A DNA stretch of 64,000 nt, from positions 1,240,001 through 1,304,000 of the forward strand of contig NC_014098.1 of the NCBI RefSeq assembly GCF_000092905.1, given 5' to 3'. The notes beneath the pieces are model-generated. The model had not been told where the DNA came from. It did not search any database and saw nothing but the letters and a program-made list of their open reading frames with translations. Numbering within the stretch: the first letter of the stretch is position 1; the number at the start of each line of letters is the position of its first letter. This document shows positions 1 through 64,000 of the stretch, piece after piece. A program made the translations under genes and the position numbers. Origin of the DNA: Kyrpidia tusciae DSM 2912 (GTDB taxonomy: Bacteria; Bacillota; Bacilli; Kyrpidiales; Kyrpidiaceae).

Positions 1-399
1 GATGAGTTTGTGGCCCTGGTTCGGCCTTCCTTTTCAAACGTGGTAACCGAAAGACAGTCCGCCATGGAGCAATTGATCCATCTCACCATGAACGGGTTAC
101 TGTCCGAAGAAGAATTCTATCTTTTTCTCGGCTTTAACGGGGTGGTTCCGCCTCATGTCCGGGAGGGAATGATGAAGAGGAAGCTGTCCAATGATGATCT
201 TTTGCCAACCCTTCAAAAACCGGTGTTGATCGTGCACGGAAGTGAAGACCAGGTCGTGCTCCCGGCGGCGGCGGAGCGGCACGCGGGCATGATCCCCAAG
301 GCCCGGCTCCGGATCTATCCCCGCGCCGGACACAGTCCCTTCTGGGAAGATCCCGGACGATTTAACGAGAATTTACGGGAATTTGTCCGATCCATTTGA
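1..399 (+). CDS. alpha/beta hydrolase, C-terminal part (5' end outside window)
   Basis: The frame is open from the first base, so the gene starts upstream. The visible ~132 residues carry the C-terminal half of an alpha/beta hydrolase: a strand with PVLIVHGSEDQVV, in which the Asp of the catalytic triad is expected, and RAGHSPFWEDP, whose His would be the catalytic base, followed by the usual last helix ending in LREFVRSI. The nucleophile elbow lies outside the window, so the substrate cannot be inferred. It ends 70 bases before the -35 element of the paaA promoter and is probably a separate unit. Confidence 0.75.
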   Translation, partial: DEFVALVRPSFSNVVTERQSAMEQLIHLTMNGLLSEEEFYLFLGFNGVVPPHVREGMMKRKLSNDDLLPTLQKPVLIVHGSEDQVVLPAAAERHAGMIPKARLRIYPRAGHSPFWEDPGRFNENLREFVRSI

Positions 400-468
400 G
401 GCCGGGGCGGTTGCCCGGCTCGCTTAAATGGGCCGGTGATCGCCTTATTTCTCAGGCCGTTTGCGGTA

Positions 469-497
469 TTGACACGGCCAAGAAGATGCGCTATATT
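469..497 (+). promoter_or_regulatory. sigma-A promoter of the paaABCD operon
   Basis: TTGACA at 469-474 and TATATT at 492-497 are separated by exactly 17 bases, close to the vegetative consensus. The expected start of transcription is near 504, at the left edge of the palindrome described next. Confidence 0.75.
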
Positions 498-503
498 GAA
501 AAC

Positions 504-519
504 AAGCAAGCGCTTGCTT
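504..519 (+). promoter_or_regulatory. palindromic operator, probable TetR (PaaR-type) site at paaA
   Basis: AAGCAAGCGCTTGCTT is a perfect 16-base palindrome positioned over the predicted transcription start of paaA. A variant with the same left arm occurs at 3321-3336 in front of the TetR gene of this cluster, which makes that repressor the likely ligand. Binding here would block transcription initiation. Confidence 0.65.
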
Positions 520-550
520 AAATAGTGCGGGGATGAAGGAGGCGGCGACG

Positions 551-1501
551 GTGAGCGAAGAAGCGAAGATGCAGCAATTTATGGAACGCATCAACCGCGG
601 CGAGCGGATTGAAGCCACGGACTGGATGCCGGATGAGTACCGGCACTTGGTGCTCAAGCAGATCCACATGCACGGGATCAGCGAGGTGATGGGGGCATAC
701 CCGGAGAAGGAGTGGGTCCCTAAGGCCCCGACCTTGCGGCGCAAGTTGGCAATTATGGCCAAGGTTCAGGATGAAGTCGGCCATGGGCAATTACTGCTGA
801 GGGTGGCGGAGGATATCGCAGCTCCCTGGGGGAAAGTCCGGGATGACATGATCGAGGATCTGTTTGTCAACAAGGTCAAGTTTCATAATGTCTTCCATAT
901 GGAGGCCCGAACCTGGGCGGATGCTGGGCTGATCGGATGGCTGGTGGACGGATCGGCGATTATCACCCAGGTTTCTTTGCTGGGGTCGTCTTACGGGCCG
1001 TATGCCCGGGTTCTGAAGCGCATTGCGGCGGAAGAGAGTTTTCACATGCAGCACGGGGAATCGATTTGCCTGGCTTTGGCGAACGGAACTCCGGCCCAGA
1101 AAGAGATGCTGCAGGATGCCCTCAACCGCTGGTGGGAATCTCTCATGTTTTTCTTTGGGCCTCCGCTGATGTCTTCGGCGGCTCAGAAGATGATGGATTA
1201 TCGCATCCGCACGAAGACCAACGAACAGTTGCGGCAGAAGTTTTTGACCAGGTATGTACCGCGGATTCGGGCACTTGGACTGGAGATTCCAGATCCGGCC
1301 CTTCGCTATGACGAAGAGAAAAAGGTCTGGAGCTACACCCAGCCCGATTGGGAGAAGTTCTACCACATCGTGAAACACAACGCCGGGCCCAAGTCCCAAG
1401 AGCGGTTGGCGCTGCGGAAACAGGCTCATGAAGGCCAGCGCTGGGTGCGAGAAGCGATGAGTCGGACCCGGGAAAAAGAGAAAGATTTGGCCGTGGTCTG
1501 A
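551..1501 (+). CDS. paaA: 1,2-phenylacetyl-CoA epoxidase, catalytic subunit PaaA
   Basis: PaaA is the di-iron oxygenase subunit that epoxidises the ring of phenylacetyl-CoA. The ~316-residue product has two ferritin-like iron-binding motifs: QDEVGH (about residues 73-78) and EESFH (161-165). An in-frame ATG lies at 533, but AAGGAGG at 536-542 sits 8 bases before a GTG at 551, so the GTG is the better start. It is the first gene of paaABCD, followed after 22 bases by paaB. Length and order match known epoxidase operons. The family assignment is secure; activity depends on a reductase partner that is not encoded nearby. Confidence 0.93.
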   Translation: MSEEAKMQQFMERINRGERIEATDWMPDEYRHLVLKQIHMHGISEVMGAYPEKEWVPKAPTLRRKLAIMAKVQDEVGHGQLLLRVAEDIAAPWGKVRDDMIEDLFVNKVKFHNVFHMEARTWADAGLIGWLVDGSAIITQVSLLGSSYGPYARVLKRIAAEESFHMQHGESICLALANGTPAQKEMLQDALNRWWESLMFFFGPPLMSSAAQKMMDYRIRTKTNEQLRQKFLTRYVPRIRALGLEIPDPALRYDEEKKVWSYTQPDWEKFYHIVKHNAGPKSQERLALRKQAHEGQRWVREAMSRTREKEKDLAVV

Positions 1502-1523
1502 CGGTGCAGAGGGGGGAGAGCAG

Positions 1524-1862
1524 ATGCAGTTGAACGGTTCAGCCGGGGATTACGAGGTTTATGAAGTCTTTGTTCAGTACGATCCCCTGGAGCACCACGT
1601 GCACGTGGGGAGTGTGGTGTCTTCCTCGGGAGAAATGGCCCTTCAGGTGGCCCGGGAGAATTTTCTCCGCCGGGACGACGCGGTAAATCTTTGGGTCGTG
1701 CCCCGGGGCCAGGTGTTTGCCACCTCTTATGAAGATGCGGACTTTTTCGCCAAGGAAATGGATCATTCTTATCGGGAAGCCAGCGGGTATCCCGAGAACG
1801 CGAAGTTGTGGAAATCGTTCAAACAACGGGCCATTGAGCTGGAGGATCTGATTCGAGACTGA
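1524..1862 (+). CDS. paaB: 1,2-phenylacetyl-CoA epoxidase subunit PaaB
   Basis: Small subunit (112 residues) of the phenylacetyl-CoA epoxidase, thought to bridge PaaAC heterodimers. The sequence begins with the family-typical YEVFVQYDPLEHHVHVGSV and continues with the conserved ALQVARENFLRRDDAVNLWVV segment. The ATG at 1524 follows a purine-rich GGGGGGAGAG element. It sits between paaA and paaC, 13 bases before the latter, so co-translation is likely. No metal or cofactor motif is expected in this subunit. Confidence 0.92.
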   Translation: MQLNGSAGDYEVYEVFVQYDPLEHHVHVGSVVSSSGEMALQVARENFLRRDDAVNLWVVPRGQVFATSYEDADFFAKEMDHSYREASGYPENAKLWKSFKQRAIELEDLIRD

Positions 1863-1875
1863 GGAGGGTTGGGGG

Positions 1876-2670
1876 ATGAGGGTGGAGGATGCCGCCGCGG
1901 CGCGCGGGAATGAGGGATACCGCCGGGTGTTGACAGATTTTTTGTATCAATTGGCAGACGATGATCTGGTGCTGGGTCATCGGGATTCGGAGTGGCTGGG
2001 CATGGCGCCGGAACTGGAGGAGGATGTGGCTTTCAGTTCTATCGCCCAGGACGAGGTCGGCCACGCCACCTTTTATTATGATTTGCTGGAGGCCCTGGGG
2101 GAGGGCCGGGCGGACGATATGGCTTTTGGGCGCAGCGCGGGGGAGCGCAGGAACGCGCTGGTGGTGGAGAGAGAAAACGGCGATTGGGCCGAAACCATTG
2201 CCAGGCATTATCTCTATGACGTCTGGGAAACGGTGCGCCTGGAGGCCTTGAAGGACTCCGGCTACTTACCCCTGGCCCAAGGGGCCGCGAAGATCATCCG
2301 GGAAGAGCGGTACCACGGGCTTCACATGGAGACGTGGTTCCGGCGTTTGGGCCGGGCGGGCGGTGAAGCGAAGGAGCGCTTGGAGCGGGGGGTCCAAGCC
2401 CTGTGGCCGGAACTGGGGGATCTGTTTACCTTCGGCTCCGGTGAAAAGTTGCTCGTTGCCCATGAAATTCTCCCGGTGGACCCCGCCGTCCTTTATCTCC
2501 GTTGGGAGGAGCGGGTGCGCCCGGTGATGGAGGCGGCGACCCTGGCCTGGCCGGGAACGCCCGGACGGCCGGAGAAGAGCGGTCGGGAGGGGAGCCACAC
2601 CCAGGCTCTGGAGCAGCTCCTTGACGCGATGGGCGAAGTGTACCGGATGGATCCGGCGGCGACTTGGTGA
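1876..2670 (+). CDS. paaC: 1,2-phenylacetyl-CoA epoxidase, structural subunit PaaC
   Basis: Ferritin-like partner of PaaA (264 residues). It keeps an AQDEVGHATFYY segment (about residues 58-68) and EERYHGLHMETWF further on, typical of PaaC, which pairs with PaaA but is not the catalytic iron subunit in characterised enzymes. The ATG at 1876 follows GAGGAGGG. The C-terminal ~45 residues are rich in Pro, Gly and Arg and are likely flexible. A 64-base gap separates it from paaD. Confidence 0.92.
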   Translation: MRVEDAAAARGNEGYRRVLTDFLYQLADDDLVLGHRDSEWLGMAPELEEDVAFSSIAQDEVGHATFYYDLLEALGEGRADDMAFGRSAGERRNALVVERENGDWAETIARHYLYDVWETVRLEALKDSGYLPLAQGAAKIIREERYHGLHMETWFRRLGRAGGEAKERLERGVQALWPELGDLFTFGSGEKLLVAHEILPVDPAVLYLRWEERVRPVMEAATLAWPGTPGRPEKSGREGSHTQALEQLLDAMGEVYRMDPAATW

Positions 2671-2734
2671 AAGACGATCCGCTCCCCGAGGTTGTGAAGG
2701 GCAGAAAGTCGAGGGGGCAAGGGGGTGAGAAGCT

Positions 2735-3199
2735 GTGATTCAGGAAAAAGAGCTTTTGGTGCGCCAGGCCCTGAACGAGGTCAAGGATCCAGAAATCCCG
2801 ACCCTTAGTATCGTCGAACTGGGAATGGTGTACAGCGTGGAGGCGGGCGAGGAGGAGGTCCGGGTGCGCCTGATGCCCACCTTTGTGGGATGCCCCGCCC
2901 TGGATATCATTCGCCGGGATGTGGAGAATAAGGTGCAGTCCGCCACCGGAATCCCGGTGAAGGTGGACTACGTGCTTGACGAGCCGTGGACAACCGAGCG
3001 GATCACCCCTGAGGGGCGGGAACATTTGGCGTCGTTTGGCATTGCCCCCCCCATGGCCGAGTGGTGGGAGAAACCGCCCTGTCCCTTCTGCGGGGCTCCG
3101 GAGACGGAAGTGGAAAACTTGTTTGGACCCACGGCTTGCCGGGCGATCTATTACTGCACCCGGTGTCGCCAGCCTTTCGAGGGGTTCAAACCGGTGTGA
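2735..3199 (+). CDS. paaD: PaaD, Fe-S assembly-type protein of the phenylacetyl-CoA epoxidase
   Basis: The 154-residue protein has an N-terminal MIP18/DUF59 domain (about residues 8-90, with the GCPALD motif around 52-57) and a C-terminal zinc-ribbon-like cluster, Cys116, Cys119, Cys135, Cys141 and Cys144. In characterised systems PaaD supports maturation of the Fe-S reductase PaaE. That is notable because no PaaE is seen here. GTG start at 2735 with GGGGG about 9 bases upstream. Last gene of the operon, followed by a terminator hairpin. Confidence 0.92.
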   Translation: MIQEKELLVRQALNEVKDPEIPTLSIVELGMVYSVEAGEEEVRVRLMPTFVGCPALDIIRRDVENKVQSATGIPVKVDYVLDEPWTTERITPEGREHLASFGIAPPMAEWWEKPPCPFCGAPETEVENLFGPTACRAIYYCTRCRQPFEGFKPV

Positions 3200-3219
3200 C
3201 GGCAGCGATCCATTGACCT

Positions 3220-3242
3220 GGCCCCGGACAGGGGCCTTTCTT
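3220..3242 (+). terminator. Rho-independent terminator after paaD
   Basis: GGCCCC (3220-3225), a 5-base loop, GGGGCC (3231-3236) and then TTTCTT. It separates paaABCD from the downstream regulator gene. Confidence 0.7.
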
Positions 3243-3284
3243 ATTCGTGACAATGGATGGTGGCCGCCGGGCCCCACTGTGCGA

Positions 3285-3314
3285 TTGACACCGGGAATTC
3301 AGTTATATTATCAT
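3285..3314 (+). promoter_or_regulatory. promoter of the TetR regulator gene
   Basis: TTGACA at 3285-3290 and TATCAT at 3309-3314 with an 18-base spacer; an overlapping TATTAT at 3306-3311 with 15 bases is an alternative -10. The TetR-type operator follows directly. Confidence 0.55.
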
Positions 3315-3320
3315 GAAAAC

Positions 3321-3336
3321 AAGCAAGCGATTGTTA
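3321..3336 (+). promoter_or_regulatory. imperfect copy of the paaA operator in front of tetR
   Basis: AAGCAAGCGATTGTTA matches the palindrome at 504-519 in 13 of 16 positions, including the whole left arm. Its location just downstream of the -10 suggests negative autoregulation by the TetR protein encoded at 3402. Confidence 0.6.
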
Positions 3337-3401
3337 ATTGTTCGTGACGCCAATCTGACAATCTTTTTTGGCGTCGGAGCTGAGGAAAGGAGGCGAAGGC
3401 T

Positions 3402-3980
3402 GTGGCGCGAAGGGGGCGCAAGGAACAGATCCTGGCGGCGTCCGAGCGTTTGTTCAGTGAAAAAGGGTATCACGGGACGACGATTCGGGATATCGCCGAG
3501 GCCAGCGGCATCCTTTCCGGGAGCCTGTACGCCCACATCGATTCCAAAGAGGACCTGCTCTTTGAGATCGTTAACCAGGGTGCGGACAATTTTCTCGGGG
3601 CCTTAGAGCCGATCGTCGCGTCGCCTGGGAATCCCGAAGAAAAGCTGCGCCGGGGACTCGCGGCGCACATTCGGGTGGTGGGGGAACACCTGCACGCGGC
3701 GAAAGTCTTTCTTCACGACTGGCGGGCGCTCAGTGATGAACGCAGGCAGATCATTCTCGAAAAGCGGCGCAGGTACGAGGCCCTGTGGGGCGCACTGTTG
3801 GAAGAAGGAATCCAAGCCGGGGTTTTTCGACCAGTTCACCCGAAGTTTGCCCAACTTGTGATTCTATCTGTGGCGAACTGGGTGTATCAATGGTATGACC
3901 CCGAAGGTCCTTTGGGTCCCGATGAGATTGCTGATCAGTTCGCGAGAATTCTCCTGGAGGGGCTGAACCAGTCGAGCTAA
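3402..3980 (+). CDS. TetR/AcrR family regulator, probable phenylacetate repressor
   Basis: Product of 192 residues with an N-terminal TetR helix-turn-helix (about residues 8-52, including GTTIRDIAEASGILSGSLY and the typical SKEDLL after it) and an alpha-helical ligand domain. The GTG start at 3402 has AAAGGAGG 8 bases upstream. It lies between paaABCD and paaK and shares an operator-like palindrome with the paaA promoter. By analogy with TetR-type PaaR proteins the inducer is probably phenylacetyl-CoA, but this is inferred from context only. Confidence 0.88.
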   Translation: MARRGRKEQILAASERLFSEKGYHGTTIRDIAEASGILSGSLYAHIDSKEDLLFEIVNQGADNFLGALEPIVASPGNPEEKLRRGLAAHIRVVGEHLHAAKVFLHDWRALSDERRQIILEKRRRYEALWGALLEEGIQAGVFRPVHPKFAQLVILSVANWVYQWYDPEGPLGPDEIADQFARILLEGLNQSS

Positions 3981-4124
3981 CGTTCTTTGACCCGGGCATC
4001 CCACATTCTGATGGGGAGGTGAGGTGGAGGCGCGAAGGTTTGTTACATTGGATCACCCAAGCTGCGGAGTTTGCGCCGCATTCGGAAACCTGTACCACAA
4101 GTTCGCATGGAAAAGGGGATGCCT

Positions 4125-5450
4125 ATGTTTCAGCCTGAACTGGAGACGATGGATCGCAGCCGGCTACAGGCCCTTCAAGGAGAACGCCTCGCCAAGACAG
4201 TAGAACGCGTGTACCACCGGGTACCCTTCTACCGCCGGCTGTTGGACGAGCGCGGGATTCGGCCCGGGGATATTCGCCGGGTCGAGGACGTGGTGAAACT
4301 GCCCTTCACCAAAAAAACCGATTTGCGGGAGCACTATCCCTTTGGTCTGTTCGCGGCAGACCGAAAGGAGTTGTCCCGGATCCACGCATCGTCGGGCACC
4401 AAGGGAAAGCCGACGGTAGTGGGGTACACCCAGAATGATATCACAAATTGGTCGGAATGCATGGCCCGGGCGATCATTACAGCGGGAGGAAGGCCCGGCG
4501 ATACCTTTCACGTGGCCTTTGGCTACGGATTGTTCACCGGAGGCCTCGGTTTGCATTACGGGGCGGAGCGGGCGGGAATGGCGGTCATCCCCGTTTCCGG
4601 CGGCAGTACACCGCGCCAAATCAGTCTCATCGAGGACCTCCAGCCCCGGGGGATTTGTGGAACGCCGTCGTATGTACTGAATATTGCCGAAACCATGATC
4701 GCCATGGGGAAAGATCCCCGAAAAACCAGTCTCGAGTACGGCATCTTTGGAGCCGAGCCTTGGTCTGAAGAGATGCGGCAGATGCTGCAGGATTATTTTG
4801 GCATAAAAGCGCTGGACATTTATGGGCTGTCCGAAGTGATGGGTCCAGGGGTGGGGATCGAGTGTTACGAGGCCCAAGATGGTCTGCACGTGGCGGAAGA
4901 CCATTTTCTCGTGGAGGTCATTGATCCCATCACCCATGAACCGTTGCCTTACGGAGAAACCGGGGAATTGGTGTTCACCACGTTGACGAAAGAGGCCATT
5001 CCGCTGCTTCGTTACCGGACGGGAGACATCGCCAGTTTAAACCCCGAGCCCTGCCGGTGTGGGCGCACCCATATCCGGATGTCCCGAATCAAGGGGCGCC
5101 TAGACGACATGCTGATCGTCCGCGGGGTGAATGTCTTCCCCTCTGAGTTGGAAACGGCGGTGCTCAGCGTCGACGAATTGTCCCCCCATTACCGAATCGT
5201 CGTGGACCGGGAAGGAACGCTGGATGAGCTCACCGTGGAGGTGGAGATTCAGCCGAGCTTGCTTCAGGACATGGGGGGCAAGTTCGACCCGGATCATGAA
5301 TCGCTCGTCAACCTTTCCCGGCGGGTCAGTCACCTGTTGAAACAGACGGTGGGCGTCACGACCCGGGTGGACCTCAAAGAACCGGGAACTTTGCCCCGCA
5401 GCGAAGGAAAGGCTGTTCGGGTGGTGGATCGGCGGAAATTGTATGGCTAA
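4125..5450 (+). CDS. paaK: phenylacetate-CoA ligase
   Basis: AMP-forming ligase that activates phenylacetate with ATP and CoA. The P-loop-like SSGTKGKPT lies at about residues 89-97, YGLSEVMGPGV forms the adenylate-binding motif, YRTGDIA follows, and the C-terminal PaaK domain starts near GRLDDMLIVRGVNVFPS. The frame is open further upstream, but AAAAGGGG at 4111-4118 fits the ATG at 4125, giving a 441-residue protein, the usual PaaK size. It begins a second paa block (paaK to the FlK-like gene) without an obvious operator. Confidence 0.93.
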   Translation: MFQPELETMDRSRLQALQGERLAKTVERVYHRVPFYRRLLDERGIRPGDIRRVEDVVKLPFTKKTDLREHYPFGLFAADRKELSRIHASSGTKGKPTVVGYTQNDITNWSECMARAIITAGGRPGDTFHVAFGYGLFTGGLGLHYGAERAGMAVIPVSGGSTPRQISLIEDLQPRGICGTPSYVLNIAETMIAMGKDPRKTSLEYGIFGAEPWSEEMRQMLQDYFGIKALDIYGLSEVMGPGVGIECYEAQDGLHVAEDHFLVEVIDPITHEPLPYGETGELVFTTLTKEAIPLLRYRTGDIASLNPEPCRCGRTHIRMSRIKGRLDDMLIVRGVNVFPSELETAVLSVDELSPHYRIVVDREGTLDELTVEVEIQPSLLQDMGGKFDPDHESLVNLSRRVSHLLKQTVGVTTRVDLKEPGTLPRSEGKAVRVVDRRKLYG

Positions 5451-5480
5451 AATGTTCCGATGAATCAGGAGGCGATAGAT

Positions 5481-5789
5481 TTGGTGAAACTTATTGCACT
5501 GTACCGCCAGCCCGGGGATCGGGATGCCTTCGACCGGCATTATCGCGAAGTGCATACGCCTTTGGCGGAGAAGATGCCAGGGCTTCAGAAGCTGGAAGTC
5601 ACGCGGATTGTCGGCGATCCCATGGGCGGAGCGTCGGAATGGTATCTGATGGCGGAGCTGTATTTTGCCGACCGCCAGACCCTGGACGCGGCCATGGCCT
5701 CACCCGAGGGGAAGGCGGCCGCCAAAGATTTGATGGGCTTTGCCGGGAAGATTGTCACCATGGTCGTCGGCGAGGTGAAGGAAGGGTGA
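5481..5789 (+). CDS. EthD-domain (dimeric alpha-beta barrel) protein
   Basis: A protein of about 102 residues starting MVKLIALYRQP if read from the TTG at 5481, which has AGGAGG 8 bases upstream; the more distal ATG at 5460 has no good ribosome binding site. The motif FDRHYREVHTPLAEKMPGL is characteristic of EthD-like small dimeric barrel proteins, which often accompany aromatic and ether degradation genes. Its role is not defined. The stop overlaps the GTG start of the next gene, indicating translational coupling. Confidence 0.8.
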   Translation: MVKLIALYRQPGDRDAFDRHYREVHTPLAEKMPGLQKLEVTRIVGDPMGGASEWYLMAELYFADRQTLDAAMASPEGKAAAKDLMGFAGKIVTMVVGEVKEG

Positions 5790-6574
5790 ACCCGGCGTAT
5801 GAGACGGTGGAATACGCCCGGGAGGGCCGGGTGGCCCGGATTGTTCTCAATCGGCCGGATCAACTGAATGCTTTTAATCCGCAGATGCACCGGGAGCTGC
5901 TGGATGCCTTGAAGCGGGCGGAGCGGGATCCCGAGATTCGGGCGGTTCTGCTCGGGGCCAGGGGCAGGGCCTTTTGCGCCGGCCAGGATCTAGAGACGAT
6001 TCGCAGCCGGGAAGATCTTGATTATGGAGATCTTTTGCGGGAAGGGTATAACCCCATCGTCCAGGCGATTACGGGTATGGACAAACCGGTTGTGGCGATG
6101 GTGCAGGGGGCGGCGGCGGGGGCCGGGGCCAGCCTCGCCTTCGCCTGCGATTTGGCCATCGCTTCGGAAAAAGCGAGTTTCGTGGAGGCGTTCATTCATA
6201 TCGGCCTTGTACCGGATACCGGAAGCTCTTGGTTTCTGCCGCGGTTGGCCGGGCTGAAAAAGGCTGTGGAACTGGCTCTTCTGGGAGACCGAATTTCCGC
6301 CGCCGAGGCCGAGCGATTGGGGTTGATCAATCGGGTCGTCCCCCCCGAACGGCTGGAGGAGGAAGCCTTGACTCTGGCGGAGCGGCTGGCGGCGATGCCC
6401 CCCCTGGCGGTGGCTCGCACAAAGCGCGCCTTGTACCGCGGCCTGAGCGCGTCTTTGGAAGAGACGCTGGCTCTGGAGGCCCGGCTTCAGTCGGAGTCCG
6501 GGCGAACCGAGGACCATCGGGAAGGGATGAAAGCTTTTTTTGAGAAGCGCCGGCCGGAATTTCACGGTCGGTAG
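5786..6574 (+). CDS. paaG: enoyl-CoA hydratase/isomerase, PaaG-type
   Basis: Crotonase-fold protein of 262 residues. The oxyanion-hole segments RAFCAGQDL (about 61-69) and GAAAGAGASLAFACD (108-122) are present, and an Asp is found in GLVPDTGSSW (Asp144), as in PaaG, which isomerises ring-1,2-epoxyphenylacetyl-CoA to the oxepin. The motif YNPIVQAI also fits this subgroup. The GTG at 5786 overlaps the stop of the EthD gene. It is the only crotonase in the cluster, so it might also serve a PaaF-like hydration step. Confidence 0.85.
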   Translation: MNPAYETVEYAREGRVARIVLNRPDQLNAFNPQMHRELLDALKRAERDPEIRAVLLGARGRAFCAGQDLETIRSREDLDYGDLLREGYNPIVQAITGMDKPVVAMVQGAAAGAGASLAFACDLAIASEKASFVEAFIHIGLVPDTGSSWFLPRLAGLKKAVELALLGDRISAAEAERLGLINRVVPPERLEEEALTLAERLAAMPPLAVARTKRALYRGLSASLEETLALEARLQSESGRTEDHREGMKAFFEKRRPEFHGR

Positions 6575-6600
6575 GGCGATGCCGGAAAAGGGGGCTTTGG

Positions 6601-7068
6601 ATGTCAGGGGTTTCAAAGGAACTCGAAGCGCGGTTTCGGAGCGACCCGTTTTCCTCGTGGCTCGGTTTTCACCTGGATGAAGTCGGGCCGGGATACGCCC
6701 GGGTGCGGGCAGAAGTGCGTCCCGAAGTGTTTAATTTTGCCGGGGCGCCCCACGGTGGGTTCTTGTTCAGTCTGGCGGACGCCGCCTTCGCGGCGGCCAG
6801 CAACAGCTACAATCAACTGGCCGTGGCCACCAGCGTTTCGATGCAATTTTACCGGGCGGCCGAGCTGGGGGAGACGCTTGTGGCCGAGGCTCGGGAGAAT
6901 CACCTCACCCGTCGGGCGGGTTATTACGAGATGACGGTGACGACGGCGGACGGGGTATTGGTGGCGAAATGTCTCGGCGTGGTGCATCGCCGGAATCGGC
7001 CATTGGTGGAAGAGTCGCCGTCCGAGCCAGGGGGCGTCGGGGACGGCGGCCACCCGGGGGTCCGTTGA
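6601..7068 (+). CDS. paaI: PaaI-type hotdog thioesterase
   Basis: Hotdog-fold acyl-CoA thioesterase of 155 residues with the central NFAGAPHGGFLFSLADAAFA segment, whose HGG and Asp are typical of PaaI. In phenylacetate catabolism PaaI is thought to rescue CoA from dead-end hydroxyphenylacetyl-CoA or epoxide products. Start ATG at 6601. The C-terminal ~20 residues (EESPSEPGGVGDGGHPGVR) look like a disordered tail and go beyond the usual family length. Confidence 0.87.
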   Translation: MSGVSKELEARFRSDPFSSWLGFHLDEVGPGYARVRAEVRPEVFNFAGAPHGGFLFSLADAAFAAASNSYNQLAVATSVSMQFYRAAELGETLVAEARENHLTRRAGYYEMTVTTADGVLVAKCLGVVHRRNRPLVEESPSEPGGVGDGGHPGVR

Positions 7069-7144
7069 TCAGACCGGGGAGGGTCGGCGACCGCGTGCAG
7101 AGTGCGTGCCGCTGAACATCAGAGGGAGAAAGGGAGAGGGTCAG

Positions 7145-8623
7145 ATGTTGAAGGAACAATACTTGATGCTCATCGACGGACAGCACGTGGAAGGGTCGAC
7201 CGGCGAATGGATGGACACGTATAACCCGGCCACCGGAGAGGTGCTGGCCAAAGTGGCGAAGGGAACCCGGGAGGATGTGGACCGGGCCGTGAAGGCGGCG
7301 CGGCGGGCGCTGGAAGAGGGAAAATGGTCCAGGTGGACGGCGGCCCGGCGGGCCCAGGTTCTGAACCGGATCGCCGGAATCATGCGGGAGCGGTATGACG
7401 AGTTGTGCCGAATTGAGGTCCTGAACAGCGGCAAGACTCTGTCCGCCGCCAAGGGCCAGGTCATGCAGGCCATCGAGGATTTTGAGTTGTACGCCGCGGC
7501 GGCGATGATGCTGGACGGGCGCACGAAACCCGTCCCCCACGGATTTTTCCACTACACGGTAAAAGAGCCGGTGGGGGTGTGCGCCCAGATCGTGCCTTGG
7601 AATTATCCCCTCATGATGGCCGCATGGAAATTGGCTCCGGCCCTGGCCGCGGGGTGCACCGTGGTTCTCAAGCCCGCCAGCCTGACGCCGATAACCGCCT
7701 TGATCCTGGGGGATATCTGCCAGGAGGCAGGGGTGCCCGAGGGTGTCGTGAACATCCTGGTGGGAGGCGGATCGGATGTTGGGGCCTATCTGGTGGAGCA
7801 CCCCGGGGTGGACAAAGTTGCCTTCACCGGGGAGACGGGGACGGGGAAAGACATCATGGCCCGGGCGTCGGAGACGCTGAAACGGGTGACCCTGGAGCTC
7901 GGCGGCAAGTCCCCGAATGTGATCTTTGAGGACGCGGATTTGGACGCGGCGGTGAACGGCTCTTTGTTTGGGATTTATTACAATACCGGGCAGTCCTGTG
8001 AGGCCCGGTCGCGGCTGTTCGTTCACGAATCGATCTATGAGGAATTCCTGGATCGGTTTGTGGAGAAAGCGAGCAGGCTGAAGATCGGCGATCCCCTCGA
8101 TCCGAACACCCACATCGGAGCCATCATCTCGGAAAATCAGGAGAAAGTGATCGATTCCTACGTCAAGCTGGGAGTTCAGGAAGGCGCCCGGGTGGCGCTG
8201 GGCGGCCGCCGACCGGAGGGCCAGGAGTTTGCAAAAGGCCACTGGTATCTCCCGACCTTGCTCGCGGATGTGGACAACAGAACCCGGGTGGCCCAGGAAG
8301 AGATTTTTGGGCCGGTGCTGGTGGCGACCAGGTTCAAGGATGAGGCGGAAGCTGTTCGTCTCGCCAACGATACCCGATACGGCCTTGCTGCCTCCCTGTG
8401 GACCCGGGATTTTGCCAGGGCCCATCGGGTGGCGGGAAAACTCAAAGCAGGGGTGGTGCTCATCAACAACCCGTTCTCGGCCTTCCCGGGACTTCCTTTC
8501 GGCGGGTACAAACAGTCGGGGTTTGGCCGGGAGCTTGCGGCGGAATCCCTGGAGTTGTACACCGAGACAAAAAGTGTGCTCGCGTACGTCGGAGAGAAGC
8601 CCCTCAATCCCTTTGGGGTCTGA
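7145..8623 (+). CDS. aldehyde dehydrogenase (NAD(P)+) in the paa cluster
   Basis: ALDH-superfamily enzyme of 492 residues. Visible motifs: IVPWNYPLMMAAWK, FTGETGTGKDI, the general-base Glu in LELGGKSPNV, the catalytic Cys in NTGQSCEARS, and EEIFGPVL near the C-terminus. The ATG at 7145 follows GGGAGAGGG. In its place in the cluster it could supply the aldehyde dehydrogenase step that PaaZ performs elsewhere (oxidation of the ring-opened semialdehyde), or oxidise phenylacetaldehyde upstream. The sequence alone does not decide. Confidence 0.88.
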   Translation: MLKEQYLMLIDGQHVEGSTGEWMDTYNPATGEVLAKVAKGTREDVDRAVKAARRALEEGKWSRWTAARRAQVLNRIAGIMRERYDELCRIEVLNSGKTLSAAKGQVMQAIEDFELYAAAAMMLDGRTKPVPHGFFHYTVKEPVGVCAQIVPWNYPLMMAAWKLAPALAAGCTVVLKPASLTPITALILGDICQEAGVPEGVVNILVGGGSDVGAYLVEHPGVDKVAFTGETGTGKDIMARASETLKRVTLELGGKSPNVIFEDADLDAAVNGSLFGIYYNTGQSCEARSRLFVHESIYEEFLDRFVEKASRLKIGDPLDPNTHIGAIISENQEKVIDSYVKLGVQEGARVALGGRRPEGQEFAKGHWYLPTLLADVDNRTRVAQEEIFGPVLVATRFKDEAEAVRLANDTRYGLAASLWTRDFARAHRVAGKLKAGVVLINNPFSAFPGLPFGGYKQSGFGRELAAESLELYTETKSVLAYVGEKPLNPFGV

Positions 8624-8695
8624 GTCGCGGTCCGGTTTGGATTTGTCGGTGGAACAACGGGCGGAACCGGGGATGTGCAGGAAGGGGTTGAGGGC

Positions 8696-9088
8696 GTGAA
8701 GCCAGGCTTGAACGTGGGCCACCGGGAGACGATGTCCATTGTGGTGGCTTCCGACATGTGTCCGGCCTTTGGCGGCGTGCAGGTGCATCCCACCCTATCA
8801 ACCGTTTCCATGATCTACTACATGGAGTGGGTGGGCAGGCGGGTGATCCTGCCCTTTCTCGAAGAAGGGGAGGAAGGGGTGGGGGCGGCCATCAGTGTGG
8901 AACACCGCGCCCCCGCCCCGGTGGGGAAAGAGGTGACCTTTACGGCGGAGGCCGTGGAGGTGACGCCCAGGCGGGTCGTGTGCCGGGTGTGGGCCGAGCA
9001 TGATAAAGGCATCGTCGGCGAGGGAATGTTTCACCAGGCGATTCTGCCCCGGCAGAAGATCCTGGACCGCATTGCCAGTATGAAGTGA
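8696..9088 (+). CDS. FlK-like hotdog thioesterase
   Basis: A hotdog protein of about 130 residues. The stretch MEWVGRRVILPFLEEGEEGVG followed by ISVEHRAPAPVGKEVTFTAEAVEV resembles the fluoroacetyl-CoA thioesterase (FlK) family. The GTG at 8696 has AGGAAGGGG about 8 bases upstream and is preferred to an in-frame GTG at 8675. It ends the paaK-led unit, right before a terminator. A second thioesterase beside PaaI suggests removal of a toxic or stalled acyl-CoA, but the substrate is unknown. Confidence 0.75.
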   Translation: MKPGLNVGHRETMSIVVASDMCPAFGGVQVHPTLSTVSMIYYMEWVGRRVILPFLEEGEEGVGAAISVEHRAPAPVGKEVTFTAEAVEVTPRRVVCRVWAEHDKGIVGEGMFHQAILPRQKILDRIASMK

Positions 9089-9103
9089 AGACGGTGGAAA
9101 AGG

Positions 9104-9136
9104 GCGGGGGGCGCGAGAACGACCCCCTGCTTTTTT
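9104..9136 (+). terminator. Rho-independent terminator
   Basis: GCGGGGG-type stem at 9104-9111 pairs with CCCCCTGC at 9123-9130 across a 10-base loop and is followed by six T. It closes the paaK-led operon. Confidence 0.75.
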
Positions 9137-9178
9137 CTGGGTTTGCGGGGGTCGCGTGAACATTGGCAATGGCTCGTC

Positions 9179-9208
9179 TTGACATACACAGACCACAGTT
9201 TTTATAAT
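9179..9208 (+). promoter_or_regulatory. consensus sigma-A promoter of the thiolase-led operon
   Basis: TTGACA at 9179-9184 and TATAAT at 9203-9208, both perfect, with an 18-base spacer. A strong promoter of this kind usually needs a repressor, and an inverted repeat follows it. Confidence 0.8.
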
Positions 9209-9214
9209 TTCACA

Positions 9215-9233
9215 TTAGAAACCAGATATCTAA
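9215..9233 (+). promoter_or_regulatory. inverted repeat downstream of the thiolase promoter (candidate operator)
   Basis: TTAGA (9215-9219) and TCTAA (9229-9233) form a perfect inverted repeat with 9 bases between, covering the expected transcription start. It is unlike the paaA palindrome, so a different regulator, for example the IclR protein at the end of this operon, may act here. Confidence 0.45.
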
Positions 9234-9256
9234 ATATGAAACTCCGAGGTGGGAAC

Positions 9257-10459
9257 ATGCGAGAAGCGTGGATTGTGGGGGCAGTGAGGACGCCGGTGGG
9301 ACGGTACGGCGGTGCTCTTTCGTCCGTGCGGCCGGACGACCTGGCGGCGGTGGCCATCCGGGGGTTGGTGGAGAGAACGGGGGTACCGACCGAAGAGATC
9401 GAGGATGTCATTTTCGGCGACGCCAACCAGGCCGGGGAAGACAATCGGAATGTGGCCCGGATGGCGCTGCTGCTGGCCGGCCTGCCGGTGAGCGTGGCCG
9501 GAGCGACGGTGAATCGGTTGTGCGGCTCGGGCCTGGAAGCGGTGAATCAGGCTGCTCGGGCCATCCGGGTGGGTGAGGGGGATCTCATGATCGCCGGCGG
9601 GGTGGAGAGCATGTCCCGGGCTCCGCTGGTGATGGGCAAGCCGGATAAAGCGTTCCCCCGGGGCGATCGCACCGTTTATGATACCACCATCGGGTGGCGA
9701 TTCGTGAATCCGAAATTGGCGGCCATGTATCACCCGTATTCCATGGGGGAAACGGCGGAGAATGTCGCCGAGCGCTACGGGGTTTCCCGGGAAGACCAGG
9801 ACCGTTTTGCCTTGGAGAGTCAGCAGCGGGCGGCGGAGGCGATCCGGGAGGGGCGTTTTCAGGAAGAGATGGTCGCCGTTCCGGTGGAGACGAAAAAGGG
9901 CATCGTCTGGGTGGAACGGGATGAGCATCCCCGGCCGGATACCACGCTGGAAACCCTGGCAAAGTTGAAGCCCGCTTTTCGGGAAGAGGGCACGGTGACC
10001 GCGGGGAATTCTTCCGGAATTAACGATGGTGCGGCGGCGCTGCTCTTGGCGGCGCCGGAGAAGGCCCGGCAGTTGGGGCTCTCCCCCATGGCCCGGATCG
10101 TGACCTCGGCGGTGGCCGGGGTGGATCCGGCGGTGATGGGCATCGGGCCGATTCCAGCCGTGCGCAAAGCATTGAAGCGGGCGGGCCTCACCATCGAGGA
10201 CATCGACCTCATAGAGTTGAACGAAGCTTTCGCCGCCCAGGCGGTGGCCTGTATGCGGGAATTGAACATCCCCCGGGAGAAGCTCAATGTCAACGGCGGG
10301 TCGATCGCCATCGGCCATCCTCTTGGCAGCACCGGGGCCCGGCTGATGACCACCCTGCTGTACGAAATGAATCGCCGAAAAGCCCGATACGGTCTGGTGA
10401 CCATGTGCATCGGCGTGGGGCAGGGCATCGCCACCATCGTGGAACGGATCGAAGGTTGA
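9257..10459 (+). CDS. thiolase (acetyl-CoA acyltransferase, probable 3-oxoadipyl-CoA thiolase)
   Basis: Thiolase of 400 residues with the complete catalytic set: Cys89 in [11 protein letters not shown], His in [11 protein letters not shown] and the second Cys in TMCIGVGQG. Translation should start at ATG 9257, preceded by GAGGTGGGAA; the open frame upstream overlaps the promoter. With PaaH next to it, the expected reaction is the last step of the phenylacetate route, cleavage of 3-oxoadipyl-CoA to succinyl-CoA and acetyl-CoA (PaaJ role). Specificity cannot be read from the motifs. Confidence 0.88.
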
Positions 10460-10487
10460 TCGAAACCCTAGAAAGGAGACTGGCAAC

Positions 10488-11375
10488 GTGCGGGAAGTGA
10501 AGCGAATCGGTGTTGTGGGCACCGGGGTGATGGGACAAGGCATCGCCTACCAGGCGGCGGTGTCGGGGTTTGAAACCTGGATGTACGACGCCCGGCCGGA
10601 AGCCCTGGAAAAAGCCCTGGAACAGATTGCGGCTTTGGTGAAACGGCAGAAGGAGAAAGGCTTCCTCCGGGAGGAGCCCGGCGATGTGCTCGGGCGACTG
10701 CGGACCGCCTCATCCCTCGGGGAGCTCGGGGGATGCGATTTTGTCATCGAGGCGGTGACCGAAGACCTGGCCGTGAAACACCGTGTGTTTCGGGAGTTGG
10801 ACGGAGTGTGTGCGCCGGACGTGGTTTTGGCGACCAACACGTCGGCCAAAAGCATTACCGAGATCGCCGCCGCGGCGGCGATGCCGGAACGGGTGGTGGG
10901 CATGCATTTCTTTAACCCCGTTCATCGCATGGAACTGGTGGAGGTGGTGCGGGGGCTGGAGTCGGCCGAGTGGGCGGTGGAACAGACCGAGGTTGTCGGC
11001 CGCAGCCTGGGCAAGGAGACGATTCGGGTGCAGGAGCGCCCCGGATTCGCCACCAGCCGGATCAGCGCCTTGATCGGCAACGAGGCCTTCTACATGTTGA
11101 TGGAAGGGGTCAGTTCGGTGGAGGAGATCGACAAAGCCATCAAGCTGGGACTCCATTTTCCCATGGGGCCCTTTGAACTCGGCGACCTGGTGGGATGGGA
11201 CACGCGCCTCCATGTATTGGAATACCTCCATCAAACCCTGGGGGAAAAATTCCGCCCGTGTCCCCTTCTGGTCCAATATGTCCGGGCCGGCCGATTGGGC
11301 AAAAAGGTCGGCCGGGGGGTGTACGAGTACGACGAGCAAGGGCGCAGGATCCCCGGGTCGGCGTCCGGGCGGTGA
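10488..11375 (+). CDS. paaH: 3-hydroxyacyl-CoA dehydrogenase, PaaH-type
   Basis: NAD-dependent 3-hydroxyacyl-CoA dehydrogenase of 295 residues. The Rossmann motif GVVGTGVMGQGIA is at the N-terminus, NTSAKSITEIA and HFFNPVHRMELVEVV (with the catalytic His) follow, and a C-terminal dimerisation domain includes PMGPFELGDLVGWD. The GTG start at 10488 has AAAGGAG upstream. Located between thiolase and acyl-CoA dehydrogenase, it is expected to oxidise 3-hydroxyadipyl-CoA. Confidence 0.9.
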   Translation: MREVKRIGVVGTGVMGQGIAYQAAVSGFETWMYDARPEALEKALEQIAALVKRQKEKGFLREEPGDVLGRLRTASSLGELGGCDFVIEAVTEDLAVKHRVFRELDGVCAPDVVLATNTSAKSITEIAAAAAMPERVVGMHFFNPVHRMELVEVVRGLESAEWAVEQTEVVGRSLGKETIRVQERPGFATSRISALIGNEAFYMLMEGVSSVEEIDKAIKLGLHFPMGPFELGDLVGWDTRLHVLEYLHQTLGEKFRPCPLLVQYVRAGRLGKKVGRGVYEYDEQGRRIPGSASGR

Positions 11376-11520
11376 CCTCACCGCGAACATCTAGGCGCGG
11401 CGAGGATGTCGAGCCAGGTCGTGCCGGGCCCAGGGCGGGGAACCCGTGCCCGGCGGGACCGGTGATGGCGAATCGACGGTTCAAGGTCCCGAGAGAAGGA
11501 AACGAGCAGGGGGTGTCGCA

Positions 11521-12672
11521 GTGGATGTGCAGTTGTCAAAGGAGATCGAACAATTCAGGCAAGTGGTTCGGGAGTTTGTCAACGAGGTCGTGGAACCGGC
11601 GGCGGCCATCATCGAAGAAGAGGACCGCATCCCGGAAGAGCTGGTGCAGCAAGCCAAGCAGTTGGGTCTTTTTGGGTTGTCCATTCCCGAGGAGTACGGC
11701 GGCCTTGGTCTGAACATGACGGAAAAATGCGCGATCCTCGAGGAATTGGGCAAGACCCATAACGGGTTCACCAGCCTCATCGGGGCCCATACCGGGATCG
11801 GCAGCGTCGGTATTATCGAACTGGGCAATGAGGAGCAGCGCCGGCGATTCTTGCCGGCCATGGCGGCCGGGGATAAAATTGGGGCTTTCGCCCTCTCGGA
11901 ACCCGAAGCGGGTTCCAACGCCGCCAATTTGCGAACCGTGGCCGTCCGCAAGGGAGACCGCTACATTCTGAATGGTATGAAACATTTTATCACCAACGGA
12001 CCTGAAGCGGACGTGGTGACGGTCATGGCGGTGACAGATCCTTCTAAAGGGATCCGCGGGATCACATCCTTCTTGGTCGAGGCGGATTTTGCCGGATTTC
12101 GCAAAGGGCCGGCTGACCGCAAAATGGGTCTGCGGGGTTCCCACACCTGCCAACTGTTTTTTGAGGATTGCGAGGTGCCGGTGGAGAATCGGCTGGGCGA
12201 GGAAGGGGAAGGGTATGTCAATGCTTTGAAAATCCTCACGAACGGCCGGGCGTCTCTCGGGGCGAGGTGTCTAGGATCCTGTGAGAAACTGCTGGCGTTG
12301 TCCACCGAACATGCCCTACAGCGGGTGCAGTTCGGCAAACCGATTATCGAAAATCAGGCGGTGGCCCATATGCTCGCCGACATGGCCGTGGAGGTGGAAA
12401 CCCTGAAAAGCTTGTTGTACCGGGTGACCGCCATGGTGGACCGGGGGGAGAAGACGATCAAGGAGTCGGCCATTGTCAAGTTGTACGCCTCGGAGGCCTA
12501 CAACCGCATCGCCGACCGGGCGGTGCAGATTTTTGGCGGGATGGGGTACATGCGGGAGCTGCCCGTGGAACGGTTTTACCGCGATGCCCGGATCACCCGG
12601 ATCTACGAGGGGACGTCGGAGATTCAGCGCAACATTATCGCGGCGCAGTTGAAGCGCGAATACGGTGCGTAG
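11521..12672 (+). CDS. acyl-CoA dehydrogenase
   Basis: FAD-dependent acyl-CoA dehydrogenase of 383 residues from the GTG at 11521 (MDVQLSKEIEQF). It has the usual three-domain layout, the FALSEPEAGSNAANLRT substrate/FAD segment, FGGMGYMRELPVER and the catalytic Glu in IYEGTSEIQ. A 145-base gap after paaH contains no clear promoter. The protein is clearly related to the one at 45014 over its whole length, so these are paralogues in two different catabolic modules. The substrate could be adipyl-type or another acyl-CoA. Confidence 0.88.
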   Translation: MDVQLSKEIEQFRQVVREFVNEVVEPAAAIIEEEDRIPEELVQQAKQLGLFGLSIPEEYGGLGLNMTEKCAILEELGKTHNGFTSLIGAHTGIGSVGIIELGNEEQRRRFLPAMAAGDKIGAFALSEPEAGSNAANLRTVAVRKGDRYILNGMKHFITNGPEADVVTVMAVTDPSKGIRGITSFLVEADFAGFRKGPADRKMGLRGSHTCQLFFEDCEVPVENRLGEEGEGYVNALKILTNGRASLGARCLGSCEKLLALSTEHALQRVQFGKPIIENQAVAHMLADMAVEVETLKSLLYRVTAMVDRGEKTIKESAIVKLYASEAYNRIADRAVQIFGGMGYMRELPVERFYRDARITRIYEGTSEIQRNIIAAQLKREYGA

Positions 12673-12728
12673 GAATCAGCCAGTCTCTCGGAGAGCGTAA
12701 ACCGCTTTGCTGTCGCGTCTGTCAATAT

Positions 12729-12747
12729 TTGATAGAAGTTGATAGAA
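12729..12747 (+). promoter_or_regulatory. tandem 9-base direct repeat upstream of the IclR gene
   Basis: TTGATAGAA occurs at 12729-12737 and again at 12739-12747, one helical turn apart, about 30 bases before the IclR start. This phasing suits cooperative binding of a regulator, possibly autoregulation by the IclR protein, but no clear -35/-10 pair accompanies it. Confidence 0.35.
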
Positions 12748-12775
12748 AAAATGAAACAGACGAGGAGCAGTTAGG

Positions 12776-13546
12776 GTGGACGAAAAATATATCATCCCGT
12801 CGGTGGATCAGGCGGCGAAAATTCTGCAGCTTCTTAGCCGGGTTCAGCACCGGCACAAAACTTTTGGAGAGATTTGTGACACTCTCGGCATCCCGAAAAC
12901 GACCTGTTTACGACTGCTGCGGACCCTTTCCATGCACGGGCTGGTCTGGTACGATCAAAATCGGCACACGTACAGTTTGGGGCCGGCGCTTGTGGTCCTC
13001 GGGGCCCGGGCGGAGGAAGCGTTGGATTATCTGCAGCTGGCCCGGGACACCGTCTCCAGGATTGCGGAGGAGACGGGGCTCACCACGGTGGCGGCCCAGC
13101 GACTGCGGCGCAATCGCCTGACCTACGTGGCGAAGGCGGACAGTCACGGTGAGGTCCACGTGACCGTCTCCCTGGGACAACAGTTTCCCATCGACCGCGG
13201 CTCGTTCGGAAAATGTTTTTGTGCCTACATGGACGACGGTGAACTGAGGGATGTGGCCGCGGACCGGTACAGCCCGAAGTTCCTCGATGAGCTGGCCGAC
13301 ATTCGACGCCAAGGGTTTGCCGTGAGCCGGGAGGAGCAGGTGAAGGGCATCAACGGCGTGGCGGCTCCGGTGTTCGATTCCTCCGGTCAGGTGCTGCTCG
13401 CGGTGGCGTGTCTGGGGATCGCCCAGGAATTGACCACCGAGCGGATGAACGATTGTGCCGATGTGCTTGTGGAGCACACCCGGAGGTTGACTCGAGAGAT
13501 CGGGGGATCCGCTCCGGAGATGGATCCCGGCACCGCTGGAACTTGA
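12776..13546 (+). CDS. IclR family transcriptional regulator
   Basis: Protein of 256 residues with an N-terminal winged helix (about 8-65, including FGEICDTLGIPKTTCLRLL) and a C-terminal IclR effector domain containing the RNRLTYVAKAD and DRGSFGKCFCAY segments. IclR proteins typically sense aromatic or organic acids. The GTG start at 12776 is preceded by GAGGAG. It probably controls the adjacent thiolase-paaH-dehydrogenase unit or itself. The last residues are followed by a short terminator-like hairpin. Confidence 0.88.
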   Translation: MDEKYIIPSVDQAAKILQLLSRVQHRHKTFGEICDTLGIPKTTCLRLLRTLSMHGLVWYDQNRHTYSLGPALVVLGARAEEALDYLQLARDTVSRIAEETGLTTVAAQRLRRNRLTYVAKADSHGEVHVTVSLGQQFPIDRGSFGKCFCAYMDDGELRDVAADRYSPKFLDELADIRRQGFAVSREEQVKGINGVAAPVFDSSGQVLLAVACLGIAQELTTERMNDCADVLVEHTRRLTREIGGSAPEMDPGTAGT

Positions 13547-13548
13547 CC

Positions 13549-13571
13549 GGGTTCCGAAACCCCCTTTCTTT
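13549..13571 (+). terminator. possible terminator after the IclR gene
   Basis: GGGTT at 13549-13553 pairs with AACCC at 13558-13562 around a 4-base loop and is followed by a pyrimidine run containing T stretches. The stem is short. Confidence 0.4.
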
Positions 13572-13663
13572 CTGGGCTCAGTATGATATGTTATAAGGGA
13601 CAACGGCCGGCTCGTCCGCCTGGTGCAATCACGTCCAGGCAGCGGGCGAAGCCGTGGGCAGGG

Positions 13664-14683
13664 ATGAATATGGCGAAAAGGCGAAGAAAAAAAGGTAAAG
13701 CGACAAAGGTCTCTGGCAGGAAAGCGGCGTCTCTCCCTCGCATTGGACACCCCGAGGAGTTGCTGTGGGCGATTGAGCAGCGTTTCGCGGCGGTCGGGGA
13801 GGACGGTCTTCCCGACGGAGAGTTGTCAGCCTTTTTGGCTGACCTTGAAGAGTCTGTGGATGATCTGGAGATTCTTCCCAATACCCCTGTGGATGAAGCC
13901 CAGAAGATCATCTATCCCTATCTGCTTGAGACGGACCCGGTTGCGCGGGTTGAGGCTGCTCAGAGGGCGCTGCAGGTGTGTCCCGATTGTGCGGATGCCT
14001 ACGTGGTGTTAGGGGAAGAAGCCCAGAGCGACGACGAAAAGCTTCGTTTGTTCCAGCTCGGTGTCCAGGCCGGTGAGCGGGCTCTGGGCCAGGAGAAGTT
14101 TGAGCGTGATAAGGGGCGATTCTGGTCTGTGGTGAGGACCCGACCGTATATGCGGGCGAGAATCCACCTGGCCCGGGAGCTGGAGATTGTAGGACGGCCG
14201 GATGAAGCGATGGTTCATTACATGGACATGCTGGAGCTGGATCACGAGGACCACTTGGGGGCCCGTTTTCGCCTGTTGAGGCTGTTTATCGTGACGGACA
14301 AAGACAGGGAAGCATGGGGGCTTCTGAAAACGTACGACGAAGAGTCGTGCGCTTTCGTCTATGCAAAGCCCCTTCTGCGCTTTCGTCAGCGAGGGGATTC
14401 GGTTATTGCCCGGAGGGAACTCCGGGAAGCGATAGATTATAATTTTCTGGTGCCTCTTTTTCTGTTTGGAGCGGGTGAAGAAGACTTTCCCGCGTGGTTT
14501 CCTGAGGAATTACTCGTAGACATGGAAGAAGCGGAGGAGTACGTAGAAGAATTCTTGCCGTGTTGGGCACAGACCCCCGGAGCTTTGGAGTGGTTGGCGC
14601 AAACGGCCACCCCGGAGTTCCGTCGGCTAGCGAGCGACACCCCCGTGGCTCTTTTGCGGCGGGCACCGCGGCCGGGCGAGTGA
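13664..14683 (+). CDS. conserved hypothetical TPR-like protein
   Basis: Product of about 339 residues starting MNMAKRRRKKGKATK (ATG 13664; a second ATG at 13670 is also possible). After the very basic N-terminus it is acidic and helical. Segments such as RVEAAQRALQVCPDCADAY and the RTRPYMRARIHLARELEIVG region followed by GRPDEAMVHYMDMLELDHED look like tetratricopeptide repeats of the kind found in ST7/SEC-C-associated proteins. No enzyme motif or membrane segment is visible. Function unknown. It stands alone between the IclR gene and rsmE. Confidence 0.7.
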   Translation: MNMAKRRRKKGKATKVSGRKAASLPRIGHPEELLWAIEQRFAAVGEDGLPDGELSAFLADLEESVDDLEILPNTPVDEAQKIIYPYLLETDPVARVEAAQRALQVCPDCADAYVVLGEEAQSDDEKLRLFQLGVQAGERALGQEKFERDKGRFWSVVRTRPYMRARIHLARELEIVGRPDEAMVHYMDMLELDHEDHLGARFRLLRLFIVTDKDREAWGLLKTYDEESCAFVYAKPLLRFRQRGDSVIARRELREAIDYNFLVPLFLFGAGEEDFPAWFPEELLVDMEEAEEYVEEFLPCWAQTPGALEWLAQTATPEFRRLASDTPVALLRRAPRPGE

Positions 14684-14786
14684 GGATAAGAGCTGTGCGG
14701 GACCTGCCGAGGGGTGACGGCCATCGGCTGAGAACGCGGAGATCCCAGGCGCGGGTCGAATGCTCATAGGATAAGGAGGGAGGCGG

Positions 14787-15530
14787 GTGCAGCGATATCT
14801 CGTACCGCCTTCTTGTTTTGTTGGCGATACGGCCGTTCTCCGGGGCGAAGACGCGCACCACATTGCCCGGGTGATGCGCATGGTTCCGGGAGACCGGGTG
14901 GAGGTGGGGGACGGCTCGGGCACCGTGTGGACGGCTGTCATCGAGTCGGTGGGGGCCGGGGAAGTCCACCTGAGCCTGGAAGACTCTCTGGAAGAAGATG
15001 GGGAAGCTCGGCTGGAACTCGTGCTTCTGCAGGGTCTTCCGAAACATGATAAAATGGATCTTATCGTACAGAAGGCGACGGAGTTGGGCGTGGCCCGGGT
15101 GATTCCGGTGGCGGCGGCCCGGTCGGTGGTGCGGTATCAAGAGGACCAGGAAATTCGGAGGCTCCAGCGCTGGCGGCGCATTGCCAAAGAAGCGGCCGAG
15201 CAGGCCAAGCGTTCCCGCATACCGGAGATTGTGCAGCCGGTCTCCGCCGCTGAGGCATGGCGCTGGGCGGCCCAGGCGGACGTGGCCCTAATCTTCGATG
15301 AAAGCCGGCGGGGGCGGCCCCTGGCGACAGCCTTGGCCGGACACCCGGGCGTGGGGCGCATCTTCTTTGCGGTGGGGCCCGAGGGCGGTTGGGACCCCGG
15401 GGAAGTAGACGACGCGACCTCCCTGGGGGTGGAGCCGGTGCATCTCGGGCCGAGGATTCTGCGCACCGAGACGGCGGGGATCGCCGCCGCCGCGGCGATT
15501 TTGTATCATTATGGCGAATGGGGGAGATGA
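14787..15530 (+). CDS. rsmE: 16S rRNA (uracil1498-N3)-methyltransferase RsmE
   Basis: SPOUT-class RNA methyltransferase of 247 residues that methylates U1498 of 16S rRNA. It shows an N-terminal PUA-like part (HHIARVMRMVPGD), KHDKMDLIVQKATELGV, and the knotted C-terminus with FAVGPEGGWDPGEVD and LGPRILRTETAGIAA, which bind SAM. The GTG start at 14787 follows AAGGAGGGAGG. Its stop overlaps the start of mtaB, the usual Bacillota arrangement. Confidence 0.93.
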   Translation: MQRYLVPPSCFVGDTAVLRGEDAHHIARVMRMVPGDRVEVGDGSGTVWTAVIESVGAGEVHLSLEDSLEEDGEARLELVLLQGLPKHDKMDLIVQKATELGVARVIPVAAARSVVRYQEDQEIRRLQRWRRIAKEAAEQAKRSRIPEIVQPVSAAEAWRWAAQADVALIFDESRRGRPLATALAGHPGVGRIFFAVGPEGGWDPGEVDDATSLGVEPVHLGPRILRTETAGIAAAAAILYHYGEWGR

Positions 15531-16954
15531 AGGTGGTGAACCGGGTCGCTTTTCACACCCTGGGATGCAAAGTGAATGCCTACGACACCGAAGCGATCCG
15601 GCACCTGTTTCGCAATGCCGGATATGCCGAGGTCCCCTTCGAAGATGAAGCGGACGTGTATGTGATCAACACCTGTTCGGTGACCAACGTCGGCGACCGA
15701 AAGTCCCGCCAGATCATTCGCCGGGCTATCCGAAGAAGTCCGGAAGCCACTATCGTCGTGACCGGATGTTATGCCCAGGTGGCGCCGGGGGAAGTGGCGG
15801 CCATCCCCGGGGTGGATTTGGTGATGGGCAATGACAGACGGGGACAGATTGTCGAGTGGGTGGAGAAGGTGCGGGAGGAGCGCCGGCCCTACCAGGTGGT
15901 TGCCAATGTTCGTCGGGTCCGGGATTTTGAAGAACTCGACGTCCCGGCTTTTGCCGACCGAGCCCGGGCGACCTTAAAGATTCAAGACGGGTGCAACAAC
16001 TTTTGCTCCTTTTGCATCATTCCATTTTCAAGGGGGTTCGTCCGGAGCCGAAAGCCGGAAAATGTCCTCCACCAGGCCCGGCGCCTGGCCGAAGCGGGGT
16101 ACCGGGAGATCGTGCTCACCGGCATTCACACCGGGGGTTACGGGGCGGATTTGGAGGGCTACACCCTGGCGGATCTTCTGGTGGACCTGGAGCGCGAGTT
16201 GGAGGATTCTGTTCGCATCCGCATCAGTTCGATTGAAGCGAGCCAGATTGACGAACGCATGCTCGATGTGCTGCGACGCTCGAAGCAGATTTGCCGTCAT
16301 CTTCACATTCCTCTTCAGTCCGGCGATGACGAGGTCTTGCGGCGGATGAGGCGCAGATACACCGTGGCCGAGTACGCCGAGAAGATTCACCGGATTCGGG
16401 AGGTGCTCCCGGAGGTGGCGGTGACCACCGATGTTATTGTGGGATTCCCGGGGGAGACGAAGGAACAATTTGACAACACCCGGCGTTTGATTGAAGAACT
16501 GAAGTTCAGCCAGCTTCACGTGTTCCCGTATTCACCCCGGCGCGGCACCGCGGCGGCGCGCTATCCGAATCCAGTCCCCGCCGAGGTGAAAGAAGAACGG
16601 GTCCGGCAGTTGGTGCGTCTGTCAAAGGACCTGACCCTGGCTTATGCCTCGCGATTTGTGGGCAGGGTTCTGCCCGTGGTGGTGGAGAGTTCGGTTGAAG
16701 ATCGGCGGGCGGAGGATGGGAACATGCTTTTTACCGGCCATGCGGACAATTATCTGGAGATGGTTTTTGCGGCCGACCCGTCGATGGTGGGCCAACTGGT
16801 GGAGGTGCGCCTGGAAGATCCCGGGGCCGAGCGATCCTTCGGCTCCGTGGTCCGGCAGATCCGTTTCGCCCCGCAGGAGGATGAAGAACTTGTCCGGGCT
16901 GACCGGCGGGGTGAGACAACCGGAGGTATTTTTCCCATCGCCGTGGAAGGCTAG
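15527..16954 (+). CDS. mtaB: tRNA (N6-threonylcarbamoyladenosine37-C2)-methylthiotransferase MtaB
   Basis: Radical-SAM methylthiotransferase of about 475 residues that converts t6A37 to ms2t6A37 in tRNA. The N-terminal cluster ligands are Cys14, Cys50 and Cys81. The radical-SAM CxxxCxxC is Cys156, Cys160 and Cys163 in GCNNFCSFCIIPFSRG. A C-terminal TRAM-like region follows. The ATG at 15527 overlaps the rsmE stop by two bases; GTG codons at 15533 and 15536 are possible alternatives. Confidence 0.92.
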   Translation: MKVVNRVAFHTLGCKVNAYDTEAIRHLFRNAGYAEVPFEDEADVYVINTCSVTNVGDRKSRQIIRRAIRRSPEATIVVTGCYAQVAPGEVAAIPGVDLVMGNDRRGQIVEWVEKVREERRPYQVVANVRRVRDFEELDVPAFADRARATLKIQDGCNNFCSFCIIPFSRGFVRSRKPENVLHQARRLAEAGYREIVLTGIHTGGYGADLEGYTLADLLVDLERELEDSVRIRISSIEASQIDERMLDVLRRSKQICRHLHIPLQSGDDEVLRRMRRRYTVAEYAEKIHRIREVLPEVAVTTDVIVGFPGETKEQFDNTRRLIEELKFSQLHVFPYSPRRGTAAARYPNPVPAEVKEERVRQLVRLSKDLTLAYASRFVGRVLPVVVESSVEDRRAEDGNMLFTGHADNYLEMVFAADPSMVGQLVEVRLEDPGAERSFGSVVRQIRFAPQEDEELVRADRRGETTGGIFPIAVEG

Positions 16955-17056
16955 CGGGTTTCGGTCCATGGGGTTCGGGAGCGTCGAACCGTCCGGCGGG
17001 CCTGAGGCCGGAAGGCCGATGCCGAGAACCGGGATTCGCAGGAGGGGTGAGTAAAG

Positions 17057-17476
17057 ATGGAAATGGCCGCGGGGGGCGTGGTGGTTCGGCAGCGGAACGA
17101 GGCGTGGGAGATTCTGATCATCGATGACCGGTTTGGCCATGTCTCGCTGCCCAAGGGTCATCAGGACCCGGGGGAAACCCTGGAGCAAACGGCTCTGCGG
17201 GAGATCGAAGAAGAGACCGGGGTCCGGGGCGAAATCTTGGGAGCCATCGGCACAGTGAGATACTCTTACACCCGGCCGGATGGACAATCGGGGGAAAAAG
17301 AAGTGCACTATTACCTTGTAAAGGCGCGGTCCGAGGCGATTCGCCCCCAGGAGGAGGAGATCGCCGGGGCCCGGTGGGTGGAGGCCCAAGAGGCCCTGCG
17401 GCTGCAGCGGGAGAAGGGCTACCCCAACAATACCGCGATTTTTGAAGCGGCGCTTCGAAGCCTGAGCGACGCCTGA
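17057..17476 (+). CDS. Nudix hydrolase
   Basis: Small protein (139 residues) with a complete Nudix box beginning at Gly34: GHQDPGETLEQTALREIEEE followed by TGV, matching Gx5Ex7REuxEExGu. It should hydrolyse a nucleoside diphosphate linked to another moiety, in the cytoplasm; the substrate is not predictable. The ATG at 17057 follows GGAGGGGTGAG. It lies about 100 bases after mtaB and converges with the transporter gene on the minus strand. Confidence 0.9.
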   Translation: MEMAAGGVVVRQRNEAWEILIIDDRFGHVSLPKGHQDPGETLEQTALREIEEETGVRGEILGAIGTVRYSYTRPDGQSGEKEVHYYLVKARSEAIRPQEEEIAGARWVEAQEALRLQREKGYPNNTAIFEAALRSLSDA

Positions 17477-17504
17477 GGGTCCTGGGCGACGTTCGAGCGG
17501 CTTC

Positions 17505-18443
17505 TCAGCGACCGGGCGCTTTTCGGTCGAGAACCAGCCGTTCGATCAAGGCGGCGTAGGGCCGAGCCACGGGCAGGACCGCGATGGAACTGATGATGTT
17601 AAAGAAAGTGTGGGCGTTGGCCACCTGCAGAGCCGGCGTACCTCCGGTGTGTTGGATGAAGGCCGTGAAATATGGAAGAATGGGCATAAAAGCGGCTGCT
17701 CCTAAGACGTTTAGCAGGACGTGAGCGGCCGCCACTCGTTTTGCCGCCGTGGGGGCGCCGATGGAGGCCAGCACTGAGGTGACGCAGGAGCCCACGTTGT
17801 TGCCGATGACGATGCCGACGGCGCCGGAAAGATCCACCAGCCCCTGGCTGGCCAGGGCGATGGTGAGGGCCGTGGTGGCGCTGCTGCTCTGAACCAGGGC
17901 GGTGAGCACGGTGCCGCTGAGGACAGCCAGCCAGGGGTTGTCCGACGATTCCAAGAGCAGCCGGCGAAACCATTCGGATCGGCCGATGGGCTGCAAAGAC
18001 AGGCTCATGAGTTTAAGGGCCATGAAAATCATCCCAAACCCGATCAAGGTGATGCCGATGTGGTGCCACAGTCTCCGGGAGGTCAGGGTCAGGAAGACGC
18101 CGGCCACGAGACAGGGGAGCACCAAGGCGTCCAGTTGGAGGGCGATGATCTGGGTCGTCACACAGGTGCCGATATTGGCGCCGAGGATGATCCCGATGCT
18201 GTCTGGAAAGGCCAGGGTCCCGGCCGCCACCAACCCGATGGTGATCACGGTGACCGCTCCGGAACTCTGGAGGAGGGCTGTGACGAGGGTGCCGGTGATG
18301 AGTCCCCGAAGCGGCGTCTTCACCAGTCGATTGAGGATGGCGGGCAGGTGGCCGGCGGCCAGGGGTTCAAGACCGTGGCGGAGCGTCCACATCCCGCCGA
18401 GAAATCCCACCAAACCCGCGAAAAGTCCAAACCAGGCATACAT
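17505..18443 (-). CDS. Na+/phosphate cotransporter family protein (NptA-like)
   Basis: Integral membrane protein of about 312 residues with repeated hydrophobic segments. The two internal repeats each contain the QSS signature of the Na/Pi cotransporter II family, LLQSSGAVTVITIGL and ALVQSSSATTALTIAL. It lacks the PhoU-like cytoplasmic domain of longer homologues. The start at 18443 is supported by GGAGG 8 bases upstream; an ATG 11 codons earlier lacks such a site. It is transcribed divergently from the RlmI-like gene. Confidence 0.87.
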   Translation of the reverse strand: MYAWFGLFAGLVGFLGGMWTLRHGLEPLAAGHLPAILNRLVKTPLRGLITGTLVTALLQSSGAVTVITIGLVAAGTLAFPDSIGIILGANIGTCVTTQIIALQLDALVLPCLVAGVFLTLTSRRLWHHIGITLIGFGMIFMALKLMSLSLQPIGRSEWFRRLLLESSDNPWLAVLSGTVLTALVQSSSATTALTIALASQGLVDLSGAVGIVIGNNVGSCVTSVLASIGAPTAAKRVAAAHVLLNVLGAAAFMPILPYFTAFIQHTGGTPALQVANAHTFFNIISSIAVLPVARPYAALIERLVLDRKAPGR

Positions 18444-18558
18444 AAGATTGTCCTCCGGGACATCGTGATGGGACATGTATGTATATGCAGGACGTGGCCA
18501 AGCGTGAACCGGCGGGGATCAGAGCGGGCGTCGGCATTGTGGGGAGGTCACTTCGTTC

Positions 18559-19743
18559 ATGGGTAGAGTCGTTCTTCACAAAGATCGGAAAAGGCGTCTG
18601 GAACGGGGCAGCCCGTGGATTTTTCGCGGCGAAGTGGCCCGGGTGGAAGGCGATCCGGCACCAGGGGACGTCGTCGAGGTGGTCAACCATCAGGGACATT
18701 TTCTCGCCAGAGGGTATATCAACCCGAGGTCTCAGATCCTGGTTCGGGTGCTCACCTATCGGGTCGATGAACCCATCGATGCCTCTTGGGCCGCCCGGCG
18801 GGTGGACGAAGCCCTGGCCTGGCGGGAGCGATTTTTGCCAGGGGTGCCAAGTTGTCGATTGATCTACGGGGAGGCAGATTTTCTTCCTGGACTCATCGTG
18901 GACCGGTTTGAAAATATTCTGGTGGTCCAGGTGCTCGCTCTTGGAATGGAGCGGCTCTGGCCCTGGATTCGCCGGGCCCTGGTGGATCGTCTGAACCCCC
19001 GAGGGATTCTGCTCCGGAACGATGTGCCGGTTCGGGGGAAAGAGGGCCTGCCCCTTGACGTGCGCGAAGACTTCGGCCAGGTGCCGGAGAGGGTGTGGAT
19101 CGAGGAAAATGGGCTTCGTTTGGCCGTGGACGTGTGGCGGGGACAGAAGACCGGGTATTTTTTCGATCAGCGGGAGAATCGCCCGGCCATCGCCCCGCTG
19201 GTTCCCGGCGCCCAGGTCCTGGACGTGTTCACCCACACGGGGGCTTTCGCCCTTCACGCGTTAAAATTCGGCGCAGAGCATGTGGTGTGCGTGGACCAGT
19301 CCCGGGAGGCCCTGGATTTGGCCAGGGAAAATGTGGAGGTCAATGGCTTCTCCGGGCGGGCGGAGTTTGTGGAAGCGAACGCCTTTGATGAGTTGCGTGC
19401 CCTCGTTGACCAGGGCCGGCAGTTCGATGTTGTGATCCTCGACCCGCCGGCTTTTGCCAAATCCCGCTCTTCGCTGCCGGGGGCGATTCGAGGTTACAAG
19501 GAGATCAATCTGCGGGGGATGAAGCTGGTCCGGGACGGCGGCTTTCTCGTCACGGCCTCCTGTTCCTGGCATATGCACCGGGATCTGTTTCTCGACACCA
19601 TCACCGATGCTGCTGTTGACGCGCGGAAAATCCTGCGGCTGGTCGAACTTCGGGGTGCGGCCAAGGACCACCCGGTCATTCACGGCAGCGAAGAGAGCAA
19701 TTATCTGAAATTCGCCATGTTCGAAGTCCGGTCCAGGGGGTGA
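18559..19743 (+). CDS. class I SAM-dependent rRNA methyltransferase, RlmI-like
   Basis: Protein of 394 residues: N-terminal PUA domain (about 2-80, LHKDRKRRLERGSPWIFRGE), a central EEHEE-like domain, and a C-terminal Rossmann methyltransferase with VLDVFTHTGAFALHALKFGA for SAM binding and the DPPAFAKS catalytic motif. Members methylate cytosine C5 in large-subunit rRNA (RlmI) or close relatives. ATG at 18559, with GGGGAGG upstream. Confidence 0.88.
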   Translation: MGRVVLHKDRKRRLERGSPWIFRGEVARVEGDPAPGDVVEVVNHQGHFLARGYINPRSQILVRVLTYRVDEPIDASWAARRVDEALAWRERFLPGVPSCRLIYGEADFLPGLIVDRFENILVVQVLALGMERLWPWIRRALVDRLNPRGILLRNDVPVRGKEGLPLDVREDFGQVPERVWIEENGLRLAVDVWRGQKTGYFFDQRENRPAIAPLVPGAQVLDVFTHTGAFALHALKFGAEHVVCVDQSREALDLARENVEVNGFSGRAEFVEANAFDELRALVDQGRQFDVVILDPPAFAKSRSSLPGAIRGYKEINLRGMKLVRDGGFLVTASCSWHMHRDLFLDTITDAAVDARKILRLVELRGAAKDHPVIHGSEESNYLKFAMFEVRSRG

Positions 19744-19817
19744 AAGCGACCATCTCAGCCGTAGATCGATTTCGTCCCCCGGTCCCACCCGGCGGCCCGG
19801 CGGAGCCGCCCTCGCCG

Positions 19818-20507
19818 TCAGGGTGTTTCCGTTTCAGGTTGGAGGCGGGCCCGGGGGTCGGGGTTGGTTCCGTCCTTAGCCCTTCGCCCCAGGGTCTTTT
19901 TCCAACTCTCAGACAGCGCCGGACAAGCGGCGAGTTCGGCAGCCGCCGCTCGGTCGTGCCGGCGGTGGTGCATGATCTCGTTGCACCGGGCCACCGTCCA
20001 CTGGGGAAACGGGCGATCGACGAGGACCATCTCTTGTCCGGGTTCCACCCATCCCTCTTCCAGCACGCGAAAATACCACCCGGTGCGGCCGGTTTCCTCG
20101 GCCCGCTTGGGCAGATCCGCCAGGTTCCAGCGACGGCCGAGTTTCCAGCAGGGCTGTCGGGGTTGGGACACCTGCACCACCGCTTCACCGACGCGAAACG
20201 TATCGCCGATGCAGACCTCCGGCTCGGCCATGCCGGAGACGACAAAATTCTCTCCAAAGCCACCCGGCCCCATTTCGGATAAGCCCAGTTCTTCACGCCA
20301 CAAGGGGTAGTGGGCGTACGCGTAAGCGAGGACGGCTTTGTCCGGGCCGCCGTGGTGCTTGAGGTCCGCTTGTTCATCCGCGGCGAGGTTCGTCCGGCCG
20401 AGCCAAACGGGCCCGGAGACCGGCTGTTTCAAGATTGCGCTGCGCCATGTCCGGCCCGCCTGGGATGGGTCGGTCATCGTCTTAACCCCGCCGATATGAA
20501 TCGCCAT
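19818..20507 (-). CDS. MOSC domain protein (YiiM-like)
   Basis: Product of about 229 residues with the MOSC features VWLGRTNLAADEQADLKHHG and GFGENFVVSG and the conserved Cys in VSQPRQPCWKLGRRW, which in this family handles sulfur for molybdenum cofactor or reduces N-hydroxylated compounds. AAAGGA about 7 bases before the ATG at 20507 supports that start over one five codons earlier. Encoded 11 bases downstream of the glycosylase-like gene, likely co-transcribed. Confidence 0.87.
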   Translation of the reverse strand: MAIHIGGVKTMTDPSQAGRTWRSAILKQPVSGPVWLGRTNLAADEQADLKHHGGPDKAVLAYAYAHYPLWREELGLSEMGPGGFGENFVVSGMAEPEVCIGDTFRVGEAVVQVSQPRQPCWKLGRRWNLADLPKRAEETGRTGWYFRVLEEGWVEPGQEMVLVDRPFPQWTVARCNEIMHHRRHDRAAAAELAACPALSESWKKTLGRRAKDGTNPDPRARLQPETETP

Positions 20508-20518
20508 GAGCAGTCCTT

Positions 20519-21277
20519 TCATCTACCACACCCCCTGTTTGTAGTCGCCGAGCCCCCGTGCCGGGCGCGGACGTGTTCTTCCCCCAGGATCTTGGTCAAT
20601 TGAATCGAGAATTGCCGCTTGTGACCGTTGGCCGGATGTGCGACAGACCGATGGGCGGCACCCAGAAGCTTTAATCCCCAGTCGGCTTTGGCACCGACGG
20701 CAGTGATCTGGGCCGTGGGGAAAAGCTCGATCATCATGGCGGTGTAACGGGTGGCCCGTTCGATTTCCCCTTTTGTCGGCGTGCGGTTGCTGAGCGCCCC
20801 CTTTTTAGGATCATAAGGGTGAAGAGGGAAAATATTCCAACATACTACCTCAAAGGGGTTTATCCGATTCGTCAAAATGACTTCCCAAAGGATTGTGGCC
20901 GTGGGTTCGGCGAAACCATCCCGCTGTTGCCGGGCATTGAGTCCGGGGTGGTGAGGGTTACTGGTCCGTGCAAGAGATTCACCTTCCGAAACAAGGTGGA
21001 TGGGGCGAACCACGGGATGCCTCCCCAGGATCATTCGCTCGGAGGTCAGCGGGATGCCGGAAAACCGCGCCCCTTGATACCCCACCCCCTCGGCGATGAG
21101 AAGATGGCGTGCCCGACCCAAACGAGGCCGCAGATATCCTTCCAGGTTCTGGCGGCGTATTGCCGGTGCTCGGCCATCTATGTCGTACACCCGATCAAAT
21201 TCGGCCCACGGGTTAAACACGGCTTCTACACGTTTCTCCGCTTCAAGGAGGCTCAAAAATCTCGACAGGCTGACCAT
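20519..21277 (-). CDS. uracil-DNA glycosylase superfamily protein
   Basis: Protein of 252 residues starting MVSLSRFLSLL from ATG 21277, with AAGGGAG about 5 bases upstream. It carries LLIAEGVGYQGARFSGIPLT (family motif 1, water-activating region) and HPANGHKRQF near the C-terminus, equivalent to the HPS-type DNA-intercalating motif, and WNIFPLHPY in the middle. This matches the uracil-DNA glycosylase fold of base excision repair. The exact family and whether uracil is removed are not determined. Confidence 0.8.
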   Translation of the reverse strand: MVSLSRFLSLLEAEKRVEAVFNPWAEFDRVYDIDGRAPAIRRQNLEGYLRPRLGRARHLLIAEGVGYQGARFSGIPLTSERMILGRHPVVRPIHLVSEGESLARTSNPHHPGLNARQQRDGFAEPTATILWEVILTNRINPFEVVCWNIFPLHPYDPKKGALSNRTPTKGEIERATRYTAMMIELFPTAQITAVGAKADWGLKLLGAAHRSVAHPANGHKRQFSIQLTKILGEEHVRARHGGSATTNRGCGR

Positions 21278-21333
21278 TCGACTCCCTTCCAAGACGTGCG
21301 GGGCGGCCAAAAGACTCAACAGTATTCTCGGTA

Positions 21334-21361
21334 TTGACCTTCTCTTGGTTGGGATTATATC
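21334..21361 (+). promoter_or_regulatory. candidate promoter of the GntR gene
   Basis: TTGACC at 21334-21339 and TATATC at 21356-21361 with a 16-base spacer, inside the 228-base divergent region between the glycosylase-like gene and the GntR gene. Nothing else was recognised in this gap. Confidence 0.4.
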
Positions 21362-21505
21362 AGATCTCCTCAGGAAGGTGATACGACCCTCGGAAGACCC
21401 GGCTGCACAAAATGTTTGCGGAACAGCTGCCAGGTTCGTTAGGATAGAGACAGAGAGCAACAAATCTTGACGCTGAAGCACGAAGGCGAATGGAGGAACA
21501 CAAAG

Positions 21506-22153
21506 ATGGAACCCATCTCGGTGCAGCCGATGCGCGAGCAGGTGGCGGCGATTTTGCGAAAAGCCATTTTTTCCGGTGAATTAAAGCCCGGCCAAGAGCT
21601 GGTGCAGGAAGAGATCGCGAATCAATTGGGCATTTCCCGGATGCCCGTGCGGGAGGCTTTTCAAATCCTCCAGAGGGACGGCTTAATCAGTTTACAGTCC
21701 CACCGCAAAGCGGTTGTCCGGGTCCTCACCGATGATGAGATTTCAGATCATTACGAGATTCGCGCTCTGCTGGAAGGGGAGGCGGCGGCCCGGGCCGCGA
21801 AACACCCGGGGGACCACGAGGAGATTCTCTCGGCCTTTGAGGACACGGTCAAAATGGCCGACCAAGGTTCGACCTCGGAGTTCGTTTCTGCCAACGAAGC
21901 GTTTCATCGCTCGATCTGGGAGGCGAGCCACAGCCCTCGGCTGGTGATGTTGTTGAACCTGTTGTGGAACGGACTGCCTCCGCACCTGCCCGAACTGTTG
22001 CCCCAGCAGCCTTCCCGGTCTGCTCAAGAGCATACCAGGATCGTCGAGGCGATCCGCGGCGGAGATGTCACCGCCGCTCGGACTGCCATGAGGGAACATG
22101 TGCTGAGGAGCTTGGAGGATTTTCTGAGTTATCGCGTGTCGTTCAAGTCGTGA
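21506..22153 (+). CDS. GntR family regulator, FadR/FCD subfamily
   Basis: Protein of about 215 residues: N-terminal winged helix (about 1-70; EEIANQLGISRMPVREAFQIL) and an all-helical FCD ligand domain with the family's metal-binding residues around NEAFHRSIWEASH and RTAMREHVLRSL. ATG 21506 has GGAGG 9 bases upstream. FCD regulators usually bind short palindromes and sense carboxylic acids or acyl-CoAs. It is the nearest candidate for the GGATCC-centred operator used by the catabolic units after 25 kb, a link made by inference only. Confidence 0.88.
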   Translation: MEPISVQPMREQVAAILRKAIFSGELKPGQELVQEEIANQLGISRMPVREAFQILQRDGLISLQSHRKAVVRVLTDDEISDHYEIRALLEGEAAARAAKHPGDHEEILSAFEDTVKMADQGSTSEFVSANEAFHRSIWEASHSPRLVMLLNLLWNGLPPHLPELLPQQPSRSAQEHTRIVEAIRGGDVTAARTAMREHVLRSLEDFLSYRVSFKS

Positions 22154-22288
22154 GCCGTGGTTGAAGGGGGCGGTCTGCTGAGCCCGCTTGGCATAGCGGG
22201 ACTGGGCACAAAGAGAGCGCCACCCTGACATGCACATGAGACCGGATCGCCGCGAAAGGCCAAGGAAGAAAATTGAGCCTCACCCGCG

Positions 22289-22317
22289 TTGACAGGTTTG
22301 TGTGATGATGATAGAAC
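22289..22317 (+). promoter_or_regulatory. sigma-A promoter of the DUF427-egtB-egtD operon
   Basis: TTGACA at 22289-22294 and TAGAAC at 22312-22317 with a 17-base spacer, about 30 bases before the first start codon of the operon. Confidence 0.55.
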
Positions 22318-22347
22318 ATTTAAAAATATGATATGGAGGTATCGCCC

Positions 22348-22629
22348 ATGCCGAAAGCCGTGTGGAAAGGTCGTGTACTTGCGGAAAGCGATCAAACTGT
22401 TGAGGTCGATGGTTACACCTATTTTCCTCCTGAAGCTGTTCGTACAGAATACCTTATTCCGAGTGAAACCACTTCCGTATGCCAGTGGAAAGGAGTCGCC
22501 TCTTACTATCACGTCAAGGTCGATAGTGATATCAATCCCGATGCGGCCTGGTCATACCGCAGTCCGAAGCCAGAAGCTGCTCGCATCCAAAACTGGATTG
22601 CATTTTGGCGCGGAATTGAGATTCGATAG
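22348..22629 (+). CDS. DUF427 domain protein
   Basis: Small protein (93 residues) starting MPKAVWKGRVLAES; TGGAGG 8-9 bases upstream supports ATG 22348. It contains the DUF427 core: FPPEAVRTEYLIPSE, CQWKGVASYYHV and the AAWSYRSPKPEAARI segment. The fold is a small beta-barrel of unknown function. It is followed after 20 bases by egtB, so it is the leader of the ergothioneine-type operon and may act on an intermediate or as an accessory factor. Confidence 0.82.
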   Translation: MPKAVWKGRVLAESDQTVEVDGYTYFPPEAVRTEYLIPSETTSVCQWKGVASYYHVKVDSDINPDAAWSYRSPKPEAARIQNWIAFWRGIEIR

Positions 22630-22649
22630 GGCGAAAGGAGTGTATCGCC

Positions 22650-23945
22650 ATGTCCGAACATGAGCACTGGGTTGAACGCTATCAGGCGGTCCGCGGTCTG
22701 ACAGAATCGCTGTGTCTTCCTCTTGAACCTGAGGATTTTGTCATTCAGGTGTGTGAGGATGTGAGCCCGCCAAAATGGCATTTGGCCCACACCTCATGGT
22801 TTTTTGAAACCTTTTTGTTGATCCCGGAAATTGCGGGATATCGGCCCTATCACCCGTTGTACTCGCATCTGTTTAATTCCTATTACGAACAGGTTGGATC
22901 TCACATTGTCAGGACAGACCGAGGGCATTTGTCCCGGCCGACCTTGAAAGAGATCTACGCGTATCGCCGACATGTCGACATGCACATGGTGCAATGGATC
23001 CAATCTGAAAATCTGGAGGCAAAGGCCCACCTGCGCTCGATTTTGGAGCTGGGACTTCACCATGAACAGCAGCATCAGGAACTCTTGTTGATGGACATTA
23101 AGATGAACTTTTATTTAAACCCCCTGAAACCCTCCTACAGCACGCCCAACTCTCCCCAACCGCAGGTTCGCATCTCCCCGCATTGGAAGCGGATTCAAGG
23201 CGGGTTGGTTTCTATTGGCCACGATTCGGAGTCCTTCGCCTTCGACAATGAAACGCCGCGGCATCACGCATGGCTGAACGACTATGAGCTGGCGTCTCTC
23301 CCCGTGACCAATGAGGAGTTTCTTGAATTCATGGAAGCGGGAGGATATGAGCGGTCGGAGTATTGGTTGTCCGACGGCTGGGAGACTGTCCAAAAACAGG
23401 GATGGAATGCGCCTTTATACTGGGACAAGATTGAGGGAGAGTGGTGGGTTTTTACTTTGTCCGGGTACCAGAAGCTGAATCCGGATGAGCCGGTGTGCCA
23501 CGTCAGTTTTTATGAAGCCGATGCGTTCAGTCGTTGGGCGGGGGCCCGCCTGCCCACCGAAGAAGAATGGGAGCACGCCTTTCGGACAGAATGGCCGTCC
23601 TTCGGTCATTTCTTGGAGAGCGGGACCTTTCACCCGAGACCGGCATCGCCTTCTCAACCTGTCGCACCGTCGCAGAGCACCGGGGAGCTGCTGCAAGGAT
23701 TTGGCGATGTCTGGGAATGGACCAGCAGTCCATATGCGCCTTATCCCGGGTACAAGCCGGCTCATGGAGCTCTCGGGGAGTACAATGGAAAATTCATGAG
23801 CAACCAAATGGTCCTTCGGGGCGGGTGCTGCGTGACGCCCAAGGACCATATTCGCGCGACTTATCGCAACTTTTATCGTCCTGAAAAACGCTGGCCTTTT
23901 ACAGGATTTCGCCTGGCGCGGGACATCAAGGAGGATCGGGTATGA
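22650..23945 (+). CDS. egtB: EgtB-type iron-dependent sulfoxide synthase
   Basis: Protein of 431 residues with an N-terminal DinB-like domain and a C-terminal FGE-sulfatase-like domain, the EgtB architecture. Likely iron ligands are a His in WHLAHTSWFFE (about residue 47) and two in HHEQQHQE. The FGE part shows VSFYEADAFSRWAGARLPTE and RGGCCVTPKDHIRATYRNF. EgtB joins hercynine to cysteine or gamma-glutamylcysteine with O2 in ergothioneine synthesis. Its stop overlaps the egtD start by four bases. Confidence 0.9.
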   Translation: MSEHEHWVERYQAVRGLTESLCLPLEPEDFVIQVCEDVSPPKWHLAHTSWFFETFLLIPEIAGYRPYHPLYSHLFNSYYEQVGSHIVRTDRGHLSRPTLKEIYAYRRHVDMHMVQWIQSENLEAKAHLRSILELGLHHEQQHQELLLMDIKMNFYLNPLKPSYSTPNSPQPQVRISPHWKRIQGGLVSIGHDSESFAFDNETPRHHAWLNDYELASLPVTNEEFLEFMEAGGYERSEYWLSDGWETVQKQGWNAPLYWDKIEGEWWVFTLSGYQKLNPDEPVCHVSFYEADAFSRWAGARLPTEEEWEHAFRTEWPSFGHFLESGTFHPRPASPSQPVAPSQSTGELLQGFGDVWEWTSSPYAPYPGYKPAHGALGEYNGKFMSNQMVLRGGCCVTPKDHIRATYRNFYRPEKRWPFTGFRLARDIKEDRV

Positions 23946-24943
23946 AAACCAATTTGAGTGAGGCCGTTTGGCGGGCGACCGAGATTCCCAATCTTCAGGT
24001 GTACGACACCCATCCGGCCCATACTGAGGATCCGGCAGAAGTTTTACGCGGACTGCGGCAATCACCGAAAACGATTCATTGCAAGTATTTTTATGACGAG
24101 CGGGGGTCCCGCTTATTTAAGGAAATCACCTTGCTCGACGAATATTATTTGACCAGGACAGAAATGTCGATTTTGCGGGAACATGCCGAGGAAATCCTCG
24201 AACTTTCCGGATCTGCCCCCTGTCTCGTGGAGCTCGGGAGTGTGGACGGGGACAAGGCAGATATCCTGCTTGCCTCTGCCTCGGAGGGAACGGTTTACAT
24301 ACCCGTGGACATCTCCCGGGAAGAGCTGTGGCGGGGGGCTGCCGCTGTGGCTGAGAAGCACCGCCATGTACAGGTAAAGGCGGTATGCGCAGATTATACC
24401 CATTTTTCCCCATTTTGGCGGTCCGAAGAAAACCGAAAACCTGTGCTCCTGTTTTATCCCGGATCTTCCATCGGCAACTACGATCCGCCGGAAGCCATAC
24501 AGTTGTTGCGCCGTTTCGCCTCGGAGCTGCTCAGGGGGGACGGGCTGCTGATCGGAGTGGACACGAAAAAGGAGAAAGAGGTGCTCTGGCGCGCCTACAA
24601 CGATGCCCGGGGCATCACGGCGGCCTTTAATCTCAATGCTCTTCAACACATCAATCATACGTTGGGGGCCGATTTCCAGATCGAGAACTTCCAGCACCAA
24701 GCCGTCTATCGCGAGTCGATGGACCGCATCGAAATGTATCTCATCAGCCGGGTGGAACAGAGGGTTCATCTGGCGGGCCAGGCGATCCACTTTCAAGCGG
24801 GGGAGCGCATCCACACAGAAAACTCTTATAAATACACGGTTGAAGCGTTCCAACGCCTGGCCCTGGAAGGCGGGTGGGAGCCCGTGCGGGTGTGGACGGA
24901 TCCCGAGGGTCTCTTTAGCGTCCACTATCTTCGCCGGTTGTGA
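23942..24943 (+). CDS. egtD: L-histidine N(alpha)-methyltransferase EgtD
   Basis: SAM-dependent methyltransferase (333 residues) that trimethylates histidine to hercynine. Motifs: KYFYDERGSRLFKEITLLDE near the N-terminus, LVELGSVDGDKADILL for SAM binding, and LLFYPGSSIGNYDP. The start overlaps the egtB stop. No egtA, egtC or egtE gene is present nearby, so this resembles minimal egtBD loci. Confidence 0.9.
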   Translation: MKTNLSEAVWRATEIPNLQVYDTHPAHTEDPAEVLRGLRQSPKTIHCKYFYDERGSRLFKEITLLDEYYLTRTEMSILREHAEEILELSGSAPCLVELGSVDGDKADILLASASEGTVYIPVDISREELWRGAAAVAEKHRHVQVKAVCADYTHFSPFWRSEENRKPVLLFYPGSSIGNYDPPEAIQLLRRFASELLRGDGLLIGVDTKKEKEVLWRAYNDARGITAAFNLNALQHINHTLGADFQIENFQHQAVYRESMDRIEMYLISRVEQRVHLAGQAIHFQAGERIHTENSYKYTVEAFQRLALEGGWEPVRVWTDPEGLFSVHYLRRL

Positions 24944-25031
24944 GGCTGAGCGCCCCCCGCGGCAGATGTGGGCGGCAACCAAAATGAAAAAAGGCAAAAA
25001 ATTGTGTCCTCGTTATTCCCGCATCAGATTG

Positions 25032-25060
25032 TTGAAGTAATATTGGATCCGATATAAAAT
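25032..25060 (+). promoter_or_regulatory. promoter of the first catabolic unit (25.1-31.2 kb)
   Basis: TTGAAG at 25032-25037 and TAAAAT at 25055-25060, 17-base spacer, with the GGATCC-centred operator lying between them. This is the most informative part of the 204-base gap after egtD; the first ~80 bases of the gap show nothing recognisable. Confidence 0.55.
25040..25055 (+). promoter_or_regulatory. GGATCC-centred operator, copy A
   Basis: ATATTGGATCCGATAT, a near-perfect palindrome (ATAT-Y-GGATCC-R-ATAT). Three more copies occur at 31202, 36391 and 44921, each before a catabolic unit. Position between -35 and -10 implies repression. Confidence 0.65.
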
Positions 25061-25147
25061 ATCTACGAGTGGCCAAAAGTGATCTTTCGCTGTGGATGTG
25101 GCCGCATGCTATGAACGTGAATCGGTTATGAATGAGGGGGTTGAGGG

Positions 25148-25645
25148 ATGGGATCGATTTACGAAGAAGAGACTCGATTTGGGAAGTTTTTCGAAGAATT
25201 GGAGGTTGGTGCTACCTACAAACATTATCCGGGGCGGACGATTACGGAAGTTGACAACATATGGTTTAGCCTATTGACGATGAATCAGCATCCGCTGCAC
25301 ATCGACCGTCATTATGGTGCCAACACGCAACATGGGCAATGTTTGGTCGTCGGCACTTTGGTATTCAGTATTGCTGTTGGGCTGAGCGTTCGCGGTATTA
25401 GTGGGAAGTGTATTGCAAACCTCGAGTACGAACAAGTTGAACATTTGGCACCAACTTTCGTCGGCGATACCATTTACGCGGAGACCACGGTCTTAGAAAA
25501 AAGAGAATCGACCTCCAAACCTGATCGCGGCATCGTGTTGGTGGAAACTCTGGCGAAAAATCAACACGGCACTCCGGTTTTGCGTTTCCGCCGCAAAGTG
25601 CTCGTGCCCAAACGATCACAAAATGAAGGGATGCCGAGCGGTTGA
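25148..25645 (+). CDS. MaoC-like dehydratase/hydratase (first of two)
   Basis: Hotdog-fold MaoC protein of 165 residues from ATG 25148. The hydratase motif region reads LTMNQHPLHIDRHYG, in which the canonical catalytic Asp (SGD-x-N-P-x-H) is replaced by Asn while the His is kept; a similar pattern occurs in mesaconyl/methylmalyl-CoA-type hydratases. It heads a seven-gene unit whose other members are acyl-CoA enzymes. It likely hydrates a branched or dicarboxylic enoyl-CoA, but the substrate is open. Confidence 0.82.
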   Translation: MGSIYEEETRFGKFFEELEVGATYKHYPGRTITEVDNIWFSLLTMNQHPLHIDRHYGANTQHGQCLVVGTLVFSIAVGLSVRGISGKCIANLEYEQVEHLAPTFVGDTIYAETTVLEKRESTSKPDRGIVLVETLAKNQHGTPVLRFRRKVLVPKRSQNEGMPSG

Positions 25646-25723
25646 ATCTAAAAACGATCCGGGTTTCATTCTGCGCGATCCCCATGTAGAGCGTGAGTAT
25701 GAATCCAAAGAGGAGTGAGTGTT

Positions 25724-26464
25724 ATGGATCTGACAGGAAAAATTGCGATCGTTACCGGAGCGGCCAAGGGGATCGGGAGAGAGATTGCTTTTCTTTTGGC
25801 TAAACATGGAGCGGATGTCACGGTTGCTGATTTGGACCAAGAGGGAGCAGACGCAGTTGCAGAGGAGATCCGGTCTCTTGGTCGAAGATCGCGAGGAGTC
25901 CAAGTCAATGTCGCCAATCGCCCCGAGGTAACCGCCATGGTTCGGGACACGATTGAACACTTCGGCGACCTGGATATCCTGGTCAACAACGCCGGCATCA
26001 CCCGGGATGCGATGCTTCATAAAATGACCGAAGAACAATTTGATGAAGTGATTGCCGTTCATATGAAGGGGACTTTCTTGTGTATGCAAGCGGCCGCCAT
26101 CCATATGCGTGAAAAAAGAAAAGGCAAGATCGTCAACATCTCGTCCATCGCCGGGAAAGTTGGGAATATCGGGCAGGTGAATTACTCCGGAGCGAAAGCG
26201 GGGATCGTAGGTATGACCAAGGCCGCCGCTAAAGAACTGGCCAAATACGGAGTATGTGTCAATGCTGTTCAACCGGGATTCATCGACACCGACATGACGA
26301 GAGCCGTTCCGGAAAAGGTTCGTCAGATCAAGATTGCCGAAATCCCCATGGAACGGATCGGCGTACCTCTGGATATTGCCAAAGCTGTTGTTTTTCTCAG
26401 TTCCGATTATTCGGATTATATGACCGGGACCGTGCTGGAGGTTACCGGCGGTCGTTACATGTAA
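25724..26464 (+). CDS. SDR oxidoreductase, FabG/3-hydroxyacyl-CoA dehydrogenase-like
   Basis: Classical short-chain dehydrogenase (246 residues). The cofactor motif TGAAKGIGREIA, NNAGITRD, the catalytic Ser in NISSIAGKVG, and YSGAK with Tyr and Lys are all present, and LEVTGGRYM ends the protein. AGGAG 8 bases upstream supports ATG 25724. In a bbs-like gene set it corresponds to one of the two SDR subunits that oxidise the beta-hydroxyacyl-CoA (BbsC/BbsD role), by inference. Confidence 0.87.
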   Translation: MDLTGKIAIVTGAAKGIGREIAFLLAKHGADVTVADLDQEGADAVAEEIRSLGRRSRGVQVNVANRPEVTAMVRDTIEHFGDLDILVNNAGITRDAMLHKMTEEQFDEVIAVHMKGTFLCMQAAAIHMREKRKGKIVNISSIAGKVGNIGQVNYSGAKAGIVGMTKAAAKELAKYGVCVNAVQPGFIDTDMTRAVPEKVRQIKIAEIPMERIGVPLDIAKAVVFLSSDYSDYMTGTVLEVTGGRYM

Positions 26465-26493
26465 CGGGTACGATGAGAACAGGAGGGATTTCT

Positions 26494-26907
26494 TTGGCGG
26501 AATACACAAAACCCTTGCCCGTAACCAAAGGAGTGGCATCGACATTTTGGGAGGGCCTTCGGGAAGAGAAATTTCTTTACCAACGCTGCAGAGGGTGTGG
26601 CCGGTCGGTGTTCTATCCTCGGGTTGTCTGTCCGCAATGCATGTCGGACGATCTGGTCTGGGAGGAGTCGTCCGGATTTGGCAATGTATACTCATATACG
26701 GTGGTTTATCGTCCTGTGGATCCGAGGTTTAAGCCGGATGCTCCCTATGTGGTTGCGCTGATTGACCTTGATGAAGGAATCCGGGTGATGGGCAATGTGG
26801 TGGGGCTTGACGACCCGGAGAATTTGCGAATGGGTCAACGGGTTCAGGTTGAATATCACCATGTTACCGATGAAGTGACCCTCCCGATGTTTCGGGTAGC
26901 GGAATAG
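26494..26907 (+). CDS. zinc-ribbon/OB-fold protein (DUF35)
   Basis: Protein of 137 residues with a four-Cys zinc ribbon (CRGCGRSVFYPRVVCPQC) and a following OB-fold, the DUF35 layout. An AGGAGGG box 6-7 bases before TTG 26494 indicates that start (MAEYTKPLPVTKG); the ATG at 26473 is upstream of that box. DUF35 proteins form complexes with thiolase-like partners, as BbsA does with BbsB or ChsH2 with Ltp2. The next gene encodes exactly such a partner, 13 bases away. Confidence 0.87.
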   Translation: MAEYTKPLPVTKGVASTFWEGLREEKFLYQRCRGCGRSVFYPRVVCPQCMSDDLVWEESSGFGNVYSYTVVYRPVDPRFKPDAPYVVALIDLDEGIRVMGNVVGLDDPENLRMGQRVQVEYHHVTDEVTLPMFRVAE

Positions 26908-26920
26908 GAGGTTCGCATGA

Positions 26921-28063
26921 ATGAGTATCCGGGGTCAGGTTGCCATTGTCGGAGTGGCTGAATCGGACTTGGGTCACGTTCCCCATATGTCGGCGATCGA
27001 CTTGATGGCCCAAGCCGCCAAGCGTGCGTTGGACGAAGCCGGGATCGACAAATCTGAGGTGGACGGATTGTTTTCAGCGTCGGCCTACTATTACATGCCG
27101 ACCCTGTCCCTGGGAGCATATTTGGGCATTGTACCCAAGTATACCGATTCCACCACGATCGGCGGATCGTCTTTTGTCTCTCATCTTTTGCACGCGGCGG
27201 CAGCCATTCAGGCGGGGCTGTGCCATGTGGCTCTGATTTGCTATGGGAGCACCCAGAGGACCGATTCCGGGAAATTGGTCAGCATGTCGGAGATGAGCCC
27301 TTTTGAAGAACCCTTCGGGTCGATGTACCCGATCAGCTCCTATGCTCTGGCGGCACGACGGCATATGGCGCAATTCGGCACCACGAGTGAGCAGTTGGCG
27401 GAAGTGGCGGTGGCGGCTCGGCAATGGGCGATGAAGAATCCCAAGGCGTTCAAGAGAGATCCCATCACGGTGGAGGACGTATTGGCCTCGCCGATGATCA
27501 GTTCTCCACTTCATAAACTGGACTGCTGTTTGGTGACGGACGGCGGCGGCGCCGTCGTCATGACATCCGCAGAAAGAGCCAAGTCCCTGAAGAAAAAACC
27601 TGTGTATCTGTTGGGGGCCGGCGAGGCGCATTTCCATCGTTCGATTTTGGAAATGCCGGATCTTACGGAGACGGCGGCGAAGATTTCCGGGCAAAGGGCA
27701 TACGAAATGGCCGGGGTTAAAGCTTCCGATATTGATCTGGTCATGTTATATGATGCGTTTACCATCAACGTGCTTCTGTTTCTTGAGGATCTCGGCTTTT
27801 GTAGGAAAGGAGAAGGAGGGGCATTTGTTCAGAACGGGCGGATCGCGCCGGGGGGCGAACTCCCGGTGAATACGAACGGCGGCGGACTTTCCTATTGCCA
27901 TCCGGGTATGTTAGGAATCTTTCTGATTATCGAGGCGGTGCGCCAACTGCGGGGGGAGTGCGGGGATCGTCAGTTGGCACAATGTGATGTGGCCCTTGTT
28001 CACGGCAACGGAGGAGTCTTATCGAGCCAAGTTACGGCGATACTGTCCCGAGAACCTGATTAA
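26921..28063 (+). CDS. thiolase-fold lipid-transfer-type protein lacking the canonical cysteines
   Basis: Thiolase-superfamily protein of 380 residues (VAIVGVAESDLG at the N-terminus). Where thiolases have the nucleophilic Cys in a CGSG loop, this protein reads TTIGGSSFVSH (Gly81-Ser84). The second catalytic Cys is replaced near VHGNGGVLSS, while a His remains in SYCHPGM. Together with the DUF35 gene upstream this resembles Ltp2-type retro-aldolases or BbsB-type subunits. It may cleave a C-C bond by an aldol rather than classic thiolytic mechanism. Confidence 0.83.
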   Translation: MSIRGQVAIVGVAESDLGHVPHMSAIDLMAQAAKRALDEAGIDKSEVDGLFSASAYYYMPTLSLGAYLGIVPKYTDSTTIGGSSFVSHLLHAAAAIQAGLCHVALICYGSTQRTDSGKLVSMSEMSPFEEPFGSMYPISSYALAARRHMAQFGTTSEQLAEVAVAARQWAMKNPKAFKRDPITVEDVLASPMISSPLHKLDCCLVTDGGGAVVMTSAERAKSLKKKPVYLLGAGEAHFHRSILEMPDLTETAAKISGQRAYEMAGVKASDIDLVMLYDAFTINVLLFLEDLGFCRKGEGGAFVQNGRIAPGGELPVNTNGGGLSYCHPGMLGIFLIIEAVRQLRGECGDRQLAQCDVALVHGNGGVLSSQVTAILSREPD

Positions 28064-28084
28064 TGGGATGGAAGAAAGAAGAGG

Positions 28085-29299
28085 GTGAACGGGTTGTTTC
28101 CTTTAACGGGGGTTCGAGTACTCGATTTGAGCAGGGTTCTGGCCGGACCTTTTTGCACGATGATCTTGGGTGACCTGGGTGCGGACGTCATTAAAGTCGA
28201 AAGCTTTGACGGCGATGAAACACGGCGGTACGAGCCGGTCGTAAACGGGGCCAGCTGTTATTTTCTTGCATTCAATCGCAATAAACGGAGTATAGCTGTA
28301 AATTTAAAGACTGAATCCGGCCGGGAAATTGTACGACGGCTCGCGAGAGAAGCCGATGTGCTGGTCGAGAATTTCCGATATGGAACGATGGAAAAATGGG
28401 GGCTCGGTTATGAGACCCTCAAGGCCGAAAATCCTGGGTTAATTTACTGTGCCGTCAGTGCTTTTGGTCGAAGCGGCCCTCTCAAGGAACTGCCAGGCTA
28501 CGACTTGATGATGCAGGCATTCAGCGGGCTGATGTCGGTGACCGGAATCGAAGATGGACCGCCGGTTCGGACCGGGTGGTCGATTACCGACTTAACAGCA
28601 GGAATGTGGGCGGCCATTGGGATTTTGAGTGCGTTGTTTGAAAGAAAAGCGACTGGGGAGGGGAGAATGATCGAAACCAGTCTCTTCGAAGGCCAGCTCG
28701 GTCTCATGACGTATTATGCCACGACATACTTGATTACGGGCGAGGTTGGGAAACGCTTGGGGGCTTCTCATTTCAGCATTGCCCCCTATCAAGCGTTTGA
28801 AACAGTCGATGGGTACGTCATCATCGCTGCGCCGAACGACGGTTTGTTTGCGCGATTATGCAACGTTCTCGGTGTTCCCCAATTGGCTGAACAAGACCGG
28901 TACAAGACCAATGCGCTTAGGGTTCAGCATCGCAGAGAACTGGCCGAAGAGTTGCAAGGGTTGGTAGGAGCGTTTACAACGGAGAAACTGCTTGAACTTC
29001 TGCGGGAGGCCGGAGTTCCCTGTGCGCCCATCCACACGATTGACCAGGTGCTGCAGCATGAGCAAACCCTGGCGCGGGAGATGGTTGTGACGAGTGAATA
29101 CCCCGGCATCGGTTCGTTTCGCATGACACGATCTCCCTTGCAGCCACCGGCCGAGGCCCACAAGACGGTGAGATTGCGTCCTCCGTTGCTCAGTGAGCAT
29201 GCCGAGGAGATCTTAGCTTCTGTCGGGTATGCTGACAAGGATATCAAACTTCTGCACCAGGAAGGTGCAGTGCTGTTACCGAAATCAGGGGGTGTTTGA
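28085..29299 (+). CDS. family III CoA-transferase (CaiB/BaiF), first of two
   Basis: CoA-transferase of 404 residues. The N-terminal VRVLDLSRVLAGPFCTMILG and GADVIKVE motifs are typical, and the catalytic Asp is found at residue 169 in WSITDLTAGMWA, the same number as in formyl-CoA transferase. It would transfer CoA from a donor such as succinyl-CoA to a free acid substrate. GTG start at 28085; its stop lies one base before the GTG start of the next gene. Confidence 0.9.
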   Translation: MNGLFPLTGVRVLDLSRVLAGPFCTMILGDLGADVIKVESFDGDETRRYEPVVNGASCYFLAFNRNKRSIAVNLKTESGREIVRRLAREADVLVENFRYGTMEKWGLGYETLKAENPGLIYCAVSAFGRSGPLKELPGYDLMMQAFSGLMSVTGIEDGPPVRTGWSITDLTAGMWAAIGILSALFERKATGEGRMIETSLFEGQLGLMTYYATTYLITGEVGKRLGASHFSIAPYQAFETVDGYVIIAAPNDGLFARLCNVLGVPQLAEQDRYKTNALRVQHRRELAEELQGLVGAFTTEKLLELLREAGVPCAPIHTIDQVLQHEQTLAREMVVTSEYPGIGSFRMTRSPLQPPAEAHKTVRLRPPLLSEHAEEILASVGYADKDIKLLHQEGAVLLPKSGGV

Positions 29300-29300
29300 T

Positions 29301-29771
29301 GTGGGTCTTTACTTTGAAGATTTCAATGAAGGAATGGAAGTTGTGTCCCCCGGTCGAACGGTGACCGAGGCGGACATTACGAATTTTGCAGGGTTGTCCG
29401 GTGACTACAACGAAATACACACAAACGAAGAATTTGCTGCTCAGACTCGATTTGGGCGGCGACTTGCCCACGGCTTGCTTGGGTTATCGATGTTGACAGG
29501 ACTCATGCAGCGTACGGGGATCATGGAAGGTACGGTCATTGCACTGCTTGGGATCAACAACTGGAGATTTGTGAAACCGGTGTTCATCGGCGATACGATC
29601 CATGCTCGTATGATCGTGACAGGGAAACGAGAGACTTCGAATCCTGCTCAGGGCATTGTCTTTCGCAAATTTGAATTGATTAATCAAAGAGGGGAAATCG
29701 TGCAGGAAGGTGAAATGCCGGTGATGGTACGGCGGAAAGGATCGGCAAGAGCGGCAAAGGAGGATGTGTAG
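29301..29771 (+). CDS. MaoC-like enoyl-CoA hydratase (second)
   Basis: Hotdog MaoC protein, 156 residues from GTG 29301 with a GGGGG box about 8 bases upstream. The R-specific hydratase motif is intact: LSGDYNEIHTNEEFA with Asp and His, followed by HGLLGLSMLTGL. It should add water to a trans-2-enoyl-CoA. Compared with the first MaoC of this unit, its catalytic Asp is preserved, so the two are not redundant copies. Confidence 0.86.
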   Translation: MGLYFEDFNEGMEVVSPGRTVTEADITNFAGLSGDYNEIHTNEEFAAQTRFGRRLAHGLLGLSMLTGLMQRTGIMEGTVIALLGINNWRFVKPVFIGDTIHARMIVTGKRETSNPAQGIVFRKFELINQRGEIVQEGEMPVMVRRKGSARAAKEDV

Positions 29772-29775
29772 TAAA

Positions 29776-31155
29776 ATGAGAGAGTCTTTGACATTTGAAT
29801 TGGCGGATTGGATTCGACAGGTACGGTTCTCATCGCTGCCTCCCGAGGTGGTGGATCTGACGAAAGTCACCGTTCTGGATTGGTTGGGCAGCGCCATTGC
29901 GGGATCTCAAACGCCTCCTTCGGCCATTGTTCGTCGCTTTGCAGCGGATCAAGGTGGAATTCCCCAGGCAACGGTGATCGGGGGCGGACAGCCGGCCCGC
30001 GTGACTGGAAAGGAACGACAGAGGACCTCGGCATTGTTAACAACATTTGTTAACGGCGTAAGTTCTCACATCGTGGAGTTAGATGATGTGCACAAGGGCG
30101 CCATCATTCATGCAGGTACGGCGGTGATCCCTGCAGCGATTGCCCTGGCGGAACAAGTGGCGGCATCCGGCCCACGTCTGATTGAGGCTGTCGTTGCAGG
30201 GTTCGAGGTGTGTATCCGGATTGGGGAGGCGGTGACCCCTTCTCACTACCGATATTTCCACACGACGGGCACTGTCGGGACTTTTGGGGCCGCCGCGGCT
30301 GCAAGTAAATTGTTGGATCTTTCCGTCGAACAAACGGTTCATGCTTTGGGAAATGCCGGAACCCAGGCGGCCGGTCTTTGGGAATTTATCGAAGACGGTG
30401 CCATGAGTAAGCATCTTCATTCGGGGAAAGCGGGCATGAATGGCCTTCTGGCAGCCTGCCTGGCCAAAGACGGGTTTACGGGAGCATCTCGGATTCTGGA
30501 AGGGGATAGAGGGTTTCTCCGGGCGATGGCTCAAGAATATGATGCCGGCAAGATTGTTGGCGGGCTCGGAATGGGATATAAGATTATGGAGAATTGCTTC
30601 AAGATCCATTCTTCCTGTCGTCATACTCATCATGCTGTCGATTTAGTGATTGAACTGGTGAACCGGAACAATTTGGTTCCGGAGAATATCGGAGGGATCG
30701 AGGTGAACACTTACCAAGTCGCTCTTGATATTACGGACAATCCCAATCCCGAAAGTGTTTACGCGGCCAAGTTTAGCCTACAGTTTTGCGCTGCCCTGGC
30801 AGCGGTCAAAAGACGTGCGTCACTTCGAGATTTCACCGAAGACACGTTGAAAGATTCAACGGTGCGGGGCCTGTTGAAGAAAGTCAGAGTAGCCGTGGAT
30901 CCGGTATGCCAATCGAGGTATCCTGAAAAATGGGGGGCGCGGGTCGTGATCCGAACCCGCGGCGGGGCGGAGTATACTGCGTCCACCGAGTATCCGAAAG
31001 GTGATTTCGAAAACCCCGTATCAACAGAAGAATTAATGAATAAATTCCGTGATCTTGTCGACGGGTGTATCTCAGCGGAGGAAGCCGAGCGATTGATCGG
31101 ACGAACGATGGCTCTGGACCGGCTGCCCGACGTGAGGGCATTATTTGCGGAATGA
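29776..31155 (+). CDS. MmgE/PrpD family protein
   Basis: Protein of 459 residues of the MmgE/PrpD fold, which includes 2-methylcitrate dehydratase and cis-aconitate decarboxylase. Recognisable segments: TVLDWLGSAIAGSQTPPS, GRFAADQGG-like region, SHIVELDDVHKGAIIHAGTA and KAGMNGLLAACLAKDGFTG. AAAGGAGG lies 12 bases before ATG 29776. No prpB or prpC is nearby, so 2-methylcitrate cycling is unlikely; a dehydratase or decarboxylase acting on a branched tricarboxylic or dicarboxylic intermediate is possible. It closes the first unit. Confidence 0.83.
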   Translation: MRESLTFELADWIRQVRFSSLPPEVVDLTKVTVLDWLGSAIAGSQTPPSAIVRRFAADQGGIPQATVIGGGQPARVTGKERQRTSALLTTFVNGVSSHIVELDDVHKGAIIHAGTAVIPAAIALAEQVAASGPRLIEAVVAGFEVCIRIGEAVTPSHYRYFHTTGTVGTFGAAAAASKLLDLSVEQTVHALGNAGTQAAGLWEFIEDGAMSKHLHSGKAGMNGLLAACLAKDGFTGASRILEGDRGFLRAMAQEYDAGKIVGGLGMGYKIMENCFKIHSSCRHTHHAVDLVIELVNRNNLVPENIGGIEVNTYQVALDITDNPNPESVYAAKFSLQFCAALAAVKRRASLRDFTEDTLKDSTVRGLLKKVRVAVDPVCQSRYPEKWGARVVIRTRGGAEYTASTEYPKGDFENPVSTEELMNKFRDLVDGCISAEEAERLIGRTMALDRLPDVRALFAE

Positions 31156-31193
31156 CCATGAACACGGAGAAGGGTGAAAGGTATCCCCCACGC

Positions 31194-31222
31194 TTGATCG
31201 GATAATGGATCCGATATACAAT
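31194..31222 (+). promoter_or_regulatory. promoter of the second catabolic unit
   Basis: TTGATC at 31194-31199 and TACAAT at 31217-31222 with a 17-base spacer; the operator copy B fills the spacer. Confidence 0.6.
31202..31217 (+). promoter_or_regulatory. GGATCC-centred operator, copy B
   Basis: ATAATGGATCCGATAT matches copy A (25040-25055) in 14 of 16 positions and lies between -35 and -10, as copies A and C do. Confidence 0.65.
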
Positions 31223-31287
31223 ATGTGTGTGCTGAGCCGATCCGGAATGTCTTTATAGGCAGTTTACAAACAAGGGAGAGGGGTACC

Positions 31288-32073
31288 ATGTCGTACGTAC
31301 GGTGGATCCGAAGATCGGAAGATCCTCGGATTGCCCAGATTGTGCTAAGTCGTGAACCGGTGATGAATGCGTTCAACACAGAGATGGCGAAAGAGTTGAT
31401 CTCCGCGTGCAGGGATATTCAGGGCTGCGACGATATCCGTGTTGTGGGACTGGTTTCCTCGGACAGCCGGTTTTTTTGTACCGGGGCCGATCTGAAAGAG
31501 CGCAACAATATGACCGATGAACAATGGAGGGCACAACATAAGCTTTTCGAAGAAATGTTTTATACGCTCGCTGATCTCCCGATGCCGACCATTGCTGTCA
31601 TCGACGGCTATTGTCTTGCAGGAGGCATGGAGTTGGCTCTGAACTGCGATCTTTGGGTGGTATCGGAAGATGCGGTGTTCGGGCTTCCCGAGGTTACGAG
31701 GGGAATCATGCCCGGTGGTGGAGGAACTCGCTTATTGGCGAAGAGAATCGGCGTCCACCGGGCAAAAGAAGTCATCCTGTCGGGACAAAAATTTACCGCT
31801 TGGCAAATGGCATCGATGGGGGCGGTGAACAGTCTCGTTCCTCGAGAACAGCTTGATACAGAATTCCTGAACCTGGCGAGAAGTATCAGCCAGAATGCAC
31901 CGCTGGCGGTTCAGTATAGTAAAGCGGCCATCGACGAGTTGTTTGGGATGCCCGATGCGGATGCCCGGATTCGCGAGTTGTACTGGTACAACAAGTGCGT
32001 CGACACGGAGGACAGGCTTGAGGGAATTCGTGCGTTCAATGAAAGGAGACCGCCGAATTTTGTGGGGCGGTAG
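31288..32073 (+). CDS. enoyl-CoA hydratase
   Basis: Crotonase-fold protein of 261 residues from ATG 31288 (GGGAGAGGGG upstream). Oxyanion-hole segments are RFFCTGADL and YCLAGGMELALNCDL. Both hydratase glutamates are present, in GGMELA and in FGLPEVTRGIMPGGGGT, so real hydration activity is likely. First gene of the second GGATCC-regulated unit, corresponding to a BbsH-like role. Confidence 0.88.
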   Translation: MSYVRWIRRSEDPRIAQIVLSREPVMNAFNTEMAKELISACRDIQGCDDIRVVGLVSSDSRFFCTGADLKERNNMTDEQWRAQHKLFEEMFYTLADLPMPTIAVIDGYCLAGGMELALNCDLWVVSEDAVFGLPEVTRGIMPGGGGTRLLAKRIGVHRAKEVILSGQKFTAWQMASMGAVNSLVPREQLDTEFLNLARSISQNAPLAVQYSKAAIDELFGMPDADARIRELYWYNKCVDTEDRLEGIRAFNERRPPNFVGR

Positions 32074-32102
32074 GGCGGATGGCAAGGAGGATGTGCAGCT
32101 CC

Positions 32103-33314
32103 ATGACAACGGACAAGGGGAATGGTGCCAAAGGACCGCTGACAGGGTTACGAATATTGGATTTTACCACGAACATCTCTGGACCGTCCGCTACCGCGAT
32201 CCTGGCAGATCTGGGGGCGGACGTCATTAAAATCGAACGGGTATCGAAGGGGGATGATGCGAGGCACATGAGTCCCCAGTGGAATGGCGAGTCGGCCTAT
32301 TTTCTCGCGATCAACCGGAATAAGCGATCGATGGCCTTGGATTTTACCAAACCGGAAGGCAGAGAGATCATCCTAAAACTGGTTGCCAGGTCGGACGTGG
32401 TGGTGGAAAACTTTCGTAAAGGTGTTCTGGAAAAGTATGGACTAGATAGTGTTACATTGGTGCGGCAGTACCCTTCTCTCGTGTATTGCTCGTTGACTGC
32501 GTATGGTGAAGCTGGAAAGGACCAATGGAAACCGGGATATGATGCTGTTCTGCAGGCCCGCACGGGCATCATGAGTATTACCGGGAGTCGGGAGGAAGAA
32601 CCCTCTCGCGCCGGAGTGTCGATTCTCGACGCCGGCAGTGCCATGTGGGCGGCGGTCGGCATCTTGTCTGCCTTATTTCATCGTGAGCGGACCGGGCGCG
32701 GACAAATTGTCGGAACGTCACTGTTTGAAACGGGTATCTATTGGATGAATTATCACCTGACTTCCTACCAAGCCACGAATCGCGACCCGGTACCTCAAGG
32801 GGCCAGACACATGGCCTTTGCCCCATACGGTACGTTTCAAACGGCAGATGATCTGATCCTTATCGGCATCTCCAATGATGTGTTGTTTGAGAAATTGACG
32901 GAGGCGATGGGGTGCGCTGAATTGGCGTCAGATCCAAGGTTTGCACACAACCCCGACCGTGTGGCGAATCGAGAGGAACTGGAACAGATTCTCAGTGCCC
33001 GGTTTCGACAGTATCCGTCCGCGGTGTGGATCGAACGTTTGGAGGCGGCCGGGATCCCGTGTTCGCCGGTTCAAAAAGTGTCTCGAGTTTATCGCGATCC
33101 GCAGACTGAGGCGCTCGATATGTTGCAAAAGGTGCAACACCCGCATATTCCGGAACTTCGCATACCGCGACTGCCGGTCCGTTTGACGGAGACGCCGGCG
33201 GAAATTCGCAGTCCAGCGCCGCTTCTTGGACAGCATACTAGGGTAATTCTAGAAGAGATCGGAGAGTCTCATCGCCTGCAGGAATTGGTCGACAAAGGCG
33301 TTGTGGGAGTTTAA
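32103..33314 (+). CDS. family III CoA-transferase (CaiB/BaiF), second of two
   Basis: CoA-transferase of about 403 residues from ATG 32103; AAGGAGG is 12 bases upstream, and an in-frame ATG at 32091 directly abuts it. Typical LRILDFTTNISGPSATAILA and GADVIKIERV segments, with catalytic Asp at about 176 in SILDAGSAMWA. Two paralogous family III transferases in one regulon recall the BbsE/BbsF heteromeric succinyl-CoA transferase, although here both keep the Asp. Confidence 0.88.
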   Translation: MTTDKGNGAKGPLTGLRILDFTTNISGPSATAILADLGADVIKIERVSKGDDARHMSPQWNGESAYFLAINRNKRSMALDFTKPEGREIILKLVARSDVVVENFRKGVLEKYGLDSVTLVRQYPSLVYCSLTAYGEAGKDQWKPGYDAVLQARTGIMSITGSREEEPSRAGVSILDAGSAMWAAVGILSALFHRERTGRGQIVGTSLFETGIYWMNYHLTSYQATNRDPVPQGARHMAFAPYGTFQTADDLILIGISNDVLFEKLTEAMGCAELASDPRFAHNPDRVANREELEQILSARFRQYPSAVWIERLEAAGIPCSPVQKVSRVYRDPQTEALDMLQKVQHPHIPELRIPRLPVRLTETPAEIRSPAPLLGQHTRVILEEIGESHRLQELVDKGVVGV

Positions 33315-33330
33315 GGGGAAGGAGAGTACA

Positions 33331-34497
33331 GTGAATCATGGGAATCAAGCGGAGTTGTACGAAGATCTGCGGCGCGGTGTCCGCAAGGTGTGCGAAAAAT
33401 TCCCGGATTCCTATTGGCGGGCATTGGACCAAGAGAGAGCCTACCCGGAGGAATTCGTCAATGCTTTGACTCAAGCCGGCTATTTGGCTGCGCTGATTCC
33501 TGAGGAATACGGCGGCGCGGGCCTCGGGATTACGGAAGCGTCGATCATCCTCGAGGAGGTCAATCGTTCCGGGGGGAACGCCGGTGCTTGTCATGCTCAA
33601 ATGTACACCATGGGCACATTGCTTCGCCATGGTTCAGAGGAACAAAAGCGTAAATATCTACCGAAAATTGCAGACGGTACTTTGCGGTTGCAGGCCTTCG
33701 GAATCACGGAGCCGAATACAGGTTCCGATACGACGCAATTGAAAACCACCGCGGTTCGTAAAGGCGACAAATATATCGTCAATGGACAAAAAGTATTCAT
33801 TTCCCGAACTGAATACTCGGACCTCATGTTGCTTTTGGTCCGGACCACCCCTGTAGACCAAGTCAAAAAACGTACGGAGGGCCTGTCGGTCCTGCTGGTG
33901 GACTTGCGGGAAGCCGTGGGAAAGGGACTGACGATTCGCCCGATCCGAACGATGATGAACCACTCCACGACGGAATTGTTTATTGAGGGTTTGGAAGTGC
34001 CGGCGGAGAATCTTATCGGAGAAGAAGGGAAAGGATTTCGCTATATTTTGGACGGAATGAACGCCGAACGAATCCTCATCGCCGCCGAGTGTATCGGAGA
34101 CGGGAGGTGGTTCATCGATCGGGCTGTCGGGTACGCGAAACAACGTGTCGTGTTCAATCGTCCAATCGGCCAAAACCAAGGCATTCAGTTCCCACTTGCC
34201 CGGGCTTATGTGAATGTGGAGGCGGCTGATCTGATGCGGTTTAAGGCTGCTGAACTCTTTGACAGCGGACAGCCGTGCGGCGCCCAGGCCAATATGGCGA
34301 AGCTGCTTGCTGCCGATGCGTCGTGGGAAGCTGCGAATGTGGCCCTTCAGACTCATGGAGGGTTTGGCTTTGCCGAAGAGTACGACGTCGAACGGAAATT
34401 TCGCGAGACCCGGTTGTACCAAGTGGCGCCGATTTCCACCAACTTGATCTTGTCTTTCGTCGCGGAACACGTCCTTGGCCTGCCGAGATCGTACTAA
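33331..34497 (+). CDS. acyl-CoA dehydrogenase (BbsG-position)
   Basis: Acyl-CoA dehydrogenase of 388 residues from GTG 33331 (AAGGAGA upstream). It has EEYGGAGLGITEASIILEE, FGITEPNTGSDTTQLKT and HGGFGFAEEYDVERKFRE. The usual C-terminal EGT with the catalytic Glu is replaced by RLYQVAPISTNLI, a variant seen in some dehydrogenase subfamilies where the base is placed elsewhere. It is in the middle of the second unit and would introduce the double bond hydrated by the neighbouring hydratases. Confidence 0.86.
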   Translation: MNHGNQAELYEDLRRGVRKVCEKFPDSYWRALDQERAYPEEFVNALTQAGYLAALIPEEYGGAGLGITEASIILEEVNRSGGNAGACHAQMYTMGTLLRHGSEEQKRKYLPKIADGTLRLQAFGITEPNTGSDTTQLKTTAVRKGDKYIVNGQKVFISRTEYSDLMLLLVRTTPVDQVKKRTEGLSVLLVDLREAVGKGLTIRPIRTMMNHSTTELFIEGLEVPAENLIGEEGKGFRYILDGMNAERILIAAECIGDGRWFIDRAVGYAKQRVVFNRPIGQNQGIQFPLARAYVNVEAADLMRFKAAELFDSGQPCGAQANMAKLLAADASWEAANVALQTHGGFGFAEEYDVERKFRETRLYQVAPISTNLILSFVAEHVLGLPRSY

Positions 34498-34550
34498 AGT
34501 ATCGTTGTTTTGTCCGGCTATCGACTTGGTACGGAACAGGAGTGGAGAAC

Positions 34551-35459
34551 ATGTGGCCGAAGAAAGTCTTCATTCGAGAAGTGGGGCCGCGGGACGGGTT
34601 GCAAAACGAAGGGACCTTCGTTGAAACAGACGATAAGGTCGAATGGATCAACCTACTGAGCACGAGCGGCATTACGGCCATCGAGGTCAGTTCTTTTGTG
34701 CATCCCAAATGGATTCCCGCTCTTCGGGACGCCGCCGATGTTTTCAGACGCATTCGAAGAGTTCCTGGGGTGACGTATTCGGCGCTCGTACCCAATGTCA
34801 GAGGATTGGAGCGGGGGCTGGAAGCGGGGATTGATGAAGCGGTTTTGTTTGTGTCCGCCAGTGAGTCGCACAATCTCAACAATGTGAACAAATCGATCCG
34901 AGAGTCGCTGATGGAAGCTGAACAGGTAGTAAACAGGTGTGCGGCTGCCGGAATTTCTGTTCGTGCCTACGTGTCCACCGTGTTTGGCTGTCCGTTTGAG
35001 GGAAGTGTATCGGTTTCGCAGACCATGTACATCGTGCAACGATTCGTGGACATGGGCATTCAAGACATCTCTCTGGCTGATACGATTGGTGTGGCCAATC
35101 CGGGACAGGTGGAACACGTGTTGGAGGAAGTTGAGAAAATAACGGCGATCGATCGTATCGCGCTGCACTTTCATGATACTCGTGGGCTGGGTCTTGCGAA
35201 TGTGGCAGTGAGTCTGAAAGCCGGCGTGACCCGGTTTGAATCCTCTCTAGGCGGGCTCGGCGGATGTCCATATGCGCCGGGGGCTCTCGGCAACATATGC
35301 ACCGAAGACTTGCTGTACATGCTGCACGGTATCGGCATCAATACCGGGGTTGATATGGACGTCATGATTCGCGCTGCCCGCATGATTCAGGATAAATTGG
35401 GCAAATCACTGCCGAGTTGCACGCTGCAGGTTTTGTCCAATCTACAACGTATCTCATAA
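34551..35459 (+). CDS. hydroxymethylglutaryl-CoA lyase-like enzyme
   Basis: HMGL-like TIM-barrel lyase of 302 residues from ATG 34551, with CAGGAG upstream. The N-terminal FIREVGPRDGLQNE contains the catalytic Arg and metal-binding Asp, FHDTRGLGLANV supplies metal-binding residues, and GGLGGCPYAPGALGN has the active-site Cys. It cleaves a 3-hydroxy-3-methyl (tertiary alcohol) acyl-CoA to acetyl-CoA plus a ketone. This points to a branched substrate or product in the pathway, unlike classic bbs operons. Confidence 0.9.
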   Translation: MWPKKVFIREVGPRDGLQNEGTFVETDDKVEWINLLSTSGITAIEVSSFVHPKWIPALRDAADVFRRIRRVPGVTYSALVPNVRGLERGLEAGIDEAVLFVSASESHNLNNVNKSIRESLMEAEQVVNRCAAAGISVRAYVSTVFGCPFEGSVSVSQTMYIVQRFVDMGIQDISLADTIGVANPGQVEHVLEEVEKITAIDRIALHFHDTRGLGLANVAVSLKAGVTRFESSLGGLGGCPYAPGALGNICTEDLLYMLHGIGINTGVDMDVMIRAARMIQDKLGKSLPSCTLQVLSNLQRIS

Positions 35460-35479
35460 AAGAATGGGGGCAACCGACT

Positions 35480-36232
35480 TTGGACCTTGGATTAAGGGGA
35501 AAAGTGGTGCTGGTCACCGGCGCAGCCAAGGGAATTGGCAAGGAAATCGCTCTGAGTTTGGCAAGGGAGGGGGCGGATGTAGCTGTCAATTACCTCTCCT
35601 CCCAAGGGGCGGCGGAAGAAACGGTGGGAGAGATTCGGAAGTTGGGAGGCAAAGCGGTGGCGGCGTGTGCCGACATTGCGAGCCTGGATCAGGTCCGATT
35701 GATGAAAGAAGAAATTGAAAGACAGTTGGGTCCGGTGTACGGGGTGGTCAACAATGCCGGCTATGCGCCCGCCAAAAAATTTTTTAAGACACAGCCTGAA
35801 GACTGGAAACGGGTAGTGGACGTTTGCTTTTATGGTACACTTCACCTCGCTTATGTATTTGTGCCTACAATGGTGGAGCAAGGCGAAGGAAAAATGGTAA
35901 ACCTCGTGGGCGATTCGGCCCGAATGGGCGATCCGAACCTGATTATATCTGCCGCCGCCCGCGGCGGGGTGATCAGCTTCAGCAAGTCGTTGGCCCAGGA
36001 TGTGGGAAAAAATGGGGTGCAGGTCAATGTTGTGTCTTTGGGGTTGGTGGATCAGGGATATCTGGGGTTTTCGGAAGAAACCTTGGAGAAGATACGGAAA
36101 AAGTACCCCGTTCAGCGCACTGGGGTGCCCAATGACGTTGCAGCTGCGTGCTTGTTCTTGCTGTCTCATCAAAGCAGCTGGATCACCGGCCAGGTACTTT
36201 CGGTCAATGGCGGTTACAGCATGATGGGGTAA
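35480..36232 (+). CDS. SDR oxidoreductase (second SDR of the unit)
   Basis: Short-chain dehydrogenase of 250 residues. TTG 35480 is the likely start (MDLGLRGKVV), with GGGGG 9 bases upstream. The cofactor motif TGAAKGIGKEIA and NNAGYAPAKKF are present, and GQVLSVNGGYSMMG ends the protein. The catalytic region reads VNLVGDSARMG and ISAAARGGVISF: the YxxxK motif is replaced by AAARGG. That suggests a non-catalytic SDR subunit, consistent with pairing to the active SDR at 25724 as in BbsC/BbsD. Confidence 0.84.
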   Translation: MDLGLRGKVVLVTGAAKGIGKEIALSLAREGADVAVNYLSSQGAAEETVGEIRKLGGKAVAACADIASLDQVRLMKEEIERQLGPVYGVVNNAGYAPAKKFFKTQPEDWKRVVDVCFYGTLHLAYVFVPTMVEQGEGKMVNLVGDSARMGDPNLIISAAARGGVISFSKSLAQDVGKNGVQVNVVSLGLVDQGYLGFSEETLEKIRKKYPVQRTGVPNDVAAACLFLLSHQSSWITGQVLSVNGGYSMMG

Positions 36233-36382
36233 GGTTGGCTTTCAGATTAAAAGTACAAAAGTAAAGTGATGGAGGAATGGGAAAATCACCCATACGAGGT
36301 GCACCGACGTTGGCAAGAGGTTTGGTGGCGGAAGTACAGAGGTTCAGGAGGCTCTCTGTCGACTTTTGGTCTCAGAAAGCAC

Positions 36383-36411
36383 TTGTATGGATGTTGGATC
36401 CGACGTATATT
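36383..36411 (+). promoter_or_regulatory. promoter of the flavoenzyme unit
   Basis: TTGTAT at 36383-36388 and TATATT at 36406-36411 with a 17-base spacer that contains operator copy C. Confidence 0.6.
36391..36406 (+). promoter_or_regulatory. GGATCC-centred operator, copy C
   Basis: ATGTTGGATCCGACGT shares the GGATCC core and most of the left arm with copy A; GTTGGATCCGAC is itself nearly palindromic. Confidence 0.6.
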
Positions 36412-36552
36412 GATCGTAGAGCAGGTTACACCAACACGATCACTGCTATCAGGGGGATCACCAGAGGGGCACCCTGTAGGAGGGATGTCTTTCAATGAAT
36501 AACAAAGCAGAAAGATGACCGAAAGTTTACATGAAGACGAGGGGGAAACGTC

Positions 36553-38640
36553 GTGTATGAACTGCTTTTGTCTGCCGGCCGCATTGGCCGGCTGGTATTG
36601 CCAAACCGAGTCATCATGGGTTCGCTGCATCTCGGTTTTGAAAACTTTCCCAAAGGCGCCGAATATCTTGCTTCCTTTTATGCGGAGCGGGCAAAGGGGC
36701 GGGTGGGACTGATCATCACCGGAGGGTCGGCTGTAACTCCGGAGGGGGCCAGCGATTTACAGTTTTCGAGGATCTGGGATTCTACGGAAAGCGATAAATT
36801 TGTTAGAATTACGACAGCAGTCCATCAGGCGGGTGGCAGGATTGCCCTGCAGCTGTTCCACGCGGGCCGGTATGCCAGGGAGGACAAGACCGGATTGCAG
36901 CCGGTGGCACCGTCCGCAGTTCCAACGCGGATGAGCCCGACTTTGGCGAGGGAATTGCGGGAGGACGAGGTCGAGGCGATCATCGAAGCATTCGGAAGGG
37001 GCGCGGCTCTGGCCAAGGAATACGGGTTTGACGCCGTGGAGATCATGGGGTCGGAAGGATATCTCATCAATCAATTTCTTTCCCCGGTGACGAATCGGCG
37101 GGAGGATGGATGGGGAGGGACATTTGAAAAGCGGGCGCGTTTTGGCCTGGAAGTTGCCCGCTCCGTAAGGCGCTGTGCAGGTGAAGACTTTCCGGTGATT
37201 TTTCGGATGTCGGGTCTGGATTTGATCCCGGACAGTACAACGTGGGAAGAGACGGTGCGTTTTGCCAGGCTGCTTGAAGAAAATGGGGTGGATGCATTAA
37301 ACATCGGCATCGGCTGGCACGAGTCGGCGATTCCCACCGTGCAGGCCCATGTTCCGCATGCCGCTTTTGCCCATGTGGCCGGGGAAATCAAGAGGGCCGT
37401 CTCGATCCCTGTCGTGGTGAGTAACCGGATCAACAGGCCGGAGTTGGCCAATCGCCTCCTGGCCGAAGGGGTGGCGGATTTTGTATCGATGGCCCGACCG
37501 TTTCTGGCTGATCCGCACTTTGTTCGCAAGGTGGAAGAAGGCCGTCCGGAATCCATCAATACCTGCATTGCCTGCAACCAGGCATGCCTGGACAAGACGT
37601 TCACGCACCGTCCGGTGTCCTGTTTGGTGAATCCACAGGCCGGCAGGGAGAGCCTGCTGCCGGTTGTTAGGACAGAGAACCCCATGCGGGTGGCCGTGGT
37701 CGGCGGCGGGCCTGCCGGAATGGAAGCTTGCCGGGTGCTGGCGCTGAGGGGTCACAGGGTGACACTGTTTGAGAAAGAAAGGAGCCTGGGAGGGCAGTTT
37801 CGCTGGGCCGGCCGGGTGCCGGGGAAAGGGGATTTTGTCCGGACGATTGAGTATTACAGCCATGAGCTGAACCGCCTTGGTGTAGATGTACGGCTTCATA
37901 CGGCGGTGAGCGGCTCGGTGTTGCAATCGTTTGATGCCTGTGTACTGGCGACTGGGGTGGTTCCCCGTTCCGTTTCAATGCCCGGCTCAGACCTTCCACA
38001 TGTATGTTACTATACAGATTATTTTGAGGATCGCGCGGTTGTGGGAGAGAAAGTGGTGGTGATTGGAGCCGGGGGGATTGCCCTGGATGTGGCCTTGCGC
38101 TTAACCGAAGGAAAAATTTCCCCTGAAGTGGCTCTTTTTCTTCTGGAACAGGCTGTGGAGGATGTTTCATCGATTTCAGAACGATTACGGCCGCGCAGGA
38201 AAGTGACCCTTTTGCGCCGTGGTCGCCGCGTGGCGGAACATGTGGGGCGGACGACGCGCTGGGTGGTGTTGAATGAACTCGCCCGTCGTGGTGTGGATAT
38301 CCGCACTGAAATCCGGTACAAGGCCATTGTACCGGGCGGCGTCGAAATTGAGGAAAAGGGGAAATCTGTTGTACTTCCCGCCGACTCGGTGATCATTGCC
38401 GCGGGACAGGAATCCAACCGCACTCTTCTGGAAGAACTGACGGCGCTGGGATTTATCCGGCTGCAGATCCCAGATGCCCAGACTTGGCTTAATGGAGAGC
38501 GGTTAGAACCACTGGTTCCATCGCTGCCACCTGTTCAAGAGGGAAAACCGCTTTTTGTAATCGGGGGCGCGAATGACCCGGAGGCACTGGACGCCGAGAG
38601 GGCGATTCTAGAGGGGACCTTGGCCGGAAGGCTGATCTGA
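36553..38640 (+). CDS. NADH:flavin oxidoreductase / 2,4-dienoyl-CoA reductase-like flavoenzyme
   Basis: Large protein of 695 residues. The N-terminal old-yellow-enzyme barrel (about 1-340) shows LVLPNRVIMGS and ALQLFHAGRYA. A Cys cluster for a 4Fe-4S centre follows, with TCIACNQAC and a later Cys in RPVSCLVNP. The C-terminal FAD/NAD half starts at VAVVGGGPAGMEACRVLA and includes VVVIGAGGIALDVALRL. This is the FadH/trimethylamine-dehydrogenase architecture, suited to reducing conjugated or ring enoyl-CoA double bonds. GTG start at 36553. It leads the third unit. Confidence 0.9.
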   Translation: MYELLLSAGRIGRLVLPNRVIMGSLHLGFENFPKGAEYLASFYAERAKGRVGLIITGGSAVTPEGASDLQFSRIWDSTESDKFVRITTAVHQAGGRIALQLFHAGRYAREDKTGLQPVAPSAVPTRMSPTLARELREDEVEAIIEAFGRGAALAKEYGFDAVEIMGSEGYLINQFLSPVTNRREDGWGGTFEKRARFGLEVARSVRRCAGEDFPVIFRMSGLDLIPDSTTWEETVRFARLLEENGVDALNIGIGWHESAIPTVQAHVPHAAFAHVAGEIKRAVSIPVVVSNRINRPELANRLLAEGVADFVSMARPFLADPHFVRKVEEGRPESINTCIACNQACLDKTFTHRPVSCLVNPQAGRESLLPVVRTENPMRVAVVGGGPAGMEACRVLALRGHRVTLFEKERSLGGQFRWAGRVPGKGDFVRTIEYYSHELNRLGVDVRLHTAVSGSVLQSFDACVLATGVVPRSVSMPGSDLPHVCYYTDYFEDRAVVGEKVVVIGAGGIALDVALRLTEGKISPEVALFLLEQAVEDVSSISERLRPRRKVTLLRRGRRVAEHVGRTTRWVVLNELARRGVDIRTEIRYKAIVPGGVEIEEKGKSVVLPADSVIIAAGQESNRTLLEELTALGFIRLQIPDAQTWLNGERLEPLVPSLPPVQEGKPLFVIGGANDPEALDAERAILEGTLAGRLI

Positions 38641-39126
38641 TCATGGATAAAGCGCTTGGGGTGCTCTACGCAGGCAAGGAAGACGGGTTTTAGCAACCGA
38701 ACGGTCGGATGAATGATGAGCGTATGCGCGCCGTGAACAGACGATTGAGGAAACGCTGGCCTACGTAAAGGAACGGCAGGCCTTCGGTCGCCCTCTGGCC
38801 AAATTTGAAGGTGTATCCTTTCCCATCGCCGAATACCACACCTGGTTGGAAATGGCCCGTTGGTTCTGTTACCGCACTCTCTGGATGCGAGACGAGGGCC
38901 TTCCTCATACGAAAGAAGCCTCAATGTGTAAGTGGATCGGGCCGCACATCGCGACCAAAGCGATCCATGAATGTCTCTTATTGCATGGTCATTACGGGTA
39001 TACGAAAGAAATGCCCATCGAACAGCGACCTGTTGATGATCATCACGGTGTTCTCGGCCAGGATGTACGGCAAGCGGTCGCAGGAGTTCCGGAAAAAGAT
39101 TGGGCAGGCCATGAAAGAGATGGGAG

Positions 39127-40623
39127 GTGAGGGAACTGGTCACGGTCATCAAGACGATCCGGATCGGGATTCACAAGGAGGTCCATCGGTGCAAGAGGGA
39201 GGCGCTGGAGAGGACCAAGGACATCTATAATGCCGTAATTGCCTTTTACATAGACTTTTTCGCGGCGCACCTGCACGTGTTGGACGAGCCGGTCCAGGTT
39301 CGGAAGAAGGACGGGTCTATCAAAGAACGAAGGCGCACCAACCAAGAACTGTTGACCTTCGCGGAGTTTCACACCTTGGCGACCAAAGCCCACCCGAACC
39401 CGGGGTGGCCGCTTGACGAGCACGTTCCGTCTGCGGAGGGGATGCCGACGGAGTTGCGGCGGGCGGCGATCAACCAGGCGATCGGCAAGGTGCGGTCCTG
39501 GTGGAGCCACCTGAAAACTTGGGAGGAAACGACACCGGACCGGCGCATGCGGGAACCCCAACTCGGCGCACCGAACGAACCGGTGACGTTTTATGCGGGG
39601 ATGGTCGAGCATCCCGCGTATGACCTGAACCCGCAGAAGAAAAAGCGGCACACGTTCATCAGTCTGAAACTGCACACGGGGCAGAAGTGGGAAAAGGTGT
39701 CGCTGCCGGTTGTGGTTCACGCCCGGGCCGAAGCGCTTCTCGCCGGGTCCGCCCTGGAGAAAGAACGCATCGCTCGGGAAAGGAAACGTTCAAAGGCGAC
39801 CCAGGCCGGTTCCGGCGAAGAAAAAGGGGACCGGACATGGGTGGCGAAATCCCTGACGGTGTACGGGAAGCGGGACAAACGGTATCCGGGCGGGGTGCGG
39901 TATGCGATCCACATCCCGATGGAGAAATCCGTGGACAAACCCCGGAAGGCAGAGGAACAGCGCCGGGCAAACCCACAGATGCCGGTGGTTGCGGTGGACC
40001 TGGGCGTGGGCAGGCTGGCGGTGATGGGAGCGTTCGTGGAAGGGCGGCTGGCGGCCACGAGGTTCGTGGACGGCAGGGCCTTGAACCCCCGCCGGCACCG
40101 GCTGTTGACCGCCATTCACCGCAAGCGGAAACAAAGCGGACGGCTTCAGCCGGGCGTCCAAGACAACGCGAACTTGTGGAACAAGATCCGGAACCTGGAC
40201 GAGAACGCGGCCAAGCAGACGGCCGTGGCCATTGTCCGGTTCGCGAGGGAGCACGGCGCAAGGGTGATCGTGTTCGAGCACCTGCGCCGGTACCGGCCGC
40301 CGAAAGAGAAGATGAGCCGGAGCGGGCGGAAGAACCACAAACGAGCGTATTGGTTGCGCGGACAGATCATGAAATGGGTCCGGGACCTGGCGTTTCGGGA
40401 AGGAATTCTGACGGTGGAGCGCAACCCGGCCTACACGTCCCAGGTCTGTCCGCACTGCAAGGTGCTCGGGGAACGCAAGGGCCCACGGTTCACATGCAAG
40501 AACCCGAACCACCGGTACAGCGCGGACGCGGATTTTGTGGGGATGATGAACCTGTACAGGAAATGGACGAAGACATTCGTGTATCCCCGGAGAGGGGATG
40601 ACCCAAAGCCAGGGGTTGCCTGA
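39127..40623 (+). CDS. tnpB: TnpB RNA-guided nuclease-like protein
   Basis: TnpB of 498 residues from GTG 39127. The RuvC-like catalytic residues can be placed: Asp in VVAVDLGVGRLAV, Glu in VIVFEHLRRY, and Asp in SADADFVGMMNLY. The zinc ribbon is CPHCKVLGERKGPRFTC. TnpB proteins are RNA-guided DNA endonucleases that help IS retention and are ancestors of Cas12. All catalytic positions are conserved, so it may be active although its tnpA is only a fragment. The C-terminal ~20 residues are basic. Confidence 0.88.
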   Translation: MRELVTVIKTIRIGIHKEVHRCKREALERTKDIYNAVIAFYIDFFAAHLHVLDEPVQVRKKDGSIKERRRTNQELLTFAEFHTLATKAHPNPGWPLDEHVPSAEGMPTELRRAAINQAIGKVRSWWSHLKTWEETTPDRRMREPQLGAPNEPVTFYAGMVEHPAYDLNPQKKKRHTFISLKLHTGQKWEKVSLPVVVHARAEALLAGSALEKERIARERKRSKATQAGSGEEKGDRTWVAKSLTVYGKRDKRYPGGVRYAIHIPMEKSVDKPRKAEEQRRANPQMPVVAVDLGVGRLAVMGAFVEGRLAATRFVDGRALNPRRHRLLTAIHRKRKQSGRLQPGVQDNANLWNKIRNLDENAAKQTAVAIVRFAREHGARVIVFEHLRRYRPPKEKMSRSGRKNHKRAYWLRGQIMKWVRDLAFREGILTVERNPAYTSQVCPHCKVLGERKGPRFTCKNPNHRYSADADFVGMMNLYRKWTKTFVYPRRGDDPKPGVA

Positions 40624-40906
40624 GGGCAAAATATCCCTCTGGTCTCGCGGGAGGCTAACCGCCTGGACGGGACAGGGGTTCATGCCTCTGCCTTTCGCGA
40701 GTGCCCGTGTGGTACGGGATGGCACTGAGCTTCTTTCCTTGGGGACCGGTTTGCCGATCCTGGCTTGCCGGACGCGGGAGGAAGCACACGCCGAGAAGCG
40801 CGCCCACCCCGGGGGCGGCTCCCTTCCGGAAGGAAGGAGACAAAGGTCAGGCCGACAGCGGTTGCTGGATAGGTTTGGACAGATATTCCGGCAACTGTTG
40901 ATACCA
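40624..40906 (+). ncRNA. candidate omega RNA (right-end element RNA) of TnpB
   Basis: The 283 non-coding bases between the tnpB stop and the right end of the element are where TnpB guide-scaffold RNAs are encoded. Possible stems include CTCGCG (40644-40649) with CGCGAG (40696-40701) and the self-complementary CTTCCGGAAG near 40830. The expected guide would be the host sequence starting CTGCGCGACGTG at 40907. Transcription has not been shown; assignment is by position. Confidence 0.45.
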
Positions 40907-41008
40907 CTGCGCGACGTGATCGGTCTAGAGATCGGCGACGGCACAGCGCAGACGCAAAAGATCGTCATTGCCCGGGAGCTCTTGGGAAGGGAATTCAAAC
41001 CGTATTAA

Positions 41009-41182
41009 GCCCAGTGGTGAAATGTCAAGGGGGTGGTCGAAGAAAATTGGGAATGGATGTGGGAAATAGTTACAAATGCGAAGGTTAAAGGGCGACCTTA
41101 ACCAAACCCATGATGTTCGCCGAATTTTCGAGCGATGTTCATGGGTGCAAAACTGGAAAATCCGTCCGTCTGGAGGTAGCGG
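41009..41182. other. downstream flank of the IS110 transposase
   Basis: A 174-base stretch between the acyl-CoA dehydrogenase remnant and the transposase stop. It probably contains the right end of the IS110 element. No gene or clear repeat was found. Confidence 0.4.
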
Positions 41183-42418
41183 TTATCTCCTCCTCTCCGG
41201 GGGTGTGTACAGCTGATTGGTGCTCAGTAGTGTGAACACCAAGCGTACCAGTTTTCTTGCAGTCAGGACGAGGGCTCGTTTATGTTGGTGCTTCAGCGCT
41301 TCGTCGTGCTTCTTGCGGTAAAACTCGGCGTACTCGGAATCATGGCGGCGAACCTGGTCCGCAGCTTGAATCAGATAATAGCGCAGGTACTTGTTCCCGG
41401 TACGCATTCGGGATGTTTCATCGGCTTCGTACTCCCCGGATTGGTACTGATTCCAGACCAGTCCGGCGTACTTGGCTAAGGCGTTGTGGTTCTTGAAACG
41501 TCGAATGTCGCCGACTTCGGCTATGATTCCGGCTGCGTATACAGGGCCGATGCCCTTGACCGACTCGAGGGTATTTGGGATCGCTTTCATCAGCCTGGCA
41601 ATCGCTCGGTCGAGTTTCTTCACCTCAGCGTCCATGTGCTGGATCACGCTGAGGGTAACGGACAGCGACAGATTGACGGGATCCTGCATCACCTTGTCCA
41701 GTCGAAAGGACCTGCGTGCAACCTTTTGGAGTTCCTGTGCGATCTGCTTTGGGTCGTCAAACTTGTTTCTGCTTTTGTCGACCAAGAGCGCCACAAGATC
41801 CTCAAGGGGCATCGCAGCGATTTGTTCAGGCTCCAGCTCCTGAATGACGGCGAGCGACGTGGCACCGAAAGTATCGGAGAACGGGTTGTCTTGACGCAGA
41901 CCACTGAACTTAAGAAACAGCTGGTTCAGGAAGAAGGTCTTGTCCCGAGACATGGTCTGCATCACATGAAACCGAGTCCGGGTGAGACGTTGAAGCGCTT
42001 CGTATCGGATCGTGTCTGTCATGGCTTGTGGGAGACGGCCAAACCGCAGGTGGTCCGCAATCACCCAGGCATCGATGCGGTCGTTTTTGGGAAGGTGGTC
42101 ATACGCCTTCTTGAAACGAGCCACTCCCCGCGCGTTTAAGACGTGAATCTGAGCGTCGAGGTGTGGTGCATGGTCCTCGAGTTGTTGTTTGAGGTAATGG
42201 GCCAGATGCCAGCCGAGGTTGGCTGTCGCCTCCATGCCGACAACGACGCTATCCATGTGCTTGGTCTCTGTGATCTCCAAGACCTTGTGAATGAGAGTGT
42301 CGGCTCCCTGTGGGTCATTGGAGATCTGAAACGAGGCCAAGTTCTGACCGGCCTCATCCATAAATTGAATATGGTGGGCCTTCAAGCTCACGTCGATCCC
42401 AACATGCAGTTTCGGCAA
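41183..42418 (-). CDS. IS110 family transposase
   Basis: Transposase of 411 residues if read from TTG 42418, which has GGAGGT 7 bases upstream. The N-terminal DEDD RuvC-like domain starts LHVGIDVSLKAHHIQF and includes GMEATANLGWHLAHYL. The C-terminal Tnp_20 domain has LESVKGIGPVYAAGIIAEVG and the serine-containing segment around YQSGEYEADETSRMRTGNKY. IS110 enzymes recombine DNA under guidance of a bridge RNA. No frame damage is visible, so it may be functional. Termini were not resolved. Confidence 0.88.
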   Translation of the reverse strand: MPKLHVGIDVSLKAHHIQFMDEAGQNLASFQISNDPQGADTLIHKVLEITETKHMDSVVVGMEATANLGWHLAHYLKQQLEDHAPHLDAQIHVLNARGVARFKKAYDHLPKNDRIDAWVIADHLRFGRLPQAMTDTIRYEALQRLTRTRFHVMQTMSRDKTFFLNQLFLKFSGLRQDNPFSDTFGATSLAVIQELEPEQIAAMPLEDLVALLVDKSRNKFDDPKQIAQELQKVARRSFRLDKVMQDPVNLSLSVTLSVIQHMDAEVKKLDRAIARLMKAIPNTLESVKGIGPVYAAGIIAEVGDIRRFKNHNALAKYAGLVWNQYQSGEYEADETSRMRTGNKYLRYYLIQAADQVRRHDSEYAEFYRKKHDEALKHQHKRALVLTARKLVRLVFTLLSTNQLYTPPERRR

Positions 42419-42980
42419 CGGATTCACCTCCGTTCGGGGAAGAGTCAAGCCAGTCCCGGACCTGGGTGCCCGTGGGAACCACCGACCTCAGCCTCGTCAT
42501 CAGCACTCAGCCATCCGGATGTCAATTGCGGGCCACTACACCCCATCCGGGATGGAGGTGCAACCAGTGGTTAGAGCATGGGTGGTGGATCCTGGGTAGC
42601 AGGCTTTCCACAGCAGTACCAAACGGTCCGCAAGGAGGGGAAGAAATCTCCCGAGAAAGACTTGCTGATCCCATTGTCCCACAGGCAGGCCGGGCTGTCG
42701 AAATCTCCACCGACCAAACACGTTGGGGCTTCCCCCGACTGGAGGTGGAGAGATATGGAATTATCAAGGAACAAAGGCATGACAAAGAAACGGAGTGACG
42801 GTTGTGCAACTCCAAGACCAAACGCGATGGATTCAATAACCAACGGCGATGGGAACTTCCCCATCCAGATGATCCACAAACATGGCCAGACCAAGACACG
42901 CCGACAACCGACCTACACCAACAGATGTGGATGGGGAAGCCCACCACCTCCACCCCTATGAGCAGCTGTCTCATAGGGAT
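42419..42980 (-). ncRNA. non-coding upstream end of IS110 with structured segments (candidate bridge RNA region)
   Basis: About 560 bases without a gene lie on the 5' side of the transposase, where IS110-group elements encode their bridge RNA. Stems visible: CTTCCCCATC (42856-42865) with GATGGGGAAG (42930-42939), a perfect 10-base inverted repeat; and CCCTATGAG (42954-42962) with CTCATAGGG (42970-42978), a perfect 9-base hairpin. CCATC/GATGG occurs at 42543-42555. Exact RNA ends and the IS boundary are unknown. Confidence 0.4.
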
Positions 42981-43097
42981 GGATAAAAGAGCCGGCTCTG
43001 GAAGTTCTCCAGCGCTGCTCCAGCAGTTCCGGACCTACTGGAAATTCAACGAAGAAGACCTTCTACTACTATCATACGAGGAGGGAGGAAGAGGATC

Positions 43098-43898
43098 ATG
43101 TCGTACAAGGACATCATCTACGAGAAAAAAGAGGGCGTTGCCAAAATCACCATCAACCGTCCCGAGGTGTACAATGCATTCCGCTCACTGACAGTCCGTG
43201 AGCTGATCGATGCTTTCCGCGACGCGTGGGACGACAACACCATTGGAGTTGTCGTGTTGACCGGGGCGGGCGACAAAGCGTTTTGCACCGGCGGAGACCA
43301 GAAAGATCGCGGTGGGGAAGGATACACGGGGACCGGCGGCGGGTTGGAAGCCGGGATCGGACTGGAGGTGGAAGGACTTCACAGTGTCATCCGCAATATC
43401 CCGAAGCCGGTCATTGCGGCGGTCAACGGATACGCCATCGGCGGCGGCCACGTCTTGCACATTCTGTGCGACTTGACCATTGCATCCGATAGGGCCACAT
43501 TCGGCCAGGCGGGGCCGAGGGTGGGAAGTTATGACGCCGGATTCGGCAGTGCTTACTTAGCGCGCATCGTAGGGGAGAAGAAGGCGCGGGAGATCTGGTA
43601 TCTGTGTGAACAGTATACGGCGGAGGAAGCCCTGCAGATGGGGTTGGTCAACAAAGTGGTCCCCCACGAGAAATTGATGGAAGAAGTGGACATTTGGTGT
43701 CAAAAGATCCTCGACAAGAGTCCCACTGCCCTCAAGATGTTGAAATACTCCTTTAACGCAGACAGCGCAAATATAGAAGGTATCACGCAACTGTCCATGG
43801 CTTCACTGGCGATGTATTACCGCACGGAAGAGGCGCTCGAAGGTCGCGATGCGTTTGTGGGAAAAAGGAAGCCGGACTTCCGCCAATTCAGGCGGTAA
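43098..43898 (+). CDS. badI: 2-ketocyclohexanecarboxyl-CoA hydrolase (BadI-like)
   Basis: Crotonase-fold protein of 266 residues. It closely follows BadI of Rhodopseudomonas palustris, as far as I can recall that sequence: [71 protein letters not shown] and [14 protein letters not shown]-like segments. BadI hydrolytically opens the ring of 2-ketocyclohexanecarboxyl-CoA to pimeloyl-CoA. DHNA-CoA synthase (MenB) is the closest alternative, but the badH neighbour argues for BadI. ATG 43098 follows GAGGAGGGAGG. Confidence 0.85.
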
Positions 43899-43991
43899 GT
43901 TGGGATCCATAATCGCGGGCGCGAAAGCCGGCGGACGGGATTGGGAGAAAGAGCTGAATCGCATCTTAATTAAGTGGGGGGCGGCGACAAA

Positions 43992-44744
43992 GTGAGGTTG
44001 CGAGACAAAGTGGTGATCGTTACAGGCGGCGGTCGGGGGATCGGCGAAGCCATATGCAAAAAATTGGCAGACGAAGGAGCCAGAGTGGTCGTCGCCGATC
44101 TGATTCTGGAAAACGCTGCCTCTACTGCTGAGGCGATTGCGTCCCGGGGCGGACAGGCGCTGGCCGTGAAGGTGGATGTGACGAAACGGGTAGATGTTGA
44201 GGCTATGGTGGAACAGGCGAAAAGCACTTACGGCCGCATCGACGTACTGGTGAACAATGCGGGCTGGGACAAAGTGGAACCCTTCTTGGACAGTGACGAA
44301 GAAACTTGGGACAAGGTGATTTCCATCAACCTGAAAGGCGTCCTCTATACGTGCAAGCTGGTACTGCCCCTCATGATTGAACAGGGCTACGGCAAAGTGG
44401 TCAATATCAGTTCTGATGCCGGCCGGGTGGGTTCCAGCGGAGAGGCGGTCTATTCGGCGGCGAAAGGCGGGGTGATCGCCTTCTCCAAGACCCTGGCCCG
44501 GGAGATGGCCCGTTACAAGATCAATGTGAATGTGGTGTGCCCGGGTCCGGCGAACACCCCCTTGTTTGAGGAGATTACCTCGTACAATCCGAAGATTTCC
44601 ACTGCCTTGGAAAAAGCGATCCCGTTTCGGCGGCTGGCGGAACCGATGGACATCGCCAATGCTGTATGTTACTTTGCTTCTGATGAAGCTTCGTATGTGA
44701 CCGGCCAGACATTGAGCGTGTCCGGTGGCTTGACGATGGCGTGA
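43992..44744 (+). CDS. badH: 2-hydroxycyclohexanecarboxyl-CoA dehydrogenase (BadH-like SDR)
   Basis: Short-chain dehydrogenase of 250 residues from GTG 43992 (GGGGGG 8 bases upstream). Cofactor motif TGGGRGIGEAI, NNAGWDKVEPF, ISSDAGRVGSSGEAVYSAAKGG with catalytic Ser, Tyr and Lys, VVCPGPANTPLFEEIT, and GQTLSVSGGLTMA at the end. The NNAGWD, RVGSSGEAVY and SVSGGLTM segments are those of BadH. It would form 2-ketocyclohexanecarboxyl-CoA, the BadI substrate. A 93-base gap separates it from badI. Confidence 0.84.
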   Translation: MRLRDKVVIVTGGGRGIGEAICKKLADEGARVVVADLILENAASTAEAIASRGGQALAVKVDVTKRVDVEAMVEQAKSTYGRIDVLVNNAGWDKVEPFLDSDEETWDKVISINLKGVLYTCKLVLPLMIEQGYGKVVNISSDAGRVGSSGEAVYSAAKGGVIAFSKTLAREMARYKINVNVVCPGPANTPLFEEITSYNPKISTALEKAIPFRRLAEPMDIANAVCYFASDEASYVTGQTLSVSGGLTMA

Positions 44745-44770
44745 GAGTGGGGAAGATAGCAGGCTGCGTG

Positions 44771-44794
44771 GGCTCAGTGCACGTGTGCTGAGCC
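44771..44794 (+). terminator. hairpin after badH, possible terminator
   Basis: GGCTCA (44771-44776) pairs with TGAGCC (44789-44794), and the inner GCAC/GTGC extends the stem. The T-run after it is poor, so termination is uncertain. Confidence 0.4.
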
Positions 44795-44920
44795 TCCTCC
44801 AGGCTGGAACGTAAAACCGTTAAGGGACAGCGGTTTGATGCGTGACAAAAGGATGAAAATCTAATATTATAGATCTGTAAGCAATAGAAAAAGAATATTG
44901 ACGGTTCTTCTTTTTGGTGT

Positions 44921-44936
44921 CTAACGGATCCAATAT
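44921..44936 (+). promoter_or_regulatory. GGATCC-centred operator, copy D
   Basis: CTAACGGATCCAATAT. Its reverse complement reads ATATTGGATCCGTTAG, matching the left arm and core of copy A exactly over 12 bases. It lies about 80 bases before the acyl-CoA dehydrogenase start. The flanking -35/-10 pair is weak (TTGGTG at 44914, TAGGAT at 44938). Confidence 0.55.
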
Positions 44937-45013
44937 GTAGGATTTCTGATGATTGTTATCCAGGATGCATTGGATGAAGATTACGATTGATGGAGCGGGA
45001 AGGAGAGCGATCC

Positions 45014-46186
45014 ATGGACTTTCGTTTGCCGGAAGAGATCCAGATGTTGAAACAGACGGTGAAAGATTTCGTGTACCAAACGGTGGATCCGCGTGCGAAA
45101 GAAATTGAGGACAAGGACGAGATTCCGCTGGAAATTATGGAAATGAGCAAGGAATTGGGCCTTTTTGGGCTGAGCATCCCTGAGGAGTATGGTGGGCTCG
45201 GGATCGGTATGGTGGGGAAATGTGCCATATATGAGGAATTGGGGAAAACGAGCAACGGGTTTACTACGGTCATCGGCGGGCATACGGGCATCGGATCCGT
45301 AGGAATTGTGGAAATGGGAAATGAGGAGCAAAAGCGAAAATACCTTCCTCCCATGGCCCGCGGCGAATGGATCGGGGCGTTTGCTCTGACAGAGCCCGGT
45401 GCCGGCTCCAACGCCGCGAATTTGAAGACCACCGCTGTGCGGAAAGGGGACAAGTACATTTTAAATGGTTCCAAACATTTTATCACCAATGGTTCGATCG
45501 CGCAGGTATTCACCGTGATGGCGGTTACCGATCCAATGATGGGGCCCAAGGGGATCACCTCGTTCATCGTGGAGAGGGATTTTCCGGGTTTCCGTATCGG
45601 CAAAATCGAAGAAAAGATGGGGTTGCGGGGTTCCCATTCTGTGGAACTGTTCTTTGAAGACTGCGAGGTGCCGGTGGAGAATGTCCTGGGGCGAGAGGGA
45701 CAGGGATACGTGAACGCCCTGAAGATCCTGGCGAACGGCCGTGCGGGGTTGGCGGCGCGCAATTTGGGTTCCTGCGTGAAACTATTGGAATTATCTATTG
45801 AGTATGCATTTCAGCGCGAGCAGTTCGGTAAGCCCATATTTGAACAGCAGATCATCCAGCACTACCTGGCAGAGATGGCGCTGGACATTGAGGCGTTGCG
45901 CTCCCTGACGTACCGGGTGGCGTGGATGGTGGACGAGAAGATGAATGTGATCAAGGAAGCGGCGATGGCGAAGTTGTTGGGTTCAGAGGTGTACAACCGC
46001 GTGGCGGACAAGGCGCTGCAGATCCACGGCGGCATGGGATACATGAAAGAGATGCCAGTTGAGCGGTACTACCGGGATGCGCGGATCACCAAAATCTATG
46101 AAGGCACCTCCGAAATCCAGAAAAACATCATTGCCGCGCAATTGAAAAAGGAATTTCTCAAGTCGCAAAATAGGATTATGGGGTGA
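45014..46186 (+). CDS. acyl-CoA dehydrogenase (candidate cyclohexanecarboxyl-CoA dehydrogenase)
   Basis: Acyl-CoA dehydrogenase of 390 residues from ATG 45014 (GGAAGGAGAG upstream). EEYGGLGIGMVGKCAIYEE, FALTEPGAGSNAANLKT, GGMGYMKEMPVERYYRD and the catalytic Glu in IYEGTSEIQ are present. It is a paralogue of the protein at 11521. With badHI upstream and a CoA ligase remnant downstream it would fit AliB (cyclohexanecarboxyl-CoA to cyclohexene-1-carboxyl-CoA). That substrate is inferred from context only. Confidence 0.87.
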   Translation: MDFRLPEEIQMLKQTVKDFVYQTVDPRAKEIEDKDEIPLEIMEMSKELGLFGLSIPEEYGGLGIGMVGKCAIYEELGKTSNGFTTVIGGHTGIGSVGIVEMGNEEQKRKYLPPMARGEWIGAFALTEPGAGSNAANLKTTAVRKGDKYILNGSKHFITNGSIAQVFTVMAVTDPMMGPKGITSFIVERDFPGFRIGKIEEKMGLRGSHSVELFFEDCEVPVENVLGREGQGYVNALKILANGRAGLAARNLGSCVKLLELSIEYAFQREQFGKPIFEQQIIQHYLAEMALDIEALRSLTYRVAWMVDEKMNVIKEAAMAKLLGSEVYNRVADKALQIHGGMGYMKEMPVERYYRDARITKIYEGTSEIQKNIIAAQLKKEFLKSQNRIMG

Positions 46187-47297
46187 TGAGTCGATGGATG
46201 AAAAAACTTGCACGCAGCATAGATCGCTTGGTCTCAAGAGACGATGTCTGGATCACGAAGGAGCGAGTTCTGGAATTCTTGCAGACGGGTAAGTGGAAAG
46301 AAGAGAGTTTCGTCTATTTTCTGGAAAATCACGCGAAACAGAACCCTAATGCCCAGGCGATTGTGGATGAAGATGGAACGGTTCTGACTTACCGGGAATT
46401 GGATGAGAAGACGACCCAGTTTGCCCTCGCTTTGTTGGAAATGGGGATTCAATCCGGGGATCGGATCGCCATCCAGTTACCCAATACCAGCCATTTCTTG
46501 ATTTCTTTATTAGGGGCGGCGAAAGCCAATGTTCTGCCCGTGTTGTGTCACATGCCGTATACGGAATACGATTTGGAGTACATCTTTGAGCTTATGCCGG
46601 AGCTCCTTGTCCGGCTGAAATTCTGAGAATCTTGAATAGGCGCCTGGGAGCGGAAATCAACGCTTTTTACGGATATACGGAAGGAGGGGCCACCCACAGC
46701 ACCCGTCCGGGGGATAGCATCGAGGTCACCAGCACATCCTTCGGAAAGCTGGTGGAGGGTTGGGAAGAGTGCTTTGTGGATGAGGAGGGCCGCCGTCTGA
46801 CGCCTCCTTGTGAAGGAGAGATCTGGGTGCGCGGAGCCAACTTTGTTCCGGGATATTTCCGCCAACCCCAGAACACGCGAAAGATGTTCGACAACGAGGG
46901 TTGGTTTCACTCAGCGGACATTGTGCGGGTGGACGAAAATGGCTATTGCACCTTCGTTTCTCGCCGGGATGACTTGATTAACCGCGGCGGATACAAAATT
47001 GACCCCCGGGAAATCGAGGAAATTCTTTATACCCACCCTCGAATCGGTCAGGCGGCCGTGGTGGCCATGCCGGATGAACGGCTGGGCCAGCGGGCAGCCG
47101 TGTTCATCGTGCCCAAGACCCCTGGGGATGTGATCACCCTTGAAGAAGTGACCGGGTATCTGGGAGAGAAAGGGCTTAGCAAGAATCATTGGCCGGAAGC
47201 CGTTCAAATGGTGGAGAGTTTCCCAATGACCAGCACGGGGAAGTTCCAGCGTTTTGCCCTTCGGGAGCAAGCGAAGCGTTTGAAACCTCAGCGCTAA
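46183..47297 (+). pseudogene. AMP-forming acyl-CoA ligase with internal deletion and frameshift
   Basis: The N-terminal part (46183 to about 46593) encodes a ligase beginning from YRELDEKTTQFALALLEMGI to EYDLEYIFEL. The C-terminal part (about 46596-47297) starts at GAPCPAEILRILNRRLG in another frame and runs through YGYTEGGATHSTRPG, SADIVRVDENG and RDDLINRGGYKIDPREIE to STGKFQRF. Roughly 170 residues are missing between them, including the ATP P-loop. By position it would have been an AliA-like cyclohexanecarboxylate-CoA ligase. The start overlaps the upstream dehydrogenase stop. Confidence 0.87.
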
Positions 47298-47414
47298 TTG
47301 CCTCTGCGAAGATATGTTTGAGATCAGGGGACAAGACACTTGAAGCGCATTTTGCTAACAGTTATTCAAATATATGGAATATATATTAACACAATTTACG
47401 AATTGGTCTAAAAC

Positions 47415-47444
47415 GAGACAACCCTTTGTTCAATAATGAGACAA
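47415..47444 (+). promoter_or_regulatory. candidate upstream activator sites of the sigma-54 promoter
   Basis: GAGACAA occurs at 47415-47421 and 47438-47444, and the second copy is the right half of an imperfect palindrome TGTTC-N7-GAGACA. They lie 40-70 bases upstream of the -24 element, a usual place for sites of a bacterial enhancer-binding protein. Confidence 0.4.
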
Positions 47445-47484
47445 AATATTGATCATTGACCTCACAGAATCAGTGCCACCGCCC

Positions 47485-47500
47485 TGGCATGCGTATTGCT
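47485..47500 (+). promoter_or_regulatory. sigma-54 (-24/-12) promoter
   Basis: TGGCATGCGTATTGCT matches the sigma-54 consensus TGGCAY-R-N4-TTGCW at every fixed position with correct GG-to-GC spacing. Transcription should start around 47511. The operon behind it encodes a sigma-54 activator at 51744. Confidence 0.72.
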
Positions 47501-47560
47501 AATAATAAATTGATGGATCCGGGTGGATCTAAGGCTGTCTGTCAAAAGGAGGTGCGGGAG

Positions 47561-47935
47561 GTGGTTGACGATTGGGCCGGGTTCCGCCAGTTGGTGGAAA
47601 AGGTGGGCTTTCGGGTGCTGGTGGCCTGTGCCGGCGAGGATCATTATCCCAACATTTCAAAGAGAAAAGTGGAGGTGTTGCCCGAAGAGCATGCCTTGTT
47701 TTTTGTTGAAGATAAAACTTCCAGGACCGTGCATTTGCTAAAAACGTCACCGCGAGTGATTGTTTTGGCCTATGACTGGGAGCGGGGATACGGGATCAAA
47801 GGCAAAGGAGAGATGACGTTTTATCCCGAAGGTCCATGGTGCGCAAAAGCTCGGGAACAGTTCGCCCAAGAAGGAAAAGCAGTAGAATTGGCGGAAGGCG
47901 CAATCGTCCGGTTGAAAGCGTTGTTTCCCTTTTGA
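47561..47935 (+). CDS. pyridoxamine 5'-phosphate oxidase-like (split-barrel flavin/F420-type) protein
   Basis: Small protein of about 124 residues. GTG 47561 has AAAAGGAGG 8 bases upstream and is preferred to an earlier in-frame ATG inside the promoter region. The sequence (FRVLVACAGEDHYPNISKRK, HALFFVEDKTSRTVHLL, SPRVIVLAYDWERGYGIKGK) fits the PNPOx-like split barrel, which binds FMN, F420 or heme. First gene of the sigma-54 operon. Its role beside a flavin monooxygenase is unknown. Confidence 0.75.
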   Translation: MVDDWAGFRQLVEKVGFRVLVACAGEDHYPNISKRKVEVLPEEHALFFVEDKTSRTVHLLKTSPRVIVLAYDWERGYGIKGKGEMTFYPEGPWCAKAREQFAQEGKAVELAEGAIVRLKALFPF

Positions 47936-47980
47936 TGTGCAATTTGGTCGCCCAAGATTTCGTAGAGGAGGACAAAAGAC

Positions 47981-49165
47981 GTGAAATTTGTGCTGTTTTA
48001 TCTACCCACCGTGGGAACGAAGGCTCAGTTTGAAAAAGGGATGGCCGGGATTAATAATCAGAATTACCAGAACATGTTGCGGCAGATCAGTGCACAGGTT
48101 CGAGCCGCGGACGAGATGGGATTTTATGCTGTGGCGTTCACTGAACACCATTTTCACATTGAGGGATTTGAAGCGTCCAATAATCCATTGCTGTTAGACC
48201 TTTACATGGCGATGCAAACAAAGTATATTAAAGTCACTCAACTCGCAAATGTTCTGACGTTCCAGAATCCAATTCGTTTGGCGGAAGATATTGCCATGAT
48301 TGATCACATGACTCGTGGGCGGATTATTGTGGGGATTGCCCGCGGTTATCAAAAACGGTGGGCGGACACTCTCGGACAACTGTACCATGTCGGAGCGACC
48401 TTATCGGACAAAAGCGAGATGGACATTCGCAACCGGCGAATTTTTGAAGAACACTATCGAATTATGATCAAAGCCTGGACTGAAGATACCTTCCGATATG
48501 AGGGGGAATGGTGGAAGATTCCCCCGGATGACGTGGATTTCAACCACGAGGCCGTCCGAAAGTACGGGCGTGGGATTGATGAGCGGGGCAAGGTGGTGGA
48601 GATCGGAATCGCGCCGAAGCCCTACCAGAAACCCTATCCACCGATCTGGCAGCCCTTCTCGTTCAGCGAAGAGACATTTCGCTTTTGTGGTCGAGAAGGG
48701 ATCGTTCCATTCATGTTGAACACCGACGAGACGGCGATTCGGAACCTGATGACCGCCTATTATGACGAAGCGGCGAAGGTTGGACGCCAGTATTCCTGGG
48801 GTCAGAACATCGGTATTTTCCGCGATGTGTTGGTGGCCAAAACCGACGAGGAGGCGCATCAGTGGGCGTCGATCGGCAACGGATTTGTTTGGCCGATGTG
48901 GTTTGGAGGATTGGGATTTGACGAAGCGCTGCGGCGCCAGGGCGAGAGCGGCTCGCTTCGGTGCCAATATCCGGAGTTGGTGGAACGGGGATTTGAATAT
49001 GTGGGCAGCCCGGATACGGTGAATCGTTATATCGAAGACCTCGTCAAGAAATTTAATCCGGAATACTTGTTGATGTGGCAATATCCGGGGTTGGTTCCCC
49101 ATGAAGAACAAATGCGCTCTTTGGAGCTCTTTGCTACTGAGGTCATGCCAAATTGGATGGATTGA
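47981..49165 (+). CDS. luciferase-like (LLM class) flavin-dependent monooxygenase
   Basis: LLM-class protein of 394 residues from GTG 47981, with AGAGGAGG upstream. Typical features: the N-terminal strand KFVLFYLPTVG, VRAADEMGFYAVAFTEHHFH, PIRLAEDIAMIDHMTRGRI and VGIARGYQKR. Such enzymes use reduced FMN supplied by a separate reductase, and some act as type II Baeyer-Villiger monooxygenases. A flavin reductase gene occurs at 54876 in the same operon and a lactonase-like gene follows directly. An F420-dependent role cannot be excluded. Confidence 0.87.
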   Translation: MKFVLFYLPTVGTKAQFEKGMAGINNQNYQNMLRQISAQVRAADEMGFYAVAFTEHHFHIEGFEASNNPLLLDLYMAMQTKYIKVTQLANVLTFQNPIRLAEDIAMIDHMTRGRIIVGIARGYQKRWADTLGQLYHVGATLSDKSEMDIRNRRIFEEHYRIMIKAWTEDTFRYEGEWWKIPPDDVDFNHEAVRKYGRGIDERGKVVEIGIAPKPYQKPYPPIWQPFSFSEETFRFCGREGIVPFMLNTDETAIRNLMTAYYDEAAKVGRQYSWGQNIGIFRDVLVAKTDEEAHQWASIGNGFVWPMWFGGLGFDEALRRQGESGSLRCQYPELVERGFEYVGSPDTVNRYIEDLVKKFNPEYLLMWQYPGLVPHEEQMRSLELFATEVMPNWMD

Positions 49166-49178
49166 GGAGGATGGCGAG

Positions 49179-49967
49179 ATGGCGCAAGGCGTTAAAGTGA
49201 CGGTGGTGGACTGTGGTCCGCTCAATATCGACAAAGGGATCTTGATGACCGGGGCCTCGGGCATGGTGTCCGTCCCCACGAGCGTATGGATTCTGGAACA
49301 TCCGAAACAGGGTTTGATCTTGTTTGATACAGGGGTTAATTACCAAGTGTCCGATCCGGAATTGGCGGAGCGGCACTGGGGTCCCGGCTTGCGCGAGGCT
49401 CTGGGTTGTTCCATGTCGAGAGATCAGGCGATTGATCGTCAACTGGAGCGGCTGGGCTACCGCTGCGAGGATGTGCGGTGGGTCATTATGTCCCATATGC
49501 ATCTGGATCATGCGGGCGGGATGTGCCATTTTCCCCAAGCGACGTTTGTGGTGCAAAAAGATGAGCTCCGGTACGCGTGGTGGCCGGATCCCTGGCCGGG
49601 GGCGGTCTACTGTTACAATGACTACAAGGACACCCGGGGATATACATTTATTCAGATCAAAGGAGATGTCGATCTGTTCCAGGATGGGACCATTCGTCTG
49701 ATCTCAACTCCCGGTCATACGGCGGGACATCAGGCGATGTTGCTGCGGCTCGAGAATCGGGGTTTAATCTGCTTGGCCGCTGACGTGGCCCATTTGAAGG
49801 AGGCTTACCGGGCGCGGGCTCCGATGCCGTACGACTGGAATGTCGAGTTGCTGTCCGATTCATATCTAAAGATTCAAGCGATTGAGTCGGCGGGAGTTCC
49901 GGTGTATTTTTCCCACGAGCCGGAAGATTTCTCGTCATTTCCTAAGGATGGCGAATGGGCGGATTGA
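49179..49967 (+). CDS. metallo-beta-lactamase-fold hydrolase (lactonase-like)
   Basis: MBL-fold protein of 262 residues from ATG 49179, with GAGGAGG 8 bases upstream. The zinc motif HxHxDH is in SHMHLDHAGGM, and a later ligand His is in STPGHTAGHQ. GLILFDTGVN and VPTSVWILEHP resemble AttM/BlcC and acyl-homoserine lactonases. Placed directly after a candidate ketone monooxygenase, it is a good candidate for opening the lactone product. Other ester substrates are possible. Confidence 0.85.
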   Translation: MAQGVKVTVVDCGPLNIDKGILMTGASGMVSVPTSVWILEHPKQGLILFDTGVNYQVSDPELAERHWGPGLREALGCSMSRDQAIDRQLERLGYRCEDVRWVIMSHMHLDHAGGMCHFPQATFVVQKDELRYAWWPDPWPGAVYCYNDYKDTRGYTFIQIKGDVDLFQDGTIRLISTPGHTAGHQAMLLRLENRGLICLAADVAHLKEAYRARAPMPYDWNVELLSDSYLKIQAIESAGVPVYFSHEPEDFSSFPKDGEWAD

Positions 49968-50093
49968 TTTCTACCGCGGAGGGCGGCAAGGCGAACAACG
50001 TTCCGCCTCCGTCCTCCTCATACACAAACCGGTTAGATTCAGATCGCAGGAACGATTCACGGTAAATGTACAGCGGGGAAAGAAGGGAGACCG

Positions 50094-51707
50094 ATGGCGG
50101 GGTTTCAGCTCAATCTGCGATCCATACTGTGGCGCACGAGGTATTTTCCAAAGAGCGAGATCATGTCACGGCAAGAAGAGGGCTTGTTTCGCTATACGTA
50201 TCGCGATTTTATCGAGCGAGTTCACCGGTTTGCGTCTGCCCTTAAGGATTTGGGCATCAAACCGGGGGATCGGGTTTCCACGTTTGCCTGGAACAATTAT
50301 CGGCATTTGGAACTCTATTTCGCCATTCCTTGCTACGGTGCGGTATTGCATACAGTGAACATCCGGCTGTCTGAGGATGACATTGCGTATATACTGAACC
50401 ACGCCGGGTCCGCTTGTGTGTGCGTAGATCCCGACCTGGTACCGATCATCGAAGCGGTCGCACCGAAGCTGACCACGGTCAAGTCGTACATTGTCCTGGA
50501 CGACACCGTGCCCGAGACATCCCTTAAACCCGTGATGGCTTATGAAGACTTGATTCGCGGGGGGGATTCCAGTTTTGTCTTTGAGGATCTCGATGAACAG
50601 TCGGCAGCCGGAATGTGTTATACATCCGCGACGACCGGGAGACCGAAAGGAGTGATCTATACCCATCGCGGATTGTATTTGCACGCGATGGCGCTCGGAC
50701 TGGTCGATTCAATGGGGATTTGCGAGTTGGACACCCTTTTGCCGGTTGTGCCGATGTTCCACGTCAATTCCTGGGGGATTCCTTTTGCCGGGATCTGGAT
50801 GGGCTCAAACCTCGTCTTGCCGGGTCGCCGTCCGCATGCCGAAGATATCCTGGGATTGATTGAGTCTGAAAAAGCGACTTTTGCCGCGGCGGCGGTGACA
50901 GTGGGCATCGATATGCTAGGGGTTTTGAGGCAAAAACCTTACGATATATCCAGCCTGCGCGCTCTCATGTTAGGGGGCCAGGCCACTCCAAAAGCGGTGA
51001 TGAAAGAATATCTTGAGCGATACGGAGTGCCGATTTTTACGGCCTGGGGTGCCACCGAGAGCGCCCCCATCGCGACCACAGTGCACATTAAGCGGCACCA
51101 GCAGGGACTCACTTACGACGAGAAGCTGGATATACGCATAAGACAAGGGATTCCGGTGCCTGGGATTGAAATCAAAGTGGTGGGGATAAACAAACAGACC
51201 GTTCCTTGGGACGACCAGGAAATCGGCGAAATTTATGTCCGAGGGCCATGGGTAGCCCAGTCCTACTACAACGATGAGCGTTCGAAAGATTCTTTTGAAG
51301 ACGGCTGGTGGAAGAGCGGGGATATGGCCACGGTGGACGAAGAGGGCGTTCTCCATTTGGTGGATCGTGCCAAGGACCTGATCAAAAGCGGGGGCGAATG
51401 GATTTCTTCGGTCAATTTAGAGAACGAGTTGATGGCGCACCCCTACGTGTTGGAGGCGTCGGTCGTTGCTGCTCCCCATGAAAAATGGCTCGAACGGCCA
51501 GTGGCATTTGTCGTACTAAGATCTGAGGCTCCAAAAGAACTGCGTCCTGAAGATCTCAAGAAAGAGTTCGCGACATGGTTAGGAAGGAAATTTGCAAAAT
51601 GGTGGGTGCCGGATGACTTCATTTTTGTGGAGGAGATTCCTCGAACCGGAGCCGGAAAGTTTAATAAACGGTTGTTGCGAGAGCGGGTGGCCGGTGGCTT
51701 GAATTAA
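50094..51707 (+). CDS. AMP-forming acyl-CoA synthetase
   Basis: ANL-family ligase of 537 residues. P-loop YTSATTGRPKGVIYTHRG, VPMFHVNSWGIPF, the adenylate motif AWGATESAP, WWKSGDMATVDEEGVLHLVD and the C-terminal lysine motif AGKFNKRLLRE are intact. It resembles medium/long-chain fatty acid ligases of the AlkK type. It may activate the acid produced from ring opening and could also replace the broken ligase at 46183. ATG 50094, GGGAGA upstream. A 126-base gap precedes it. Confidence 0.88.
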   Translation: MAGFQLNLRSILWRTRYFPKSEIMSRQEEGLFRYTYRDFIERVHRFASALKDLGIKPGDRVSTFAWNNYRHLELYFAIPCYGAVLHTVNIRLSEDDIAYILNHAGSACVCVDPDLVPIIEAVAPKLTTVKSYIVLDDTVPETSLKPVMAYEDLIRGGDSSFVFEDLDEQSAAGMCYTSATTGRPKGVIYTHRGLYLHAMALGLVDSMGICELDTLLPVVPMFHVNSWGIPFAGIWMGSNLVLPGRRPHAEDILGLIESEKATFAAAAVTVGIDMLGVLRQKPYDISSLRALMLGGQATPKAVMKEYLERYGVPIFTAWGATESAPIATTVHIKRHQQGLTYDEKLDIRIRQGIPVPGIEIKVVGINKQTVPWDDQEIGEIYVRGPWVAQSYYNDERSKDSFEDGWWKSGDMATVDEEGVLHLVDRAKDLIKSGGEWISSVNLENELMAHPYVLEASVVAAPHEKWLERPVAFVVLRSEAPKELRPEDLKKEFATWLGRKFAKWWVPDDFIFVEEIPRTGAGKFNKRLLRERVAGGLN

Positions 51708-51743
51708 GACATTGCACCCGATAAACGGTGGGAGGGATGGAGC

Positions 51744-53696
51744 GTGCTGGCGCAATACCGTGATTTCACGTTTCCCAACACCGAAACGGTGAGACGGTTG
51801 TATCGCGCCTGGGAAAGATTTCGGGTGTATGGCGAGATTGATTCGACCGTGGTCAAACCTCATGTACAGGAGTCGTGGATCCGGAGCGCGAGTTCTGGCG
51901 CCAAGTTCAATCAGAGAGCCCCCCTCCAGAAAACGGACGTTTTCCAGCGTAATGTGGATGGTCAAAAGCATTTCTTGAAACTGTGTCGGCCTGTGGTGGA
52001 ACAACTTTCCGATTATTTTGCAGGAACGAAAGTAGTGATCATCCTCAGCGATGAAAAGGCCACGATTCTGAAGACGTGGGGGGATCCGGGAATCCTCGAA
52101 GAGGCCCAGGATGCGCATATCATGCCGAGAGGCGTGTTCACTGAGAATGCCGTTGGGACAAACGCCCTGCCCCTGGCGGCCATTACCAAGCAGCCCGTTC
52201 TGGTGACTCAAACGGAGCACTTCTCAGAGACCCTGCATGTCTGGAGCTGTTACTCGGTGCCGGTCATCCATCCGGTGACCGGCTTGATTTCGGGGATTCT
52301 GGATATATCGTCGACTTGCAATATTTTCCATCCACAGAATCTTACTGCCGTCTCGATGACCGGCCGAGCGCTTGAGCAGCGGCTTGGATATGAAGCGGAA
52401 CTGGATCGCATGGAGTTGATCCTGGCGTTTCAGAAAAAGGTCGCTTCGTTTTTTCCTTGGCCGGTGATTGCCTTGGATCGATTTCACAGGATCGTGGCGG
52501 CCAATCAAGAGTTTTTTCAAGATTACTGCTCGACTTCCGTGAGTTGCCTGCCTATTCCTCTAAGTGAGGTACCTGATTTGGCAACAATATTGCGGGATAT
52601 TCCCTTTGTGGAACAGGAACAGTACGTAACGCTGCAACGTGGCAGGACCGTTCGTTTAATGAGTATTCCTTGTTATCGGCGCGATCAGCCGATCGGGTGG
52701 TTGGTCGTGTTGGCTTCCATGGATCGGTCTGGAGGAACTCGGGGTGCAGGCGACCACCATGCGGATAAGGAGCCCTTGGTCACGTTTGAACGGCTGGTTG
52801 GATCGGGAAGTCGGTTTGCCAAGGCTCTGGAATTGGCCAAGCGGGTGTCCCGGAGTACGGCGAATGTTCTTCTCTTGGGCGAGACGGGAACGGGAAAAGA
52901 AATGTTTGCCCAAGCCATTCATCATGACAGCCCCAGGCGGAAAGGTCCTTTCGTTCCCGTAAACTGCGGCGCGATTCCCAGAGAACTCATCGCCAGTGAA
53001 CTGTTCGGCTATGAGGAAGGGGCCTTTTCGGGCGCCCGAAAAGGGGGGAAAAAGGGGTATTTTGAACTTGCTCAAGAAGGCACCTTGTTTCTAGATGAGA
53101 TCGGCGAACTTCCTTTAGACCTACAAGCTTATCTGCTCCGCGTACTGCAAACGAGTCGGATCACCCGCCTGGGAGGGACCACAGAGATTGCACTGGACGT
53201 GCGCATCATTGCTGCGACCAATATCGATTTGTTCAAAGCTGCTAATGAGAATCGATTCCGAAAGGATCTCTTGTATCGCCTGAGTGTCGTGTCTATTCAT
53301 TTGCCCGCGCTGAGGGAAAGGGGGCGGGGGGATCTCGAAGCCTTGATCAAAGCGTTTTTAGACCGATTCAATCGGATGGAAGGAAAAAACGTCCGCTTGG
53401 ATGAAGAGGTTCGAGAAGTCCTCTTGTCTTATGTCTGGCCAGGAAATGTCCGGGAATTGGAGAACGTTATTCACCAATTGGTCGTAGTGGCCGAAAGTGG
53501 AAGGGCGCAGATGGAAGATTTGCCCGTATATTTGAGAACCCGCGAAGAGGTTACCGCCCAGAGGATTGAGGATGTTGAGAAGCGCTTAATCAGCGAGGCG
53601 CTGATCAAACATCAAGGGAATTTTTCAAAAGTAGCGAAAGAGTTAGGAATTGCGAGAGGCACACTTTATCGCAAGGTTGCAAAGTATGGGTTATAA
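51744..53696 (+). CDS. sigma-54-dependent transcriptional activator, AcoR-like
   Basis: Enhancer-binding protein of 650 residues from GTG 51744. A GAF-type sensor (about 70-200) has the AcoR-like GVFTENAVGTNALPLA and EHFSETLHVWSCYSVPVIHP. A PAS-like part follows. The AAA+ domain (about 350-575) has Walker A GETGTGKE, Walker B TLFLDEIGELP, and the sigma-54 loop as GAFSGA instead of the usual GAFTGA. A Fis-type helix-turn-helix ends the protein (NFSKVAKELGIARGTLYRKV). Encoded inside the operon it presumably activates. Confidence 0.92.
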   Translation: MLAQYRDFTFPNTETVRRLYRAWERFRVYGEIDSTVVKPHVQESWIRSASSGAKFNQRAPLQKTDVFQRNVDGQKHFLKLCRPVVEQLSDYFAGTKVVIILSDEKATILKTWGDPGILEEAQDAHIMPRGVFTENAVGTNALPLAAITKQPVLVTQTEHFSETLHVWSCYSVPVIHPVTGLISGILDISSTCNIFHPQNLTAVSMTGRALEQRLGYEAELDRMELILAFQKKVASFFPWPVIALDRFHRIVAANQEFFQDYCSTSVSCLPIPLSEVPDLATILRDIPFVEQEQYVTLQRGRTVRLMSIPCYRRDQPIGWLVVLASMDRSGGTRGAGDHHADKEPLVTFERLVGSGSRFAKALELAKRVSRSTANVLLLGETGTGKEMFAQAIHHDSPRRKGPFVPVNCGAIPRELIASELFGYEEGAFSGARKGGKKGYFELAQEGTLFLDEIGELPLDLQAYLLRVLQTSRITRLGGTTEIALDVRIIAATNIDLFKAANENRFRKDLLYRLSVVSIHLPALRERGRGDLEALIKAFLDRFNRMEGKNVRLDEEVREVLLSYVWPGNVRELENVIHQLVVVAESGRAQMEDLPVYLRTREEVTAQRIEDVEKRLISEALIKHQGNFSKVAKELGIARGTLYRKVAKYGL

Positions 53697-53726
53697 GGGC
53701 GAAACCTACAAAGGGAGGCGCGTTGA

Positions 53727-54839
53727 ATGGCGACGTATGGAAGGGCTGCTGTATTTGCGCATCCAAATAAAGATTTGGAGTTGCAAGAGTTTCCGGTCCC
53801 TGACCCCGAACCCGGTGCTGTCGTCATACGCGTCAAACGGTGTAACGTCTGTGGATCTGATCTTCACGCATGGCACGGGGACTTTCAAACCCGTGGCTTA
53901 GGGGGGCAGCTGCCGACGATTCTTGGGCACGAAATGACGGGTGTGGTGCATTCGCTGGGCGCGGGCATTCAAACCGACTCCTTCGGCAACCCGCTCCATA
54001 TCGGGGACCGCGTGGTCTATCCGTATTTTTTTGCGTGTGGCCGATGTGAGAACTGCACCTCAGGTTTTTCTATCGGGTGTCGCCGGCTGAAGATGGCCAT
54101 GCTCGACAATTGCTTAAAGCCGCCTCATTTTGTCGGAGGGTTTGCAGACTATTATTATCTTCCCCCTCAGCATGTGATTTTTAAGGTGCCAGATGAGTTG
54201 GGGGACGATGTGGTCTCTGGCGCTAACTGTGCTTTGTCTCAAGTCATGTACGGGTTGGATCGCGTTGGTTTGCGCGCGGGGGAGACGGTGGTGATCCAAG
54301 GATCCGGAGGCTTGGGCATCTACGCCACTGCGGTTGCGAAGACCCTGGGGGCTCGACGAGTGATTGTGTTGGATGGCGTCGAGGAACGCCTGGCTTTAGC
54401 CAGGAAATTCGGTGCCGACGAAATCATTCCGCTTTCTCAGCATGATGAGAAGGAGCGCCTTCGTCTCGTGAGAGAGTTCACGAATGGCCTGGGCGCTGAT
54501 GTCGCGGTGGAGGTGGTCGGACACCCCGGGGTGATCTCCGAGGGTTTACGACTGCTGCGCGTGGGGGGCCGATATCTAGAAATTGGGAATATCAGTCTGG
54601 GAAAGACGGTTGAACTCGATCCTTCACGCCTGGTTTTTGGGAATAAGTCCATCATCGGCGTATCGCTGTATGAGCCAAGGTATCTCAAGAAGGCGTTGGA
54701 TTTTTTGGTCATGACCCGGAATGCGTTTCCATACAACGAATTGGTTGCCCGTACCTTCCCTTTGTCAGAAATTAACGAGGCTTTCCGCCTGGCGGAGGCG
54801 AAGCAGGTGAATCGGGCCTCCATCGTTATGGATGTCTAA
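53727..54839 (+). CDS. zinc-dependent alcohol dehydrogenase (MDR family)
   Basis: Medium-chain dehydrogenase of 370 residues. Catalytic zinc region KRCNVCGSDLHAWHGD and LGHEMTG; structural zinc with four Cys in FACGRCENCTSGFSIGC; NAD-binding GSGGLGIYATAVAKTLGA. ATG 53727 with AAAGGGAGG upstream, 30 bases after the activator gene. Within the operon it could oxidise the hydroxy acid from lactone hydrolysis, or a hydroxyacyl-CoA ring intermediate as in Had-type enzymes. Confidence 0.88.
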   Translation: MATYGRAAVFAHPNKDLELQEFPVPDPEPGAVVIRVKRCNVCGSDLHAWHGDFQTRGLGGQLPTILGHEMTGVVHSLGAGIQTDSFGNPLHIGDRVVYPYFFACGRCENCTSGFSIGCRRLKMAMLDNCLKPPHFVGGFADYYYLPPQHVIFKVPDELGDDVVSGANCALSQVMYGLDRVGLRAGETVVIQGSGGLGIYATAVAKTLGARRVIVLDGVEERLALARKFGADEIIPLSQHDEKERLRLVREFTNGLGADVAVEVVGHPGVISEGLRLLRVGGRYLEIGNISLGKTVELDPSRLVFGNKSIIGVSLYEPRYLKKALDFLVMTRNAFPYNELVARTFPLSEINEAFRLAEAKQVNRASIVMDV

Positions 54840-54875
54840 TTGATGACAGCTGAGCATGGTAAAGGGGGATTGAAC

Positions 54876-55355
54876 GTGGCTGTGGAGGTTCAGGCCGATG
54901 AATTTCGTCGAACGATGGCAACATTCGCGACCGGGGTGACCGTTGTGACGGTCGACCATGAAGGGGGCGTGCATGGAATGACGGCCAATGCCTTTACCTC
55001 GGTTTCGCTGAATCCGCCCCTCATCCTTGTGTCCGTGGATAAAAAAACCCACACCCACGACATGATCGCGAAGGCAGAAACCTTCGGAGTGAGCATCTTG
55101 CGAAGAGATCAGGAGGCGTTGTCCCGGCATTACGGCGGCAAGCCAGACCCGGCTTTGCAACCGCAGCACGAATGGGTGAAAGGGGTTCCGGTGCTCCGGA
55201 CTTGTTTGTCGTCGGTGGCGTGCCGTGTTTGGGCCTCCTATGAAGGAGGGGATCACACGTTGTTTGTCGGGCGCGTTCTGGACATGCGCCTCCACGGTGG
55301 CGATCCACTGATTTTTTTTGATCGCGCCTATCGGCAATTACAACCGAACCTATGA
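54876..55355 (+). CDS. flavin reductase (HpaC-like)
   Basis: Flavin reductase of 159 residues from GTG 54876, which has AAAGGGGG 7 bases upstream. Typical FATGVTVVTVDHEGGVHGMTANAFTSVSL (shown in parts: FATGVTVVT, GMTANAFTSVSLNPPLILVS) and a C-terminal HTLFVGRVLDM. It supplies reduced flavin to a monooxygenase component; the luciferase-like protein at 47981 in the same operon is the obvious partner. Confidence 0.87.
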   Translation: MAVEVQADEFRRTMATFATGVTVVTVDHEGGVHGMTANAFTSVSLNPPLILVSVDKKTHTHDMIAKAETFGVSILRRDQEALSRHYGGKPDPALQPQHEWVKGVPVLRTCLSSVACRVWASYEGGDHTLFVGRVLDMRLHGGDPLIFFDRAYRQLQPNL

Positions 55356-55390
55356 TCAGATCGAGTCTGCAACAAGCGAGGCGAGAACGG

Positions 55391-56542
55391 ATGCCAAAAT
55401 TCACACTTGAAACGGTGCGATTGCCCGAAACAACGGAGGAACTCCGTGCCGAAGTGCGCCGTTTTCTTCAGATGGAAGAGGAAAACGGGGGATTTATCCC
55501 GGCTTGTGATGCCTGGCTTGGGGGATTCTCGCCCTCTTTTAGCGAGGAGTTGGGCAAAAGAGGTTGGATCGGGATGACGTGGCCAAAGCGGTACGGGGGT
55601 CACGAGCGATCGGAGATGGAACGCTATGTGGTGATTGAGGAATTGCTTGCGGCCGGAGCCCCCGTTGCCGCCCACTGGGTGGCGGATCGTCAAATGGGTC
55701 CGCTCCTCCTGCGCTATGGTTCGGAGGAACAAAAGGAGCGTTTCCTCCCTCTAATGGCTCAGGGAAAGTCGTACTGGGCCATCGGCATGAGTGAACCCAA
55801 TGCCGGATCGGATTTGGCGGCTGTGCAAGCCAAGCTGACGCCCGATGGAGAGGGCTGGAGACTGAGCGGACAGAAAATCTGGTCCAGCGGGGCCCATCAA
55901 TGTCACTACATGATGACACTGTGTCGAAATGGGCCCAGCGGTTCGGATCGGCACGCGGGATTGAGCAACGTCATTGTAGATCTTCACGATCCTCATGTGG
56001 AGGTTCGCCCGATTTATTTGTTGGACGGCGGGCATCACTTTAATGAAGTTTTTTTCCACGACGTGTATATCCCTCCTTCCATGGTGATTGGAGAGGCGGG
56101 TGATGGCTGGCGCCAAGTCACCGAAGAACTGGCTTACGAACGCAGTGGTCCGGAGCGGTTTTTGACAACATTTCCACTCCTTCGTGTTTTGGTGCAGAAG
56201 GCGGCGTCTCTTCAGGACGATTTCGCCCGGCGTGACGTAGCGGTGTTGGTGGCCGAGTTGGCTTCGCTACGAGAACTGTCATTATCGGTCGCTGGAATCT
56301 TGAACTCTGGAGGCAATCCTGTCACCGAGGCGGCTTTGGTGAAGGACGCAGGGACCCGTTTTGAGCGGAAGGTCACGGAAATTGCGGAGCGACTTGCTGA
56401 CCTGCCGCCGGTACAGGAAGGTGCGGATCCGTTTTTGATCCTGTTGGCCCAGGCGATGCTTCATGGACCAGGTTTTACCATTCGAGGCGGCACCAACGAG
56501 ATTCTCAGGGGAATCGTTGCGAGGGGGCTGGGACTGCGATGA
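55391..56542 (+). CDS. acyl-CoA dehydrogenase, large subunit of a two-subunit enzyme
   Basis: Acyl-CoA dehydrogenase of 383 residues from ATG 55391 (an ATG at 55352 overlaps the previous stop but has no ribosome binding site). SWLGGFSPSFSEELGKRGWIGM-like N-terminal region (GFSPSFSEELGKRGWIGM), IGMSEPNAGSDLAAV and FTIRGGTNEILRGIVARGL. The stop overlaps the next start by four bases. Such pairs form heteromeric dehydrogenases, as in PimC/PimD (pimeloyl-CoA) and steroid FadE enzymes. Confidence 0.86.
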   Translation: MPKFTLETVRLPETTEELRAEVRRFLQMEEENGGFIPACDAWLGGFSPSFSEELGKRGWIGMTWPKRYGGHERSEMERYVVIEELLAAGAPVAAHWVADRQMGPLLLRYGSEEQKERFLPLMAQGKSYWAIGMSEPNAGSDLAAVQAKLTPDGEGWRLSGQKIWSSGAHQCHYMMTLCRNGPSGSDRHAGLSNVIVDLHDPHVEVRPIYLLDGGHHFNEVFFHDVYIPPSMVIGEAGDGWRQVTEELAYERSGPERFLTTFPLLRVLVQKAASLQDDFARRDVAVLVAELASLRELSLSVAGILNSGGNPVTEAALVKDAGTRFERKVTEIAERLADLPPVQEGADPFLILLAQAMLHGPGFTIRGGTNEILRGIVARGLGLR

Positions 56543-57582
56543 GCGGCGATGTCCGGAGAATGGTGGCGGATACGGCTCGGCGAATCTTTCAAGGCCAATG
56601 TACACCAGAGTTGCTGGCTGCGGCCGATAACCATCAATTTCCTACAAAGTTATGGTCATTGTTAGAGTCAAACGCTTTTACGAAAATCGACGAAGAGGGG
56701 TTAAACACGGGAGATGCCCTTGTATTGCTCGAAATAGCCGGTTATTACGCCGTGCCGGGCCCCTTGGCCTCATCTCTCGCGGCCAGCAAAATGATGGTCG
56801 ACATGGGCGTCCCGATTCCTTCGGGGGTTGTCACGTGCGCAATTCAGCCCGGCGGTGCGATTGAACTGACCCATGAAGGAGAGCGGGCCGTCGTCAGCGG
56901 GACCTGGGTGAACGTTCCCTGGGGGCGCGCTTCCGATACGGTGCTCGCCGTGTTTCAAACCTTGGGCGGGTGGTTTGCCGCGGTGTTGAACAGTCGAAAC
57001 GTTTCTTGGGAGAAGGGCCAGAACCTCGGGGGTGAACCCAGGGACACGCTACAGGCTTCACATGTGTCGCCGAGCTTTGTTCAGGAGATTTCTGAGCAAC
57101 AAAGTTCAACCCTTCGAGCACTTTTGGCGCTGAGTAGGGTGGCCTTGACGGTGGGCGCTTTGGAACGAATGCTCAACATGACCGTGGAGTATGCCCAGCA
57201 GCGCGCCCAGTTCGGGCGCTCCATCGGCAAGTTTCAAGCCGTTCAGCACCAAATTGCCGAGATGGCGGCGGAGACGGCTGCTGTACAAGCGTTATTCAAT
57301 CGAGCGGTGTACGGGGTTGATCAAGGGGAAGACATGATGCGTTACGCATCTCTGGCCAAGATCCGGATTGCGGAAGCGATACGGGTCGTCACTGCGGGTG
57401 CCCACCAGGTTCACGGGGCGATTGGTTTTACTCAGGAATATTCGCTTCATTATTTCAGCCGTAGAGCGTGGGCGTATCGCCACGAGTATGGCAACGAGAC
57501 TTGGTGGTCGAAGATTTTGTTTGCGGAAATTGGCAACCGGGATCTATGGGATTTTTTAACTCAACCAACGAGGGCCGAGTAG
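56539..57582 (+). CDS. acyl-CoA dehydrogenase, small subunit
   Basis: Divergent acyl-CoA dehydrogenase of 347 residues starting at 56539 in ATGA overlap with the large subunit. The C-terminal domain is well kept (LERMLNMTVEYAQQRAQFGR, KFQAVQHQIAEMAAETAAVQ, HQVHGAIGFTQEYSLHYFSR) while the N-terminal substrate domain is degenerate and no EGT glutamate is seen. It probably works only as a complex with the upstream subunit. A PimD-like function in pimeloyl-CoA oxidation would connect to BadI, but this is inference. Confidence 0.85.
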   Translation: MSGDVRRMVADTARRIFQGQCTPELLAAADNHQFPTKLWSLLESNAFTKIDEEGLNTGDALVLLEIAGYYAVPGPLASSLAASKMMVDMGVPIPSGVVTCAIQPGGAIELTHEGERAVVSGTWVNVPWGRASDTVLAVFQTLGGWFAAVLNSRNVSWEKGQNLGGEPRDTLQASHVSPSFVQEISEQQSSTLRALLALSRVALTVGALERMLNMTVEYAQQRAQFGRSIGKFQAVQHQIAEMAAETAAVQALFNRAVYGVDQGEDMMRYASLAKIRIAEAIRVVTAGAHQVHGAIGFTQEYSLHYFSRRAWAYRHEYGNETWWSKILFAEIGNRDLWDFLTQPTRAE

Positions 57583-57627
57583 CTCGTGATCATACGCGAC
57601 ACAGGATAGGGAAAGGCGGTTGTTTGA

Positions 57628-58425
57628 ATGGCCGAAGAGAATGACATCCTATTCAAGAAACGGGAAGGAATTGCAGTGATTACCTTGAATCGCCCGCATC
57701 GGCGAAATGCCTTCACGCCAGAGATGATCGGACAATGGTCGGAGTTTCTTCGAGAGGTGCGGGAAGATCCGGATACTCATGTGATCGTGTTAACCGGGTC
57801 TGGGGACCAGGCGTTTTGTTCCGGCGCGGATTTGGTAGGGCTAGAGGAAGGAACGAGGGCGAAAGCCCTGGATCGAAAGAACGAACTTTGGACGCACATT
57901 CATCGGGTCGCCTTTGAGATGGAACAAATCGATAAGCCGACGATCGCGGCGATCAACGGGGTGGCTGTGGGCGCAGGCCTGGACATGGCGTTGATGTGTG
58001 ATTTGCGGTTTATGTCGAGGTCCGCAAAATTATCCGAAGGATACGTAAAGGTGGGACTGGTGCCAGGGGACGGAGGCGCGTACTTTTTGCCCCGGCTCGT
58101 AGGGACCGCTAAAGCGTTGGAGTTGTTGTGGACGGGGGATTTTGTGGATGCAGAAGAGGCACTGAGGATCGGTCTTGTGAACCGTGTTTATGCGCCGGAC
58201 GAATTGATGGAAAAAACCCTGGAGTTTGCCCGTCGCTTGGCTTCAGGGCCGGAGATTGCCATCCGCATGATCAAGCGCGCGGTGTATCAGTCTCGGAATC
58301 TGGACCTTCGAACGGCCTTGGATCTCATTTCCTCGCATTTTGCCATTATTCGGGAGACCGAGGACCATAAAGAGGGGATTCGGGCCATGCTGGAACATCG
58401 ATCTCCCAAGTTCGTCGGGAGATGA
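57628..58425 (+). CDS. enoyl-CoA hydratase/isomerase family protein
   Basis: Crotonase-fold protein of 265 residues from ATG 57628. QAFCSGADLVGLEEG and INGVAVGAGLDMALMCDLRF form the oxyanion hole, and LSEGYVKVGLVPGDGGAYFLPRL follows. The first hydratase Glu position reads LDMAL (Asp-Met) rather than a Glu, so isomerase or hydrolase chemistry is possible besides hydration. It lies between the two-subunit dehydrogenase and the aldehyde dehydrogenase. Confidence 0.86.
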   Translation: MAEENDILFKKREGIAVITLNRPHRRNAFTPEMIGQWSEFLREVREDPDTHVIVLTGSGDQAFCSGADLVGLEEGTRAKALDRKNELWTHIHRVAFEMEQIDKPTIAAINGVAVGAGLDMALMCDLRFMSRSAKLSEGYVKVGLVPGDGGAYFLPRLVGTAKALELLWTGDFVDAEEALRIGLVNRVYAPDELMEKTLEFARRLASGPEIAIRMIKRAVYQSRNLDLRTALDLISSHFAIIRETEDHKEGIRAMLEHRSPKFVGR

Positions 58426-58455
58426 TCTGGCGATGAATACGATCAGGAGGCCATC

Positions 58456-59925
58456 ATGAACGCGTTGCAGATTGAACATGTAAACGTTCCGACCCAGTTG
58501 TTTATTGACGGTCGCTTTGTCGATTCTCTCAGCGGGGAAAAATTTGCCGTGGTGAATCCGGCGAGCGGTGAGCAGATTGGGGAAGTCCCGTTGGCCGATG
58601 AAAAGGACGTGGACTGTGCCGTACAAGCGGCCCGTAGGGTGGTGGACGGGGGGCGCTGGGCCGCCTGGAATCCCTATGAGCGGGAGCGGTTGATTCACCG
58701 GGTAGCGGATCTCATTGAAGCCCATGCGGATACCCTCGCGCTTTTGGAAACCTGCGATACGGGCAAACCACTGCGGGACGCAAAAGCAGTGGACATTCCT
58801 CTCACGATCCAATGTTTCCGATATTATGCCGGTTGGCCGTCCAAAATCAAGGGAGAGACCGTGCCAGTCAGGGGCCAGTTTTTGACCTACACGTTGCGCG
58901 AACCCGTCGGGGTGGTGGCTCAGATCATTCCATGGAATTTTCCCTTGTACATGGCGGCGATTAAAGTAGCTCCCGCCCTTGCGACCGGGAATGCTGTGGT
59001 GTTGAAACCGGCGGAGGAGACGCCGCTATCGGCCCTGTACTTGGCCCGGCTCATGAAAGAAGCGGGGATTCCGGACGGGGTGTTCAATGTTGTCACCGGA
59101 GATGGGGAGAAAACCGGGGCGGCGTTGGTGCGCCATCCTGGGGTGGATAAGATTTCCTTCACGGGATCCACCGCCGTCGGTCAGCAGATCATGGCTCAGG
59201 CGGCCTCCGGCATCAAGCGAGTGAGCTTGGAGTTGGGCGGCAAGTCGCCGCACATTGTATTTGCGGATGCTGATTTGTCTGCGGCCGTAAAAGGGATTGT
59301 GGGAGGGATTTTTTACAACCAGGGAGAAGTGTGTTTGGCGGGGTCCCGGGTTTTTGTGCAAAGGCCGGTCTATAATAAGGTATTGGAGGAAGTGCGCGGG
59401 GCGGCGCGAAAGGTCAAGATCGGGAACCCGTTGGATGAGAGCACGACGTTTGGACCATTGATTTCGGCAGAGCACCAAAGCAGGGTGCACCGGTATGTGA
59501 AGATGGGGGTCGAGGAAGGGGCGCAACTCATTGAAGGCGGGAGTGCTCCTGCCAATCTTGAGTCTGGATACTTTTATGAACCGACGATTCTGGTGGGGGA
59601 TCACCTAGGCTACACGGTGGCCCGGGAGGAGATCTTTGGCCCTGTGGCTTTTGTGATGCCGTTTGATACGCCGGAAGAGGTGGTCGGCCTGGCGAACGAC
59701 ACGAGATACGGATTGGCGGCCGGGCTTTGGACGAGGGATCTTTCGCTGGCACACCGCACTGCCCGGGCCCTCAAGGCGGGGACGGTATGGATTAACGCGT
59801 ATAATCTGTTGGACGCGGCGGCTCCTTTCGGGGGGTATCGGATGAGCGGCTTTGGCAGAGAGTTGGGGGAGGAGGCCTTGGATCTGTACACAGAGCTAAA
59901 GACCGTCTGGACTTCCTTGCGTTGA
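58456..59925 (+). CDS. aldehyde dehydrogenase (betaine-aldehyde dehydrogenase-like)
   Basis: ALDH of 489 residues from ATG 58456. IIPWNFPLYMAAIKVAPALA, FTGSTAVGQQIM, the Glu in LELGGKSPHIVF, the catalytic Cys in NQGEVCLAGSRVF and EEIFGPVAFVMPF are intact. It ends the long sigma-54 operon and would convert an omega-oxo acid to the dicarboxylate after the alcohol dehydrogenase step, as ChnE or CpnE do in cyclic alcohol degradation. Confidence 0.88.
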   Translation: MNALQIEHVNVPTQLFIDGRFVDSLSGEKFAVVNPASGEQIGEVPLADEKDVDCAVQAARRVVDGGRWAAWNPYERERLIHRVADLIEAHADTLALLETCDTGKPLRDAKAVDIPLTIQCFRYYAGWPSKIKGETVPVRGQFLTYTLREPVGVVAQIIPWNFPLYMAAIKVAPALATGNAVVLKPAEETPLSALYLARLMKEAGIPDGVFNVVTGDGEKTGAALVRHPGVDKISFTGSTAVGQQIMAQAASGIKRVSLELGGKSPHIVFADADLSAAVKGIVGGIFYNQGEVCLAGSRVFVQRPVYNKVLEEVRGAARKVKIGNPLDESTTFGPLISAEHQSRVHRYVKMGVEEGAQLIEGGSAPANLESGYFYEPTILVGDHLGYTVAREEIFGPVAFVMPFDTPEEVVGLANDTRYGLAAGLWTRDLSLAHRTARALKAGTVWINAYNLLDAAAPFGGYRMSGFGRELGEEALDLYTELKTVWTSLR

Positions 59926-60535
59926 TGAGCATCCGGTCTTTCAGTGGTTGAACATAGTCCAATCGGCGTTCATCCTCCTGTTGTGCCACTGTGGCGGAAT
60001 GTCTACTCGGGGGGAATGATTTGAAAAGTGAGTGATTCTGATGCGAGGCACAGGCGGACCCTATCGATACAGAACCCTTTGTCACTGTATTGCGACAATT
60101 GCTGCCCACAGGTTGTATGGGGCACATTTGGAAGTCACCCTTGGAAACAAACGGTTCGTGTTCGTGGTGTCAGATGTATATCCGTCTGCTGATACCAAGC
60201 GTTTTTCCATTGGGTGGGGAGTGGCTGGCTCTAGACCACAGCGTCGAATGGATGGTCGATCGCGTGTATCAAAATCGATGACGGAGTGTTCCATTGATCA
60301 GGTGATGGAGGACTTGCAGTGGATGTGCCTTGGGGGGCGATGGTTGAAGGGGCGGGTGGTGAAGTGTACGATGGCTGAAGCTCGTCCGATACGGGGATGC
60401 ATTCGGTTGTCCGATTCGGTTCGAAGGTTTTTTTGATCAATCCCCAGAAGTTTGCCTGTTGGCTCGGGTGGTGATGTTCATGTAGCGGCGTTTTGTGAAA
60501 CGAAGTTTTTCACCAATCAAAAAAGGGAGGACATT
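59926..60535. other. 610-base stretch without a recognisable gene
   Basis: No homology, RNA gene or promoter was recognised. A 134-codon open frame (60032-60436) has a composition unlike its neighbours, no ribosome binding site and no family resemblance. The stretch may be a degenerate insertion or a leader for the SDR gene. Confidence 0.4.
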
Positions 60536-61288
60536 ATGATGGAACGAGTGAAAGGAAAAGTTGCAATAGTGACCGGGGCTGCGCGAGGTCAGGGCGCGGC
60601 GGAAGCAAGGCTTTTGGCCAAAGAAGGGGCCAAAGTATGTCTGACGGATGTCCTGGTTGATGAAGGACGGACGGTGGCCGAAGAACTGCAAAAGGAAGGA
60701 TACGATACCGTATTCGAGAGGTTGGATGTGACCGATCCGAAAGCATGGCAGACAGTGGTCGAGGGGGTGATTCAACGATACGGTAAAATCGACATTCTTG
60801 TGAATAATGCCGGGATCCTGGCGATGGAAGGCGTGGAAGATACCACTTTGGAGATATGGAATCGAGTTCTTTCTGTGAATCTGACGGGTGTGTTCTTGGG
60901 GATGAAAACGGTCCTGCCGTACATGAAACAACAACGCAGCGGGAGCATCATCAATACTTCTTCGATTTATGGTCTGATCGGAAGTGGCGGGGCGGCAGCG
61001 TATCAGGCCACCAAAGGAGCGGTCCGAATCTTAACGAAGACGGCCGCCGTCGAGTATGCTCCCTATTGGATTCGCATTAATTCCGTACATCCCGGGGTCA
61101 TCGATACTCCGATGATCGCCGGTATCAAGGAAGCGGGCGCTTTGGAACAGGTCAACGCATTAACAGCCTTGCCCAGGCTTGGCACCCCAGAAGACATTGC
61201 TTTCGGGGTCCTTTACTTAGCCTCTGATGAATCTTCCTTTGTAACGGGTAGCGAATTGGTGATTGACGGAGGCTACACCACGCGATAG
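60536..61288 (+). CDS. SDR family alcohol dehydrogenase, cyclic-alcohol-dehydrogenase-like
   Basis: Short-chain dehydrogenase of 250 residues; AAAAGGGAGG lies 5 bases before ATG 60536 and 8 before ATG 60539. TGAARGQGAAEARLLAKEGA for the cofactor, NNAGILAMEGVEDT, INTSSIYGLIGSGGAAAYQATKGAV with Ser, Tyr and Lys. The general pattern resembles cyclopentanol dehydrogenase and 3alpha/20beta-hydroxysteroid dehydrogenase. It would supply the cyclic ketone for the monooxygenase in the upstream operon. Confidence 0.84.
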   Translation: MMERVKGKVAIVTGAARGQGAAEARLLAKEGAKVCLTDVLVDEGRTVAEELQKEGYDTVFERLDVTDPKAWQTVVEGVIQRYGKIDILVNNAGILAMEGVEDTTLEIWNRVLSVNLTGVFLGMKTVLPYMKQQRSGSIINTSSIYGLIGSGGAAAYQATKGAVRILTKTAAVEYAPYWIRINSVHPGVIDTPMIAGIKEAGALEQVNALTALPRLGTPEDIAFGVLYLASDESSFVTGSELVIDGGYTTR

Positions 61289-61344
61289 ATTGTGTAAGAT
61301 GGGCCGGAACCTTCTCTGCACTGGCCGTGTTTGAACCGATGGAA

Positions 61345-61381
61345 CGCCCCTCGGGTACTGTTTCCAGCAGGACGAGGGGCG
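61345..61381. terminator. hairpin between convergent genes
   Basis: CGCCCCTCG (61345-61353) and CGAGGGGCG (61373-61381) form a perfect 9-base stem with a 19-base loop, between the SDR gene and hemQ, which converge. T-runs are poor on either side, so it may be a weak bidirectional terminator. Confidence 0.5.
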
Positions 61382-61393
61382 TGGCGTCTCCGT

Positions 61394-62140
61394 TCAGAGC
61401 CCCAACCAGCTGTCGATCCGCTCCCGGGTCAGGCGATTCCCGACAAAGAATTGGCCGAATTCGCCAAAGCGGGCGCTCACTTCGTCGAAGCGCATCTCAT
61501 AGATGAGTTTTTTAAACACGATGGGATCGTCGGCAAACAGCGTCACTCCCCATTCCCAGTCATCCAAACCCACGGACCCGGTGATGATTTGGGTCACTTG
61601 GCCGCCGTAGCGCCGGCCGATTTCGCCGTGGCTGCGCATCATGGTCCGCCTGTCTTCCATACCGAGCATGTACCAATTATCTTCGCCTTGACGGCGTTTG
61701 TTCATCGGATAAAAGCATATATGCGCTGTTTTTGGCAGGATCGGTCTTAACCTGCGCTGAACCACCGGGTCGTCACTGGGGTCGACCCCGGGTTTCGTGG
61801 TATAATTACTTAGCTCCACCACCGACACATAGGAGTACGCAGGCCGGGCGATGGTGGCGAATTCTGACCGTTCGAAGGTCAGTTCCGTCGCTTCGAGATC
61901 CTGCAAGGTGGGGCGCAGGTGGACCATGACCAGGTCCGCTTTTTGGCCGACCACCGTGTAAAGAGCTGTGCTCCCTTGTTTGGTTGCCTCGATCTCATCC
62001 CACTGGGCCACCAGGTCGAGGAAGGCGTCGCGCATCCGGCGGCGCTCGTCGGCCCGTAGATGAGTCCAGCGGGGCCAGTCGATACGGCGAAAGTCGTGAA
62101 GGGCAAACCAGCCCTCCAGGGTTTGTACGGCTTCGCTCAT
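61394..62140 (-). CDS. hemQ: coproheme decarboxylase HemQ
   Basis: Chlorite-dismutase-family protein of 248 residues that makes heme b from coproheme in Bacillota. ATG 62140 has AAGGAG about 8 bases upstream. Segments: ALHDFRRIDWPRW near the N-terminus, ARPAYSYVSVVELSNYT (with the radical-site Tyr of HemQ), PKTAHICFYPMNKRRQGEDN and the heme-ligand His in MMRSHGEIGRRYGG. It is transcribed divergently from the peroxiredoxin gene. Confidence 0.9.
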   Translation of the reverse strand: MSEAVQTLEGWFALHDFRRIDWPRWTHLRADERRRMRDAFLDLVAQWDEIEATKQGSTALYTVVGQKADLVMVHLRPTLQDLEATELTFERSEFATIARPAYSYVSVVELSNYTTKPGVDPSDDPVVQRRLRPILPKTAHICFYPMNKRRQGEDNWYMLGMEDRRTMMRSHGEIGRRYGGQVTQIITGSVGLDDWEWGVTLFADDPIVFKKLIYEMRFDEVSARFGEFGQFFVGNRLTRERIDSWLGL

Positions 62141-62230
62141 GGGGATCATCTCCTTCGGATCCATCATAGCAAACCGCGGTGCGCCGGACAAAGGGGAAGA
62201 TCTCGACAAGGAGGTGACAAAACAAAAACT

Positions 62231-62245
62231 TATTATTGATTAATA
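62231..62245 (+). promoter_or_regulatory. AT-rich inverted repeat over the peroxiredoxin -35 (candidate operator)
   Basis: TATTA-N5-TAATA is a perfect inverted repeat overlapping the -35 element. It resembles, but does not match, Fur/PerR boxes. It lies between hemQ and the peroxiredoxin gene and could affect both. Confidence 0.35.
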
Positions 62246-62264
62246 CTCGTTATTGATGTACAAT
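62236..62264 (+). promoter_or_regulatory. promoter of the peroxiredoxin gene
   Basis: TTGATT at 62236-62241 and TACAAT at 62259-62264 with a 17-base spacer. Confidence 0.55.
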
Positions 62265-62355
62265 GTCCTTGGTGAAACCGACGCCGGAGTGGTGGTCGGG
62301 CCAGAGCCCGGCCTTGCTTCGGGGGAAATTCTACATAATAAGGAGGCAGCGAACC

Positions 62356-62895
62356 ATGCCGTTGGTAGGACGACCTGCACCTGATTTCGAGATGCTGAGC
62401 ACGAAAAACATGAAAACCTTGGATGAGAAAGTTCGCTTGTCCGACTATCGCGGAAAGTGGCTGGTGATGTTTTTCTACCCGATGGACTTCACCTTCGTGT
62501 GCCCCACGGAGATCACGGCGATGAGCGACCGGGCGCAGGAGTTCTTTGATCTCGACGCAGAGATTCTCGGGGTGAGCGTGGACTCCGTTCACGTGCACAA
62601 GGCCTGGATCAACACGCCCCGGGATAAGAATGGCCTGGGAGAGATTCGTTACCCGCTTGCGAGCGACATCACCAAGTCGGTCAGCCGGGCCTACGACGTG
62701 TTGATTCCCGAACAGGGGGTGGCGCTGCGGGGACTGTTTATCATTGACCCCGAGGGTATCCTGCGCTACCAGGTGGTCCATGATCTGAACATCGGACGCA
62801 GCGTCGATGAGACTCTGCGCGTCCTCGAGGCGCTGCAAACCGGCGGGTTGTGCCCGGCCGACTGGAAACCCGGAGACAAACTTCTGGAAGTCTGA
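62356..62895 (+). CDS. 2-Cys peroxiredoxin (AhpC/TSA family)
   Basis: Peroxiredoxin of 179 residues from ATG 62356 with AGGAGG 9 bases upstream. The peroxidatic Cys is in YPMDFTFVCPTEITA, and a second Cys occurs near the C-terminus in GGLCPADWKPG. It reduces peroxides in the cytosol. The thioredoxin-fold gene that follows may be its electron donor or a partner. Confidence 0.9.
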   Translation: MPLVGRPAPDFEMLSTKNMKTLDEKVRLSDYRGKWLVMFFYPMDFTFVCPTEITAMSDRAQEFFDLDAEILGVSVDSVHVHKAWINTPRDKNGLGEIRYPLASDITKSVSRAYDVLIPEQGVALRGLFIIDPEGILRYQVVHDLNIGRSVDETLRVLEALQTGGLCPADWKPGDKLLEV

Positions 62896-62954
62896 TCTCG
62901 GGGATCCGGCGGAGCGGGTGTCCACGCCGAGGAGACTGTAAAGGGGGACTCGCC

Positions 62955-63419
62955 ATGCCCATGCGTTTGGGTACCCCGTTCCCGGGACTGGAGGGAGCGA
63001 CGGAGTGGCTGGTGGTGGACCGGCCGCCGAACATCGAGATCGGACGGCCGATTTTGATCCACTTCTGGGCGGTGTCGTGCCACATATGCCACGAGACCCT
63101 GCCGAACCTTTTGGCCTATCGGGATCGGTATGTTCCGAAGGGGCTCCAATTGGTTTCGATTCACATGCCCCGGCAGGAGGCCGACACTGACGTCGAGATG
63201 GTCAAGAAGGACATCCAGGAGTTCGGGATTCATCATCCGGTGGCGGTGGACAATCTGCACCGGATTGCCGATCTGTATCAGAACCAGTTCGTGCCCGCGT
63301 TCTTCCTCTTCGACACCGAAGGTCATCTGAAATTCCGCGCGGCCGGGGATCGAGGGTTGCAGAACGTCGAGAAAAAACTCGAAGAGCTGTTTGCCGAATC
63401 CGCTCCTTCCCAGCCGTGA
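62955..63419 (+). CDS. TlpA/thioredoxin-like redoxin
   Basis: Thioredoxin-fold protein of 154 residues from ATG 62955 (AAGGGGG 7 bases upstream). The redox motif is CHIC in HFWAVSCHICHETLPNL, and the cis-Pro is in NQFVPAFFLFD. There is no signal peptide, so it is probably cytoplasmic, unlike many TlpA proteins. It is 59 bases after the peroxiredoxin and likely in the same transcript. Confidence 0.87.
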   Translation: MPMRLGTPFPGLEGATEWLVVDRPPNIEIGRPILIHFWAVSCHICHETLPNLLAYRDRYVPKGLQLVSIHMPRQEADTDVEMVKKDIQEFGIHHPVAVDNLHRIADLYQNQFVPAFFLFDTEGHLKFRAAGDRGLQNVEKKLEELFAESAPSQP

Positions 63420-63462
63420 AGACGGCGACTTGAAGGCGGATGAAGGCGCACCATGTCAGAAG

Positions 63463-63486
63463 CCCGGGTTGATGCCCGGGTTTTTT
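63463..63486 (+). terminator. Rho-independent terminator
   Basis: CCCGGG at 63463-63468 and 63475-63480 pair around a 6-base loop and are followed by six T. It ends the peroxiredoxin-redoxin unit. Confidence 0.75.
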
Positions 63487-63636
63487 CTGTGCGCCTGGGT
63501 CTGGAATGGCGTTTCCATGTGCACCCGCGCGGTATTGGCGGCGATCGCCGTGGTTACGGTTTTTAAATGCATTCGCTCTTTCTCTCAGGGATTTGGTACA
63601 ATACTCAAAAAGCTCCTTCGCGGAAGGTGAATATCT

Positions 63637-63954
63637 TTGTCAAATCACCTCGTCTTAGTGGTCAAGTACCGCCGAAAAGTGATCAACGATCTATTGGAAT
63701 TCAACCACGACCGCGATCAGGTACACATGCTCTTCAGTGCGCACCCCAACAGCACTCTGTCGAAATATATCAACGCTTTTAAAAGCGCCTCGTCCCGGTT
63801 GGTTAAAAAAGAGTTCCCGGAAATCAGGAAACACCTCCGCAGTTTTTGCCTTTTGACTACCGGGGGAGCTCCGATGGAAGTGATCAAAACATACATCGAG
63901 TCCCAGGGTGAGAAACATGATCATCGTACACCGGTTTCACATCGAACCCACTAA
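63637..63954 (+). pseudogene. decayed IS200/IS605 TnpA (Y1 transposase)
   Basis: About 105 residues from TTG 63637 recognisable as IS200 TnpA: HLVLVVKYRRKVIND, HMLFSAHPNSTLSKYINAFK, KKEFPEIRK and SFCLLTTGGAP-x-EVIKTYIESQGEK. About 30 residues are missing between VINDLL and EFNHDRD, and a few more between IRKHL and SFCLL. The HUH motif reads QVH (first His replaced by Gln). The catalytic Tyr remains, but the protein should be inactive. Confidence 0.8.
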
Positions 63955-64000
63955 AGAGCAGGAGCAAAAGCTGTTTCAGACCCTGGAGCTTTGCCGCCAG
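63917..64000 (+). CDS. TnpB-like protein, N-terminal fragment (runs out of the window)
   Basis: From ATG 63917 the frame reads MIIVHRFHIEPTKEQEQKLF then QTLELCRQ, a standard TnpB N-terminus. It overlaps the end of the tnpA remnant, the usual order in IS605-type elements. Only 28 residues are visible, so its integrity cannot be judged. Confidence 0.7.
   Translation, partial: MIIVHRFHIEPTKEQEQKLFQTLELCRQ

Follow-up and report, generated by a model that had tools for sequence, protein, structure and literature searches.

In the hot-spring bacterium Kyrpidia tusciae DSM 2912, we describe a gene cluster that probably encodes a variant methylsuccinate/itaconate pathway of Bacilli, in which citramalyl-CoA would be cut by an enzyme of the HMG-CoA lyase family (HMGL). 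The substrate class, methylsuccinate and related small branched acids, is well supported; each single substrate we infer. In the proposed route, an MmgE/PrpD protein would epimerize (S)- and (R)-methylsuccinate, and a SUGCT-like CoA-transferase, most likely CoAT2, would convert methylsuccinate to methylsuccinyl-C4-CoA. The acyl-CoA dehydrogenase ACD would turn this into mesaconyl-C4-CoA, from which the crotonase ECH would form the tertiary alcohol citramalyl-CoA, probably as the (R)-isomer. HMGL would then yield acetyl-CoA and pyruvate, in place of a CitE-type (S)-citramalyl-CoA lyase, and MaoC1 may supply an itaconyl/mesaconyl-CoA hydratase branch.

Results

The 12 described genes lie at positions 25148 to 36232 of the window (the whole 64,000-nt stretch that was analyzed, to which coordinates refer unless the genome is named). 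All are intact and on the plus strand, and Pfam and NCBIfam models confirmed the gene families of the initial annotation, in two adjacent units.

The dehydrogenase and the MmgE/PrpD protein place the cluster among methylsuccinate pathways. By identity and tree position, ACD (33331 to 34497) is an orthologue of (RS)-methylsuccinyl-C4-CoA dehydrogenase (Mcd): it is 70.5% identical to Pseudomonas aeruginosa PA0879, falls within the PA0879 clade (support, 100/97), and is 88% identical to its counterpart in the sister species EA-1. In enzyme assays, methylsuccinyl-C4-CoA dehydrogenase activity has been established for PA0879 and for the homologue in C. necator, and methylsuccinate isomerase activity for PA0881 (PMC12290011). 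The MmgE/PrpD protein (29764 to 31155), 40.8% identical to PA0881, groups with it (96/92), separately from the IDS epimerase and Bacillus subtilis MmgE, and retains the H, E, H, Y, H, K, and K residues of PA0881, including the Glu common to PA0881. It is thus predicted to be a methylsuccinate isomerase (Msi). Roles as methylcitrate dehydratase or cis-aconitate decarboxylase were rejected: PrpD models scored at most 47 bits against cutoffs of at least 458, cis-aconitate decarboxylases score below other relatives, and the tree sets the protein apart as stated. An itaconate-only cluster of the RipABC type is ruled out by the presence of Mcd and Msi and the absence of the lyase Ccl. The phylogenies of these two proteins, a kind of check that the initial annotation had suggested, thus lead to methylsuccinate enzymes, and they support its proposals that the MmgE/PrpD protein acts on a branched dicarboxylate and that the pathway serves an alkyl-substituted dicarboxylic acid.

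The family III CoA-transferases CoAT1 (28085 to 29299) and CoAT2 (32079 to 33314) are SUGCT-like, CoAT1 with 324 bits to SUGCT versus 183 and 138 bits to BbsE/F and CoAT2 with 263 bits versus at most 172 bits to BbsE/F chains. This likeness to SUGCT speaks for the methylsuccinate reading; against it, both are only ∼35% identical to Ict, which is less close to them than SUGCT. CoAT2 is 74% identical to its EA-1 homologue and 58% identical to that of locus L086. MaoC1 (25148 to 25645) resembles itaconyl/mesaconyl-CoA hydratases of the Ich/RipB group, scoring 163.7 bits against the RipB_Ich model NF038241 (cutoff, 340) and sharing 45 to 48% identity with MaoC proteins of Mcd/Msi clusters in Deinococcus, Rubrobacter, and Bacilli. 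ECH (31288 to 32073), whose closest model is Bacillus PRK07657, is 74% identical to the EA-1 protein. The presence of both MaoC1 and a crotonase leaves the hydratase of the favored pathway ambiguous. MaoC2 (29301 to 29771) carries the GDYNEIH motif of an R-type enoyl-CoA hydratase, SDR1 (25730 to 26464) is a FabG-like 3-oxoacyl/3-hydroxyacyl-CoA oxidoreductase, and SDR2 (35480 to 36232) has a 44% identical homologue in locus L082.

HMGL (34551 to 35459) scored 423.9 bits against NF004283 (cutoff, 246) and 361 bits against B. subtilis HMG-CoA lyase (1ydo), and in alignment with the latter it keeps the motifs RDGLQNE, HFHDTRG, and GGLGGCPYAPG. It is about equally near true HMG-CoA lyases and cluster-linked ones, and the HMGL tree gives it no firm place; both observations weigh against the proposed citramalyl-CoA lyase role. 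A leucine-pathway role for this copy is less likely, as a second, leucine-type copy at genome position 1,880,090 adjoins a carboxyltransferase and presumably serves that pathway. The complete K. tusciae genome holds no CitE homologue. Among 15 Mcd-bearing genomes tested, all four without CitE have HMGL in the Mcd cluster.

The EA-1 locus offers a direct comparison. With flanking genes as in K. tusciae, it reads GntR (93% identical)-CitE-operator-ECH-CoAT2-ACD; HMGL is absent there, and the sole HMGL of EA-1 is leucine-type and encoded elsewhere. In a set of 24 Mcd loci from Bacilli, genes for MaoC and crotonase are nearly mutually exclusive (P = 1.7 × 10−4 by Fisher's test), and HMGL occurs in 11 of 16 loci with a crotonase versus 0 of 8 without (P = 0.002). 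The loci thus tend to fall into two types of gene set, one with MaoC and usually CitE and the other with a crotonase and often HMGL, although the MaoC-CitE pairing within Bacilli alone is a trend (P = 0.08) and the loci are not phylogenetically independent. Against the proposed swap, five loci, including that of EA-1, have a crotonase without nearby HMGL, and four (L086, L145, L151, and L153) have both HMGL and CitE. In the main Bacilli subclade, Mcd orthologues are 79 to 90% identical across both types of set, and a common substrate is therefore expected for the dehydrogenase.

Crotonases and HMG-CoA lyases have a facial geometry opposite to that of MaoC and CitE enzymes, and the intermediate is therefore probably (R)-citramalyl-CoA. 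We infer that the HMG-CoA-lyase-type enzyme replaces the CitE-type lyase and acts on this mirror-image intermediate. The substrates of CitE-type lyases are (S)-citramalyl-CoA and (R)-HMG-CoA, whose descriptors S and R denote equivalent configurations, whereas HMG-CoA lyases use (S)-HMG-CoA (PMC6689899). The initial annotation was right that an HMG-CoA lyase implies a tertiary-alcohol intermediate, here with the HMG-CoA-lyase-type enzyme as its predicted cutter.

The genome was scanned for the operator that the two units share. Operator 1, ATATTGGATCCGATAT (25040 to 25055, plus strand), lies 5′ of MaoC1 and is the sole site without mismatch; operator 2, ATAATGGATCCGATAT (31202 to 31217, plus strand), lies 5′ of ECH, and the operator likewise precedes ECH of EA-1. 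These are the only sites with zero or one mismatch across the 3.38-Mb genome, so the shared operator noticed initially is real. A weaker copy, ATGTTGGATCCGACGT (36391 to 36406, plus strand), precedes an OYE/BaiCD-like flavoenzyme (36553 to 38640, plus strand; a possible enoate reductase), and the regulon therefore probably extends beyond position 36232. Another weak operator-like site, ATATTGGATCCGTTAG (44921 to 44936, minus strand), lies 5′ of ACD2, while the remaining sites inspected in the genome are within or close to unrelated genes. In other Bacilli, the same palindrome precedes genes for Mcd, MaoC, ECH, CitE, and HMGL; it is enriched at Mcd loci, with 22 sites versus 2.6 expected from Markov shuffling. 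A regulator with FCD and GntR domains (21467 to 22153, plus strand), 92 to 93% identical to the EA-1 GntR that adjoins CitE-ECH-CoAT2-ACD, is the predicted operator-binding protein; as a repressor, it would bind ATATTGGATCCRATAT and control the cluster.

The thiolase-fold protein THL (26921 to 28063), in the first unit, has the active site of a retro-aldolase. A Gly replaces its Cys nucleophile, and it has a Y277-D-A-F motif and Y325. The YDxF motif is that of the Ltp2 and Sal retro-aldolases (PMC12329534), and the closest solved relatives of the DUF35 protein (26494 to 26907; zinc ribbon plus OB fold) are the DUF35 proteins that pair with Sal and Ltp2 (91 and 80 bits, respectively), with BbsA at 28 bits. 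From these residues and matches, THL and DUF35 are predicted to form a retro-aldolase-like pair. The Ltp2-ChsH2 and Sal-Shy steroid side-chain retro-aldolases likewise combine a thiolase fold lacking the Cys nucleophile, YDxF, a DUF35 partner, and nearby MaoC hydratases; here, however, DUF35 is a separate protein, the context is nonsteroid, and the motif is YDAF rather than YDHF or YDCY.

THL is accordingly a rival lyase to HMGL. It is possible, if somewhat unlikely, that the units share only their regulator and that in the first one CoAT1 activates some acid, MaoC hydrates the enoyl-CoA, DUF35/THL makes a retro-aldol cut (or acts as citramalyl-CoA lyase after MaoC1), and SDR1 handles the product. 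Besides the active site of THL, this is consistent with a MaoC-MaoC-CoA-transferase-OB fold-thiolase cassette on Achromobacter plasmid pA82, with SDR1-DUF35-THL beside a ligase and MaoC2 in Alicyclobacillus tolerans, and with EA-1, which has the core of the second unit without THL and PrpD. Yet PrpD and MaoC1, partners of Mcd elsewhere, sit in the first unit under the same operator, which ties that unit to the C5-dicarboxylate theme.

The weak site near ACD2 bears on an unlikely alternative, in which the entire island from 22 to 61 kb serves an alicyclic or terpenoid acid and BadH/BadI ring opening feeds branched dicarboxylates into the described units. BadI, BadH, and ACD2 lie at 43098 to 46186, locus L082 unites BadI, BadH, PrpD, CoAT2, HMGL, and ECH in one cluster, and Paraburkholderia loci unite BadI, BadH, THL, and Mcd. 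However, the two parts have IS elements between them, the operator near ACD2 is weak, and the frame of the adjoining acyl-CoA ligase is broken. A Castellaniella-type limonene pathway, brought to mind by BadH, BadI, and OYE (PMC4109377), is unsupported for positions 25148 to 36232.

That the crotonase-HMGL half works on substrates one carbon longer is improbable. CoAT2 would activate 3-methylglutarate, 3-methylglutaconate, or HMG, ACD and ECH would lead to HMG-CoA, and HMGL would release acetyl-CoA and acetoacetate. This would suit the proximity of HMGL to B. subtilis HMG-CoA lyase, of both transferases to succinate-hydroxymethylglutarate CoA-transferase, and of ECH to a Bacillus enoyl-CoA hydratase model, but ACD stays in the methylsuccinyl-CoA dehydrogenase clade regardless of its partners, PrpD is in the isomerase clade, and EA-1 pairs the same ACD, ECH, and CoAT2 with CitE, not HMGL.

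The initial likening to benzylsuccinate-type (bbs) beta-oxidation, here of an aryl- or long alkyl-succinate, is highly improbable: "exactly the families of bbsA-H" holds at the superfamily level, but each member tested is nearer another subfamily, with BbsA and BbsB equivalog models far under cutoff (35.1 and 162 bits versus 250 and 750), SUGCT-like transferases, a retro-aldolase-like THL without the Cys nucleophile of BbsB, a FabG-like SDR1 (BbsD ranks 23rd among solved structures), ACD in the methylsuccinyl-CoA dehydrogenase clade, no genome-wide match to the Gly_radical domain, which bears out the noted absence of a glycyl-radical enzyme, and an aerobic host (PMC3236038).

Discussion

The cluster of K. 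tusciae shares Mcd (70%), MmgE/PrpD (41%), a family III CoA-transferase, and an Ich-like MaoC with the Ich-Mcd-Msi-Ict-Ccl clusters of P. aeruginosa (PA0878-PA0883) and C. necator. It differs in having HMGL and a crotonase with no CitE-type (S)-citramalyl-CoA lyase (Ccl) and in adding a second CoA-transferase, SDR1-DUF35-THL-MaoC2, and a GntR/FCD regulator. In enzyme family and proposed reaction, HMGL resembles the Chloroflexus (R)-citramalyl-CoA lyase (EC 4.1.3.46), a member of the HMG-CoA lyase family; that enzyme belongs to the 3-hydroxypropionate bicycle, whereas HMGL lies beside Mcd and Msi and its activity is predicted. HMGL also shares its fold and catalytic-residue motifs with the leucine-pathway lyases B. 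subtilis YngG and human HMG-CoA lyase, but the cluster lacks methylcrotonyl-CoA carboxylase.

The initial suggestion that the pathway may be new holds for the hydratase/lyase variant, which may be so, and not for the pathway type, which is known in Proteobacteria (PMC12290011, PMC9875883). In a broader proposal that could go either way, a second, mirror-image methylsuccinate route would be widespread in Bacilli, with a crotonase forming (R)-citramalyl-CoA from mesaconyl-C4-CoA and HMGL enzymes recruited from several HMG-CoA lyase lineages cleaving it. It would stand in for the (S)-route through MaoC and CitE, and the syntenic locus of K. tusciae and EA-1 would be an example of the exchange. 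The route predicts growth on (R)-citramalate, on which Pseudomonas putida expressing the Pseudomonas cluster did not grow (PMC9875883).

The assignment of methylsuccinate isomerase and dehydrogenase dates only from 2023 to 2025 and was made in Proteobacteria that have a lyase of the CitE type. The pathway and its GntR operator now extend to many Bacilli, and the data suggest two stereochemical versions of the final two steps. If true, this would give a function outside leucine catabolism to many proteins annotated as HMG-CoA lyase or enoyl-CoA hydratase.

Locus and shared operator

Every gene of the set named in the initial annotation was found in the window, all of them intact. Unit 1 (25148-31155) encodes MaoC1, SDR1, DUF35, the thiolase-like protein THL, the CoA-transferase CoAT1, MaoC2, and the MmgE/PrpD protein PrpD; unit 2 (31288-36232) encodes the crotonase ECH, CoAT2, the acyl-CoA dehydrogenase ACD, the HMG-CoA-lyase family protein HMGL, and SDR2. 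The host, Kyrpidia tusciae DSM 2912, is a thermophilic, aerobic knallgas bacterium known from acidic solfataras (PMC3236038); the window covers positions 1,240,001-1,304,000 of its complete 3,384,766-bp chromosome. The proposal that both units carry the same operator also held: the palindromes ATATTGGATCCGATAT (25040) and ATAATGGATCCGATAT (31202) are the sole genome sites at 0 to 1 mismatches. A weaker copy lies at 36391, upstream of the OYE/BaiCD-like flavoenzyme gene (36553-38640), and a weak one on the minus strand at 44921, upstream of the acyl-CoA dehydrogenase gene (ACD2) of a BadI-BadH-ACD2 set. As stated previously, a glycyl-radical enzyme is absent (0 matches in a genome-wide domain search).

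The likeness to benzylsuccinate (bbs) genes was not borne out, and we rejected this pathway on the Bbs model scores, the succinate-hydroxymethylglutarate CoA-transferase (SUGCT)-like CoA-transferases, the FabG-like SDR1, and the retro-aldolase-like THL/DUF35 pair. The BbsA and BbsB models reached 35 and 162 bits against cutoffs of 250 and 750. SUGCT is closest to both CoAT1 (324 bits; BbsE/F, 183 and 138) and CoAT2 (263 bits; best Bbs chain, 172), and BbsD ranks only 23rd among the matches of SDR1. THL matches the steroid retro-aldolases Sal (239 bits) and Ltp2 (171) better than it does BbsB (147), and the closest relatives of its DUF35 partner are the DUF35 partners of Sal and Ltp2. In the alignment, THL has Gly at the position of the BbsB Cys nucleophile and YDAF versus HDAF in BbsB; in Ltp2 and Sal, the tyrosine of the YD motif serves as catalytic base (PMC12329534). 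THL Tyr325 lines up with Tyr344, the catalytic acid of Ltp2, but is undiagnostic because BbsB likewise has Tyr there; judged from the alignment, the only diagnostic features are the absence of the Cys and the presence of the YD motif.

Probable methylsuccinate core

ACD is 70.5% identical to the methylsuccinyl-C4-CoA dehydrogenase (Mcd) of a Pseudomonas aeruginosa Ich-Mcd-VOC-Msi-Ict-Ccl cluster (a plasmid copy). We take this plasmid dehydrogenase to be PA0879 because the gene order matches PA0878-PA0883, although the plasmid record uses different locus tags. PA0879 and PA0881, each with its Cupriavidus necator homologue, are assayed (RS)-methylsuccinyl-C4-CoA dehydrogenases and (S)-(R)-methylsuccinate isomerases, respectively (PMC12290011), and growth genetics exist for this type of pathway (PMC9875883). 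In a tree of 52 sequences, ACD and PA0879 share a 35-member clade (support, 100/97), alongside ACDs of Deinococcus, Cupriavidus, Variovorax, Paracoccus, and Rubrobacter adjoining PrpD, CoA-transferase, MaoC, and/or CitE genes. PrpD groups with PA0881 (96/92), separately from iminodisuccinate epimerase and Bacillus subtilis MmgE, and keeps all seven catalytic positions, including a Glu as in PA0881 where the epimerase has Asp88. MaoC1 is 45 to 48% identical to MaoC proteins from Mcd/Msi-type clusters and scores 163.7 bits with the RipB/Ich model, below its cutoff of 340.

History of unit 1 and neighboring genes

The K. tusciae interval is enlarged to ∼40 kb, with a G+C content of 0.53 to 0.57 versus 0.606 in the left flank, and its extra content comprises IS elements, ergothioneine genes, and alicyclic-acid genes. 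Neither THL nor PrpD was present in the sister species EA-1. These features indicate that unit 1 was probably acquired, with PrpD and MaoC1 arriving with it. As Achromobacter plasmid pA82 carries a MaoC-MaoC-CoA-transferase-OB fold-thiolase cassette and Alicyclobacillus tolerans has SDR1-DUF35-THL together with a ligase and MaoC2, these genes of unit 1 probably form a portable module for hydration and retro-aldol cleavage. The module could supply C5 dicarboxylates to the core or provide a second citramalyl-CoA lyase after MaoC1.

The BadI-, BadH-, and ACD2-like genes at 43098-46186 suggest cyclohexanecarboxylate-type ring opening, possibly under the same regulator as the cluster. The BadI-like and BadH-like proteins are 60 to 68% and 53 to 68% identical to those of a Paraburkholderia locus and the Bacilli locus L082. 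Next to them (46187-47297), an acyl-CoA ligase is split across frames, with only the C-terminal part in an open frame (46632-47297). L082 (genome G018, contig 63, 671-15753) combines PaaC-like, PaaD-like, BadI, BadH, PrpD, CoA-transferase, HMG-CoA lyase, ACD, and crotonase genes in one cluster, which may encode a new route of ring degradation with a branched dicarboxylate as its end product. Around PrpD homologues of 50 to 55% identity, five other Bacilli loci (L078-L081 and L084) share a conserved operon (GntR, CitE, SucCD-like ligase, MmgE/PrpD, SDH-like subunits, class I fumarase, and dicarboxylate transporter) that looks like a ligase-dependent C5-dicarboxylate pathway. At L086, a second, truncated MmgE/PrpD frame (4719-5882) continues in frame into a fumarase beta-like segment as a fusion and is apparently a decayed copy.

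Proposed lyase exchange and regulation

A CitE query found nothing in the K. tusciae genome, and a genome profile search for a CitE-type lyase returned just one partial HpcH/HpaI aldolase-like frame. We searched 15 Mcd-bearing genomes for CitE; it was missing from four (K. tusciae, G342, G378, and G369), each of which carries HMGL within its Mcd cluster. In EA-1 (3,352,175 bp [PMC5773743]), the interval has the same flanks, SAM methyltransferase and HemQ/peroxiredoxin genes, and the order GntR (93% identity to K. tusciae), CitE, an isopropylmalate/tartrate-dehydrogenase-family gene, operator, ECH (74%), CoAT2 (72 to 74%), and Mcd (88%). The lyase at the syntenic locus is thus CitE in EA-1 and an HMG-CoA lyase in K. 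tusciae. The single HMG-CoA lyase of EA-1 (53% identical) lies outside this interval, and the leucine-type enzyme of K. tusciae (53%) is away from the cluster, adjoining a carboxyltransferase gene. A third HMG-CoA-lyase-family gene (L154; G000, 2,171,901-2,174,103), divergent from genes for a family III CoA-transferase, MFS transporter, and GntR regulator, possibly belongs to another acid pathway.

The palindrome ATATTGGATCCAATAT occurs at 22 sites (≤3 mismatches) versus 2.6 expected across 23 Bacilli Mcd loci, many copies lying 28 to 130 bp upstream of Mcd, MaoC, ECH, CitE, or HMGL. This recurrence ties the predicted K. tusciae operators to the regulon of the Bacilli Mcd loci. The GntR protein encoded at 21467 is the likely binder, since its EA-1 orthologue is located within the cluster. 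The ergothioneine genes egtB and egtD (22650-24943) separate the GntR gene from the cluster and are missing there in EA-1.

Two gene sets at Bacilli Mcd loci

Close Mcd homologues occurred in 26 of 399 Bacilli genomes, and we counted window-like genes around 24 of these 26 loci. All of the following counts ignore kinship between loci. Seven loci had MaoC only, 15 crotonase only, one both (K. tusciae), and one neither (P = 1.7 × 10−4), so that MaoC and crotonase almost exclude each other. HMGL was found solely with crotonase (11/16 loci versus 0/8 without it; P = 0.002). The pairing of CitE with MaoC was looser (6/8 versus 5/16 without MaoC; P = 0.08), with a P value of 0.007 over 39 loci including Proteobacteria. 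As cluster-linked HMG-CoA lyases fall in at least three lineages of the HMGL tree, the crotonase-HMGL pairing appears to have originated on more than one occasion. Mcd identity of 79 to 90% across both arrangements in the main Bacilli subclade argues for a single dehydrogenase product, mesaconyl-C4-CoA, common to both.

(R)-HMG-CoA is a substrate of both CitE-type lyases Rv2498c and PA0883, the former additionally cleaving (S)-citramalyl-CoA; TIM-barrel HMG-CoA lyases act on (S)-HMG-CoA, and an S center in citramalyl has the same spatial arrangement as an R center in HMG (PMC6689899). Given these specificities and this correspondence, an HMG-CoA-lyase-type enzyme should act on (R)-citramalyl-CoA, an activity classified as EC 4.1.3.46. 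The Chloroflexus (R)-citramalyl-CoA lyase of Friedmann et al. (2007; cited in PMC3832036) is reportedly a member of the HMG-CoA lyase family. Crotonases and MaoC hydratases yield opposite hydroxyl configurations, and the association of crotonase with HMGL and of MaoC with CitE fits this opposition.
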